Shown here piece by piece: positions 1 through 64,000 of a DNA stretch of 64,000 nucleotides (the stretch's first letter is position 1; each line of letters opens with the position of its first letter). A model generated the notes under the pieces. That model made no database searches. It had not been told where the DNA came from and saw only the letters and a program-made list of their open reading frames with translations. The stretch comes from Boletus sp. NGJ. Its lineage: Eukaryota > Basidiomycota > Agaricomycetes > Boletales > Boletaceae. The position numbers and the translations under genes are program-made. Location: contig JAGTXK010000119.1 in NCBI GenBank assembly GCA_019096195.1, forward strand, positions 434,001-498,000, in the 5' to 3' direction.

Positions 1-1032
1 TCTTTGACATCTTCGTTCGAGGATTCGGCAATTTTAAGATCCCAGGAAACAGATGCGCAAAAACGAAAAGATAATCAAAGACGGGAGATGGCTGAGTGTT
101 ACTCATTTCCTCGAAAGCGTTGGCGACGACGGACTTTTCCCCTTTAAGAGAGGCAAAATCGTGTGAGAACCCGGCGAGGCCGATCGTGTCGAGACTCCAA
201 GTCGGTTTCAGACCTCAAATGTTGTGGTATCGACGATGGACGTACGAGATATGGCTCATCCTTATCATGTGTACGTTATCAAATGGAGTCTGCATCGAAG
301 GTCATTAAATATCACGTACCATTCCTGAACTTCGACGGCTGCGCCATCGGGACTATCCTGAAGAAGGTCATCCCAGGCAAGCTTTGTCTGTGTTCATGCG
401 TTTTCAAAGTCGTCGATGACGGATGTGACAAGAAGCCTACCTTATACGCAGAGTCATAGAAGATTGGCAATAGCTTCCGAATAGCTGCGACGCTGAACGC
501 GGGGGTTAGAGACTTTCTCAGACTGGGCAAGCAGTCAACAATTGCACACGTTGAAATCACCGACAGAGCGCACAGACCGTTTGTGTACATCTCCGTGTGT
601 CGTCAACAAGCTATCTCTCCCAACCTACCCGTAGTAATGGTAAAAAGAGAGCATGTCAGTGGCCATTTTCAGGAAACGTACCACCATATCAGTCACAAAT
701 TTCCCGAGCGGTGTCAGGATGTATGTTGTGGTCTCCTTGGCGTAAAAGTGAGCAATTGCTTTCGGATCACACAATACGATGCGCGTCGTTCCTAGAACGG
801 ATGGAACTTGGTATACGGCTCCGTATTCCTCAGCCCATGCTTCATAGATCTCTGGGCTGTCGGGGGTTGAGAGGAATTCAGGAAAGCCTAATACAAGATT
901 TTTGGAAGGAGGTCCGTTGAGACGTGTGGTTCTGGCACGACGATGCGCGGTACGGGCGAGACGGATGAGCGTCCAGGTGAAGAGAGAGACTGCGACCACG
1001 TCAAAAACGCGGAAAGAGACACCAGCTCTCAT
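1..1032 (-). CDS. Cytochrome P450 monooxygenase, N-terminal part (continues past left edge)
   Basis: This is the 5' part of a microsomal P450 (haem-thiolate monooxygenase); the haem-binding cysteine and most of the catalytic domain lie beyond base 1. The start ATG is at 1032. Exon 1 (about 1032-682) encodes a hydrophobic membrane anchor (residues about 8-25), a proline-rich hinge (NGPPS) and the first beta-sheet region with the segment EEYGAVYQVP. After a GT-AG intron the frame continues with VHKRLRKSLTPAFS, the usual helix C/D region that contacts haem propionates. Later exons give DGAAVEVQEW and, near the left edge, LDTIGLAGFSHDF. These segments match the large basidiomycete families of the CYP5150/CYP5037 kind, but I cannot assign one. 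The gene is divergent from the TCF25 gene, with about 380 bases between starts. The substrate is unknown. The reading frame seen so far is intact once short introns are allowed. Confidence 0.88.
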
Positions 1033-1216
1033 GGTTGGGTGTGTCAGACTCGGAAGGATACCGGCAATTCTGAGGTTGCAGCTGCTTAAATATGGACCTG
1101 GAACCTGTGCAAGGCGGTGGCCCTTGAGGAGGAACAGGCAAGCAACTTTGGCAATGACTGGATCAAAGTCCGGTGCGATTGTTCGGAAGACTGGGGACTA
1201 GCTACGAGTGTCTGAT

Positions 1217-1226
1217 GGGTTATATA
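1217..1226 (-). promoter_or_regulatory. TATA box candidate of the P450 gene
   Basis: On the minus strand the sequence CTATATAACC lies about 190 bases upstream of the P450 start ATG, in the intergenic stretch shared with the divergent TCF25 gene. Its position fits a core promoter with a 5' leader of roughly 150 bases. This is inference from sequence only. Confidence 0.4.
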
Positions 1227-1411
1227 GTAGGGTACAACCTGTTGAGATAACAACCCGCTATCGTATGGAAGTGTCAAATAAAACATAGATATGTCCGTGT
1301 CAATTGTTACAATAATCTAGTCACGTTATTGTTCCGCGGCGGTTCTCAGTAACCTCAGACAAGCGATACCGGCCCATCCAAGGATCAAATGATTCGGTAG
1401 TCGTGGTGAAC

Positions 1412-4358
1412 ATGGCACCAAGACTGAGCAAACGCCAACAACGAGAACAAGAAGAGCTCCTTGCGCTCGCCAGGGGCAAACTCTCCCATCCATCCCCAAG
1501 CACCGATCTACACGAATCCAGCGTGGAAGAAGAGTTAGTGGCACCTGCAAAGACTGGTTTCGCAGCGGTAAGTCTCACTCCGGAGACTGATGGGTAAGAG
1601 ATCGTGACGATGGACCTAGCTGTTCACGCCAGAGGACGAGCCGGAGGGTGCAGAGAGCGAGGATGAGGATACTACGAAACTTGTCAAGTCTCGCAAGGTA
1701 TGAAACCAAACCACTACGTGCATGAGGGATCTCATATCTCAGGCATGCAGGCGAAGAAAAGAAAGAAAAAAGTGGTTGCCCTTGCCCACGACGAGGAGGG
1801 TCCGACTGGAGTGAAACCCGCTACCCCGCCGCCTCAGGCATCCTCACGGATCAAACCTGTTTCGAAGAAGGCAAAAGCCAAAGACAAGAAGAAAGATGAG
1901 GCAAACGACTTGGACAAAGCTCTCGCGGAACTTTCGATCAAGTGCGTCGTATCAGTTTTGGTTTCTCCTTTGATTGTCTCATGTAACTCTCCAGGTATCC
2001 AGACCTCCAACAAACTGTACCGAGTACCTCTACCGACGCACGAGCAACGGGACTTTCCGCCCTTTTCTCTGTTTCTGTCTCTCACCTTGACTCAGAGTCC
2101 GAGCTCAAGAAGTTCTTTGGCTCTAAAGCTGTCTCAGCTGCCCAGGCTACCACTTCTACACCTTCCCCTAACAAAAAACGTCGTGGGGTACAACCGCAGA
2201 CCCAGCGTTCTCAACTAACACGCCCGCAACCGTCCTGGGCTATGATCAAGCAACGGGAAGGTCTATCGGCCCGACCACTCACGGACAATGAGGCAGCTAG
2301 TAAGATGAACAGTGGTCCTGCTGACCCTGGAAAGTGGTGGACAGTGGAGTACAGCAAGCGTTACAAGGGTGTCACGAAGACATTTATGCAGTCTGTCATG
2401 ACCGGCGGTAGGTACATATATGCGTTGCGCACCATCAGTTCTCATAACAATGGTCGGTGTAGACCCGGAGACACTCTGGCGGGTCTTGCAGAGAATGCCC
2501 TGGCACGCAGATACGCTGCTCCAACTCGCAGAAGTCTATCGACATCGCGAAGGTCCGTTGAACTGGATATTCGTGTGTCCATTTCCATTGATATATTCAA
2601 ATCTTCAAGAGTACAGTCAGGCGGTAGACTATGTCTCACGGGACCCTTTATGCTTATGAGCGTGCCTTCCTCGGCGCATTCAGTTTCACGAGCGGAAATA
2701 ACAGACTCGACTTTGATCGAGTGGAGAATAGACCATTCTTCCTTGCTATTCACCGACAAGTTATGTGAGCTAACTTGCAGGTCCTCGTTCCGTTGAACGA
2801 ACGCTCATGCTACTATGTTTAGAGACTTGCAACGTCGCGGTTGTCCCCGGACAGCATTTGAACATGCACGGTTGCTCATCTCCCTTGAACCCCTGTCAGA
2901 TCCTCACGGTGTCTACTTGCATCTTGACTATCTATGCGTCAAGGCGGGCTTGGGTGATTGGCTATTGGACGTGTGGAAGGTTTACCGAAGCCCGTCTTAT
3001 GGAGATTCTGGCGAGTATATTGACCCGAGCGTGTTGCCTGGTTGGTCATATGCAAGAGCTTTGATTCTGAGAGCCAAGGAAAGGTTGAGGAAGGATCGAG
3101 GCGAGGTATCAGTGTTTTGTTACTCTTCGTACCGCCGTTCAGATGATTCCCCCGTTAGGATTTCAAGGAGGAGAGCACAGAAGCGCTTCGACAGGCAATT
3201 CTTGGATTTCCGTCGATAGTCCCCCTTCTAGCTGATAAATGCGATATTTCGCTTTCTGCGGAGGTGCGGGGCCAGAATGCATTCCGTATCCATACGGATA
3301 GAACGCAAGTCCAGCTCTTCTAAACTCATCGCAGGCTGACGATGCTCCAGTGGCTTGTCCCAGGAAGAAACCATCCTCCATCTTCTTTCTCATCTGTACG
3401 CGCAACGTTCCTCTCCACTCTGGAAGTCCTCCGGCCACGCTTCATGGCTCTCGAGCACAACAAACTCTCTTCTATCGACGCTTTCTACCCAACGCACATA
3501 CCCGATCCGTGACCAATTCCTCCGTACATTCTCCTCCCTCACCCTGCGTTACTCGATCTACCGCCACGTTTTCGTCCTCGAACAAACCCACGCTCAACCT
3601 CAAAATCGCACTCTGACCGCCTTCATACCATCCGATATCACACAGGGCAGACAGCTCGCATGTGATCCACTCCCCCCACGCTCTGCCCTGTCGACATACG
3701 ACGCCGCCTTCTTCGCCGGCTCCGAAGACCCTTTTGCGCTCGACGCGACGCGTCCTCGGAGACGCACGCAAGCTGAAGAGAGACTGCTCGCGCGACTGAT
3801 CCCCGATGGTGCAACGCGTGCTCAGATCCTCGCCTTCTTTGAACAGAACCCGTGGCTCGCTGCACAGGTGCCAGGTGGGGTGGTCGAGTTTGTGCAGATG
3901 ATGGCGGAGATGCCAGAGGATGCGCTGCACGAGTTGATGTTGGGCGCTGAGATGATGCGCGACGCGGGCGACGCGGGTGTGCAGCCGGGATTGGCGGATC
4001 GAGGAGCGATGCCTGGGGAGTTGTTACCGGAAGAGGAGGTTGAGGTATTTTGGGAGCCGGAAGAGGGTGGTGATGGCGTGGATGACCTGCCGCATGGCGA
4101 GCCAGGACACCAGCAGTATGGCAGGGTAGATACGGCGGAGGACGGGGAGGAAGAACAAGAAGACGAGGAAGAGGAAGAGGACGAAGAGGAAGACGTCGCT
4201 GTGAGTATCAGAGTCCGTCTTCTTCGCATGGGGTTTCTGTTTCTGACACCGCACTACTTTTGTAGCCGATGCCCATCCGCATGGTACGCAACCTTCTCAA
4301 CCGGCTCTGGGGAGGTGCGCCGGCTCAGGAAGAATCGTCCGATGAAGATGGGGGGTAG
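1412..4358 (+). CDS. TCF25 / Rqc1 family protein (ribosome-associated quality control)
   Basis: The protein starts MAPRLSKRQQREQEELLALA; an in-frame ATG three codons upstream (1403) is possible. A charged Lys/Glu-rich N-terminal region with a KKRKKKVV patch comes first. The TCF25 core follows, spread over several exons: KKFFGSKAVSAAQ, WTVEYSKRYKGVTKTFMQSV, HADTLLQLAEVYRHRE, then YERAFLGAFSFTSGNN and FDRVENRPFFLAIHRQ. The tail is a strongly acidic Glu/Asp run (about 4123-4197), ending after one more intron in SSDEDGG and the stop at 4356. Yeast Rqc1 and mammalian TCF25 belong to the complex that ubiquitylates and extracts stalled nascent chains from 60S subunits, so a cytosolic, ribosome-linked role is expected. 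It converges with URB1, with 245 bases between stops. The length (about 800 residues after splicing) suits the family. Confidence 0.9.
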
Positions 4359-4603
4359 CGAACGAATTGATAAGAAGCTTTGATGTTCGAACTGACTACA
4401 ATTGTGTCGACTACATACAGTACAGTACAATATACGTGTATAGGGCCAGCGTCCCTCCGGGACTTGCAATCGGCTTCGTGTTCCACACGACGCTACTTTC
4501 GAACTGGTCGTGTGCGATCCTTTTTCACTTCACCACACGCCCCATGATGGGGGATCAATCCTTCAAGTTACTGTTACTTTTGAGTACAAACGCCAGACAT
4601 GAT

Positions 4604-7600
4604 TCACTGCGTAGCAGCGCGAAGCGCAAGCACCCCCTCCTTCCTCGCCCACTCTCCAACCCCACTCCCCTCTTCCCCGACAAGCGCCCTCCACACGATC
4701 AACCTGCGCGTCAACACCGCCCCTGCATGCCCATGTCCCTGCGTCCCATCACCGTCCAGAGATATGGCAGCCCGCCAAAGCATCTCCACGACCTCGCCCC
4801 ACCTCCGGAGCGGTTCGTCGGTGGTCGGTACGTCGTGCAGTCCTTGCGCGCCATGTGGTGGTAGCAGAAGCGCGTGCGGGTGTCGCTCGACTGGCTGTCG
4901 CGATCGACAGAGGTGGATCGCAGGTTCGAGGTGTTGGAGGTACTCTGTGGCGCGTGCGAGAACACCGTGGAGGGCGTTGGCGTGCCCAGGTATGCTTGGG
5001 ATCAGGCTGAGGCGTAGAGTGACTGCGGCCCCTTGTTGCAGGGTAGCCATCGCCTTGTCTTGAAAAGACAATGGTGTCGGTTTTTTTTCGAAACAAAGAG
5101 GCGATATGGAGCGACTGTACCTTTGTTCCGCAAAAGAGAACACAGACATCGACACAAGGTCGAACACCATTGGTCTCCCATCGCGCGACTCAGCTTGGAG
5201 GTGTCGGCGACGACGACGACGTTTTCCAAAATGCGAAGCCACGCCATCGATTCTTTGTCAGGGCTATCCCCCACCTGCATCTCGATCCATGATAAAAGAG
5301 ACGACTTGAGGACGAGGGAAGTACAAGCTTGCGGATTGCACGTCAGGTTCGCCAATATCTATTTCGTTCCCACCCCAAGAAAGAAGATCTGAGCGTCTCA
5401 ATCAGCCTCACATACAAACGAACCCACTGACCTCTAGGATTCCAGCGCGCACGGTCGTGTCGTTCTTTGAGCTCTGGAAAATACTGGCTACCAAATCCCA
5501 CGTGTGCCGCCGCTTCAGTACCTTCCAATCGTCGGTGCTCACCATACCATCCCCCAACATCCTCAACATCCACCCTCGTTCCTTCTTCCACTCATCCGAG
5601 CTGCTGTAGAGCATGCCGAATAACATCGGTACGTCGGAGACGTCGAGCTCAGGGCGTTGAAGTAGGAAACGCGCAGTGCGTGGGTAAATGAAATTCGAGG
5701 GGTAAAAGATGCCGCGAAGCGCGTGCAGCAAGATGAGGGTCGTAAACGTCGGGAGCCGCCGAGGTGGGCCGTCGGCGTTCGTGGGTGGATAAATCGCATG
5801 CTTGAGTAGGCGGAATACGTATATGACTTGAGGCTTTTCGTGCATGTCGGACATCTGCCGCACACACAAAAAAAAAAGGTTTCTCGAATGAATCTACAAA
5901 CCATCGACCGCCCGAGTCACATTGTCTTCGTCACTCACCTGTACGCTCTCCCAGAGACTTGCGATCTGGCAGAGGGCTGTCTCGCGGATGTTGGGGTCTT
6001 TCGCGGAGAGACACCGAATGAGTAAGCTGACGACGTTGCTCCGGAAGACCTTGACCCAGCCTAGAGGGGTCGTGGGAGGACACTCTACAAGCATCTGTGC
6101 AGACAACACGACCGCCATCAGCGGGTCGTACATCGAATCGTCCGCGGGACCCTCCTTCACGCCTTTCTCCTCCCCGAACCGCCTCCACGAAGGGAACGCA
6201 AGACACGTTCGAAGCATATAGACAGGATCGAAAGTCTGCACGACGTCGAGTGCCTCAGACACGGTTGAGTCTGAGGACGGAGACCACCGGGAAAAGAACG
6301 GGGACAGCGACGTGCGTTTGTTCTGCCTCGAAGAGTCTCATGATGGAGAGGAGCCGTCTGTCGGGCGACGACATAGTTCCTCCATAGACCTGAAAGAGGG
6401 GCTCGATGTGTGCAGGCTGACAAGTGCTCGCAGGATGGTGTCGGAAGAGTGCATCGAGCAAACGCGTCATTTGATTCCTTTGGGAGGGGCTACCACGCTT
6501 CCCGCAGATCGCGATGAAGTGTTGGTGTTGAAGGACGTTTTGCAGGAGTCGGTTGACGACGACAGGCTGAAAGTGCAGCGATCGAGGCGATGAGAGACGG
6601 CGGTTGGGCACAGCACATGCTCTGACTCACCTTGAGTGCCGTTTTATTCGCCAATACCACAGCGAGGTCAAGCACGTTCGCGTCTGAGAGGTGACGGTGA
6701 ACCAAGGTGGTCAACAACGGCTCCACCAGATGCGATTTGAGCGTCTTCTGCTGCGTTGCAACATGTTCTACTCTCGTCATTCAGTCGGGGATGAGCAAAG
6801 AGGTTCCAAATCACCCACTAAGATTCTCCAGGGTCATGCTCGAGTCCTCCGAATCGGCAGCGTCGCCGGAAAGGTGTCGAACAGCCCATTGCAAAGCGCG
6901 ATCGACGATGTTCGTCATAAGAGCACCACAACCAGAGACCCCGAGGAGCTTGCGTGCGAGCAACGTCGTTTCGAACGCGAAATCCATAATAGGTATGCCC
7001 TGTATGCGCTCTTGCAACGCAGACACGAGTCGAGTACTCCTAGTGCCTGAAAGTTCCAGGATCTTGTGTATACACTCGAAATTCCAGGTAAGGCTAGAGC
7101 CGTGACGCCGCTCGCCCGGGAAGAGCAGATTCAATAAGCCATCAAGAACGTCGTCATTTACCTGGGATAGGTCCCCACTTGTTAATGCAGTACAGTCGAG
7201 GAGAGCCGCGAGGACCGGGGCGAGCATATGCATACCAAATCGAGTCCATCGTTTGGTGTTCAGCCAAGTCACACAGGTTTGCACACAAGTCGGGTTCAGG
7301 TACAACAAAGCGACGACGATGCTCGCCGTGGAGTCAGTCCATGTTTCCTTCTCAAGCAATTGAGGAGTCAAATCGAACGGGAGGGATCGAAGATAGCTGG
7401 TGTGTGACGGGTTGGTTCTTGATAGGACGGTGGAAAGGGGTTGTCCTGTGGCGAAAGCAATCTGTCCGTCCAGCCCCGCAGGAAGCTGAGATACAAGGGC
7501 CACCGAGAGCATGTCCTCAACCAGAGCAGACCCAGGGAGCACAACTTGCAATTCCAGAAGCTTTTGCACTGGGATTTTCGGAATGGAACCTTGGGGCGTC

Positions 7601-10600
7601 CTACATTGAAGAGTCCCGAGAATGCCCTCTAATATGTCACAAGCCATCGCACTTTGTTGTCCAAAGTTAACTTGGATAAGATCGACCGCAGCAAGTAGCT
7701 CTTCGGTACCCATGAATTTCACCCAAGGTTGCACATGTCTCAGCTTATAGGGACAGTGTGAAATTCCTTTTCCAGGTCCGAGGAAACAGGAGTACCACTC
7801 ACTTCGTCAAATCCACCCGATGAAAGCGACTTTGTCATCATTTCCACCCAATGAAAACTGATGGACGACATCAATATCTGGTCCTCGGCATCGGTAGGGT
7901 CGAACGAGGCTGCAATGAATTCCCGAATTGCTGCGGAAACAAGTTATTGCCAAGAAAAACCATCGATGAGCGCAAGATCACACCTTCATGGACTTTAAAC
8001 GTGAGATCCTGTGATATGCAAAGTCCTTGTATCGTATCACACTGGACGACAGCCACCTTTAGTCGCCGTAGGTCTTTCTTGCTCAGGTGCTCTCTCGCCC
8101 TCCCCACTACGTCGGATAAGAGTGAAAGTAGCGCGGCGGTGAGGTCATGGCGACCCATTGAGACAGTGATGCCGTGGGTGATAAGATGGATCGCGTTCTC
8201 GAGACGAGTCAAAGTCACCGGGTGCGTACAGAGCGCTGTCAAAAGTATACCGCGCGTTTGTCGGTCCTGGAACTGCATTAAGGTGCAATGGAAGTATAGC
8301 CAGCCGAATGCGCCATCGACCGGCGGCCTGCCCAGTAGCATTGACCAAACGATCAAGGAAAAGCAACGGAAGTATCGCCTACCAGTCACGTAAAAGCTTC
8401 AGAATCTCCGAGTCCCACAAGTGAGAATGCGAGGGATGGAGGTAGTCGATGAGAGCCCAAAGCGCGGGCTCGTAGAATCGCCGGACGACAGAAGCAAGAC
8501 GTGAGATGTCGGCGGGAGAGGGCTCGACATCTACTAAACGAATCCAATCCACTAATTCAAATGCACTCATCATACGAGCACTCTCGGATGGAGCTATATG
8601 CGCGACCGAGGGAAACAGTGATAGTGAACAATCGTTTTTGCATGTCGGGAAATGGGGACTCACGAACAGGCACTTGCTCAATACGATCGAGGAAGGTTGC
8701 GATCGTCTTGTCACTTGGTCCCTCAGTCACACGACAACCGTCATCCCGGAGGTGACGAAGACACGCTCTCGCAATGGACAATTCCCGTCTTATGCCAAAA
8801 CATATACTTGGTTGATCTGGGAACAATTGTCCAGCAGCGCCACTGCTGTCCAGCTGATCAAGCATCGCAAGGAGGTTGTGGTATCCGGAATCATCTTGCT
8901 TAGCTACAAGCATGACCAGCAGTCGCCGAACAAATGTGAAGACAGCAAGCGTATCTGATGGCGTCATCAAACGCCCACTCACTTTCGCAGTTACTTGCTC
9001 GAATACCGTCATGAGCAAGGGGCTAGCAAACAACTCTCTTCGGTGAATATCGGGGGTGGAGGTTTGCACAAGGGCGGACAGGGCTTCCATGTAACGGTAC
9101 GGAGTTTTGAGACACCGCTGAGCACAATCGTCTAGGAAAGCTACGATGGCGTCGACCTCGTCTGTCAGCGGCGCACCATCAGGTGCTTCGGTACCTTGTC
9201 CTCTGCGTACAAAGTGGAAGGGCAGGGCAGAAAGCCATATCTCCACTTCGTCCGGGTCCTCTTGGAATAGCACACTCTCGGAAAGAACGTGCTGCAAAAG
9301 TTCCTTCAACGTTGCACGGAGAGCACGCACGCGACTATTGCAGAACGTTTTTAGAAGAACATAAAGATACGTGTGAGATGAAGACGCTGGAGACGCGAAC
9401 ACTGTTTTAGGACGATAACACGGTAGGACAGTCTCACTCACCAACCTTGCCGGCCCAGGCGAACTGGTCACTTCCACTTAACAGACGGAGGACGTGCAGA
9501 TGTTTCACGCTCCGCAGCGCCGTGGAGGCTTCTTTGCATGTGTCTTCTTGTCCCATCGAGGCGCCCTCGTGGTCGCCGGAAAACGAGGCGAAAGATCCCT
9601 CGACCAAGTTGAGGACCAGCTTTCCAATTTCAAACCGAGCTTCAGCGACAACATCCGGCAAGTATTCTTGGTAGAGCCAAAGAAGCCTCTGAGAGCTCTC
9701 GCTCAACAAAGCGTGCTTGGCCGTGTTTGAAGAAGCTAAACACTGCTGCGAAAACGCGACGATGACTTGAAACTCCGGTACACGTCGCCTTGCTTCCTTT
9801 TCAACTTCTCTTCGCTGGCGACTCCATTGGCCTTCTTCCTCGTCCTCTTCTAGTGTAGTTCCCACCATCTTGAACACGCGTACTACCTCGGCAAGTTTTT
9901 GTAGACATTTGGCTAGTGCGAGTGCGGTACAATGCTGAACGATTGCAGTCGAATTGGCCTGTAAACCTTTCGTAAACAGCGCCTTTGTGCCCACTGAGGG
10001 AAGCAAGTTGCCCATGATGACTAAAAGTGGCGGTGGGGTAGGATTGTAGAGTTCGTTGCTACCCGATAAGAGAAACGAGTATACGGGGACCGCTTGGGAG
10101 AGGACCTGTGCTGCGAAAGAGATATTGGCAATCCATTTTGAAGAAAGTCGGGGCTCAAGAGTGAGCGAAGCTGCAGACCAATACCTGTATGGACGTCAGC
10201 TACTTTGGGTTGGCCCTAGTATTGACGGAGCACGTACCCGGCGACGAGCTCTGGACATGCCGCGGTTATCTTGAGCGCCAGCTCCTGTTGTCGAGGATCT
10301 TCGTTCACTTTCAACACTCGTAATATGTTCGCCAAGATTTTATTGTATATCTTGCCCACGTGTACACCCTTTTGTCGAGTGCCTTCAACGTCTTCTGGCT
10401 CGGCAAGTCCAACCTCGTCAGTCTCGCGAAGGTACCAGCCGCGGTCTCTAAAACAGATGCCTTGTCCGGGATGCGTGCATATAGCCAAGAGGAAGTGGTG
10501 AACGATATCAGCCGGGACGTGCTCTCCCCCCAGCCTCTCAGCAGCAGCGCGATCATACAATTTCAAAAGCTAACGCTTTCTCAGAACATGTAATCAATAT

Positions 10601-11672
10601 CACGAAACTAGAGTAGGACTCACGTGCGAGATCGTCACTTCGTTGAACAAACCGAGTTTCGTAGTCCGTTTGATTTTCGGATCTGACCAAACGCCCTCCC
10701 AGGAAACTTGGAGAACCTTTTGTATAACGGCGTATTGGTCTTGAACCAGGCCCTTGAATATACTCATGAACACCTCGCGACGTTGCTCCAAGAACGCAGT
10801 CTTGATTGATGACGCTGCATCTTGGTCCACCATGGATAAAATGAATAAGACGTAATAAATGCGGATGTCTTCCCTGCCCTGTTGAGTTCAAGTTGAGCTA
10901 GAGTCGCGACTGGGGCTCACCAGGTCGAACGAGGATGTCCTCTCCTTCGCTCTCCTTTCCCCTTCTACGCATGTGAAGTAACTTCGGGATACTCTATAAC
11001 CAGAATAAGTCACCGAAGGAAAAGGTAATGCGACGGCATACCTTGTTGTCCCAGGGAAAAGCCTCAAAGACCGCCTTGCGTTCTCGTCCACTGCCGAATG
11101 TCGATATAGCGTTGAATAGCTTGAGCGTAGCGAGAATCTGCTCGTTATGGCTCCCACCAATGTACGAGCTTAGCTTTCGTAACCATTGCGGAGAAAGGAT
11201 CATCTTGATGATCGGAACACCATAAGAGTGATCTGGGAGGTGGTGCGAGAACAGTGAGAGCAACGAAGAAAACAACGACGTGACAAGGGCTTGTGTCGAC
11301 ATCTGAAAGGTAGCTTAGTTCACGAAAACACGTTTGAATGAAGACGCACATCGTTGACTGTTCCCCAAATATTGAAGAGGTCTTGAGCGGCAGGTGAGCT
11401 TTCCATCCAAAGTTTGGCTAAAGAGAGACGTTCATCATGCGGGGCTATGATATCGCCTGGTTTCAAGGATAGCTTGGCTCGCAATGCAAAGAGGGCTATA
11501 CCATTGATTGAGGAACGAGACAATGGTCATAATCTAGCCACGGACCTTTGGAGAGCATCTCTGGATCTTGGATATGGAGGGCTTGCTTTATGTCATGCGC
11601 GTTGGTAAATGTGAATCGATCAATTATTTGAGAGCCAAACTTGGCCTTTTTGTTATGTGCAGGCTGAGGCAT
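4604..11672 (-). CDS. URB1: URB1 / Npa1-like nucleolar pre-ribosomal-associated protein
   Basis: This is a very long multi-exon gene for a nucleolar factor of early 60S assembly (Npa1 complex, which acts on 27S pre-rRNA folding with snoRNPs and helicases). The start ATG at 11672 gives MPQPAHNKKAKFGS. The N-terminal Npa1 domain is visible in ALFALRAKLSLKPGD, GRERKAVFEAFPWDNK and RREVFMSIFKGLVQDQYAV followed by WSDPKIKRTTKLGLFNE. The middle part carries LLPSVGTKALFTKGLQ and VQHCTALALAKCLQKL. The C-terminal part ends with EWARKEGVLALRAATQ and a stop at 4604. Exons are separated by many 50-60 base introns, and exon frames agree with a single transcript of roughly 2,000 codons. It is convergent with TCF25. 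Both are housekeeping ribosome-related genes, which argues that this end of the window is core genome. Exact exon borders were not all resolved. Confidence 0.9.
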
Positions 11673-14593
11673 CGTTAATCCCAACTTGCTGCAAAACGTT
11701 GCGCTCAACCACACGACTCGGACATGCGATTGTTTGGATCCAAAGCCTTTGCCAAACAACACCCACTTCACTTGCCTCATTTAGTCATTCCACGAGGTTA
11801 ATCGGAACAGCAAGAAATTTTACGGTTTGATTTTTTTGAGAGTTGGTCTATATACCAGTTTGACTCTGACCACTAGCATGTGGTGACCTCGAACCAAGTC
11901 GACATGCTCACGCAAGCGTACCACCCTCGAAACTGCCGAGTACTGGTAATGGTGGCAAACGAGCAAGAGAATATGAATATCCGACCCCATACCATACATC
12001 CCTGATAACTTGTCAGGGTCTCCGAGACCAGCTGGGCGGAATCACAAAATGGAAGTGTCGTTTGATATTTCATCACAGCGTACTACTCCTTACCATAAAC
12101 CACCGATAGCTTGTCCGAGATTCGGACTATGCCATGCTGGAGATCTAATCTACATTATGGGTGTGGTGATGCCCATTCAAAAGTCAAGTACGTTACCACA
12201 GCACTGTACTACGAGAGACCCTAAGTAACTGCTGCTGCGGGACGGCAATGTTGCATTACATACTATGATTGCATTTTCGCCTTATGGCTAGGCACCCGGA
12301 GTACTGGGGCCGCTCTGAATCAGGGCGCCGCTTACACAACGATCATTGGTAAATCTCTCGACTATCCCCCATTTATCCACCTCGCTAACACGCTGTCCGG
12401 TCTTCAGGGTCACTACTATGCTTGCAGCCAGGCTCATCCTTCTTGACCATCATGAACCAATGTGGAGATTTCAAGCATTCCATGTTGCAGTCGTAGATTA
12501 TTAGTAGACGTGATCTCTTGAATATAGCACCTGCACAATCACTTGCATGTTCCTGAAATTTAGGACCTTTCAAGTCGGTAGGAGGCTTTACGGTAATAGA
12601 TCAATGAAGCCTTCACCAAACAACACCCAATTACTAGATGGTTGGTCGGATAAGACGTGCGTCTGTGACATTCCAGCACTATAACGAATTTATAACTCCA
12701 CACGTCCTCAAAGTTGCGGCACCGAAAGCTGATTTTACCCACCGAGTCCGCCCGGACGTGAGTGTGAGTACGCATTCCAAGATGTTCGAATTCCTGGATG
12801 ATGATATGTAGCCTCACGCGCTTGCGTTCGAAATCGAGAATCATTTCTATACCGTGAGCATCAGTTTGGCCAATCGTCCTTATGAAATCTTCGGAGCTCG
12901 CCGACTCTGTCAATGAGGGTAGGCGAACCTCGCAGCCTGTGTGCTGTCTATCCGATCCACACATCAACCCGCTCACTCCACTCTCGGAGAACGCGACAGT
13001 TCATACCTTGGATGGACCAATCATGCTTCGTTCCAGCAGCCGATATGATTACACACGTCACGGCGCGCCGTTTAGTTATGCGATTTGATAACCAAAAAGT
13101 TGACGAAGCTGGTCATGAGAATCATGAGCGTGGCCGGTGATACAAAGGTTGCCCCGTCTGAATATTTCAAACTTGAGCAGCTCCCGCTGTTAAAGTTTCT
13201 TGCAATTGAATCGGACACTCCAGGTATCCGTCACGCGGCCATCGAACCTCCTACCCAAGATCGCATGCGTTGAACTTGTGGCAAGTGGTTGCCAAGGGTA
13301 CCACGGAATACTTGAAACCGGATTGATCCGTCAAGAAGATCAAGGCGGTGTAAGGGGGCCCACAAACCAAAATGCTTCTGAAACTCTCCATCCATCCCAG
13401 GCAACGGCGTGTGAGTGTAAGCGAGGGGAGAAAAAAAGTCAAAAAAAGTCAAAAAAAAGTTCTATCACTACTAGATCAGTAGATCACGCACCCACGTTCT
13501 GCAGGAGCACTATGCAGTGCAAAACGCCGTCCGTGGTAAGCTGGTAATGCTCCCGAGTCCGTACTAGCAACAACAGCCTCTGCAGGGTCCTGCGGGTCAT
13601 TTTATTTGCCTCTTCGTTATCACCACCCCCTCATGTCCAGGGCTCCGAATTGTATGAAAACGATCTGAAGACTGAATCTCGGACAAAGCCGCATCGTTTT
13701 GTGCAAAAGTGGTGAGCGGTAAGTATGATTGAATGACACAGTGCCACTTCCATTCTCGACCTAGCCCCCGTCCGGACCCTGACAAGCTATCAGCGGTTTA
13801 TGGTATAGATGATGTTTCATACTATGGCTTGACAAATACTTGGCTTCATGTCGATTAGGCTCGGCGCGATGCCCCAGAGCGCGTTTGTCCAAAATGAGGA
13901 GGATGTTCGGAGTCTGAACTCTCGGGACGAGCTCGCCTCCGTCACACGAGTGCAGCCGTCTTCAAGCGCGCAACTTCAGGGCGTTTGTTTATTGATCTAT
14001 CCCCCCCCCTCCCCCCATTTTTTTTCCGAGGTCAAGGAGTAGTTGCAATGAAGGAACCACACAACGTGCCGCAGGGGCAATTTCGGTCGGAGATGAATAT
14101 TAATCTTCAACAAAACATTCTGGACCACATTCTGCAGCTCGGGCCCCATGATGATGATGATATGTGACACATACTGTACATTTCCGCCACCGCCATGCGT
14201 GCAGTGATGATGTGGCGGTAAAATTAAAACGTTGTACACATTATCGTCAATCCCCCTGGCCGCCTGTCAATGAGTAACATTGTAGCATGGCCAATGTGCA
14301 AAAAGATTATGTACTGTAACAACAAAAATGTATGCAAAGTCGCGACCGACTCCGGTCCAGTCACGGAAAAATTGCTATGCTACAGGTCATGCAATGACTG
14401 ACAAAAAAAAAAAAAAAAAAGGGGCAAACGAAAACGACTGAGGCTGCAAAAACGAGCGTCTGTACGTCGAGTAAACATTTTCTAGGTACATTTCAGTCCT
14501 TCCTCCCGTATCCTGCAAATATCTAGCTCAGACAACCTCGGGGCTCTTGAGGTCACCACTCATCGCAGAGTACTGTTTGGCCACCGCCCTCAG
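11673..14593. other. Gene-poor interval between URB1 and the DUF6534 gene
   Basis: I see no convincing gene in this 2.9 kb stretch. The longest minus-strand frame (12560-12976) has no recognisable domain. Short similar patches with the core CCAAACAACACCCA occur at about 11753 and 12617, which may be remnants of a small repeat. There is an A-rich minisatellite (three units of A-tract plus GTC) near 13430, a GAT microsatellite near 14150, a loose inverted repeat with arms around CCGCCAC/GTGGCGG at about 14180-14220, and an A18 tract at about 14403. Confidence 0.6.
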
Positions 14594-16573
14594 TCAAACA
14601 GAAAGCGTGCCCTTGCACACATTACTTACCTCGTCTCGAACGCATTCTTGCGTGGTGTCGATCTTGATGGAAATATTGTTTGCCGCCCGCTAACGAGATA
14701 ATGAGACTATGTTCTACACCATCTCTAGAAAAGATTACCCTCGATGACATTCCAATCATACTGCTGTTCGTCTTTTGTTGTACACCTTGGAGGGAAAGCG
14801 ACATTTCATCGCTACCAGACCCGCCCCTCAATCCTTTGCGCGCGTTTAGGGTCGCAAGGAGGGAATTACAGTACACTGGAGCGGATTATCAGGAAAGGAA
14901 TATTCAACCACGACAACGGACGTACATCGACCAAGGCAAAAGTAAAATGCAATGTAGATGAAGGTGGTTGGCCACGCAGCAATCTAGCACAGGATCGTCA
15001 ATCAACTGCCGCACGAGCCACGCTGAAAAATCTTACTGATATCAGCGAAGCGACGGCACAGATGCTGTCGCACTGTTAGCAATATGCTCCTCAATCGAAT
15101 CACCAAAACTCACCTGGTCAAAAGACCGGTGTTGATGCTGAACACGATCTAGACCGCACTCGTCTGTCACCAAAAACGACCCCATCAGCATGGATACTTA
15201 CCAGCTTGTTGATCATTGTGTCGGATCTGACGACAGAATATTCAGAATGCACAATAAGCATATGCGTAGAATATTCACCTCCGGAAGCCAGTTCGCGACA
15301 TCTGCAACAGAGAACAAAGGAACGCGGCGATGAGGACGTCCCCTGCTGCGGCGACTGCATTGACCGACATTGAAAGAGCCTGGACATGTCATCAGCTGGC
15401 TATTCGTGGTACTTGTTTTACCTCGTTACCTTGAGGCTAGCCAGCTGTACAAACGTTTTGACGTTCAAACTGAGCGTGCATGAGTAGAATGCTAGTGAAG
15501 TAAAATATGAATTCGAAACATACGCATTGATACCATAGACTATGCGGTGAGGTTGGCGTCAATGTCTCCGACGATGAAACTATCTGAGACCCACCAAGAA
15601 TCAAAACTGTAGGCATGACGGTGTTAGTTCGGGAATGGTGAGCTGGGAGTATGCAACTCACCGAATTCACCAACGACCAGTGTCATCTAGGGAAAAAAGA
15701 CTAAGAAAATCACCATGCGTGTCCCGAAGCAGACGACCTACCACAGAGCCAGTGGCAAGCCAGCTTTTATTGCTGACTGTGAGGATATTCAGTGGCGGGA
15801 CTCGGCTGGCGAAAGATAGAAACGTACGCCTGTAAACGCGCATTGCCAGGAAGGACTGGACGAAGAGTGCGGTGAATCCCTGATACGTGTGGTGAGCGAG
15901 GGGAACGCGGCAAAGCCGATCGAGTGCCATACATTGAAGAATACTTCGATCTGGATTATGAAACTGATCAATGACGGACAGAGAGGGAAAATGATGACAT
16001 ACAACCAGACTCCTAGTAGGGAATGAGCACGAGAATTTCGCGAACGGGAACCCACTCACCAGACAACTTCCCCGAGCGCATCTACCATTCCGAAGTCGGT
16101 GACGAGATAGGTGTAGACTAGGGATGGATGAATACACATATAGCGGTCGAGGGTGAGTGTACTTGCCCGAGTGCGTGATCAAGGCCTGGTGGCAGGTGTC
16201 TGATACAAGAACGCCAGCTACCTATGACGCAAGATGAAGACGGCACGGGAAGACAAAAAAAAATGTCGTAAACTTACCAGAAGCTTGATATACCACGGGT
16301 CCGAAGGATAACGACTATAGTAGTACCAGGTCTGGATGCATGTGACTGGCGTTTGGTAGTTTAATGGGATGGAAATGAAAATACGCTGGGACACACCTCC
16401 ATATAGGCTATAAACGTGATTGTGAGTACGATCGGTGACTATTCAAGAGTGTGTCATGTACTCACGTCGCTGAGACGACGACGCCGATCAGGAAAGCACC
16501 GTAACTGGGATTGATGATCAATGACGGGACGGGGGAGGGGGGAAGGAGCGTACGTATTGTCCAAGCTGCTCAT
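14594..16573 (-). CDS. DUF6534-type seven-helix integral membrane protein
   Basis: The start ATG at 16573 gives MSSLDNT, and the splice after it reads on as YGAFLIGVVVSAT, LYGVTCIQTWYYYSRYPSD and WYIKLLVAGVLVSDTCHQAL. Middle exons give VYTYLVTDFG and GFTALFVQSFLAMRVYR. Later exons give DTMINKLIVFSINTGLLTS, ICAVASLIS and TFIYIAFYFCLGR, then LYCNSLLATLNARKGLR. These are the hallmarks of the large agaricomycete DUF6534 membrane family: about seven hydrophobic helices and a cytosolic tail after the LNARK motif. About nine short exons are needed, all in phase. The tail reads IDTTQECVRDEV and stops at 14594-14596, although a further splice at GAG|gtaagt could move the end slightly. The family's function is unknown; a receptor-like topology has been suggested only from helix count. 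Confidence 0.85.
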
Positions 16574-18232
16574 TGGCAGAGGGGAAGTAGAGGGAGCGCA
16601 GGGAAGGTGGACGGGGGGGAGGCTGGTGAGGTCACATACGAGAAGGCAAAAAGGGCTATTTGAGAGACATTGAGGGCCTTGGGCTACCGCGTGGTAACTT
16701 TGTGGTCCTAATGGCAACGTGCAGTTTCGTCACTGGAAAGCTTTCATCCGCCGATTACACGAGCCGTCTTCCCTTACTTACCCCATTAGTATTAACATCT
16801 TCTCATCTGATCCTCAAACGAGTTCCATAATACTTACCTTCTATTGATGTTGTCTCATCAACGTTTCAACCCTGGCAGTGTCATAAGCTTCACTCCAGCA
16901 CGGAAACTTGCGTGATTGGCTGTTCGGCCTTCAAAATCCGCGTAGACACAAAGCAGCCATGTTACTTTGGCGTCATCGTTGTCGTCTGCCTCGCCATACT
17001 GTGCCCACCGTCGATTCGGGTTCATACCTAACTATTCGAGCGAGATTGTTTATAAATTCTACCGGCGTCGTCACTCCATGAGGGTTTCATGGCGCTGAAT
17101 AGCAGGTCGAGAAACATGTGTAGGATCAATTGACCGTGACGATCGCGGGAAGCCCTCGGAGTGATAACACATACCCCTAGTGTGGCCATATTGGAAGTTA
17201 CCCCGCTATGTTCATGAATTGTGGCTTTTCCGTGGGTCACGGGGTATGCCAGTGTCGAGTGTCGAGTGATAATCAAAAGTGTACGCTCAAGCCATGCCAG
17301 TGTATCAAAGTCTCAACGCTCGATCGCACTTGCTGTGGAGACCAACACATTTTTACTCAAACACAGTGCAGCTGAAGACGTGGTCGATGTGGTAGCCCTC
17401 TACATCGTTCATTCAGGTAGCAAACTTCAAAATGGTGGATTGTTTGTAGAGCGCTTATACCAGCTTGCTTCGATAACTTGGGGGCAAGAGATTCAGATTG
17501 GGATCATTGCTCACCCTGGATCGATGTCTCTCCCGAACGGAATTGCTTTTTGTGATGGTGCGTGTGTATCTTTGGATTACAATCGATGTCCGAGGACATC
17601 TTCAAGTTGTCATTTGGGCGGTCATCATTGGTAACCCCCACGGTCAGCGCGTCACCAGTCAGAATGAAAACACCAATATTAATGGCTTTCATATGGAGTA
17701 GCACTGAGAATTTGCTATGGGAAAGTAGATGACCTACCCAAGCTTGGCCATGCTATAACTGGGCGCGTACTTCGACTCGACTCTCGCGCTAGTCTAGTCA
17801 TCTGGCAGCTACACTTGTTTCATAGGGTCGTGCTCCCAGGCTGTGTCGGCGATGCGAGGCGCCATTTCATCGGGTGACCTAGAGGTGCCCTCAGATAAGT
17901 TTGAACAAAGATGGCCTAAAAGCACCGCAAGAGATCCGCATGAACGAGCGCGCCGCGTGGACTCGATTCTCTCCGGATGGAAGGCAGATGGTACACCTTT
18001 CAGAACACAGGATGACTATTTGATTGCGCGTGCCAGAGAAGACGGACGGTGGGAACGAAGATGGTACATACCTGGGACGCCAAGAGCGAGCAAATCGTCT
18101 TGACCACGATGGAATGCCACAGCCAACGTGTCACAAATGTTGGAAGTGTCGCCAGCTCAGCGGAGAATCCCTCAGTTATCTTGTAGTCTCGTTACTGAGG
18201 CCAGCTACAATGTGTCACTGGCACGGACCCGC

Positions 18233-18378
18233 TGTCAAGTGACTTTGTACCGCACAACATGCGAGCTGACACAACTCGGCTGTCATAAATTTTCTAGGCA
18301 CACCATGGACGGGTTCGTAGTATTTAAACCATAGTTCCTCGTGTACATCTCTTCAGTTTCTTCCAGTTCAAAAAGAAG
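18233..18378. repeat. Diverged direct repeat, copy A
   Basis: The stretch aligns by eye with 18876-18992. Shared blocks include CTTTGTAC, then ATTTTCTAGGCACACCATGG and CAGTTTC-TTC-AGTTCA in the same order and spacing. The unit resembles the end of an intron, a start codon and a 5' region, so it may derive from a duplicated gene start, but no downstream protein is open in both copies. Confidence 0.6.
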
Positions 18379-18582
18379 TAACACAGTGAAGAGTGTCAGA
18401 CAGTTCGGAACTGAAAGAAACCTCGGATACGACACGAACGCTCGCATTTACGAGTCTGAAATAAACATCAGTTCGTGATTTTCCACTCTCGGCCGCGACG
18501 GAAAGTGGCTCACCTTAGTAACCCTGCCGCCGTCTTTGGCCATAATTTGCCATTTCCTCCGAGTCCCACTGCTTCCCAGATG

Positions 18583-18648
18583 GAGTTCAGTATTAGCCAA
18601 CGCTTCCATGAACTCGTGGGCTTGGAAGCGCTCGCTAATACTGAACTC
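18583..18648. repeat. Perfect 15-bp inverted repeat (hairpin) with nested stem
   Basis: The outer arms GAGTTCAGTATTAGC (18583-18597) and GCTAATACTGAACTC (18634-18648) are perfect reverse complements. Inside them CGCTTCC (18601-18607) and GGAAGCG (18624-18630) form a second stem around a short loop. The whole element is 66 bases. It could be a small foldback element or a structured RNA; no coding function is needed to explain it. Confidence 0.75.
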
Positions 18649-18875
18649 GCACGTCGGCGCCGCATGACACAAGGGATAGAGGAACGGAGACGTAGAAGGG
18701 GGAGGGCTCGTTACCCTCGTTTGGCCTGCACTTCAATGAGCGACTCGTGGGTAGCAAAGGCGGTCAACGGAGGAGCGATGAAGACGTACATGGCAAGCAG
18801 GAAGGATCAAGCCGATGGTGGGTTGACATCCCCCCTTCCAGGGAAGGGGAATGTCACGGATGCACACTGTCAACT

Positions 18876-18992
18876 TTCAAGTAACTTTGTACTACACAAC
18901 AGAACTGACTGTCAACAATTTTCTAGGCACACCATGGTCATAGTCCCTCTTGTGCTCCTCCTCAGTTTCATTCAGTTCACAATTCTAGGTTT
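18876..18992. repeat. Diverged direct repeat, copy B
   Basis: Second copy of the unit at 18233-18378, shorter by about 30 bases. It keeps the block TTTTCTAGGCACACCATGG. Downstream of copy A is GACAGTTCGGAACTG and downstream of copy B is CAGTCCCGAACTGTC, which are roughly reverse complements of each other. Confidence 0.6.
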
Positions 18993-19914
18993 TACTCAGT
19001 CCCGAACTGTCCGTGTCAACTTCAAGGTGTTACACTTTGGATCCTGTTGATCTTGGTGTGGTCGCATGTAGTTCTTGCAGTTTTCCTTATGGTGACCGCC
19101 TCGCTCGTATCCATTCTTCTGACCACAAAGCGCGGTTTACATCCGGCGGGACCACCATCTGGTGGAGCTCTGATCGAGCTCTTGGTTAGGCAGAGTGGAG
19201 CAGTTAGATGACCGCAGAGAAAAAGTCGTTGCTGATGATCCCACGACTGAGTCGCTCTTGGTCATCGACTCACGGCGGTAACGCAGACGACGAGCTGGGA
19301 ACCACTGCAACCAACGAGTTGTTCACATGGTGGCAGTTCTTAAGACTCCACTATCATGCGCCTACATTGGGTCCGCTCAGATTCTCTGTCATCCACTCGC
19401 TCCTTCGCCCAATGGTGGTCCGGGATCCCTGAGTTACAATTACTTGACACTGTGGTCAAAGTCAGCCAGGCGTGACAATCTCTCACTGCCAAGAGAGTCT
19501 CTCTGTGTGATCTCCGTCTTCCGAAAGCTTACACCATCGCGGTAAGTAACGCTTCACACGCCAGGCGACTTGATTTCAACAATGTTCTTCTTGTACTCGC
19601 TTCCAGTCTACAAGTCTCTCACGAGTCACAAGTTCACAACAGAGGTCGAACAGACAACTTATTGCCATTCACCGCCCGTGAGTTTGTGTGCATTTCTGGT
19701 GGTGCACTAACGTCTGAAACGCATTGTGGTTCCTGGACCTACTAACGATGAATATCAGCAATCCCGCGCCAGTGTCTGGATACAGGAAGATGGACAAGCG
19801 CAGAGGAAAATTTGACGGAGGAAGCGCCCAGCTCAATGGGAGGCATCAGAAACGGAATAATTTGCTTGTCCTGTCTGGGAGTTACGCATATACTCACGTT
19901 TAGTTATTAGCTAG

Positions 19915-21480
19915 ATGGCCGACTCCCTACCCGACAGGGGGATGCCACACTTGATGAGCTCTCTTTCGCATGTAGAAGGTGAGTCGCATACCTCGCGTCT
20001 TTTATCATTCGGTGCTTATTGGACTCGATACTCGTTTCAGCCCACCATTGTCTTCGAGCATGGGTTCCACGACGAAGCTGTACGCGCCGTAACCAAGCTC
20101 ACGGAACTTGTGGGGGATTACAAGTTTGTTCAGGTAAGTATATCTTTCATTTCAGACTCGATTGTAGTAATCACCGGTGCGTTTCTATAGGGATATTTTT
20201 TGAGGAAGACTTCAATGAACGAAAACGAGATGTATGAAGAAGTTGTGCGATGGATGTTTCACAAGTACGCAAACTCTCGATCCATTTAATAAATTTCCGG
20301 AGGCGCAGCAGTTTCCGAATCATCCGCGTCGTTATTCAAACGTGATCAACTCTCGCTGGATGGTATTTGGATGGGAATATGATACATTGTGGTTTGAAGT
20401 TCGAGGCGCTGCTTGCTTCCCGTCACACGAAGGTCTGATTTCTTGAAGACGGTGGTGGATGGATTCGGATGCGAAACCACGTTTAACAAGGAAGGCGGAC
20501 TGTTTAGGCAGTAAGTACTTCGTGCGACTCTAGCTCAGTTGAGTGTCAACTGCACCCTCGCGATCAGTGTCCAAGCAATAACGTGTCGAGACGGAACACA
20601 TCGGTGATAGAGCGATGCAATCAAGGAGTACGATAAAGTCGTGTCCTCGACGTGGAAGCACCACAGAACATTCTTATCAAACGTACCGCATGCAGCGCGA
20701 CCAGCAACGAGAGCAAGGGAAGAGCCGTTTAATGATGCAAAAGAGGTACGTTTGCTCTCAATACCCTGTGAACAGTTGATCATGGTCCGTAAGCGATCAA
20801 GTGTGTTTTCTCCTCTCCTGGACGTCACGAGGGGAAGTATAACACGCCATTCAGCGTCCAGCGCTACGACGAGGCGAGCGGGGCACTCACCACCATACCT
20901 TCGAGCCAGCTTTCAGTCGACACGGCGACTCAATGTAAGCGTCTTGTGTCATGTATCGAGTCCATTTTCGGCAGGGATGCACGAGCAGTACACGAGTTCC
21001 CCCGAACGAAAGGCTACGGAAGTTATCGATGCAACTTATTCAACAAATCTTCTCGCGATGTCCCCAAGCACTCATCGATATGAATACGGTCATATCTGCC
21101 ACAGAACGGAGCAGAGCAGCACGTTCTCCAGAAGCACCAACGTTCAATACATTCCTATTGTCCACGCTGACGAAATTTGACATGGAACACGTCCAACAAA
21201 CAGTCCAAGAACATTCCCAATACGTCACCTTCTCGCACATGTGGGATGAGCAGTTCGAAGAAGCGTTCTTCCACGATGTGTTTGGTAAATCAGTCTACGA
21301 TCACCTACGAACAAGAAGGTACGCAGGTTCTGCGAGACGGAGCGCGATGCAGGTTATCGATGGGCATGTGGCGACACGTGCTGTGTCGATAAGACTATCG
21401 GCACCACGTTGAACCAGACGGTCACGTCCATGCACAAGTAGCATGAAAATGCATCCCTTGCAGACGTAGGATCCCACGCT
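19915..21480 (+). pseudogene. HET-domain (heterokaryon-incompatibility type) gene, decayed
   Basis: Several spliceable exons lead into an agaricomycete HET domain. 5' pieces read MADSLPDRGMPHLMSSLSHVE, TIVFEHGFHDEAVRAVTKL and FNKEGGLFRQ; these I do not recognise. From 20950 the sequence matches the HET family: RCPQALIDMNT, QEHSQYVTFSHMWDEQ (the usual YVTLSHRWGE core), FHDVFGKSVYD, then DAGYRWACGDTCCVDKT and LNQTVTSMHK. The last two stand for the conserved block that ends in the TCCIDK motif. The second part is in another frame and is soon closed by a stop, so a full HET protein cannot be read. HET proteins trigger cell death on non-self fusion. A related remnant lies at 43940-44500 on the other strand. 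The upstream exons could belong to a separate gene. Confidence 0.62.
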
Positions 21481-23719
21481 TCGCATCGACGCGGGAACAA
21501 GGCATGGCGTACCCCTCGATCGGTATATGCGATAGCGACTCGATGCCAAACGAGGGTGAGGATGAAACAGCGCTTGGACGCGTCCTCCAGGATATTGTGG
21601 CTCGTTTTAGGCTGGATGGCCCCTGAGATACCATCATCGTTCAACAGCTGCCTTGCGCTGCGCACCTTTCCGTTTTTACAAACAATCAACCATACGCGTT
21701 CACCGACGTTGGCAGCGGGAGATGATGGAAACGCGAGTTGCACACTCGCGGCGGGCGTGCCAAGACTGTTGAATATTTAACGACGTCACTGGTCCAGTCG
21801 GGCGCCTCGTTTTTTTTTTCCGACCATGGGATACCCTCTTCAATCGAGCAGCGTAGTGAGGTTAATCCACAGATCCGCGATCTTTCGCACCAGGCCTTTC
21901 TGCAGGGTTGGAGGCCCTACAGCTCGGACAGTAGCGATACCGATGCCGACTGGAATCGCTCGTACGCCCGAGCTAGACAACGAAACATGTCGCTCGCTCG
22001 CCTCGAACAGCCATTCAGCACACTGTTGCTCCAGCCCAAGTCGCTTCGAGAATATGAGCCCGTCGCCGCTGACGATGGAGATTGTCGTTCGAAAATGCGC
22101 AAGCACGCCCTCTCCTCGAGGAACGTACGTACACATATGCTGGAGAGACTTGCTGTGATGCATAGACATGGTTAAGTTCTATTTACCAGACAGCGATTCA
22201 AAGATCTTTGGACGTACGCCATGATGATGCAAAAGTCGTTTGCAAATACACGGAGTGCGTTTACCCCAGTCACAGATTATCAATCGGACGGAAGCGACGG
22301 GTATATGCGTGTGACACACATCTCTGTATACGCCGCGCCAGATCCAGTACGGATGGGACCGAATCGAAGGAGATACCCAAGGCACCGAGGCACCGAGGAG
22401 ATCGCGCACCGAGGACATAGATCCCTGTATAGACGGGGTAAGGTACGCGTAATCAGTCGCAACACTTCAAGCGGGCCCGTATCACACCGACTGCCGCGGC
22501 CCCCACGAGCGTTGGGGCCGAGGAAAGCACTGGCAGCGGCAGCGAGGACGGTTGGTTGGGATTGGGATCGGCTCGGGACAAGTAAGCACTTTAGGTTGTC
22601 GGAATGGATGATACACGCGGATGGTTGGCCGGGTGGGATTCAAACATTATTTTGGTCGACGGGCTTTCTTTGTACTCTTGAGATTCTGGTCAGAGTGAAA
22701 AATGCCTAGGCGTCCTACGGGCTCAATAGCGGCAAGCAAAGAAGGGCAATGTCTTGGCCCGCTTACATGTGTTTCATCCGAGTCCGCGTCGGGACGTTCA
22801 AGTAGGAATTGATTATTGAGCGACATGGCGAGTGAGATGGATGGTCACCTAGATGTGTCAGGTTAAGACAGCACTTCCAAACAGAAGACGACAGGAACTG
22901 TTACTAACCTAAACCAGTGTCCGAACGAGACACAGGAATTCACGACTCAACTGCCCCACCACCATTCACCGATCCGTTTCTAGCAAGTCGGGGGAAGACT
23001 GCACCTTTGACTACCGCCGTGACCAGCGGGAAAAACCCGAGTTACCGCCGCCCGTTGGCCTGCCACGCCATCGAAGTGGTTCCAACCCGCCTCCGGGATC
23101 GTCTTCGTCCAGTCCAGCCCACCGAGCCAGAGGTGGCAAGCTCACAGAGAATTCTGGTCAGCACGCAACATGAGGCAGAAAAACTTTTGGTTTATTGAAC
23201 TGTAAGGAGATTGTTGTCCCCAAGGACGTGTTCCGCAGGGTAGTGAGTGTAAGGCGGTTAACTGCCGTGGCTGACCTTTCGTACACTGTAAGAGAACGAC
23301 CTGTGCCTACAACCGGAAAGGAGGTTGAATCCGAGACGCTGTCTACCAATGTCGGTGTCAAAACAGCGGTAATGCCGACACCAGCGGCGCCCACGAACTC
23401 ACCGTTGTTCTCGGTTTGTACAGGTACCTATGTCTCAACGGAGGGCTCACAAGTCGGTCGTCAACATGCTTCCTTTGTTCCACCACGGAGATTGTGGATT
23501 AGTACATGATTGAAGATTCGTTTTCGATGATGGTTGAGCTTTGGGGCCACTGGCAATGCACCAGTCACGTGGGGTCAAACCAGTCTTCGGAAATGCACTG
23601 AGATCTCCTCGCCCAACGAACTTCTACCCTTCGCGCTAACGTATGAGCAAGCCCAAGCAACGTGCGTATTACACAAGAAACTCGAGAAGGCCGTCATTTG
23701 AGTGTTCCCGTGGTGTTTT

Positions 23720-23757
23720 TTTTCTAGGTTTTTTTTGAAAAAAAAAAACCTAGAAAA
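23720..23757. repeat. A/T-rich 17-bp perfect hairpin
   Basis: The left arm TTTTCTAGGTTTTTTTT (23720-23736) is followed, after the short spacer GAAA, by its reverse complement ending CCTAGAAAA at 23757. The structure could be a foldback element, a transcription end signal or an assembly artefact at an inverted homopolymer. Confidence 0.6.
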
Positions 23758-24754
23758 CAAAGCTCGTAGACGTCGCCAGCAATTTAAGAAGCAAGCAGTC
23801 TATCTGGCACGAGGGTCCGTCAAAAGACAGCCCCGAAGAGAAGGTTCCACACCACGTCTTCGTCTTCTTCCAGTGCTTCACAATGTTGCGAGTTGAAACC
23901 CTTTAAAATCCGGCCGTCCCGGTTCAGAAAACACCTTGCAGAACGAGGAGTCAATACTGGTGATATACTCGTCTGTACGAATCCGACTCCTCTGACTCCT
24001 CGTGAGGGTTACCAGAGTCTGTGGTCAACAATTTATCTGTACCTTTGTATTTCTCTATTCTGAAAGTGATTCGACTCATGCTTATTCCCTTCTCCTTCGT
24101 TCCGAGGGCGCGTCGCACTACTCTTCCAATCTCTATCGTCCATCATTGCCACTCGAACGCTTCAGCGACATCTACCATATTACATGGTCGCTCGACGTTT
24201 GGCCGAACGAATCATTCGACAAGTTTGACTAATTCGTAAACAGGCTCGGGGCAAGCATAGCGCATACCGGGTTACAGTAGGCCTGGGCATGACCGCTGCG
24301 CAGAGTGTCCTCCTTCCCTTTGTTGAAAAAACGCATCAAAACACCTATTTCTCCGCGCTACACTCGAATTCCTCATGTCCCCCTTATGTAATGAGGCTAG
24401 CCTTGTCGAACGCGCTCTCCTACCCCCGTACGGATTTTGTTGCGGGACGTTGCACGAACACGCGCCTCATCATCCTCAAGGTGGACTCCGCCACCTTCTC
24501 TGGCTGTCCTGGCGGCTGTCTAGTAGGTGGTTTGAGGCCGGATTCGAGCAACATTAACGAAGAATTTGCATAAACCTTGAAAGTGAGCTCGGACTTTGAC
24601 GCATTCGGTTCCATGACAAGTCGCTGCGCCGCCGTTTCCTAGTATGCCCTACATTCTTCTCGGCAGATTTGTTACTTGCTTCTACCATGACTACGTCATA
24701 GAAGGGACGACGCTGGTCATGTGGCGTGGCGTTATTTTCTGGCCGAGTTCTAGG

Positions 24755-24760
24755 TATAAA
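24755..24760 (+). promoter_or_regulatory. TATA box of the PSD-like gene
   Basis: TATAAA lies 71 bases upstream of the ATG at 24826, in the context AGGTATAAAGAG. The spacing leaves room for a leader of about 40 bases. Confidence 0.6.
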
Positions 24761-24825
24761 GAGTTGACTTTTACTACGTTGTTCTCCCCGCGTTCTTCTC
24801 TATCCCCACCAGCTAACTCCACTCA

Positions 24826-26316
24826 ATGTCTGTCTCGTCTGGTTTTACAGAGCGTTCTCTCTACCATACTCGGCTACCCCCAACTCCCGTGATCCACAGA
24901 CAGTTCCTCAACGATCACTTCTCTGGGCTTTCACGAGGAGGATTTCCTGCTGGTGGATACACACCCGCCGTCCAAGCCTTTCTCAAGGAACTCGACAAAG
25001 ACCCAATAAACAAGGAAGAAATACTCTCCCTGTTCAACGTGGCTATTGAACAAGCACAGAAATTCAGCGAGGTATGACTGAATAGACGCCACGACAACTT
25101 CGCAAAACTGAAAACTTGCTTCTTCTAGTGGGCTGACCAGGATACAGAGTACAAGGTCAAAGACTTTAATGATTTCGTGCAGAAGCTTGACAAAATCGTT
25201 GGTGGGCCGCCCAAGTTCTACAAGGCCAATATTGGCCAAGACACCATCGTTGGCGATCCAATTGGTGTACCGGTGTATTTCATCTTTGATTTGATCAGCA
25301 ATACCCCCGCGGGTTATAGGTTGTTATGTCGGAATGATGTCAACGCTGCGCTCAAGGCTTTGTTGACTAAATGGGGCAAATACCTTGAAAGTGAAGCATC
25401 CAGTTCCGCCCTTACCGACAAGGAGGGAGGGTGGTTCAGTGATTCCGCCTTGGCATTTTTAGAGTCCGACCTCGGGGACCTACACTTCGATGACACTTAC
25501 ATCACCGAGCTGGAGAAGCCCCAACGCTACAAGACCTGGGATTCGTTTTTCACCAGAAAGTTCAAGCAGAAGAGACCAGACGGGAAACCCGTCCGGCCCA
25601 TCAATCCCCAACGAGGTGACCACTCTTTCTTCATTTATAATCCCTGCGAGTCCACCGTCCTTTGCTCTGCCTCGGATGTCCGAAGTTGCGACACGTTCTG
25701 GATCAAGGGCAAGAATTATTCTCTCTACGAAATGCTGGGTGGCGATGAATACTGCGATTTGTCCAACTACGCCAAAGACTTGGAAGGCGGAGCGATTATT
25801 CTGTCGTACCTCGCTCCCCAAGATTATCATCGCTGGCACAGCCCTGTTGCCGGTACTGTCCTGGCGGCCAAAATACTGGATGGTAGCTACTATGCCAATG
25901 ATGTCGCCGTTGAACATGTCCCCGACTTCTTGTCGGGTGATTCAAACGGCGCCCATATGATCCGTTTGCAACCCTGGCTCAACCTTGCCTCTACCCGCAC
26001 CGTGTTAGTCATCAAGCCGACGGACGTTAATTCGCACATCGACCTGATCGCCTTCATCCTAATCGGAATGGTGGAAGTGTCCTCTTGCGAGATCACCTAT
26101 GACAAGAGATCCACGCCCCATCCCGAACAGGTCGAGGTCGGAACGGAACTTGGAATTTTCCACTTTGGTGGATCTGCATACGCGCTCGTCGTGAAGCCGG
26201 AGAAAGGGTACAAGGTTATATTCCAAGATGTCTACGATTCCCCTGTCAAGTCGGGCCAGCACCGCTGGATCCACTCGGTCATTGCGCAGGTTCGGCCGGA
26301 GAATCAGTCATGGTAA
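24826..26316 (+). CDS. Phosphatidylserine decarboxylase family enzyme (PsiD-like)
   Basis: Two exons (24826-25071 and 25129-26316) encode 477 residues. The N-terminal half (KDFNDFVQKLDKIVG to LLTKWGKYLES) matches the extra domain found before the catalytic part in fungal PSD-like decarboxylases, including the tryptophan decarboxylase PsiD. The catalytic half contains WDSFFTRKFK, NPCESTVL, the histidine motif DYHRWHSPVAG (about residues 314-324), GMVEVSSCEITYD and FHFGGSAYAL. Self-cleavage in this family occurs before the serine of the Gly-Gly-Ser site, here near residue 431, producing the pyruvoyl cofactor. All these residues are present, so the enzyme looks active. There is no mitochondrial presequence or C2 domain, unlike PSD1 and PSD2. 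It therefore resembles the soluble amino-acid decarboxylase branch; the substrate is not predictable here. No neighbouring kinase, methyltransferase or P450 forms a cluster with it. Confidence 0.92.
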
Positions 26317-26894
26317 GCTTTGCTTTACCTGATACGCTCGTTTGCGTGTCTCATGTATGATAACTCCCCAGCGTCTCGGGGTCATCATACGACGTCGTTT
26401 TGTGATCTCCCTGTTCCGCTCTGCAGCGCGTTCAGCGTTCCTTGCTTCACTGTTCTTTTTTTTTTTTCTGGCACATTTTTGTACCAAAGACGGCGTCGAC
26501 GTTGTCTCGTACGACCACATCGAGTTGACTTGTGCTTCAGTGTTTGGCCCCTTTTCGATAGGTAGCGTGTTGTGAACTCCGGCCATTCGGATCTTGTGGA
26601 TCACAGAAAATGCCAAAGAAAATGTATATAGATACTAGTTGCTGTAATGCTAGCGAGGGTTTTGGCCTGAATACTCCTGGATGTGTTACCGAAAAAGAGA
26701 CCCAGAATCCAACTAGCCCGCTGAATGATGCCGTGTCAAGATACCAGCGTTCGTGACCATCCCCGAGTCTCTTTAGCTGCAGTTCATCAAGTCACTTCTT
26801 GTGATCGAGTCACACACGGTGGCTTTGTTCCAAATTTTACGACTGTAAGTATGGTTCGGGGCCATCGCAGCTACTTCTGCATTGATTTTCGCCA
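26317..26894. other. 3' flank of the PSD-like gene
   Basis: About 580 bases without a supported gene, up to the left border of the large direct repeat. A pyrimidine-rich stretch near 26455 and scattered short frames are all I see. Confidence 0.6.
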
Positions 26895-27042
26895 GCATCA
26901 GCCTGAAATAATGCTGGGAGCACCACGATCTATTCCAAGATGTACACTTCACCACCACCCCACATAGAGAGCAAACATAAGTACGTGTCGAGTTCAGATA
27001 CTGTAAAAGTTGTCTCTCGACCCCAAATCAATCTCGTGGATC

Positions 27043-28434
27043 TCACTCCTCAGCCTGAGAAACCCGCTTCCTGTACACTTGGTTGACAAGGTCGTTGAGC
27101 AGGTCTACTTCATCGATCGTCTTCTTCGACATCTTACGCAGCAAGATGTCCAACAGACTGTTGTTGGAGACAATGTAGACACGCTGGTCTGGGAGGTTGG
27201 CATCCTTCAAGTTAGTCTGAACAGTCTTCCTCGTCTCCTCGATGAATATTTTGCGTGCAGCCTTGCGCAACTCGTCGCGACGCTCGACTTCTTTTTCGTC
27301 ACCTCCTTCGCTATCATATCCCATATCTATCATGATATTGCGGATGTGTTGGTCGGCTTTCGATCGGATAATATACGTTGGGATGTTGTATCGCCTCGCG
27401 TTGACGAGGATGGCAATATCCGTCATGGTGAAACGATTGTCAAATAGCACGAGTATGCAGTCAAAGACATACAGTCCTTGCTCGTTGAAGTACTGCCAGT
27501 CGCGACATTTGATGGTACCCGCACCGGGAAGGTCGTACCAGACGAATGGGTTCTCGGGATTGGCATCTAGGTACCTGGCCATCTCAAGTGTCGTCTCTGT
27601 GACTCCTACAGCGGCTGCACCCGCCTCTCGGCCGGTTAAGCCACGGAAGGCATTAACAAGGGAAGACTTTCCACTACCAGAGATGCCGGCGACAGCGAAA
27701 TGGAAACGATCTTCCCTGTACTGGACGCGCCTCTTGGCGGCGGCAAGTTCTGCTGGAGTGGGCGTCACGACGGGCTGGATACCCTCCCTCAAACGTCTTT
27801 CGGCTTCTTCCTTGGCCACGTTTGCTTTCCTGGTCTCTTCGGCAGCTTTGCGGGCCGTCTCCTCAGCACGAGTCTTGCCGGCCTCGGCCTTGCGGCGCTG
27901 TTCATCCGCAGCCTTTTGTGCTTTCTTCGCCTTTCCCTTGGCAGCTGCCGCTGCCCTCTCTGCATCCTTGCGTATCTTCTTGGAACGTTTGCGTGCTTCC
28001 TCAGACTCCCGCGCAAGCTTCGCAGCCTCCTCCCTGGCAGTGTTGGCAGCCACCTCAGTGACCTCCTGAGCACGCCTCGCAGCACTCGCAACCTCCTCCA
28101 TCTGGGCCTTCATCCGCTTTACTTCCTCCGTTGCCCGTGCGGCTGCTTGTGTAGCTTCTTCCTGGCGCACGCGGGCTTGAATCCCATCTTGTTCGGCTCT
28201 TCGCTGGATCTGTTGGGCTCGCTCTTGAGCCACTCTGGCAGCCTGTTCGGCTTGTTCCCGAGCTTGCTCAGCCTCGTGGCGTGCTTGGATGTGAGCGAGA
28301 GTGGGGTTTTCTCTGTCCGCAGGACGGAAAGCACAGGTCAAGAGAATTGCAGCCAAGCCAATCATGGGTGCAAGCACGGCCCCAATCACGGGTACTAGCA
28401 CGGGTCCAATCATGGGTGCCAAAACATTTCCCAT
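27043..28434 (-). CDS. IRG-like GTPase with octad-repeat N-terminus and long charged helix, copy 1
   Basis: A single-exon gene of 463 codons. I chose the ATG at 28434 (MGNVLAPM) because the frame further upstream lacks an ATG and the same ATG is conserved in copy 2. Residues 2-33 are hydrophobic, with glycine every eight residues (2, 10, 18, 26) and proline at 7, 15 and 23. Residues about 45-235 form a long Ala/Glu/Lys/Arg/Gln helix, a likely coiled coil. The G domain follows: P-loop GISGSGKSS (250-258, Lys256), switch-2 DLPGAGT (Asp301) and G4 RSKAD (about 357-361). This matches immunity-related (p47/IIGP) GTPases, with the DLPG-GT form typical of that family. The C-terminus is another helical, charged segment. 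Membrane attachment through the N-terminus and GTP-driven assembly are inferred, not shown. Alternatives are an AIG1-like or dynamin-like GTPase. Confidence 0.85.
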   Translation of the reverse strand: MGNVLAPMIGPVLVPVIGAVLAPMIGLAAILLTCAFRPADRENPTLAHIQARHEAEQAREQAEQAARVAQERAQQIQRRAEQDGIQARVRQEEATQAAARATEEVKRMKAQMEEVASAARRAQEVTEVAANTAREEAAKLARESEEARKRSKKIRKDAERAAAAAKGKAKKAQKAADEQRRKAEAGKTRAEETARKAAEETRKANVAKEEAERRLREGIQPVVTPTPAELAAAKRRVQYREDRFHFAVAGISGSGKSSLVNAFRGLTGREAGAAAVGVTETTLEMARYLDANPENPFVWYDLPGAGTIKCRDWQYFNEQGLYVFDCILVLFDNRFTMTDIAILVNARRYNIPTYIIRSKADQHIRNIMIDMGYDSEGGDEKEVERRDELRKAARKIFIEETRKTVQTNLKDANLPDQRVYIVSNNSLLDILLRKMSKKTIDEVDLLNDLVNQVYRKRVSQAEE

Positions 28435-29750
28435 GATGCAAAGTCTATCGAAATCGCTCAAAAAGGAGGGCGAGGTGTAGGAAATCTGTCTGCGTCGATG
28501 ATCTGGAAGGGGTGTTAACGGGTGGACGATGGGGATGAGAAATGTTATATAACGTCTGCTTCCAACGCCGAGATGTAATACGACGAGCGTGTGACTCTGT
28601 GAGCATTAGCAGAAGACACCCTGGACCCAAGGCCGAAGGCCTCCAGACTCAAACCACGGCTTACACATTCATCTAAGAAGAGTGCCTGTGATAGAAGTTA
28701 CACGTGGTGCTGTCTCGATAACCGAAGCTTACCTCGTGTCTAGCTCTGGAATCTTGGAGTTGTCGGTTGCTCGAAAGCCGCAGTCATGCAGACAGCACCT
28801 CAAGACACTAGCAAGCACGATGGATCCACTGACTTGGTGAAACGCAATCCAGGCCTAGGAGATTATGCACGGGATTTCGACAGAGATGAATCTGCAGCAC
28901 TGAAATGAAGCTGCGGTGGTTCAACAAAGGCGTGAAGTGATCTGCGCCGCCCGAAATAGGAACGCGAGCGTGTGAGACAGGTCAGAGCGTATATATCGCC
29001 AATGCTTACAAAGTACGTGAATAAGTCATCTGACCAGAGGCACCAAGCCTATTGCAGAGAGGAAGGCATTGAAGGTGGATGGTAGATGGTGGGAATGGGT
29101 AGGCATGATGGTGAAACATCGCCGTCCACGTCGTCGTCGAGCTGTTGCATGGCTTGCTCTCTTTACCGTTGCGCTTCGTGGGTATAAGGCGTTTCAGAGG
29201 TATCGGGGCTTTGGGTATCGCGTATCTTGTCAGCACCGGGCTGAGTAACATTGGTGTGAGCAGTGGTAGGAGAGGCTCATTGGTCTGAACTTCTTGACCG
29301 TCGTTTCTTTGCAGCATGTCTGACGGGTCAAGGCAGCACTACGGTTTGAAGGTGTGATTGACGAACCACCGGATGAAGTCAAAGCTGTGGGCGTACCTTG
29401 AAGCGTGCTCGACGAGAGGAGGTAGAGAACACAAATTTCCTACATAGACTTCACGTTAGACGACTGCGTAAACGAGCGGCAGCAAGGAAACACTCTAATT
29501 TCTGCCATCTGCCTCGAAAGGCCGAGCGACCCTTACAAGGACTTGCGCCTTCTGGGCTCTCGTCGCAGGCCAACTGGCAGATTTGAACAGACACGGCTAC
29601 CGTCTTGACCGCGGCAATCTCTCTCTGCCACCTGAACGCCAGCTAGCTCAGACTGGAGGAGAATCGTTTTGCGAGCGGAGTCCTCGCTGGCCTGGCATTC
29701 CAATGATTGACTCGGCCACGGGAAGTTCTTCAAGAAGCGGACAGGCATAG
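28435..29750. other. Upstream part of repeat copy 1
   Basis: No domain-bearing gene. A minus-strand frame (29006-29317, 103 codons from an ATG) starting MLQRNDGQEVQTNEP is kept over about 75 codons in the second copy (119-codon frame at 41261-41620, the shared ATG being internal), after which the frames diverge. It could be a small unknown gene or chance. On the plus strand an Arg/Trp-rich frame around 29040-29250 is closed early in copy 2, which argues against it. Confidence 0.4.
28544..28553 (-). promoter_or_regulatory. TATA box of IRG-like gene 1
   Basis: GTTATATAAC, a palindrome, lies about 110 bases upstream of the start ATG. The same element is kept at the same distance in copy 2. Confidence 0.6.
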
Positions 29751-30126
29751 TCTCTGGACTATTGAAAAAATTGGCGAGTGTATTATTTGACCAATGTATC
29801 TCGTATGTACAATGCATCTTGGTGACTAGTTGAATCTTATATCCTCGTTTCGCTGTCCTGCTGTCTTGCTAGCGTTTTGCTTTACTCGCTGCCAGTACAG
29901 TCTCTGGGCTCGCGCTCAGTCAACATATCCTTGAGGACATGAATGTATCTGACGTGTACGAGAACGAGGGTGGTCGACCACGGGGATCGGTTTGTCAACT
30001 TTTTGCTTCATTCGAACCTCGGTTGTCACACAAGTTCAACCAAGCGCAGAATAACATGTTGATGTTCATGCTTGATTATAGTACTACAAGTACACACCAA
30101 CGGCGATATTATAGCAAAACCTCAAC
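29751..30126. other. Short spacer, nothing recognised
   Basis: About 375 bases between the direct repeat and the 3' end of the NTPase gene. I see no gene or repeat in it. Confidence 0.6.
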
Positions 30127-33100
30127 CTAGGACCGTCGGGCAGGCTTTCTTCGCACACTCGGGACATTCCTCCCATGTTCCCATACCATATGCTCGGGAG
30201 TGGCCGTACTGCCGAACTTGACCTGCGCATTCAGGTATTCAGTGTAGGGTCTTTCCGTCTCGGGAATCTGCTGAATATGTACGAGGTCTTGCAGAGTCCT
30301 CATGAGGGCGGGATATTTGGCTAAAAATGGATACGTCGCGGTATCGACTCCGGCAGCGTAAATCCGCAGGCAGCGGTCATCCACGTCCCACTCGGGAAAG
30401 GTCACAGAGAACGAGGATGGCTGACCAAGGTCGGCCAGGATAGCGATGTAAGGAAGGGGCTCGCCATCCGAGGGAGATGTGCTCTTGTCTTCGCCGCTCA
30501 GATTTTTATGTCGTCGGGTGATGGCATGCAACGCGTCTTTCGAACTCGCCGATTCTCGAGCCTTGTCGGAAACGAGAATATGCGACATTCGCGATATCGC
30601 CGATGTGTTTCCGGGACCACCTTTGAAATAGATCGGTATCACCTTGTCGATCAGAGGTTGTTGGTGGCAGCACTGCACTGCACTGGTCCTCTGCCAATGG
30701 CGCAGTGTCCACTCGTTTAAGCTACATGGTAGATCGTCAGACGCGAGGTCATGTTAATAAAAGTGGAATATGGAAGACGGACCTCAATTCATGCCCTGCT
30801 TTTGATCCAGCGATGTTCGCCTCCATGCATACCCAATGTGAGAAATTTATATATGCATTTTCGAACATTTTGCGTGCGAGCGATACTTGCATGTCCTGTT
30901 CGTCCCATATCTGCGGTCCAAAGATGAATTCGAGCCAATCCACGACCCGGATCATTTCGCAGTCCGCGAGATGTTCTTCCCATGTCGATGGCATTTGCAC
31001 GCTCTTCGACCGTGTGCGGATGAACAAGTCCTTGGCCAACAGCCACAGTAATCGGCTAGCTAGTTCGCCGCGTTCACCCATGTCGATCATGCCGGAGCTC
31101 ACAGACACCAGCAGAGTCTTCAACGCGAGCTCCAACTTTTCAGGCTTCTTGTGCAGATCGACTGCAGCCACGCACGACAGCAACGGTTCGGATGGATACT
31201 GTGTGAACCTCCAATTCCGGTCCAATGTCGTCGCAAGACAGACCCGCAGGTGACTCGCGACCCCGTTCTCCAGGTGCTCCACCGATTCCGGGTGTCCAAG
31301 CGTCACGTTCAGTCCGAATCGCTGTCCTAGTACTGCGAGCACATGTCCCGTTTTCTGTGCATTAAAGTCGTGTCCACCACATAACTTTGACGACGCTGTA
31401 TCTAGCACCCTTTCTGGAAATGTGAGTGCACCCTTGAGAGAACGCCATCTGTGGATGCCCTTGTTAGTCACCCGGTGCAACGAAGCGAAAAGAACATTAC
31501 AATGGTCTTCCATAGCCTGCGATGTGATCGATCTGGGAGACATCCTCGATGTCGATATCTTGTAGTCCGGATGCACTCTGATCCCATCCCAGTTGAGTGT
31601 AAGGCGGGAAAAGCTTCTCGCCCCGAATGGCAACACGGTCGGAATTGTCTGAAAAACGAGTGAATTGTGAGATCAGCAGAATGGGAAATGGCCACGAACG
31701 TTTCTGGTTAGGCGGGGAAAAATCAGCGACTTTGGAGGTGGTCGATGCGAATACCACCCAAACGGCATGATTCTGGTCATGTGAATACTCGTTCACAACT
31801 CTGCAGAAAACACCCGCAGGTCGATATGCTGCACGATGCATTGAGGCAAGCGGGTGTGCCTCGTCGACCGCGATCACCAGCTTCGGTTGGTCGGAATCAT
31901 CAGCAAACACCCTCTCGAGGGAAGTTGCCATTTTCCTATAGGCAGTAAGCAGACGGGCAGTGAAGTCCGAGGGTTGGGAGTCTGGCTCTGCTTCGAATCA
32001 GACTGCTCAGCTAGGTGTGCTGCAATACGAACTGGAATAATTACCAGAAAGGGTGAGCTTTTTGAGTTCATCGGCGGCTTTCTCAACGTCTGTTCCTGTG
32101 GCCTTATCATCAACGTCCGCCATGGAAGACAGGTCTTCTGTTGCACTAGGCCGCTGGCTGACCACACGGACGAGGTCAGCATGAACCTACAGAAGATTGT
32201 TAAATCAGGACTATGTAATGGAACTAGATATCATCACCTTTTTGTATCTTTCATATACTTTGTTGAAGAAATCGGCTCTGGCTGTGAACCTGGGAGGGTC
32301 GCTCATGTCGCACATTTGGCGGACCCAATGCATGATGCCCGCCTTAGTATTGCGGGTGGCATAACCTTTCGAGAGATATTCCTCGAGGGTATCAAAAAGG
32401 ACGGTGAAGAACGCGTAGCAGACGGTCCGGTACCCTCCCTCAGTAGGAGGGAATTCGGTCAAGATCTGTGATGGGATAGGATCACGAGCCGGGAAACCTA
32501 ATTTGTCTTGCTCCCCACGCAGGTTCATGTAGATGACTATTACATCTTTCTTGCTCAACTGAGAATAATTCAATCACCACAGCTGAATGCGAAACAAGTG
32601 ACACTACCTCGGTTAGCATTCTTGATTTTCCAGTGCCTGAACTTTGGACGATAGAACAGAATTTGGCATAATAACGGGGATCGTCCACGCTTTTGAATTG
32701 GTTTTCGTTGTGTGTCAAATATTCGTGGAAACCGTCAACGGCTGCGCCACGGTACTTTGCCTCAAAGGACCCTGACAAATTTTGACGTAGGTCTGACAAG
32801 CGAGGTCAGTCTATGTCTGCCAGTGGATAACCGGTCTGATGGCCCGGGGAAGTAAGCTACCAACCCTGACGAATAGTGGTTGCTGTTACTGCCAGCGCGG
32901 GTGGTTCTGGTGCTTTTCGGAGAATGGCTAGTGGAGACGGTATAAACCATTAGTACTAGATAAATGAACATGGGTACTGTACACGCACCGAGGTTTCGAA
33001 TCTCGTGATACGATTTGCTCTTCCAAGCAGAAGCGAGCTTATCTCGCAACCCTTCATGGGTCTTGATCAACTTTGATAAGTGCTTTTTATCCAGGTGACC

Positions 33101-33265
33101 GTTGGAGTGTTCAATGATAGCATCAAGGAGAGCGATATATTGAAGGTTGGAACTGAGATCGGAGACGTCACCCAAATCATCTTCAACGGCGTCATTTACT
33201 GCCTTGTCGAGCTCGCGATGGGTGGCGGTGTCGAAGCGATCTAGTGGGAAGCTGTCGAGGGGCAT
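30127..33265 (-). CDS. P-loop NTPase of an uncharacterised agaricomycete family (SSGTGKSR type)
   Basis: A multi-exon gene starting at the ATG at 33265 (MPLDSFPLDRFDTATHREL). The N-terminal region is helical (LSSNLQYIALLDAIIEH). After two introns comes DPRYYAKFCSIVQSSGTGKSR, whose SSGTGKSR is the Walker A motif near 32620. Further exons give DVIVIYMNLRG, RTVCYAFFTVLFDTLEEYL and a Walker B motif KLVIAVDEAHPL near 31885. The C-terminal 500 residues are helical and end with EWDVDDRCLRIYAAG, PFLAKYPALMRTLQDL and PEHMVWEHGRN; the stop is at 30127. The family is common in multicopy sets in agaricomycetes. It resembles STAND/AAA-type or Crinkler/RHS-type NTPases in its Walker pattern, but its role is not established. 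Exons can be joined in one frame, so the gene may be intact, at roughly 900 residues. Confidence 0.72.
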
Positions 33266-33849
33266 GTTGTGAAGTTGTTGCACGTCAAGCCATTTCGGAC
33301 GAGGCGCTTTATATCGCTGACAGTGCAGCTAGAATCGGTGGACAACATCCATCATATCCACAGCATTCGCACCACAGTACCTGGTCATTGTCCACCACAA
33401 TGAGGCGATGCAGCCATGATACAGGTTATTAATGAAACAATAAACTATGACTTCATGTGGAAACTGGACGACCGTGTGCGTTTGAAGCTATACACTCAGG
33501 CTAATACTGGCACCCTACCACCGACATCAGGTAACTTCTTGTGTCGCTTCAGTCACAGTCCAAGTTGTCGAGCTCGTGATGAGCGGTGTTGTCAAAGCGA
33601 TCTAGGGGACTTTCGACTCGGAGGTGCATGTCGTTGTTCCGCCACCTACAATCGATGGACAACATCTATCCAAAGCATTTGCCATGGTTCGCGGTGCGTT
33701 AACTGGTTAACTGTGATTTGTGCAATGAATATTATGGATCTCATTACCTTGCTTGCACGACCATCCCATCGCACACGTGATCGAAAAAATATGGACAAAT
33801 AATGTTCACACGTGATCTTTAGGCTGGTCGATAGAACGCACTCAAGTGA
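33266..33849. other. Spacer upstream of the NTPase gene, with a duplicated 5' piece
   Basis: Apart from the repeat at 33563-33684 I see no feature. Frames here are short and unrelated to known families. Confidence 0.6.
33563..33684 (-). repeat. Partial duplicate of the NTPase gene 5' end
   Basis: This stretch aligns with 33203-33372, which covers the first codons of the NTPase gene and its upstream region. Matching blocks are TTGTCGAGCTCG-GATG, AAGCGATCTAG-GG, GAGG-GCATGT and GGTGGACAACAT/GATGGACAACAT. About 50 bases are missing relative to the gene copy. It is best explained as the surviving 5' end of a former tandem paralogue whose body has been lost; the Helitron fragment now lies just upstream. 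Confidence 0.7.
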
Positions 33850-34686
33850 TCAATATTCTCTGTTTCGTTCGACTGCACTTGTCATACATGTTTGCGAGTG
33901 TGAATTGATGCCTGCGTCTTTCAGCGTCTGCCACCATGAAAAAGTCGCTTCGTTCATTCGCGACAATCGGTCATCCTCGGCTGTCAATTCGGGAAGATGA
34001 GGTGATGTTAAAGCTTTTTCATCGAAATCGCGCAGAAGTCGTATTGTCTCTCGTCCGGAACTTCTGGAGAGAGCAACGTATAGGTTGAACAAACTTAATT
34101 TACCGGTGGGTGGAGGTGCGAGATCGAGAATGACAGCCGGGATCGTTTGACCTTGAGTGCGATAGTCTGTGAGGGCGTACGCGGCGGTTATTGGCAATTG
34201 CGTTTGCGTGATTGTTCGTATTATCTTTTTTGAGTTTTCGTGCAGATTGAGACGGATGGTTTTCTTGATAGGACGGATTGGAATGATTGTCTCAGGTTCC
34301 ACACCGAAACGAGGTGCAAGCGAGTGTTGTTGTTTGACAAGGACGAAAGCGGGAGGATGAAGTAGGTCAACGACTCTGTGCGTCCGAGAAGGTGGCGGTT
34401 CCGCTTGATTTAAGACGATATCGACGACAGTACCGCGGGCTCCGTTCGTTATGTCTAGCTCCGTGTGGATGTTTTGAGTGATGAGGACTGGCATGCCTAT
34501 GGCGAGTTCTAGTATTTCTGGAAGTTCGATATGATCTGGATCTGAGGAACAACTGCGAACATGCATTGCATGCACTTCAGCAGCATTCAACGATCGTCGA
34601 GCGGTCCGATGTTCGGCTGGAATAACGAATATCTGGGAATTTGTTACTTTGCACATCACTAATTTTTGGCTTCGCCCCTGTGTCAC
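33850..34686 (-). mobile_element. Truncated Helitron: C-terminal part of a PIF1-like Rep-helicase
   Basis: A 278-codon frame contains the last helicase motifs of Helitron Rep-Hel proteins: ELPEILELAIGMPVLITQNI, LDITNGARGTVVDIVL, AYALTDYRTQGQTIP and LFNLYVALSRSSGRETIRLL. The Walker motifs, the nuclease domain and the N-terminal region of a complete element (usually over 1,300 residues) are absent, and sequence upstream of about 34670 is unrelated. The frame itself is still open, so the truncation is probably recent or the domain was captured. I could not identify the CTRR-type 3' terminus with its hairpin. Confidence 0.85.
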
Positions 34687-35928
34687 GGGATCGAAGGTCG
34701 TGGCTTATAATCAAGCGTTGTACATGATTACAGTAAAATGTAACGGTGATTGCTCTAGGTACATCCTCTCAGTAGTACCGTTGCCTATACCAAGCAAGGT
34801 ATCTGCCGACGCGGTCGGCACTCCCCAGTCCAAAGCAGGGTTTAACAGTAAGCTGTTCACGTGACCAATAGCTCAGCTTCGTCTCTACGTCTAGGCTCGA
34901 CGACCCATTGATGGCCGGAAGAAAAATGAGATGATACAGTCAGCGCAGATCAGTTGGTTTCTTGAGGCGCTGACTCAGGCTGCGATGCCTGAGAAACCCT
35001 GCTGTAATTCAATCGCTTGTAAGTTTTTCGGACTATAGACTCGATTTCCAACACCGTGCGCGAGGTACAGTCCTTGATGGATAGCAGGTGCATGATGGAC
35101 TCGGGTGTCTGTTCAAGTCAAGTGTTGGACCGACGTGGGCCTTTCAACGTTGCCAACTTTGAACATCCGGGAGGGAATGTACATAGTATTTATAGGGGAT
35201 TGTACGTCTTCTCCACGGAATCTGTCAAGAGGATTTTCAACTAAATTACCTTAACCTTGCAGGGGGTTCAGACAGCTGCTAGCTGGTGTTGGAAATCAGT
35301 TTTGGTATACCTTGACGCTTGCACGCAGTACCCGACGAGGCTTTTCACCGTGTCTGCAGTTCTTCCGTGATCGAGGACTCTCTTGCGACAATGCTCGAAG
35401 AAGTGTTCCTGGCCTACTTCTACTGCGATTTTCGAATCAAGAGATCTACGAACACTGTCGACTCGGAGGCGATGCACTCCATTCTCGTCTAGTTGGTCAC
35501 CTATCTCTGTGCCGCCGCTATAGTCGACTCAGAAAATACAGGATTAACGTCCACACCTGGGCCTCCAAACGAGGTACTCTTCTACACCGTGTTGTGGTAG
35601 TCTGGTCGCCAGCCCCCGTCTAATGAGGCAAGCCGTCGATACACAATCAACATACCTTACTCTATAGCATATAATATGCCCACAGCGTGTCCTTCACTGA
35701 GTACCCAAACGAGGCCCATTCTGAACACATTCGGTCAGAAATGCATTTAGGCCAGCCGCCATAGAACTCGACAGGTCAGCCGTTCCAGACTGGACGGTCA
35801 GCCTCCAACCCCAAGGGTATAAAATCCCTCGCGTGTAGTCATCCAAGGTCAGCTTTTTCGTCGTTCTCTCTCTGGTCGTTCTCTCCCTTCCAACGCCCAG
35901 ATCAACGACTGAAATTGCCAACGCCATC
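34687..35928. other. Interval with no recognised gene
   Basis: About 1.2 kb. Frames of 60-105 codons on both strands (for example 35312-35623) show no domain. The last 110 bases hold the TATA box and leader of the next gene. Confidence 0.55.
35818..35824 (+). promoter_or_regulatory. TATA box of the orphan basic-protein gene
   Basis: TATAAAA lies 111 bases before the ATG at 35929 and is followed by a pyrimidine-rich leader, a typical fungal core promoter arrangement. Confidence 0.5.
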
Positions 35929-37510
35929 ATGACCCCCAAGGATGGGCATCTGCCATGCTCCGTACGTCGTTCCCATGCTACCTTGGATGACATTCGTTCA
36001 TGGAGCTAACTTGGAAACTTAGATGATGGCGAGACCCAAATCTTTCGTGGTCTGCAGCATTACCACGAAATGGTGCGTTCCAACGGCAAAGAAGACGCCA
36101 ATGCGGAAGCTGTCACGGATCCAGCCGGCGACGTCGACCAAGGAACGGCCGGCCGGCCCTCGTGGGGATCCGACGAAGCTGACGTCCCGACTTGGTTGTT
36201 TACCGACTGTCGTCCCAAAGGTGGACCTGCGCCGCCCCCCGCCTAAGCCGATGTTGATGTTAGTTCCGAACAAGACGACCAAGGTGCGGAAGTCGCCGCC
36301 TTTACCACTAGTGCCGTCTTTGTCCAAGAAGACGGTTGTCCCAAAGCCGTCGAAGATCGTGGCGAGGTTGAAGGAAGGCAAGCTCACGGGTGGGTACCCG
36401 GAACCAGTGAGGTCGACGCAGGACATGAATACGAAGGAACTCCCACCCCGACCCAGTTGCGTTCCGCGAGCTCGCACTTACCGGTCTCGTGTCGGCGTTA
36501 TGATGGCTGCTAAGGAGAAACAAGATGTCACGGTCAAGGTTTCCACTACTGGTCCTCGCAACCCAGTAATGGCTCGCCAAAAGGTGTCCGTCAACATTGG
36601 CACCAGCAGGGCTGCAGGGCGCGTCAAGGTTACGGAAACCTTCGTCGAGAAAGCTATGGTGGCTGGCACCTATCGCACTGGGGCGCCGACCACGAATAGG
36701 TGGCTGACAACACGAAAGGCGTTTGCCTATCCACATGCTGTCGAGCCAGCAGTCCACATCGCGTTGTCACGACCGGGATCTCCAGATCTGTCTTCTTTCC
36801 CATCGCAGAGCTGGATAACCATCGATGTAGATCTCAAACAGAACAAGGGACCGACACAGATCTGTGGCAACGAGACGCTCTCCAGCATGGACGACGTGCC
36901 GAACCCAGGTGTTGCAGGAACGGCCAAGGGTTCGTGTGGAAGTTCCGAGCCCGAGTCTGTTTCTTCCTCCCCTACATCATCGCCGTCCCCGACGTTCGTT
37001 GAAACCACGGAGAGTCTATCAGGGCCTATAATTGGATTGGACGGTACTGTCAAGATCAGCACGCCAACCAAAAAGCCATCTAACAAGGTTTCGCACACGG
37101 TTTGCGCTGCGACGATCATCTCGCGCTCTGGGACTGGTACCTCAAAGGGCCAAACTCATGAAGGTGATGGACAGAAGCCACCACCCTCGCCCACCAAGAT
37201 TTCGGACACTATGAACAGAACCCGAATGATGGTCCGTGGTGCCGTTGAAATCGCGCGGGACTTCTTCTCGCCTTCGCGACGTAAGTTGCGTTCCGGTCCC
37301 GAGACCACTACCTTCAAGTCAGGGGGTACCAATGTGTCACGGATTCGAAAACTGTTTATTCCTCCGCTCGACAAGGATGCGAAGGTATCAAAGAATCCGA
37401 CGACGCAGAACGAGAACGAGATGCCTAGAGCGAGACAGGTGGCGAGTGATGGTGTTGCGATTGTCACGAAGGTCAGGACGTCCAGTTCAGACAGTCCTGG
37501 TCAAGTTTGA
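35929..37510 (+). CDS. Orphan basic, Pro/Ser/Thr/Lys-rich protein
   Basis: A short first exon (35929-35961, MTPKDGHLPCS) splices in phase (intron 35962-36022, gtacgt...cttag) to a 495-codon open frame, giving 506 residues. I recognise no domain. Composition is rich in Lys, Arg, Pro, Ser and Thr, with clusters such as KPSKIVARLKEGK, SSSPTSSPSPTF and SPSRRKLRSG. It has no signal peptide or membrane helix and is probably largely disordered. A 1.5 kb stop-free frame with a TATA box and a consistent intron supports a real gene. An overlapping antisense frame of 152 codons (36019-36477) is the chief doubt. It lies between the two IRG-like gene copies and is not itself duplicated. Confidence 0.5.
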
Positions 37511-39096
37511 ACCGTGGAGACGCGTGGGTAGAGGTGGGTGATATGCGGTATGGTGAGGTTTGAGTGCATTTATTTTATTTTGTTTTTCCTTTCATTTTCC
37601 ACTTTTTTTCGTGGATTTCTTTCTTCTTCCGTGGCTTCCGTTTGCGGCCTCATCTCCCTCTGACGTCGGGTCCCTGGACTTGACCGACGCCCACAAGGCG
37701 ACTTCCTGCGCCTTTTCACACCATCCCCGGGCCCACAACTACATCGGAGGTAGGTCTAGTCAACTGCCGTTCCGAGTATCACCGAGCTCCTCACACAAGC
37801 CCTCTATAATGCCCCATCGGTCACCGTTTGACGACATCGATTAAGCCACTTGTACTAGCTGGTACCCCTCTCGCCAACGACTCTCTCGCCCCTGTTGACC
37901 TTGGATGCACCTGATGGTATGACTCTCCCATCTATTCACACTATGACTCACTCTTCGACCTTTCTCAGCTTCAAATATCGTGCCTAGTTAGTTTCCGACC
38001 GTGTTGGGTATTCGCATCCCTCCGAACTGATCGATACGTCAAAGACCACTGTTTATGTTCCTTGGCGACATCCCTCCATCCTACCAAGTTTCCGAGGGTA
38101 CGTTCTCTCCAACATTCCGAATACCGACTGTTTCTTCGACCCTTAACAACATCGACACTATCAACGCAAGACTCGCGCATACCTCAGATCTCTCCGAAAA
38201 GCCAAGCATCGATTGTCCCTCCACTCCGACGACCTCGTCGCCGTTTGCATACACCCTAGTGCCTCCCAGTCTCAGATCCAGCAGAATCGCCACCAGCATG
38301 AACGTCCACCACGCCCACCACTTGCACCCCCTTCCTTCATGACGACACCTTCTCCCTTCCTCTTTCCTGACAGCCTGCACATGCCTTTTCTCCAGCACGC
38401 CCAATTTAGGGCGCGGGGAATGGTTGCAGGCGGTGGTGGCGAATTGGTGTTCTCGCTCGGGCCAGGTTTGACTGATCGGTGCCTGCCTATCTTTTGAGGC
38501 TACACATGCAATGTATCCCGCGGCGAGGTTCGGTACGGACGATGCGACAACGATGATGGCAGACTCGGCTCGGGACGGGTTTGCGCGAGTCCGAACGGCG
38601 ATGGTTGAGACGCGTTGGACAAGGTTGACGGTATATGACAGTTGGAGACTTGGACGAAGTAGGCGAGGTCGATGGTAAGGGAACAACGCGGGTCCTTTCG
38701 AGGTCGACCAAGCGCGATTTTTTCGATCCTGCGGGACTCGGTCAAGTTGGATGACGTCAAAGTATGAATGTTGAAGCTGGGTTGGACATGGTCGACGGAT
38801 TGGGGCGATATTTGGCGACGTTCATGGCGATGTCGAGGTGCGGTGGTTGAAGCCGGACAACGCTCGATGTCCATTCGTGGGCTGTCTTCCGGACTCGTGA
38901 TGAGTGGTTTGGACGGAACTGGGTTCGGTGCGAAGTCGAGTTCAGGAGATGTCTCGGGTGACCCTTGCCTCAATCCCTTGACCTCCCTTACGGCGTTGGA
39001 GTCAAGCATTCGGAAGGTCATCTGGTCCTTTTCTTCATTGTTCTTTTTCACGGCCAGTTTGACTCATTTTCTTCTTCTTCTTTCCCTCTTCTCAAT
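37511..39096. other. Interval before repeat copy 2
   Basis: About 1.6 kb. Overlapping frames of 130-200 codons occur on both strands (for example minus 38500-39051, Ser/Pro-rich, and plus 38055-38342), but none has a domain or clear splicing. It may contain an unknown small gene that I cannot define. Confidence 0.45.
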
Positions 39097-39247
39097 GCAT
39101 CAGCCTGAAATAATGCTGGGAGCATCACGATCTATTCCAAGATGTACACTTCACCACCACCCCACATAGAGAGCAAACATAAGTACTACGTGTCGAGTTC
39201 TGATGCTGTAAAAGTTGTCTCTCGACCCCAAATCAATCTCGTGGATC

Positions 39248-40639
39248 TCATTCCTCAGCCTGAGAAACCCGCTTCCTGTACACTTGGTTGACAAGGTCGT
39301 TGAGCAGGTCTACTTCATCGATCGTCTTCTTCGACATCTTACGCAGCAAGATGTCCAACAGACTGTTGTTGGAGACAATGTAGACACGCTGGTCTGGGAG
39401 GTTGGCATCCTTCAAGTTAGTCTGAACAGTCTTCCTCGTCTCCTCGATGAATATTTTGCGTGCGGCCTTGCGCAACTCGTCGCGACGCTCGACTTCTTTT
39501 TCGTCACCTCCTTCGCTATCATATCCCATATCTATCATGATATTGCGGATGTGTTGGTCGGCTTTCGAACGGATAATATACGTTGGGATGTTGTATCGCC
39601 TCGCGTTAACGAGGATGGCAATATCCGTCATGGTGAAACGATTGTCAAATAGCACGAGTATGCAGTCAAAGACATACAGTCCTTGCTCGTTGAAGTACTG
39701 CCAGTCGCGACATTTGATGGTACCCGCACCGGGAAGGTCGTACCAGACGAATGGGTTCTCAGGATTGGCATCTAGGTACCTGGCCATCTCAAGTGTCGTC
39801 TCTGTGACTCCTACAGCGGCTGCACCCGCATCTCGGCCGGTTAAGCCACGGAAGGCATTAACAAGGGAAGACTTTCCACTACCAGAGATGCCGGCGACAG
39901 CGAAATGGAAACGATCTTCCCTGTACTGGACGCGCCTCTTGGCGGCGGCAAGTTCTGCTGGAGTGGGCGTCACGACGGGCTGGATACCCTCCTTCAAACG
40001 TCTTTCGGCTTCTTCCTTGGCCACGTTTGCTTTCCTGGTCTCTTCGGCAGCTTTGCGGGCCGCCTCCTCAGCACGAGTCTTGCCGGCCTCGGCCTTGCGG
40101 CGCTGTTCATCCGCAGCCTTTTGTGCTTTCTTCGCCTTTCCCTTGGCAGCTGCCGCTGCCCTCTCTGCATCCTTGCGTATCTTCTTGGAACGTTTGCGTG
40201 CTTCCTCAGACTCCCGCGCAAGCTTCGCAGCCTCCTCCCTGGCAGTGTTGGCAGCCACCTCAGTGACCTCCTGAGCACGCCTCGCAGCACTCGCAACCTC
40301 CTCCATCTGGGCCTTCATCCGCTTTACTTCCTCCGCAGCTCGCGCGGCTGCTTGTGTAGCTTCTTCCTGGCGCACCTGAGCTTGAATCCGATCTTGTTCG
40401 GCTCTTCGCTGGATTTGTTCGGAGAGCTCTTGAGCCACTCTGGCAGCCTGTTCGGCTTGTTCCCGAGCTTGCTCAGCCTCATGGCGTGCTTGGATGTGAG
40501 CGAGAGTGGGGTTTTCTCTGTCTGGAGGACGGAAAGCACAGGTCAAGAGAATTGCAGCCAAGCCAATCATGGGTGCAAGCACGGCCCCAATCACGGGTAC
40601 TAGCACGGGTCCAATCATGGGTGCTAAAACATTTCCCAT
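39248..40639 (-). CDS. IRG-like GTPase with octad-repeat N-terminus and long charged helix, copy 2
   Basis: A paralogue of the gene at 27043-28434, also 463 codons from the conserved ATG at 40639 and also a single exon. I count about ten amino-acid differences. Eight lie in residues 39-190 or so of the helical region (for example FRPAD to FRPPD, QERAQQ to QELSEQ, EQDGIQ to EQDRIQ, RVRQ to QVRQ) or elsewhere in the helix. One is at the helix-G domain junction (RRLRE to RRLKE). Only one (GREAG to GRDAG) falls inside the G domain. The octad N-terminus, the P-loop GISGSGKSS, DLPGAGT and RSKAD are unchanged. The frame is intact and the TATA box is kept, so both copies are probably functional genes. 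The open frame extends further upstream, but that extension lacks a counterpart in copy 1. Confidence 0.85.
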   Translation of the reverse strand: MGNVLAPMIGPVLVPVIGAVLAPMIGLAAILLTCAFRPPDRENPTLAHIQARHEAEQAREQAEQAARVAQELSEQIQRRAEQDRIQAQVRQEEATQAAARAAEEVKRMKAQMEEVASAARRAQEVTEVAANTAREEAAKLARESEEARKRSKKIRKDAERAAAAAKGKAKKAQKAADEQRRKAEAGKTRAEEAARKAAEETRKANVAKEEAERRLKEGIQPVVTPTPAELAAAKRRVQYREDRFHFAVAGISGSGKSSLVNAFRGLTGRDAGAAAVGVTETTLEMARYLDANPENPFVWYDLPGAGTIKCRDWQYFNEQGLYVFDCILVLFDNRFTMTDIAILVNARRYNIPTYIIRSKADQHIRNIMIDMGYDSEGGDEKEVERRDELRKAARKIFIEETRKTVQTNLKDANLPDQRVYIVSNNSLLDILLRKMSKKTIDEVDLLNDLVNQVYRKRVSQAEE

Positions 40640-42560
40640 GATGCAAAGTCTATCGAAATCGCTCAAAAAGGAGAGCGAGGTGTAGAAAATCGGCGTGTAT
40701 CGATGATCTAGACGGGGTGTGGACGGGTGGACGATGGGAATGAGAAACGTTATATAACGTTCGCTTCCAACAGCGAGATGTGGTACGACGAGCGTGTGAG
40801 TGTTAGCAGAAGACACCCTGGACCCATGGCCGAAGTCCTCGAGACTCAAACCACGAGCTTAAACGTTCATCTAAGAAGAGTGCCTGTGATAGAAGTTACA
40901 CGTAGTCCCTGTCTCGATAAACGAAGCTTACCTCGAGTCTAGCCCCGGGGTCTTGGGTTGTCGGTTGCTCGAAAGCCGCAGTCATGCAGACAGCATCTTG
41001 AGACACTAGCAAGCACGATGGACCCACTGACTTCTATGGGTGAAATCCAATCCAGGCCTAGGATATTATGCACGGGATTTCGACGGAAGTGCCAGATCTG
41101 CAGGACTAAAGTTTGATGAAGCTGCGGTGATTCAACAAAGGCGTGAAGTGATCTGCGCCGACCGAAATAGGAGTCACACGCGAACGTGTGAGACAGGTCA
41201 GACATGTCAGTATTGCGTATGTATCGCCAATGCTTACAAAGTGCGTGATACTATCATAAGTCATCTGGCCAGAGGCACCAAGCCCATTGCAGAGAGGAAG
41301 GCATGAAGGTGGATGGTAGATGGTGGGAATGGGTAGGCATGATGGTGAAACATCGCCGTCCACGTCGTCGTCGAGCTGTTGCATGACTTGCTCTCTTTAC
41401 CGTTGAGCTTCGTGGGTATAAGGCGTTTCAGAGGTATCGGGGCTTTGGGTATCGCGTATCTTGTCAGCGCCGGGCTGAGTAACATTGGTGTGAGCAGTGG
41501 TAGGAGAGGCTCATTGGTCTGAAGTTCTTGACCGTCGTTTCTCTGCACCATGTCAGACGGGTCAAGGCAGCAATCGAGACAACTGCGAGTGTGCTCGACG
41601 AGAGGAGGCAGAGAACACAAATTTCCTACATAGACTTCACGCCGTTAGACGACTACGTAAACGAGCGGCAGCAAGGAAACATTATACTTTCCAGTGTCAT
41701 CTGCCTCGAAACGCCGAGCGACGCTTACAAGGACTCGCGCCTTCTGGGCTCTCGTCGCCGCAGGCCAACTGGCAGATTTGAACAAACACGGCTATCGTCT
41801 TGAACCGTGGCAATCTCTCTGCCACCTGAACGCGGCCAGCCAGCTCAGACTGGAGGTGAATCGTTTTGCGAGCGGAGTCCGGTTCGGACCCTCGCCGGGA
41901 AGTTCTTGAAGCGGATAGCCTTGCTTCATGTCGTCTTGTTGTACGACCGGCCTGGCTCTGCACGCTGCGAACGGTCGTTGACCGATCTTTCTGAAAGGCT
42001 ACTATTCGCTCGCACAAGTCGCGCTTCGGCTTCGGCTTCCTGGCCATGGGCCAATGCAGCTGTTTGTATGCCTCCAACGACGGTGATGCGATCCTTGAGT
42101 GAGATGACTTCAATGATGATAACCCGGACGACAAGTACACTGTCAAGTTTGATATCGAGCTCGCATGTCAGTGGTCGATCAGATCCAACATCAGCGCCAG
42201 TCACAACATGGATTACTCAACTACTAGTACACGTACACAGCACCAAGTGTTCTAATGCTACTACTTCACAAACATTATTCTACGTCGACATCGTCAAACT
42301 TCAAGGTGTATGCATGCCTCTGTGATATGTGTCGCCAATGCTCGCAGCCGCTGCTCACCATCATCTTCAAGGACATCACAGTCCCACTACTCCTGTGGGA
42401 TTAGTCTGAACTCAGGATCGTCGAAAACGTGTTGGGGAGTCATGCAGCCTGTTGCACTTTCAAACTCGTAGAAACAAAACAGAGCTTGGTCCCCATTGCA
42501 CTAATGTCATAGAGGGAAGGAAGGGATGCATCCTCTGAAGGAAGGCAATTAACACTAAGA
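40640..42560. other. Upstream part of repeat copy 2 and flanking DNA
   Basis: No supported gene. The minus-strand frame shared with copy 1 (start MVQRNDGQELQTNEP, within 41261-41620) is discussed in the findings. From 41923 to 42560 I see nothing recognisable. Confidence 0.5.
40749..40758 (-). promoter_or_regulatory. TATA box of IRG-like gene 2
   Basis: GTTATATAAC, at the same place (about 115 bases upstream of the ATG) as in copy 1. Confidence 0.6.
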
Positions 42561-42866
42561 TCATGAGATCACAATCTGCAACACACCTAATATAGACAAA
42601 TCAAACATGGGGCAGCGAATCTGCCTGTTGGCTGCCACACGTGCCGCATTGAATGGCAAACGGTGAGGAAGCTTGACCTGTAAGACGAGCACCGGTTGCT
42701 GATAGAGGGTGACTTCAAGTGAGATGATGTTGTCTGCAGCGCTTTCATACTTGATCGGTATGTAGTTGGCTGAGACAATGAAATCAGTGTCTGCAGAGAA
42801 TAGAGTATTGAGCAGTTTGTTGTAGAAGCCAATGTACTGGCTCTTGCGAGTGAGAGAATCCTGAGA
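42561..42866 (-). pseudogene. Fragment resembling a PD-(D/E)xK nuclease-like domain
   Basis: The minus-strand frame begins after a good acceptor site (gtctcag) and reads YIGFYNKLLNTLF, DFIVSANYIPIKYESAADNI, then ISLEVTLYQQPVLVLQVKLP and RVAANRQIR. The order Asp, then a strand ending in (E/Q)-V-K, then a helix with Gln/Arg, resembles the REase-like fold present in a family of agaricomycete proteins with VLIIEVK at this place. Here Glu is replaced by Gln, and no upstream exons with a start are clear. It may be a remnant or the end of an unresolved gene. Family assignment is by pattern only. Confidence 0.35.
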
Positions 42867-42869
42867 CAC

Positions 42870-43939
42870 CGACCAAGGTTGTGGTTATTGTTGAAGGCCA
42901 AGGCATGATGACGGTTTTGAACAAGCGACCTGCAGTTAAATAAATAACATGTGGCCCCTATCCAATAGAGGTACACCTTGTTCCCACATCCCCTATACCC
43001 GCATAAGATATGATCGCGCAGGGTACGTGACGCTCGTACTCGACACTCGACGGTGCCAATCGCGCATAGACACAGGATGACGCGCATGTCCCCCGTGCAC
43101 GGATGCGCCGCATTACTTGAGGAATGAACCGGTGCAAGAATGCCAGCCTGAGTGCAGACCGTCCGTCTGAGACCACATCCCCTTACCGTTACCAAGGACC
43201 CGACCTACCTTGGTGCACTACACACCGAAGAAAAATCTGGCAAAGAAGGCGTGTCCTTCATGATCAAACGTATCCTCCAACTCTACCTTCGCAGGCCACA
43301 TGGCCCACATTACATAAAGGAAGAGAGCAAAAAAAACTCTCGTGCACAAGCGCGCACAGGAACGAAAACGGGGGTGAAAAACGGGTACGGGGATGCCACG
43401 CGCGGGCATGAGAGAGAATCAAAGAGTGGATGCGTCAAAGCAAAAGGACAAATGCCATGACAGGTTGGCGTCATGCACTCCTGCAAGATGTCACGTCATA
43501 AACTAGCAAACGCACTGCATAATACGAGTGTGTGATCGAGTGAAAGGACTCGGTCCCGGCCGTGTATCCCAACCTTTCCGAAGAAGAAAAAAAGAGTCCG
43601 AGGTGAATTGAATCATGGAGTATCAATGTGGGTATCTCGATCAACTTCGAACCGAATTCGAAGCCGAGCTATGGGATACATGTCAGTTGCCAGACTCGAG
43701 CCAGGCGCATGTACACGTACGATGGGGTCCGGATTGGTCATGAAGCACTAATCCGTCAGCCGGACGAGCAGCGAGGACTTGCCTTGTGCCGCATCGCCTA
43801 GGAGTTATCACGAGTCTGAGTAGGACATATGTCCGAGACGACCAATACAGACCGGTGGTGATCAACTTGAAGACATGATGCCATGTTATGCCAGCCATAG
43901 GAATGTGAGAGAGAGATAACAAGTAACAGTCACTTTTGC
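42870..43939. other. Interval with no recognised gene
   Basis: About 1.1 kb. It may contain 5' exons belonging to the nuclease-like fragment, but I could not join them. An A-rich stretch is at about 43329-43336. Confidence 0.5.
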
Positions 43940-44500
43940 TCTCAGGCCAAACCTGTGCCTGGGCGAACATCAGATAGGCCATGAACCAGGTAATTGCGAC
44001 ATGCAATCGTAATAACTCGTTGCAGCGTCCGATGAGTGAACGCTCGACAGAGTCACCAGAAAGCAGTCTAGTGCGTGCGCCGTGCGATGCGCACCCAGGG
44101 CTTGATGACCAACAATTGAGGTAGTCACCTGCATCGCACGGTAACTTGCATATATATCCCGATGACAGTGCCAGAGGGAAATGTTGGCGTTAAACATACA
44201 GATCTCCCCCACTCTGTGGAAGATATCACCCGTATTCATACTTCGATGAGTGCTTGCAGACGGCATCGATTTGTTGAATAGTTGCATCGATACTAGTAGA
44301 TTCCAATATGGCAGCCTTTCGTTTGGGAGAACTTGACCGCTTGTGCATCCGCTCGGAGTCCCTGTTCAAATGCGTTCGATGATAGATGACACTCGCATTG
44401 TTATACGAGACGCTTACCTGGGCCGTCACAGTCGGCTCACTCGTCAAATTCGCATCGTGCAGAGCAAACACGGAAGAGAACAGCCGTTTCAAGTCCCACA
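43940..44500 (-). pseudogene. Second HET-family gene remnant, related to 20830-21100
   Basis: The minus strand reads LKRLFSSVFALHDANLTSEP, then a donor site gtaagcgtct. After a 55-base intron come RMHKRSSSPKRKA and YEYG. The plus strand at 20930-21090 has the same layout: a donor gtaagcgtct, a short intron, MHEQYTSSPERKA and RYEYG, with bases such as ATCGATGCAACT-ATTCAACAAAT and AAGCACTCATCGA-TATGAATACGG in common. The downstream HET core (SHRWGE, TCCIDK) is not found here. It is therefore a broken relative or a shared 5' module. Confidence 0.55.
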
Positions 44501-45343
44501 GACCGTGACCGTACTACTTGCCATGTGTGACTTGGACTTTGGTCCAATGAGGGCTTTGATATCGAGCTCGTGGGCCAATCTTGTCTTTTCGAGGTTTCAT
44601 GCCAGTGCCAGCACGTGGTCGATCAGAATGGTTCAACATCAACGTCTGAGCGCCTATCCCAACTTGAACTTCGTGGTTTGCGAGTCCGACTCGTCATGTC
44701 GCCAAACACCGTCTCCAAGTCCAAGCATTTTTTTTTCTTCTTTGGCAATTATACAACTTCTTCACACATATGATTATCCGTGAAGTACGATCGCAACGGT
44801 GGCTCATAGGGAGGAGCGGGTGATGTACACGCTACGTTCTGGCAGGTGTGTACATTGTAGGAGTGAGGATTTGGGCGAAAGCCCTGGAGGGCTTTCCGGC
44901 CCGACGCACTGTGAGGGCGAGCGATCTGCGAGGGTCCGGGGATGGGCACCAAGCAGGTCACTGAGCGAGCCCTCGAGTGATGTGCGACGGACAAGCATGG
45001 ATTGGACGTTGGACCTGCCAGAGGGAGTGGTGGGTGGGTGCGAAAACGAGGAGCACGCGAGGCGTTCGATGCGAGGGAGCCAGCTCGCTGGCAAGTGACG
45101 CTGCCACCTGTGACTACCTTCTAGGAAATCACGTACCGCGACAGCCTAGGTAGTGATATTTATCTCTAACTTGCCCTCAGACCATTTCAAGTTCGCAGCC
45201 CTTACCTCTTCGCGCAAAGGTATGCAATGCATGCAGACTCTTAGTTTTATCCTGACCTGACCAGACAATGCATAATAGGTAGAACTACCACGATGGATAT
45301 GGAGCACCAATCAATGTAAACCTTTTTTTTTCTCCAAAACAAC
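44501..45343. other. 3' flank of the NLR-like gene
   Basis: No supported gene. Frames 44799-45098 (plus) and 44804-45094 (minus) overlap each other and lack domains. Confidence 0.5.
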
Positions 45344-48300
45344 TCATCCGACCCAACATTCATCCCAACTACTCCCGTGTACCATCTTGCTCACATCAAG
45401 CTCCACGCCCCGAGGTATCACCATGACGTTCGCTCGGGGATAATGCCACAACGTGTTCCGCCAGTGTGCCGGTACCCAAAAGAGAAGAAGGTGCCGGCGT
45501 ACGCCAACGACCTCGACCCATCCGTCCTCTCCCACTCGAATGGGATCCGTCTTATCTGTGATGTCGTCCACCCGAGGGTAGTCGTGTAGGGCATGATGAG
45601 CGACGGGGGAGAACCGGACGTCTTGTCTCTCGTAATCAACCCTCCGAATGTTGGATCCGAGCGTGCCTTTGCCTGTGGGCGATGGAGAGACGGGACGACG
45701 TAAGACCGCCTGAAGGTCCCACACACGAACAGTACCGTCATCCGAGCTTGAGACTATCCACTCGGCGTCGAACGCGACGGATCGGACACGGGCGGTGTGC
45801 CCGATCAGAGGACTACCAAGTTGAGACCCTGTCTCGACGTCCCACACTCGAACACTACTATCGTCCGAGCCCGACACCATGTGTCTCCCATCAGGCGAGA
45901 ACACGACCGACCTGACTGTGTTGGTATGCCCCTCGAGCGTGCGGACTGGTGAACCCGTTTTGCACGTTCCACAGTCGGATGGTGTTATCCGACGAACCAG
46001 ACACAATCCGTGCGCCATCCGGGGAAAGTGCGACTGAGCGGATTGGCTGAGTATGCCCTGTGAGCGGGCTGCCAATGACCGACCACGTCGCAGCGTCCCA
46101 CACCCTGATCGTTTTGTCAGCTGAACCCGAGACAACGTGCTTGCCATCGAGGGAAAACGCGATGGAGTTGACAGCATCCTTGTGCGCTTCGAGACTAGCG
46201 ATGGTCTCCGAGCTTGCCATGTCCCACACGCGGATAGTGCTATCATCCGACCCTGACGCGACCCACTTTCCGTCGGGAGAAAATGCGACTGAATTGACCT
46301 GGCTGGCGTGGCCTCGGAGGGGACTGCCTACCTCCGCCTTCCCCTCCATGTCCCAAATTCGGACCGTCTTGTCCGATGAGCCCGAAGCGATTCTCGTCCC
46401 GTCCGACGAGAGAGCCACTGACACGACCGCAGAGGTGTGTCCTTTGAATGGTTTGCTGGTAACCTGCGTGCCAGTCACCACATCGTACACCCTGATCGTG
46501 GCATCAAATGACCCCGAAACGATTTGCTTCGTAGCTGGCGAAAACGCGACCGAAAACACGGCGCTGGTCTGCCTGCCAACCTTTGTGCTCAACTTGGTAT
46601 CCCATGTTCGGATCGTACCGTCCCAGGAACCCGATACGACGGACCTGACATCGTGCGAGATGGCTACCGAGCTGACCTTGCCAGCGTGCTTCACGAGGGG
46701 ACTTCCAACCTGCGAGTACGTCGCAGTGTCCCACACCCTGACCGTGCGATCAGTTGACCCCGATACGATGTAGCTGCCATCGACCGAGAACGCGACAGAG
46801 GTGACATTGTCAATGTGCCCTTCAAGAACGCCGACTTGTGAACCAGTTCTAAAGTTCCATAGTCGAATGATGGAATCATCTGATCCCGACGCAACGAGTT
46901 TGCCGTCGGGAGAGAAAGCGACCGAGTTGATTGGACCTGCGGGGCTGTTGATTGGATCGCCGACTTCTGACCATGTCAGAGTGTTCCATACACGAATGGT
47001 ACCATCGGATGAACCTGAGACGATGTAGTCGCCGTTGATCGAGGTCGCGATTGTGTTGATCGGGTTGGTGTGTCCCTCGAGCATGCCAACTTGTGCATGG
47101 GCTTTGACGTCCCAGATTCGGATGGTGCTATCTGACGATCCAGAAGCGATCCAGGTCGCATCTGGAGAATACGCAACCGAGTTCACCGAACCCGTGTGTC
47201 CGTGTAAAGGACTACCAATCTGCAACCCAGTTTGGGCATCCCAGATCCGGATTGTCATATCTGACGAACCCGACACGATGATCTGGTCATCTGGAGAGAA
47301 AGCGATGGACATGACAAAACCACTGTGTTTGAGAGCATCGCCGACTTCCAACCCCGTTTCGGTATCCCATACTCGAATTGTTGAGTCATCTGAACCCGAC
47401 GCGATCCGTTTCCCGTCTCGCGAGATGGCAACAGAACGAACCCAGTCGGCGTGTCCAGTCAGTGAAAGCTGAGCGGAGGGCCATTCCACGTCGTGTCCCG
47501 CAACGACACGAGGAGCCCGAGAAACCTTTGAAGCGAACAGCTTGGCCAAGGCAGATTGTTCAGGTGCGAAAGGCAGCGCGGAGAGGTAGAGGTGAGGAGT
47601 GGACTGTGTAATGACGCTACCGAACATCTCGACGAACTTCTGCACATCGCGCATCATGGTCAACGTGTCTGTGTACTCGTCACGACCCTAATTCCAGTGT
47701 AACTCGATAAGATCGCTGGCACAAAAAACGGAGTTATTCACTCACTTCAATCAGTTTGCTTGCAGTAGCCAGCGTTGCGTAAACTTCGTCAACGCGGCCC
47801 AGAAGACTGAGCGCTTCAAGCCAGAAAAGAGATCGTTCATTACTGAAGAAGGACTGTAGTTCATTGGCCAAGCGCGTGTCGAATGTTGAACCATGAACAT
47901 GGGCAGTCCAGAACAGACAGGAATAGGACAGATGAGGGGATATGCGTTCTCTGACGCGTTGAACCAAGTCGGGGACATCGGAATTGCGTAGGTACGAGCT
48001 TTCCAATCCACATATATTGAACCGCAAAGCATTCTTCATGCTGGCTAGCGTAGAAATTGCAAGGTCCTGGTGTATGCCATTCAGGTCAACGAAGAACTCC
48101 CCGCTCCGCGCGCGATCTATGAGGAAGTCGTGGAAGGAAGCATGGAAAAGTCGGACAGGAGAGTTCGGACCGGCAATACCAGTGACAAGGGGAGCTATGG
48201 ACATTAGGATGGGCTCGACATTGAAATGGTCCTGTGGTATGGAAAAGAAACGCCGCATTTCATTCAGAGAAGCCATCGGGAGTGGTTCGAGCATCCCAAG

Positions 48301-50591
48301 CACTTGTCGCATCACCGAGCTGAACCGGTACCGAGCTTCGCGTGAATCGTGTATGCCCCATTTCAAGATGAGAGTGTATATTTGGTCTAGCGGTGACCGA
48401 AGCCCTCCGTCAGGTGGAGAGAGAATGCGTTTGAAAAGATCATCTGGAGATAGGCCTTGGTTTGGAGACGAGATAAATTCGCATGCGATACGCGCCCATT
48501 CGAATAGGCCATCAGCCTTTGTGGTAAGCAGAGCATATTGTTCATCGCGGAAGCCGTGCAAACGATGTGAAATGTAGAGACGAATGTCTCGTTCGACGCT
48601 CGCGTGAGGTATGTCATCCAAGGAGATCGTGCGGACATGGAATTTGTCCTGCAGCGCCACACGGATATCACCTGGAGCGCGGCAAGTGACAAGAATACGA
48701 ACATTGGGAGGGAGTTGGGTCGCCTCGTTTGAAAGGATATGAAGGATGGACTCCCGAGAGGCAGCTGGGCCACACTCGTCCAAGGCATCGATAACAAGAA
48801 CCACAGGACCAAGATGGGGACTTGACTTCCTTAGAGGTCCCAGGACCAGCCTCTGCCACTGCGACAGGATGTCCGCCGTAGTCAGCAACGAGGAGTCCGA
48901 GGATACGGCATCTGCAACAGCTTCCCTGAGTCCCAAGTCGAAGGTGGCCAGATCACGGGCGACCGTTGTAAACAGTTTCTCGGGACGGCGGTCACCCTGC
49001 CGGGTGACATCAAAGCAGAAGAATGATCCGAGCCTCCCAGCTTCCTTCAGCCAGCGTGCTACCGTATGAACAATGGCTGATTTTCCAGTGCCCTCGTCCC
49101 CAGAGAGCCAAAAGACACGCTGAGCGTCATCCCCACCAAAGGCCCAGTCAATGACTTCTTCCAGGACTTCCCTTCGCGTTCCCTCTAGGCAAGTCTTCGT
49201 GGGGTCCAGCCCAGCCTCAGAAGCACGTGCGACAGCTCTGAAGCGCAAATCTTTGAAGTGATGGAAGGACGCGTTGGTTATCGATCACCACCATCTTTGC
49301 ATGTGCTCACCGAGTCTGTCGAGATCCTCAAAGGCATGGTAGACGTTGGTCAGTGTGCGCTGTGCACCACGACCCTGGAGCACCGCCACCAGCGAGTCCA
49401 GTGAATCTGTGTACTTTTGGATGGTAGCGTCGGTTTCCACTAGAACGTCCTTGTCGAGCTGATTCCCTATCCAATAGGTTCTAACATGCAACAGAGTTGA
49501 AGGATAGTCAACTTACAAAGACGCGTAAGATGGGAATACTTCTCCACGAATTTTGTGCACTCGACAACCTGTTCTGACAGGAACGCGAGGACATCTGGCA
49601 TAAGCTGTATCTTGTCGAGCTCTCCTTCCTTGATCATGAATTCATATATTTCCTTGATTTTCCACAATAATTTGTAGACTGATCTGTCAAGACGTTCTTG
49701 ATTGGCGATTGTCTGTTCCAATGTATCAATGGAAATCTACCAAATGTCAAACATACCTGCGACGCCCATAATAAGCCATTCAACGTGGCTTTGGCACGCG
49801 GATGGACCTATCAACGCCTGTCAGAATAGCATTAAATCGTCAAGATGAAACGGACATTCGCTGGTTCGCCAAGAATTTTATCGTTGAAGGCTGTGAATGG
49901 CCAAAGATCTGTGGCATCAAAGTCTATCGATTGCAGAGAGGAATCCGTGTGCCCCCCTGTGTCTGCTACAGCTCTCGGTATCAACTTGGTGCTCGACTCA
50001 CTCCGTTCTGGTGAAGGGGTGACTTGTGCCACAATGTCTTGCTCACGTTTGGAGGTGCTCTCCGTATTTTCCTGGAATAGTGTACAACAATAAACAGTGT
50101 GGATGGTATCCAAAGTGACCTTCAGCGCACCTGGTCGTGTACGATAATGAATGCCCGGTCCGAGTTCATGGTGTTCATTCTCAAGTGCTCGGGAACAGTC
50201 GGGGAAGCTGAATTCTACATGGAAACCATAATGGAGCCATGCATCATGAGACGCAAGTCCAATGTACCTTGGTGTTGCCCGTTGCATCATCCTTGGGTTC
50301 AAGCGAATGCGCTCGATGGATCGGAGAAAGACCGCGAATGAACTAGACGAGAAAGCATGCTTCAGAATGATGACGAGTGTTGGGATATGAGTTCTCATAC
50401 CTGTCGTCCACGCGCAAAGAGGTTCTTGAGTGGATTATGATGGTGTGGGTTCGCCTCTGGCGCTGACGTTGGCTGTCGTCGTTGATTTAGTAAAGAAACC
50501 GGAGTTGTGGGCAGAGGATACGCACTGCGCTTGGGCCAGAGGACGACTGGCCGTTACCTGAACGGTTGGATCTTCCCCTCACGGACCGCAT
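45344..50591 (-). CDS. NACHT-WD40 (NLR-like) receptor with 14 WD repeats
   Basis: The predicted start ATG at 50591 gives MRSVRGRSNRS, which splices to APEANPHHHNPLKNLFARG. A low-complexity linker (about 150 residues) follows, then a helical N-terminal domain (LEQTIANQERLDRSVYKLL to VECTKFVEKYSHLTRLC, then DATIQKYTDSLDSLVAVLQG). The NACHT domain has Walker A GDEGTGKSAI and Walker B PVVLVIDALDEC, and continues to about 47734. Fourteen WD40 repeats (47663-45700) make two seven-bladed propellers; a typical unit is HTGSVNSVAYSPDATWIASG followed by DSTIRIWD. Repeats 13-14 and the tail are in another frame because of one base in an A/T run at 45958-45961, possibly an assembly error. Fungal proteins of this architecture (HET-E/HNWD type) detect non-self and start cell death. 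The repeats are far from identical, unlike the rapidly evolving type. A C2-like or HET effector domain was not found. Confidence 0.85.
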
Positions 50592-53500
50592 TCAGTTGTC
50601 AGAGTAGCAAATGGGAGGAAACGAAGGACTGGTGAGGGGTATTGGATATATACACGCCGCCTCGACAACACGTGCACCCACGGCGGCTCAGTACAAGTCT
50701 AGAGCGGTACTAGTCGGAAATGGCCGTTGCCAGTTCCAACTTCCAAGAATGGTGAAGGTTCCAGGGTATGAAGTTCACATGTTCATAGCGCTCATATATA
50801 TTTGCAGAACCTTGGATGCATGAGCTCCCTGGATCGCTCTCAGAGAAACAACTCACCAGATTGAATCCGAACAGCTTGTGATACTAGTTGTAGTCCTGAC
50901 ACTGAGGGCTGCATTTCATTCTCCGCCCGAACTCCGCGATTTATCCGAGGCGTAAATCAGTGGGTGAGACTCAGGACTACGGTTAGTGCATAATAGAACC
51001 TTTTCTGCATTATTGCCACAAGAAATTGTATTCTAGTGCGTACCGCTCCAAAACGTGTTGTCGTTTGTACGGTGCTGCTGACCATTTCTTACTACATAGT
51101 ACCCAGATAACCTGGGATGGATCTTCTTCGGTCGTCATTACAGGTGTGTGGCAAGTTTGGGATCCGCTTAGACCCAATCGATATAAAGTTTGTATTCCAG
51201 TCGTCACGGAAGTTGGTCTCCCGGGCCAGTGAATCCCACCCGACTACTTACTATCCCACTGGTTCCGAGTCCCGGGACCAAAACCGGTCGTTCGCGGGGT
51301 AGGACAGCACCATCAGAGCAAGGACGGGCCGAGTCTTCTTGTGGCCCTAGATTTTTCGCCCATTCGACCAGGTGGGTTTTGTTAACGCAGCAAACTTTTA
51401 TTCTCAAGCCATCATAAAATCAGGCTCTGCGTCCAAGTATACATCCGAATATTAACCCAGCCCGTAAATGCACGATTGAAGCCACACCGGGTATGCACGT
51501 CAGAAGGCCTTCTTGCAAACATGCTCGATTTTCTTTCGACGCGGTCGCAAAAGGTGCGGGGCTCTTTGGGTCTGGGGTTCCGCTTCTCCACACGTCTAGC
51601 CACAATGCTCCTATCGACACCGTGAAGGGACGCAGTTGCAGGTATCGACGGCGGCGACAAAGCACAAACAGACGACGTATCGTGAGAGCGGTCCGTCTAA
51701 AAAGTAACACGATCGAGCCACTTATTAATGCCATCATCGAATCGCGTGGCTGGCCCACCACACGTTCGTGAATGTGGTTTTTCTCGGGCCCCTAAAAGGA
51801 ATGGAAGTGGTGCTTCCAGAAGCTTCAGAAGCGGTGAAGGTAACCAAAGGTTTGCGATGATGTCCGCACGATGCGAACGTGCGAGAAGTTGATGGACACT
51901 GGGCGACATGCCATGAAGGTGTGTCTCCAAAATCAAGGACTTGAACCTATAGACGGAGTTCACCGATCCAAAAGGTCAACTGGTGTCTAGTATGTTAAAT
52001 CGACCAACGATATCTTGCAGCAGCAGATTGTCTAGACTTTGGAGTGCTGGACACAAACCACTTTTGAAAACCGACGAAAATGTACAACACAAGCCTTTAG
52101 CATTGATACGAGCGTAAAAGGGTATATCCCACGGTCTGCAATGGTCTTTCGAGCCTCGGGACCCAACCCACAACGTCTATAATTCAACCTGGACTTGCAA
52201 CGCTCCTTATGATCGTTCTGCGATGGATGTTTGCGACGGCCCAGAATCGTCATGAGAACGCCAAAAGCCACACCCTCTCGACGTTGCTATTTTTGCCTGT
52301 TCATTATGGGCACACTCACGGTGGTAGCGATGATCGGTTAGAGCGAAGAGCAGCTGCGGCCAAAAGTCGGTCGGAAGAGACTTGAATGGCGTTTGAGTGC
52401 TCGCCGACTACGGTATCCACCCCGCGTGCCGCGCAACGGTAGATAAGAACTTGGCAACGGCGAAGCACCCTCCCACCCACCCTGAACAGGTTAGTTGACT
52501 TTTTTTTTTTAAAAAAAAAAAAAAACAATAATCACAATCGACCGACGACATACAATAGGGGTTTACCTAATATTTATTGTCCCAACGCGTCGAGGGACGA
52601 CGTGATACATCCCGCCCTTGTGACGTCTCGCCCCCCTAGCTGTGCCACGATCGAACATGATCGACTCTGATTCAAATCGAACCTCACACCCACCCACCCA
52701 GCCCCTGTGACGAAAAAAAAAAAAAAAAAAACACCATGGCCATCGCCATCATACCGTCCAACGCGTGTTTTGATCTGATCTGATCTCATATCCACAACCA
52801 CCCTGTCCACTATGGCGCGCACCCTTGATTATGATCCGGAAACTTGCCAGGCGTAATGTCGTGGTGAGATATGATTGACCTCTTTTGACGTTCGATGTGG
52901 ATCGCATGTGCGCCATCGGTTTAACCCCCCCCCCACTCGATGTACACCAAACGAACCACCTCAACGTGACGCATGATCGACGGATCCAACCACGACATAT
53001 GACGCAGCACCGCGCGTGACCCGCCCCTTTGATCCAACACGTACGTTCCACACAAAGCCCCGGGCAAAACAGAGGTTTGCACACCTTGAATTAAAAAAAA
53101 AAACACGTTCCCGGTATCGTCGGATCAGCCGCACAATGGGAACAAAGTAGTACACATTAAATTTTTTTTTTGGTGTCTTGTGTGCGTGTTTGTATGGTGA
53201 TTTGTTTGTATCGAGGATAGGTGAAAATGGAGAACGTTTTCGTTCGTCTCTCGTCCCTAAGAATGTGATCGGTTGGTAGTGCTAGGCGTGTAGAAACAGA
53301 AGAAAAGAAAAGAAAAGAAAAGAAAAGAAAAGAAAACCGAGAGCGTAGTAACACAAGAACCAAATCCAACGTAGCTATTCCTCCTCATCATGAGCGGCGT
53401 CGCATAACGAGAAATCTAGAGAGTCCTTTTGTTTTTTGGACAGCGGAGAGACGCAAGAGGAGATGGTGACCAAAAGAACACGGGCAGACGATGCGGATGC

Positions 53501-53643
53501 AGAGTAGGATGCGAATGTGTGCGATGCGAATGCTTGATGTAACGTGGAATTTACCGTTCTTTATGGTGATCTCCGCCGGCCCCTCCCCCTTCCCATTCCC
53601 GAAACCGAGAATCGTGAACCACAGTTATCCGAAGCGCGATGTG
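50592..53643. other. Gene-poor interval with simple repeats
   Basis: About 3 kb without a convincing gene. It holds an interrupted GC-rich inverted repeat (arms around CCCGGGCCAGTG and CACTGGTTCCGAGTCCCGGG, 51228-51284), a T12/A15 palindromic tract at about 52499-52525, an A19 tract near 52714, a C11 tract at 52925, an A12 tract near 53092 and an AAAAG microsatellite at 53299-53336. Minus-strand frames such as 51420-51761 have no domain. Confidence 0.55.
53299..53336. repeat. AAAAG microsatellite
   Basis: Seven uninterrupted AAAAG/AGAAA units. The length is probably variable between strains. It lies about 310 bases past the stop of the zinc-finger gene. Confidence 0.85.
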
Positions 53644-55858
53644 CTAATCATCGTTCTCTGCATCCTCTGCCTTCATACTCGAACTTCTGTTTTCCGCCGC
53701 GTGAACAGCCTCAAGGAGCTCCGCGTCCGCGTCTGCATCCGCATCCGCATCACCGTCCGCATCTGGATCGCCCTCGGCGTCCGCTGACGACTCGTCCGAC
53801 CCACGACGGGAATTCGAGTGAGAATGTGGCGATGGAAGGTGTTTGACAAGCGGCGGTGCAGCTAGAAAGGGATTTAATCACAAGGCGAACTTTCAAAGAC
53901 GCCAGTGGTATCAATAAATCTTACCGGAGCTCATAGGTCTTCGTCCTCTATCTGCGCTTCCGCGTCGATGGGACTCGTCGTCGTCTGTCTGCAATGTGGC
54001 GATGGCGGGTGGGGAAGGCGGTTCTCGCTGGGAATCGGTTGAACGGGGGGGGTGGTGGGAAGGGCAAGGTGCGAGCGATGACGTTGGTATCCGTTCTCGA
54101 TCGCGTCTGTCCTTGGAAATGAACGACGGCATCTGCGTCGCATGTGCGATGAGCTGCGTTCCCCCCGATCCGATCCCTACGGCCACGGGCATCGTATCAG
54201 TCCGCGTAACTCGGTTTCCATGTGCAGACATGGAGTGTGCGTGTGCCAAGCTGCCTGCCGTAGCGAGGTTATGTTGCTGGCCAATGTGCGACTGGGATTG
54301 GTTCTGAGACTCTAGCGTACCTCTTCGCTCGACCCGCTTCATCTTCTTTCGACACCGGTCACACACCGTGCCGGGTCCTTCGGGACCGGGACCCCATTTC
54401 TCGACGCATTTTCCATCCTTGTACCGGCCAACTAAGCCGCACTGGCGACAGATGCGTTGACCCTGGGCGTTTGTGGGTGGATATGGTGTGTGAGGGTGGG
54501 GAACGGGAGGTGCGGGAGGTGCGGCGATGGACTGATGGACTATGGCTGTCGGTGTGGGTGGAGGGGGCGCAGGAGCTGTTGTGATGGGTGGTGCGGCAAG
54601 TGCGCCGGATCCGTTGGCCACTAAAACGGCATCAGCGCCACACGATGGAGCAGCATCAAAAAAAAGTACGTACTGATGCCCGGGGTCGATCCAGGTTTTC
54701 CCTTCTTCATCGGTGCGCCTGTGACAGGGGGGGCAAAGATATGGGTTTGATACATGCGTTGTTCGCCGGGTTGCTCTAGCGGACCCGGGGTGGAGCTCGA
54801 GAGATGGCCGACGATGGAACGCTGGCTGTTTGGAGTCGGAGCATGATTTGGGTGTTGGTGGTGTGCAATGACGGCGCGCGGGGACTGAGGTTCGCCGCGG
54901 GGACGGGGGTCGTCGGTCGACGCTTCGAGGAGCATCTCATCGATCGAGAGGGAGCGCTGGGAGGAGTGGGAGGACGATCTTGAGCGGGGGTGGGGATTCG
55001 AGTGCCGTGGGACGGCGAGGGTGGGCTGGAGTGCCAGATGGGGGGAGGGGAGATGGGAGCGATGGTGGACATCGACGTCGAGGGGTCGGCCACGCTAGGG
55101 GTTGTGTGTGAGATGGGGGTGTCAATGGGGGTGGAAGACGTACCCTGTCATAATCGCGTTCGTTGCGAGAACGTTTTGCGGGGGGCTGGCCGGATGTGGG
55201 CTGATAAGAAGCATCCTCGAGACTGCCGGAGCGGGGTCTGACACGGGACGCTGGGTGGGGTGGTGGGGGTAAGGGGGGGATGCCGTGCGAGGAATTGAGG
55301 GAGGCAGAGTGGCGATGTGAGCGTGGGGGGGGGACGAGCATGATGGCGGGGCTGGGTGCGGAGGGGGTGTGTACGACTGTCTGTGGGTGGTAGCCGGGGA
55401 GGGGGACGGGTGTGAGGACGAGCTGACCGCCGCCTTCTGTGACGAGGCGGGCGAAGCCCGCTCTGGCGTCGGCTGCGCGGAGTTCGATGAGGTGGAGATA
55501 GCGATTGAGCTCTTCCCAGTTGTCGGAGAGGACGCGTCTGCGTGCGTCGGCCTCGTCTCGAGCGTGTTCTGCGCGATCGGCACGTGCCTCGCCGTCCGTG
55601 ATGGCACGCTGGGCGGCTTCGGATATGGAGTGAGTGCCGTTGGCGTTGGAGGGAGAGGCGACGGTGGAGTAGGAGGTGAGGAGACGTTCGGCCTTTTCGA
55701 GACGTTTTTCTGGTTGCGGCGAGGTCTTTTCGCAAGAGGTCGGACTCGCGATAGCTGGCGGTGAGGAGCTCTGCGAGCTGGGCATTCGAGTGTGGTGTTG
55801 ACCCGTTTGGTGGTGGGGATGTCATGGTCATGGCAAAGGATGGAGGTGGGTCAGACAT
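53644..55858 (-). CDS. Coiled-coil protein with GATA-like zinc finger and acidic tail
   Basis: The start ATG at 55858 gives MSDPPPSFAMTMTSPPPNG. A coiled coil follows (AQLAELLTASYRESDLLRKDL, EKRLEKAERLLTSYS, RADRAEHARDEADARRRVL and LNRYLHLIELRAADARAGF), then a long Pro/Ser-rich region with RSLSIDEMLLEAS and MYQTHIFAPPVTGAPMKK. The zinc finger is RICRQCGLVGRYKDGKCVEK to GPGTVCDRCRKKMKRVERRG: two CxxC pairs with a loop longer than in classical GATA factors. A final exon (after the intron 53862-53924) gives an Asp/Ala-rich acidic tail ending MKAEDAENDD. The pattern fits a nuclear, DNA-binding regulator. The frame changes by one base near a poly-T/A run at about 55705-55709 and again near 54980; both look like homopolymer errors or unrecognised introns rather than decay, because conserved-looking blocks continue on both sides. 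Confidence 0.75.
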
Positions 55859-57482
55859 GGGTTGATAAGAAGTTCTACCGCTGCAGAGCGGGTGAGCGAC
55901 CCAGCGGTACGCCAGCGGATTTCTGAAAAACACCCCTTCGGCCGGCGTTTCTCCCCCGCGAGGTTACCACAATAAATGACATGCAACGTTGGCGAGGCCT
56001 GGCAGGTTCTCGTCCAATTTGGCAACATTGCCTGCTCCCATCCTGCAATCGGCGCAGTCGTCACTTGACGCACAGGACCCCGATCACTGCCTCCATCCCG
56101 CCGCGCCTCCATCATGTCCGCCTCATGGCTGGCGTGCGGTGATCCCTTACCCGCCCTCATTTCCACTTCATTGTCCCGCCCACCGCAACCGGCTGCACGT
56201 CGTCGCACGTCGTCGCGTGTTTTCCCAGGTGATGTTGCTTGTCGTCAGCGTCGCTCGGGGTCTCTGCCTCGTGTCGGCGCTCGTCTTCCCTCGTGTTGCG
56301 CCATTCTTCCATCGGACTTTTTGGTTGCCTATCGTTTTGATCATCTCGTCGTGTGCTCCTCGGCAACTCCCTCCATCCCTCCATGCACACTCGACAAGTC
56401 GCAAGTTGAAACACGGTATATACCGTGGGAACCGTCCCCCTACGTTTAAAACTCCGCTCCGGCAGTCGGCATTTGTCCGGCACCCCGCAATAAAGATATT
56501 GGGTGCTATTCCCACTCCATCCGCGCACTTTTCATAGGTTTCTTGACGCCAGCTGCGTGACGATCGCGCATACCGGGCAAAAAGAAGTCGGTGGGTGCAT
56601 TGACCTCGGCACTTTGCCTCGGAGCCTTCCTATTTCCGAGCTCTGGGCCAAAGAAGCACGCACCGTCTCATACGATTTTCGACAGTCGAGCTCGACCCAC
56701 GTTTGTTGCTTCGCTACACTGATTTTTTTCTTGACTTTTTAATGACGTCCTTATCGTCTTTCCTGTTATCGCTATCCCTCGTTATCTACGCAAACGTCAT
56801 CCTCCGCATCCGTCCAGTGATTTTCTCGCCGCACTGCCCCATTGGAATGACAAGACTCCACCGGCATGCCGTCGTGCACGAGGTTTCATTTACTTCCCCG
56901 GGCCGTTCTGTGTACCTCTCGGGTGATCTCCCCACCTGTGGGAGGCCCTGAATCATCCATCACCAACTGACGAAACCTCCTTCCGTTTCATCGTGAGGTC
57001 ACTTCACGTTGCTCGACTCGTGTTTACAGGTGATCTCATTATGATCTTCATCTGACGACTGTGGACCTGTGACATCAACGTTGGGCTCGCATCGCGTGGT
57101 CGTTCCTACGTTGGAGCATGAGCGGTACGTCTTGACTTTCCCCGCAGAGGGAGGGGGCTTCATTCCCGTGTACCGAGCGATTAGCATCCCCCTGCGTGGA
57201 GGGGGCTCAGACCCTGTGGCAACAAACCCTGTGAGCTCATAAACAGGCCTCATCGATCGGGACCACGTATGAAACTTCCAGCCCGATCAGCCAAGTTACC
57301 AGACCCGGTCAAAGATCATTTCATTTGATCATATGGCAGCACGACGCACGAGCGAACGTTTACCTCGCGCCGGGAAAAGAGGTTTGAGATAGAGATAGCC
57401 TACACATCACATCGTGTTTCGCTGCCTCGTGTTGGGCGTATGTTATATCGGAAGACGTCACGAGCGCTGCGCCGGGGATTGA
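55859..57482. other. Intergenic region between divergent genes
   Basis: About 1.6 kb separating the start of the zinc-finger gene (minus) from the start of the DUF7330-like gene (plus). A 182-codon plus frame (55989-56537) lacks domains and resembles promoter-side DNA. Long pyrimidine-rich blocks (for example 56710-56770) suit promoter or leader DNA. Confidence 0.5.
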
Positions 57483-59092
57483 ATGCTGGTCGTGTTGATC
57501 GGGTTCAGCATGACGTCTCTGCCTCGCACATTACCACCGGCGGGATTTCAGTACAACCTGCCATTGCGACCCAGATATGATCATCATTCAAAAGTCACAG
57601 GACCACCCGGGCCTCCATTCGGGTGCACGACGCCACCACCACCCCCCTCACAGCCTCCGTCATATCCGAAACTACCACCACCGCCCCCCGCTGTTCTTGT
57701 ACATCTGGAAGGCGTTTGCACTCGCGCATACCATGTCGAATCATGGCATCGTAAGCGGTGTTCCTTGCACTTGTCGGTCGTCGCCACATTTCGCTGACCG
57801 ACAGCTTCTCAAAGCACTGGGGGGGCGACGACGGCAGGATCCTCGAATCGATCGGACCTCTCGACTGGTCGTCTTATCAGCCCCGTCCCCGCTGGGCGCC
57901 CAACTTTCCCGACAGTGCCGAGACGTCGTTTACGCTATCGATCGGTTCTGAAGCGCTGTATCTTGTCTCGCGGGGCTCGTACCAGAATGGAAAAGTTCTG
58001 GTGAAACAGTCGGCGGAGCGTGGCGATGTCAAGGTGGACGTGCGTGTGGCGTATCACGACGAGCGGACGCTTGCACGTGCGACCGTCGCTCGGCTGCAGA
58101 AAGGCGGGAACAGAAATGGCGTTGGTATTTATGTACGTTTTTGGCTCTCTCGCGCGATCCCTCAAGTGAGCCATCTATCGATGTAGACGCCCTCTCCGGC
58201 ATGGGCAGATGCTCGCGATCGACTCTACTTTGAGGTCGTGTTCACATTCCCGGCTGCTACGTCTGAGAGTTCCCCGCTTCGCATCAAGGAATTTACGACA
58301 CAGACGAGCAACTTTGCGCACGAGATCGGAGATCTGTGGCAATCGATATTGTTTGAGAACATGGAGCTCGAGTCGTCCAATGCACCCATCCACGCCAACG
58401 TGAGTACATCGCACGCTATCGCTTTCTGTAGCGCTCATCATCTGTTCCGACTAGTCCATCACACTGACGAGAGGGTCGTTGATCTCGAGCAACGGCCCCA
58501 TCAATGGTCATTTCAACACGTCTGACGCCTTGACTCTGCGCACTTCCAACGCGCACATTCAAGCGACTGCGTCCCTCTTCAGCGCGGGTGTAGCCGCCAC
58601 CAAAATGGAGATGCGAACGAGTAACAGGTTAGTCCAAGACCGCCGTGTTTCGGCACGCCACGATTGACGTCGGTCATGCACAGCCAGATCACCTCGTCAG
58701 TATCGCTGACCACCGAGTCTGGTTCGGGAGGGAATTTCGTCGTGAAAGCGCGCTCTAGCAACGGCCCGATCAAGCTCCAGTACGACGACGCCCCGTTGAG
58801 GACACATCTCGTCTCGGACGCGCGGAGCTCGAATGGCCCGGCGTCGGTCGTGATGCATCCTGCGTTTGAAGGGGCGTTCGAGGTGTCGACTTCAAATGGC
58901 CATCCCGTCGTTCGGGACACGCATCCGGCGGATCCCACGCGGGCAGGTCGGCGCCGTGTTGTGGACCAGACGACGTCCCGGAATACGATTTCGGGGACGG
59001 CGTATTGGGTGGGGAATGGAGGTGCGAGGAGAGGCGTTGAGAGTGTTTGTACGGTGCATACTAGCAATGCGCGGGTGTCGCTGGATCTGTGA
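57483..59092 (+). CDS. DUF7330-like agaricomycete protein
   Basis: The first exon encodes a proline-rich head (MTSLPRTLPPAGFQYNLPL and a PPPPPSQPP segment); the start may be at 57483 or at the in-frame ATG 57510. The next exon, after an intron near 57760, gives HWGGDDGRILESIGPLDW and TSFTLSIGSEALYLVSRG. Then come RDRLYFEVVFTFPAA and a beta-rich region built from repeating short strands: LISSNGPINGHFNTSDALTL, RTSNAHIQATASL, ARSSNGPIKLQYDD and DARSSNGPASVVMHP. This SSNGP / TSNG repetition matches the DUF7330 beta-solenoid-like proteins of basidiomycetes. Their function is unknown and they are cytosolic by appearance (no signal peptide). The stop is at 59090-59092. Four or more exons join without frame breaks. 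The family name is from memory of the motif, the fold from repetition. Confidence 0.62.
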
Positions 59093-59645
59093 TTCTGCGA
59101 GGACGAGAGTGTAACACTGTACGAATTTAGTACGTCACGACCATGTTACAAAGGAAAAAAAGATCTGCGTTACACAAGGGTATCGCGTGTACAAGTACCA
59201 GCAATCGAGGTCGACGATCAGGCGCATAGCTTTGCAATTGCCTGGGGCACGCTTGACTACGGATTCGCCCAACGCGCAAAGACGCGGTGTCCACGTTCGT
59301 CTCGGGGCCCGCAACGACGCAGCCTGGTGTTGGGGGCACTGCAGGTCCGAGGATTAGCAGTCTTGGGTATGTATAAATAACACCTCTTCGTAAAAGAGCA
59401 AGTTCTGCAGATGGATGAACCAACGAGTTCCAATTGTTCGACCGACAACTTGTCGTTCGCTGTTACTGACAGTTTGACCGGCAGATCAGGCGAATGTCGG
59501 TCGTCGAGGACGGCCAGTCACTGCGAGTCCAAACGAACGCAGACCGCAGTGCGAATTACATAACACTTGCTGTATGCGACCTCGTTCCGGGGTATAAGTA
59601 GAGGGGCTTCCTCAGAGCCCACGTTGAAGTTCCTGCCCCATTACA
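59093..59645. other. Intergenic region with ZNFX1-like promoter
   Basis: About 550 bases. It contains the TATA box listed below; nothing else is recognised. Confidence 0.6.
59593..59598 (+). promoter_or_regulatory. TATA box of the ZNFX1-like gene
   Basis: TATAAG in the context GGGGTATAAGTAGAG lies 53 bases upstream of the ATG at 59646. Confidence 0.5.
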
Positions 59646-62600
59646 ATGTCTCGTCCTTTGTGTCATTTCTTTAACACACCCGCTGGTTGCTACCGAGGCA
59701 ACCAGTGTAAATTTGCACATTCACCTGCTAGTACTAATAATCAAACCTCTGAGAGTGCTCGTCCACTTTCACCCTCAACCCGTGATAGCTCCCGCTCCCG
59801 TTCGCCACAAAACGCCTCTCGCCCAGGTGGCGCTGGGAAACCCCCTCAGCCTGGCGTCTGCAAGTACTACTGGGAAAAAGGCAGATGCAACAGGGAATTC
59901 GGCTGTCGCTACAAGCATGTCCAGCAGACGGACAACGCCAACCCACCCCGCGCGCCCACCCCGACAAACGTGGCGCAACCCACCGTCTTGCAACGTGTCG
60001 CTCCATTTCTGACCGAACAGGGTTTGTCGAAAATGAGTGGCAGCGGCACGGACGGGTTTTTCTCTCAAGATTCAGTTCCCCTCTCCCCCTCCGAAGCTCA
60101 CAACACCTTGAAAAAATATCTTTCCGATTTCTTTCGATTTAAAATCACTTTTGAAATCTATGCTTTCTTGAAACCGCTCAATAGTGCTAGTGCTTCTAAC
60201 GCGTCTTGGGTACGACGTGCGATCGTTTGTTTGTCGCGACGAATGTTGCTGAAATTATTGTTTTCTAGACTCAAGAAGAAGGCCAGGTAAGTCGTGGATG
60301 GCGGCGATGATCACGGATGGATGACGTTAATTGTGCATCCACGAGCAGCTTCTGTTACACACTATGGCTTCTGTGCGTGATGATTCGAACGCTCCCATAA
60401 ATCTCGCCTAAAGTCACCCTTGCAGCAAAACGGTCTACGCCGTATGGTCGATATTATACGTTGGCCACAAGTGTCTGCCAACGCCGGCACCAGTCGTGAC
60501 GTCCTCTCCTTCCAGCGAGGAACACTTCTCATATTACGAGTCAGTAACACTCCTTGTTCTCGTGGTCGTTGTCCGCTCACTTCTCGTAGTACCTATCGTC
60601 CGACTTTGTTATCAAGAGCACGCTCGCGACCCGAGTAAAGTATGTCATTCTGAATGGTATTGTTTGCCTGCTGCTGATTAGGGGTTGATGCAGTACTCTC
60701 TTTACCGAGGTACTGCAAAACATCAACGAGCTCGCGGATACGATCGAAAAAAGCATGGCTGTCATCATGGCCAATCAATCTTTCAAAGATCCCGGCTCGG
60801 CAACGAACCCTCAGTTGGGCCCCCAAGTATTCGCGTCTATAGCTGGTGTCTTGGACGAGTACGCTAGACCTCTTGTTTCATTGCGAGATCCGTCTTTTAT
60901 ATTTACGTTTTATAGGTGCCTGGTTCGTTTCAAGAACGCCGTGGCGATGTATCCGCGCCTCGTTTCTCTGGTCACAAATCTTGCCCGCTGGTTCGACCAG
61001 TGGACCACAGGGATTTCTTCGTCCCCACCGACATTCGATAACCCCTTCCAAGGCATCGAAGGGCCGGTCCGTGATCTCCTTGTAAACACACTGAGGGAAA
61101 AAGTAAAACGTCTGGAATCGATCGTTAATCGCGAACTCGGAAAGGAAACTCGCTCGAGTTCTCGCAGGAATGCACCCGGTGCTTCAAACGCTTCCTCAAA
61201 CGAGGGTCTCGTCGCTGCGTTGCATAGCAGCTACGATCCCCCCGGAGACCTACGTTTGGATGGACCGCGTCACGACAATGATTCTGTGGACATATACGAC
61301 ATTCGTATCGCCCCAACGCATGAAGAATTGATGTGCCGAGTTAAGCCGTTTCTGCCAGCCAGCTTGTTCCCTGCACCACACCCTGCTCCAGCGGACTCTA
61401 TGCAACGCCTGTTGGACGTCCAATTTCGTCTGTTGAGAGAAGAGCTCACGTAAGTGCCTCACTCATCATTGTGCGTGCGCCGTACCCATCGTCTGATTGC
61501 AGGGCACCCTTGCGGAGGGCGGCACAGTTTGTTCAAGACGATCTGATCGATTTAGATCGGCAGAAAACGAGGCTGGGCGAGATTCTTTTGAAGGGAGGAG
61601 GAAGATACTATGGTGTGGCCGATCGCCACGATTCTCTAATGTTCAATGTCTACACCCAGGTCGCATTCACGGCGTTGGTTCCCGACCGCCGGGGAATATC
61701 TACGAGCCTGACTGTCACGGCGCCTCCGGGAAAAGCTCGTTCTGCACAGAGCGGAGCTCGAGCTGCATATTGGATGGGAGTGAGTGGCAAGAGACTCATG
61801 CAAGGCGGGCTCGTCGCTCTCGTGTGGCAGAAAAACACGGGCATATCAGTCCATCTTGGCACCATTGTTAGTCCGATCAAGGATCTGACCGAACATGTCA
61901 GAAGCGACAGGGATCGCGTCATGATTCGAGTCGTCTTTTTTGACAGCGACGTCGATTTGCGCATTCTTTCCGAGCTGAGGAGCGGACGTTCGTCATCCGA
62001 TGACATCAAGGTACTCGTCGAATCGCCAGTCATGTTCGAAGCTATCCGTCCATTCCTCGAAGCGCTCAAAACGGAGCCAGAGATCGTACCTTTCTCCCGT
62101 TATCTCGTCTTTCATCCATCCAATTACCTGAGGACCTGCACGATCGACCCTCCAAAGTACGCGCGTCTCCCGGGGTTCAACTTTCAGTTGTCGTCCTTGT
62201 TTAGTGAAGCAGCCGAGGTGGATGATCTGCGGATGAATGTGTCTGATAAGAGTTCGGTCGACCGTGCCCGCGCAGAGCTGCGTCGGGCGAGTCGTCTCGA
62301 CCCCAGTCAGGCCGATTCTGTCATCGCAGCACTGACAAGAGAACTCGTGTTGATTCAGGGGTGAGTCACGTGTCTCATCTAGTATCAGGTTCAGTCGTTA
62401 ACGTCGCGCTCAGACCGCCTGGCACCGGAAAGGTCACGTTTTTCGATCACCAACAAAACTCGCTGAAACTGATGACACGTTTGATTTTCAGAGTTACACG
62501 GGTGTGGAGCTGTTGCGTGTACTCGTTGCGAATGGCATTGGCCCCCATCCTCATGATCGCGTTCACCAACCATGCTCTGGATCACATGTTGTGCTCTGTC

Positions 62601-64000
62601 CTTGACGCGGGTATCACGACTAACATCGTTCGGTTGGGTTCTCGTTCAGCCGACGAACGTATTTCCCAGTACTCGATCGAAACAAAGGAGATGGTCGCCG
62701 GCCAATCTCGTCTTGACCGTGAATACAGCTCCAAGTTCCGCGAGCTCAAGTCTGTAGAAACGGAGATATCTCAATTGATGAACCGCATATACAAGATCGA
62801 CCTCGAGTCGGATTCGTCAGAAATCATAAAGTATCTCTCGGTTTCGTACCCAGAGCACCATGTTTCGATCATGTCTGAACCACCTGCGTGGATCAACGTC
62901 GCCAAAAAGCTTTCTCACGACGATTCCGAGTTTGGGGAAGAGTGGCAAGTACAGGGTCGCAAAGGCCGGGTTGTCGTGCAAGATACTTCATTCTATGCGT
63001 TTTGGAAGCGTTTTGGTGATCTGGAGTTTCTGGACACGGTCGCCAATCCGCCTGTTCCCAATGTCCCACAGACTAGTAATTCACCGGCCGAACCCGGCCC
63101 TTCCTCTCGTTCCAACCCTTATGAGGTCTTGCGGAACGAGACCACGGCGGATACAGACGCATCGGAAGGAGACGAGCAAGATGAGTCGGACGAGGGTGAC
63201 ATTGAAGTTCAACCCGAGAAACGTTGGATGACTGCCAAGTTTTCCGATCCTCCGGATGCGAGTGTTGACTCGGAGGCAGACAAGACGCCTACTTCGCTAC
63301 CTGCGCCATCTGCCCCGGCTCCACCTGTCGCGGCGGAGACGAAGGACCCTCACCCCACCTATGTCAACGATCCAGTGGAATTTTTCTTGGCCCTCGGAGA
63401 AAATGTTATTCCAAAGGCGCCTTGTAGCAAACGCGAATTGGATGTCCTTTTAAATCACGACGACGTCTGGAACATGAGTCCACAGGAACGGAAAATACTC
63501 CACACATACTGGATTGAACAGGCACGGACGGAAATGCAGCAAAATCAACTGGATGAGTTCAAACGACTGAAAAAGGTGCACGCAGAAAAAGTTCAAGAGT
63601 ACAACGAAATCAAAGAACAAGTGAGTTACACGAAGCCTCGTGCAGTCTGTTTATCTGAATTCAGTATACAGGTCCGACGTGATTTGTTGAAGAACGTCGA
63701 GATTATTGGATGCACTACAACAGGTACTCGAGCGTCGATACGTGGGTTTTCAGCTTCTGATGCCGTCCTCTCTATACAGGTGCCGCGAAACTTGGATCTC
63801 TTCTCAAGGTCCGTGTCCATGCGAACCCCTTTGTTGACGATGTTGATTCTCTGTAGTCACTGTCTCCCAAGGTACTGATGGTCGAGGAGGCCGGGCAGGT
63901 ACTCGAGGCCCACATATTGGGGAGCCTTGTACCCTCGGTAGAGCATTTAATCCTCATTGGCGACCCTCTTCAACTGCGCCCGACTTTGAATAACTTTGGT
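59646..64000 (+). CDS. ZNFX1/NFX1-type RNA helicase with two CCCH fingers (continues past right edge)
   Basis: The start ATG at 59646 gives MSRPLCHFFNTPAGCYRGNQ. Two CCCH zinc fingers are visible: CHFFNTPAGCYRGNQCKFAH (C-x8-C-x5-C-x3-H) and CKYYWEKGRCNREFGCRYKH (C-x7-C-x5-C-x3-H). A helical armadillo-like region follows (NGLRRMVDIIRWPQVSAN, NAVAMYPRLVSLVTNLARWF). The region before the motor includes GGRYYGVADRHDSLMFNVY and VALVWQKNTGISVHLGTIV. The SF1 helicase starts with ALTRELVLIQG, and after a 71-base intron PPGTGK, then LMIAFTNHALDHML (motif Ia), VEIIGCTTTGAAKL, VLMVEEAGQVLEAH (motif II) and LIGDPLQLRPTL (motif III). The remaining motifs and any NFX1-type fingers lie outside the window. 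ZNFX1 relatives act in small-RNA silencing and, in animals, in antiviral RNA sensing. A charged insert (about 63000-63350) sits between motifs Ia and II. Confidence 0.93.

Follow-up and report, generated by a model that had tools for sequence, protein, structure and literature searches.

Two genes for GTPases with an IRG-type G domain in a duplicated segment of the Boletus sp. NGJ genome

Results

Two genes in a duplicated segment

The window, meaning the whole stretch of 64,000 nucleotides that was analysed, contains two genes for proteins resembling immunity-related (p47) GTPases (IRGs), here called copy a (C65a) and copy b (C65b) (Table 1). A first-pass annotation of this DNA had described two intact genes about 12 kb apart, each with a complete GTPase signature, and this was borne out. 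Both open reading frames were found on the minus strand at equal length, their translations run from an MGNVL start to the stop without interruption, the start-to-start distance is 12,205 bp, and GISGSGKSS, DLPGAGT, and RSKAD occur in each. The octads described for the hydrophobic N-terminus were also seen (NVLAPMIG, PVLVPVIG, and AVLAPMIG). The charged helix of about 190 residues was recovered as a rod, but its length by our boundaries is 176 residues. Both genes lie inside a recent duplication of approximately 2.8 kb. The TATA box said to be shared by the two genes is present at the same distance from each ATG, which is expected because the genes sit in one duplicated segment.

Table 1. Positions of the features in the window.
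Feature	Position	Strand	Details
IRG-like GTPase gene copy a (C65a), CDS including stop	27043..28434	-	463 aa, single open frame; Pfam IIGP E 3.1e-20
Copy a hydrophobic N-terminus (residues 1-36) with three xVL[AV]P[MV]IG octads	28327..28434	-	Kyte-Doolittle 19-mer maximum 2.46
Copy a Ala/Glu/Arg/Lys-rich rod (predicted helical), residues 42-217, hydrophobic period 3.56	27784..28311	-	power 4.25 vs <=2.28 in 500 shuffles
Copy a IRG-type G domain (residues 240-463)	27046..27717	-	G1 GISGSGKSS, switch-I E280, G3 DLPGAGT, R334, G4 SKAD
TATA element of copy a, 117 bp 5' of ATG	28544..28551	-	sequence GTTATATAAC
IRG-like GTPase gene copy b (C65b), CDS including stop	39248..40639	-	463 aa, single open frame; Pfam IIGP E 1.1e-19
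Copy b N-terminal hydrophobic segment	40532..40639	-	hydropathy
Copy b rod (predicted helical)	39989..40516	-	power 4.39 vs <=2.58 in 500 shuffles
Copy b G domain, IRG type	39251..39922	-	1 residue differs vs copy a
TATA element of copy b, 117 bp 5' of ATG	40749..40756	-	sequence GTTATATAAC
Duplicated segment, copy 1	26895..29683	.	92% over 2,844 aligned columns; identity profile
Duplicated segment, copy 2	39097..41880	.	92% over 2,844 aligned columns; identity profile
Helicase fragment, possible mobile-element origin	33853..34704		weak matches; between the two duplicates
NACHT-WD40 gene	45894..49284		Pfam; 5 kb from copy b

Seven paralogues at three loci

The genome (32.8 Mb) has seven IRG-like genes at three loci: C65 on the window contig, a cluster on C73, and C109. 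Its size, the lack of relatives in the prokaryote set, and its HET-domain matches (see below) agree with a fungal source. Each of the seven is a single open frame free of stops, and all have the same order of parts, with a variable, anchor-like N-terminal segment followed by an Ala-rich rod and a C-terminal G domain. The rod is 176–180 residues long throughout, and its hydrophobic period of 3.55–3.56 exceeded all 500 shuffles in every paralogue; it may be a single helix and not a dimerising coiled coil. Membrane targeting of the kind used by IRGs (myristoylation or an amphipathic helix) was assessed through sequence signals. The Kyte-Doolittle value of the N-terminus exceeds 1.6, the threshold for a 19-residue window, in five of the seven proteins. 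One paralogue has an amphipathic N-terminal segment, MGWFRTVLRWLG, and one begins with the acylation-like MGGGHSSHC; the common myristoylation pattern likewise fits only one of the seven.

Values of dN/dS for the G domain ranged from 0.06 to 0.54 in the 15 pairs without C73d, and from 0.09 to 0.17 in the five C109 pairs among these. The six C73d pairs are uninformative on selection because dS is saturated (≥3), and the C109 pairs already reach a dS of 1.3–2. Paralogues C73a and C73c have near-identical bodies (98% DNA identity in the rod and 93% in the G domain) with different anchors and flanks: the anchor, 5' flank, and 3' flank of C73c are 77, 71, and 69% identical to C65a vs. 55, 52, and 44% to C73a. 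Gene conversion among the paralogues is likely. That the genes form a selfish or degenerating repeat family lacking organismal function is barely credible. The two duplicates do flank a helicase fragment that may belong to a mobile element, but the frames are open in all paralogues and dN/dS is below 1 in all 15 usable pairs.

Family assignment of the G domain

The Pfam family IIGP (PF05049; curated cut-off of 24 bits) was by far the best for both window proteins, with 73 bits for C65a (E 3e-20) and 71 bits for C65b (E 1e-19), and it was matched by all seven paralogues. The next family, MMR_HSR1, reached 26 bits, which exceeds its own cut-off of 22 bits too. The first-pass annotation had proposed an HMM search of the G domain against IIGP and AIG1, and the outcome favored IIGP: no septin, AIG1, or bacterial-type GTPase model gave a better match, and in the complete set of 22 families, neither AIG1 (PF04548) nor septin (PF00735) had a match at E ≤ 1 in any paralogue. 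Dynamin_N (PF00350) matched two of the seven with a best E of 0.3, which places the proteins outside the dynamin family proper. The best NCBIfam matches, YsxC and HydF, were far under their cut-offs, and PADLOC gave weak matches only (best E 0.007).

A sequence search of the PDB returned 17 matches at E ≤ 1. The top 13 were all IRGs (E 1.4e-16 to 1.3e-13), among them Irga6/IIGP1, Irgb10, Tgtp2, and 'Interferon inducible GTPase 1C', and the first non-IRG match was the small GTP-binding protein 5kh0 at E 0.067. A profile built from five of the seven paralogues matched Irga6 at 1.4e-19 and EngB at 2.3e-4. IRGs were the 13 best matches in all three PDB searches (of 17, 40, and 17 matches, respectively). 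Together, the IIGP and PDB matches strongly support the annotated claim that the G domain of both window genes belongs with the immunity-related GTPases. The IIGP model is non-exclusive, as an AIG1/GIMAP-type GTPase of the same genome (one 700-residue frame on C73 with three G domains) also passes its cut-off, with 59.7 bits over its repeated domains. That protein, however, scores higher with AIG1 (79.4 bits) and MMR_HSR1 (121.6 bits), and the position of the Irga6 catalytic glutamate E106 is a gap in the two of its domains that were aligned. A tree of the seven G domains, Irga6, and five non-IRG rows left seven of ten inner branches open, with long branches meeting, and was not used.

Relatives were also sought outside this genome. 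A profile search of genome contigs gave 85 stretches, none of which was confirmed, and neither the viral contigs (42 stretches) nor plasmids and phages yielded a relative at the thresholds used. With a 64-residue query, 27 loci were found in the genome contigs; eight were inspected and interpreted as six HydF-like proteins, one YsxC-like protein, and one ABC protein. We further sampled 299 genomes from the phylum of Butyribacter intestini (Bacillota), together with 14 control genomes. Among the 299, IIGP matched the centre genome alone (34.6 bits, profile positions 5–100), and the fungal profile gave one match of 26 bits in a genome other than the centre. Among the controls, Synechococcus elongatus and Escherichia coli matched IIGP below the cut-off. 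Within this sample of one bacterial phylum and 14 controls, and at the thresholds used for the contigs, these searches argue against transfer of a bacterial-type GTPase (EngB/YsxC, HydF, or Era class) followed by convergence on IRG motifs, an origin we consider very improbable. Uninterrupted single frames in all seven genes would fit such a transfer, and two of the three PDB searches had EngB as their top match outside the IRGs. The best IRG match nevertheless has an E value some 15 orders of magnitude lower than that of the best non-IRG match, and mammalian IRG frames are also intronless (PMC1297648).

Comparison with Irga6

Ten residues of Irga6 have been singled out as critical to oligomerisation and hydrolysis (PMC4774019); nine of these could be aligned, with K196 falling outside the alignment. 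G103, E106, R159, D164, and N191 are identical in all seven paralogues, the position of S132 is Thr in all seven, and E77, K161, and K162 differ. These five identical residues out of nine are not far over the overall G-domain identity of 33–37% (C65a, C73d, and C109; 123 residues), measured from before G1 to after G4, where the domains align with one-residue gaps. Only the catalytic switch-I glutamate E106 (E280 in C65a) discriminates, being Glu in all seven paralogues and in none of the five non-IRG controls, because G103, R159, D164, and N191 each occur in at least one control. The fungal genes also share with IRGs an uninterrupted coding frame and, in six of the seven, an MG start. The residue after DxPG, equivalent to Q61 of Ras, is Ala in six paralogues and Ser in one, whereas a large hydrophobic residue is described at this position for IRGs, a feature called far from diagnostic (PMC1297648).

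The architecture was annotated as unlike that of animal IRGs, and we agree. In IRGs, segments on both the N- and the C-terminal side of the G domain make up the helical domain (PMC4774019), whereas the fungal G domain is itself C-terminal, lacks a C-terminal helical bundle, and is preceded by the variable segment and the rod. Copy a stops 102 residues past the G4 Asp, the rod appears to stand in place of the N-terminal part, and the IIGP matches stop at profile position 157–198 of 375. A published precedent for fungal kin of animal interferon-induced GTPases is given by the fungal Mx-like proteins, MxF (PMC11789081), although these are of the dynamin type.

Genomic neighbourhood

The window has 178 open frames of at least 100 residues, of which at most 24 besides the two GTPases were scanned against Pfam; the neighbourhood is thus partly described. 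The genes had been placed beside NLR-like and HET genes. For the former, this holds for the one NACHT-WD40 gene in Table 1; NPHP3_N-type NACHT matches number 18 in the genome, one of which is on the window contig, while C73 and C109 have none. The latter was not upheld, as none of the 53 matches to HET (PF06985, E ≤ 0.001), a fungal domain, is on the window contig, though the C73 cluster has one at a distance of ~12 kb and the C109 gene has one at ~21 kb (the search was run exon by exon, and the counts are lower bounds). The contig distribution rejects both families as recurrent close partners of the three loci. An obligate partner was also sought in a protein family whose genes are interleaved with those of the C73 cluster, but its 15 matches include none on C65 or C109, and it was rejected. 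The C73 cluster sits amid housekeeping-type genes (TFIIB, Barentsz, RRN3, and lipin-type).

Discussion

From these sequence features, the genes most likely encode a family of membrane-tethered fungal GTPases with an IRG-type G domain that is activated by pairing of G domains, a reading to which we assign a probability of roughly 0.6. A hydrophobic, amphipathic, or acylated N-terminus, varying between paralogues, would anchor the protein to an internal membrane, and the stiff helix of ~176 residues would keep the G domain at a distance from it. GTP-bound G domains would form head-to-head pairs, as those of Irga6 do, and pairing would place the switch-I glutamate E280 so that GTP hydrolysis is triggered. 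Pairs formed on a single membrane could crowd or coat it, while pairs spanning two membranes could tether them, and different anchors may direct similar bodies to different membranes.

The same parts could instead serve as a housekeeping trafficking tether, in which the rod and anchor form a long-range vesicle tether and the IRG type of the G domain is incidental. An anchor-like segment joined to a rod and a switch domain, dN/dS below 1, and the housekeeping-type surroundings on C73 are all consistent with this. Recent duplication, clustering, and likely gene conversion, which are unusual for core trafficking genes, speak against it, and we regard it as possible but doubtful.

A role in immunity or allorecognition, which the annotation had raised, is a possibility: the NACHT-WD40 gene near copy b would fit it, and the failure of NPHP3_N-type NACHT and HET genes to recur at the three loci weakens it. 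In its specific form, modelled on mouse IRGs acting on parasite vacuoles, the GTPase would load onto invader membranes, mycovirus replication sites, or compartments of incompatible fusions and disrupt them. The IRG type of the G domain is consistent with such a role, as are the duplication and clustering of the genes and their signs of concerted evolution, traits of many immune gene families. Fungi also possess Mx-like proteins, a family with antiviral work in animals (PMC11789081). Against it stand the contig distribution of the NPHP3_N-type NACHT and HET matches and the housekeeping-type surroundings of the C73 cluster, and we consider it unlikely. More speculative still, and improbable in our view, is a fungal IRG-like defence system in which one conserved GTPase body, homogenised by gene conversion, is brought to different membranes by exchangeable N-terminal anchors and there disrupts invader or non-self compartments. 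If true, IRG-type immunity would predate animals or lie outside them as well.

IRG GTPases are vertebrate anti-parasite factors. A 2005 survey reported no unambiguous homologue outside vertebrates (PMC1297648). Our literature queries, most of which matched many more papers, gave no paper naming fungal IRG members among the matches listed. Some basidiomycete proteins are already catalogued with the IRG domain in protein databases. The family would add fungi to the account of cell-autonomous immunity if it is defensive, and may reveal an older job of the IRG G domain if it is not. It also constitutes a natural experiment, in which an IRG G domain with the same catalytic glutamate occurs without the IRG helical bundle.

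IRG-Like Genes in the Window and the Genome

The two immunity-related GTPase (IRG)-like genes of the window, C65a and C65b, are real and, as the first-pass annotation held, intact. Both proteins begin with MGNVLAPMIG, and the copies differ at 22 codons and at one residue of the G domain. Identity within their duplication, at aligned positions in 100-column windows, was 97–100% in the 3′ flank and G domain and over a portion of the rod (an Ala-rich, predicted helical stretch), 92–98% across the remainder of the gene and 80–99%, with gaps, in the 5′ flank. The TATA box previously reported as common to both genes is present, as a consequence of this duplication. Between the copies, no Pfam match was found in three scanned pieces of the exon-like frames; these frames include a P-loop piece, SSGTGKSRMLTE, which we take to resemble fungal Crinkler-like proteins. 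The helicase fragment is perhaps part of a Helitron-like element.

Features of the window and of other contigs of the same genome
Feature	Position	Strand	Remarks
Phosphatidylserine decarboxylase	25129-26313	+	open frame; next to C65a
Duplication, ~2.8 kb	26895-29683 and 39097-41880		both GTPase genes inside; 92% identity
IRG-like GTPase gene C65a	27043-28434	minus	open frame, 463 codons, stop-terminated
Open frames between C65a and C65b	30127-33328	minus	resemble exons of one gene
Helicase fragment	33853-34704	minus	like C-terminal part of Pif1/UvrD type; Pfam matches below cut-off
IRG-like GTPase gene C65b	39248-40639	minus	open frame, 463 codons, stop-terminated
NACHT (NPHP3_N) NTPase, then 12 WD40 stretches	45894-49284	minus	two adjoining open frames
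CCCH zinc finger and AAA_11 helicase pieces	59628-63875	+	pieces at 59628-60287 and 62250-63875
Three tandem AIG1/MMR_HSR1-type G domains	G000 C73:421.4-423.5 kb (L018:3391-5490)		700-aa open frame
Five genes of one family without Pfam match	G000 C73:823-867 kb (L016, L020)		around and within the C73 IRG-like cluster
Two RNase III domains (Dicer-like)	C109, L019:8069-10000	minus	open frame; IRG-like gene of this contig ~2.4 kb away

Searching the whole genome (32.8 Mb, 141 contigs) gave 14 IIGP matches, seven above 70 bits and the others below 29; a whole-protein search returned the identical seven genes and none beyond them at E ≤ 0.001. Four lie on contig C73 (C73a–C73d, 834–858 kb), two in the window and one on contig C109, each a single open frame. 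There are signs of constraint: G-domain dN/dS was 0.06–0.54 in the 15 pairs without C73d, highest among C73a, C73b and C73c (0.39–0.54), and the six C73d pairs were unusable because dS was at least 3.

G-Domain Affinity

The proposed IRG kinship of the G domain holds. The window proteins scored 73 and 71 bits against IIGP (Pfam cut-off 24), with MMR_HSR1 second at 26 bits for the window G domain, above its own cut-off of 22; no AIG1 or septin model appeared among the matches at E ≤ 1 with any of the seven paralogues. The 13 best of 17 PDB sequences were IRGs, the 14th being a small GTP-binding protein (E 0.067); even for C73d, the most divergent paralogue, 13 IRGs came first, followed by EngB at 0.0013. 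Caution is due with the IIGP model, which is not exclusive: the AIG1-like protein with three G domains, encoded in the same genome, reaches 59.7 bits with it across the repeated domains, less than it scores with AIG1 and with MMR_HSR1.

For the dimer of mouse Irga6, ten residues have been singled out as crucial to oligomerisation and to hydrolysis (PMC4774019), nine of which were mappable onto the fungal paralogues. On that list, G103, E106, R159, D164 and N191 are identical in all seven, S132 is conservatively replaced by Thr, and E77, K161 and K162 differ. The catalytic glutamate E106 is the discriminating residue, because R159, G103, D164 and N191 recur in some of five non-IRG controls, while none has Glu at the E106 position, where one carries Gln and the other four show a gap.

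Architecture and Proposed Mechanism

All seven paralogues run from an N-terminal segment (the putative anchor, 9–41 residues) through the rod to the G domain and lack the C-terminal helical bundle of IRGs, in agreement with the earlier description of an architecture unlike that of animal IRGs. Judged by its G domain, the family is a variant form of IRG; its architecture does not make it a full member. Anchor and rod alone gave no PDB match at E ≤ 0.001. The anchor is hydrophobic in five of seven (19-mer mean 1.74–2.46), amphipathic in C73a (MGWFRTVLRWLG) and acylation-like in C73d (MGGGHSSHC); six proteins start with MG, but the usual myristoylation pattern is matched by C73d alone. The rod spans 176–180 residues (24–30% Ala) with a hydrophobic period of 3.55–3.56, above all 500 shuffles in every paralogue; at a helix rise of 1.5 angstrom per residue, it would be ~26 nm long.

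A membrane GTPase mechanism is our favored reading, at a probability of roughly 0.6: the proteins would attach to membranes, as their sequences suggest, their G domains would pair, and GTP hydrolysis would depend on the glutamate.

C73c matches C73a in its rod (98% DNA identity) and G domain (93%), whereas its anchor and two flanks are nearer C65a (77, 71 and 69%) than C73a (55, 52 and 44%), with 80, 71 and 55% to C65b; the flank alignments are gapped, and shuffling one flank pair ten times yielded 38–47%. Most simply, gene conversion would have acted on the body (rod and G domain) and spared the anchor. This one pair is compatible with a single machine sent to several membranes.

Genomic Neighbors and Literature

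A setting beside NLR-like and HET genes had been proposed. The NLR part stands: the NACHT-WD40 gene is a fungal NLR-type gene, carrying four 133-nt DNA repeats 61–73% alike. The HET part was not confirmed: none of the genome's 53 HET matches lies on the window contig. One match is ~12 kb away from the C73 cluster and another ~21 kb away from the gene on C109, which we did not count as association because there are 53 matches in 32.8 Mb. NPHP3_N had 18 matches genome-wide and none on C73 or C109. The C73 cluster neighbors TFIIB, Barentsz, RRN3 and lipin domains. The family without Pfam match at this cluster, membrane-protein-like by eye, has more matches on contigs C50, C137, C89, C6 and C63; it was rejected as a companion of the IRG-like loci, having no member on C65 or C109. 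Since neither NPHP3_N, HET nor this family recurs at the three loci, a defense island is unsupported by recurrence. An immune role for the family appears unlikely.

A 2005 survey recognized no unambiguous IRG homologue outside vertebrates and mentioned cyanobacterial and nematode look-alikes (PMC1297648). Among the literature matches listed, fungal IRGs were absent from titles and abstract starts, and the four papers with PF05049, IPR007743, IPR030385 or "IIGP domain" had no fungal subject there. Mx offers a published parallel, as an interferon-induced GTPase family having fungal members (PMC11789081).

Two further features, the Dicer-like frame on C109 and the zinc finger and helicase pieces near the end of the window, are listed in the table. 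The latter pieces are reminiscent of ZNFX1/NFX1-type helicases.
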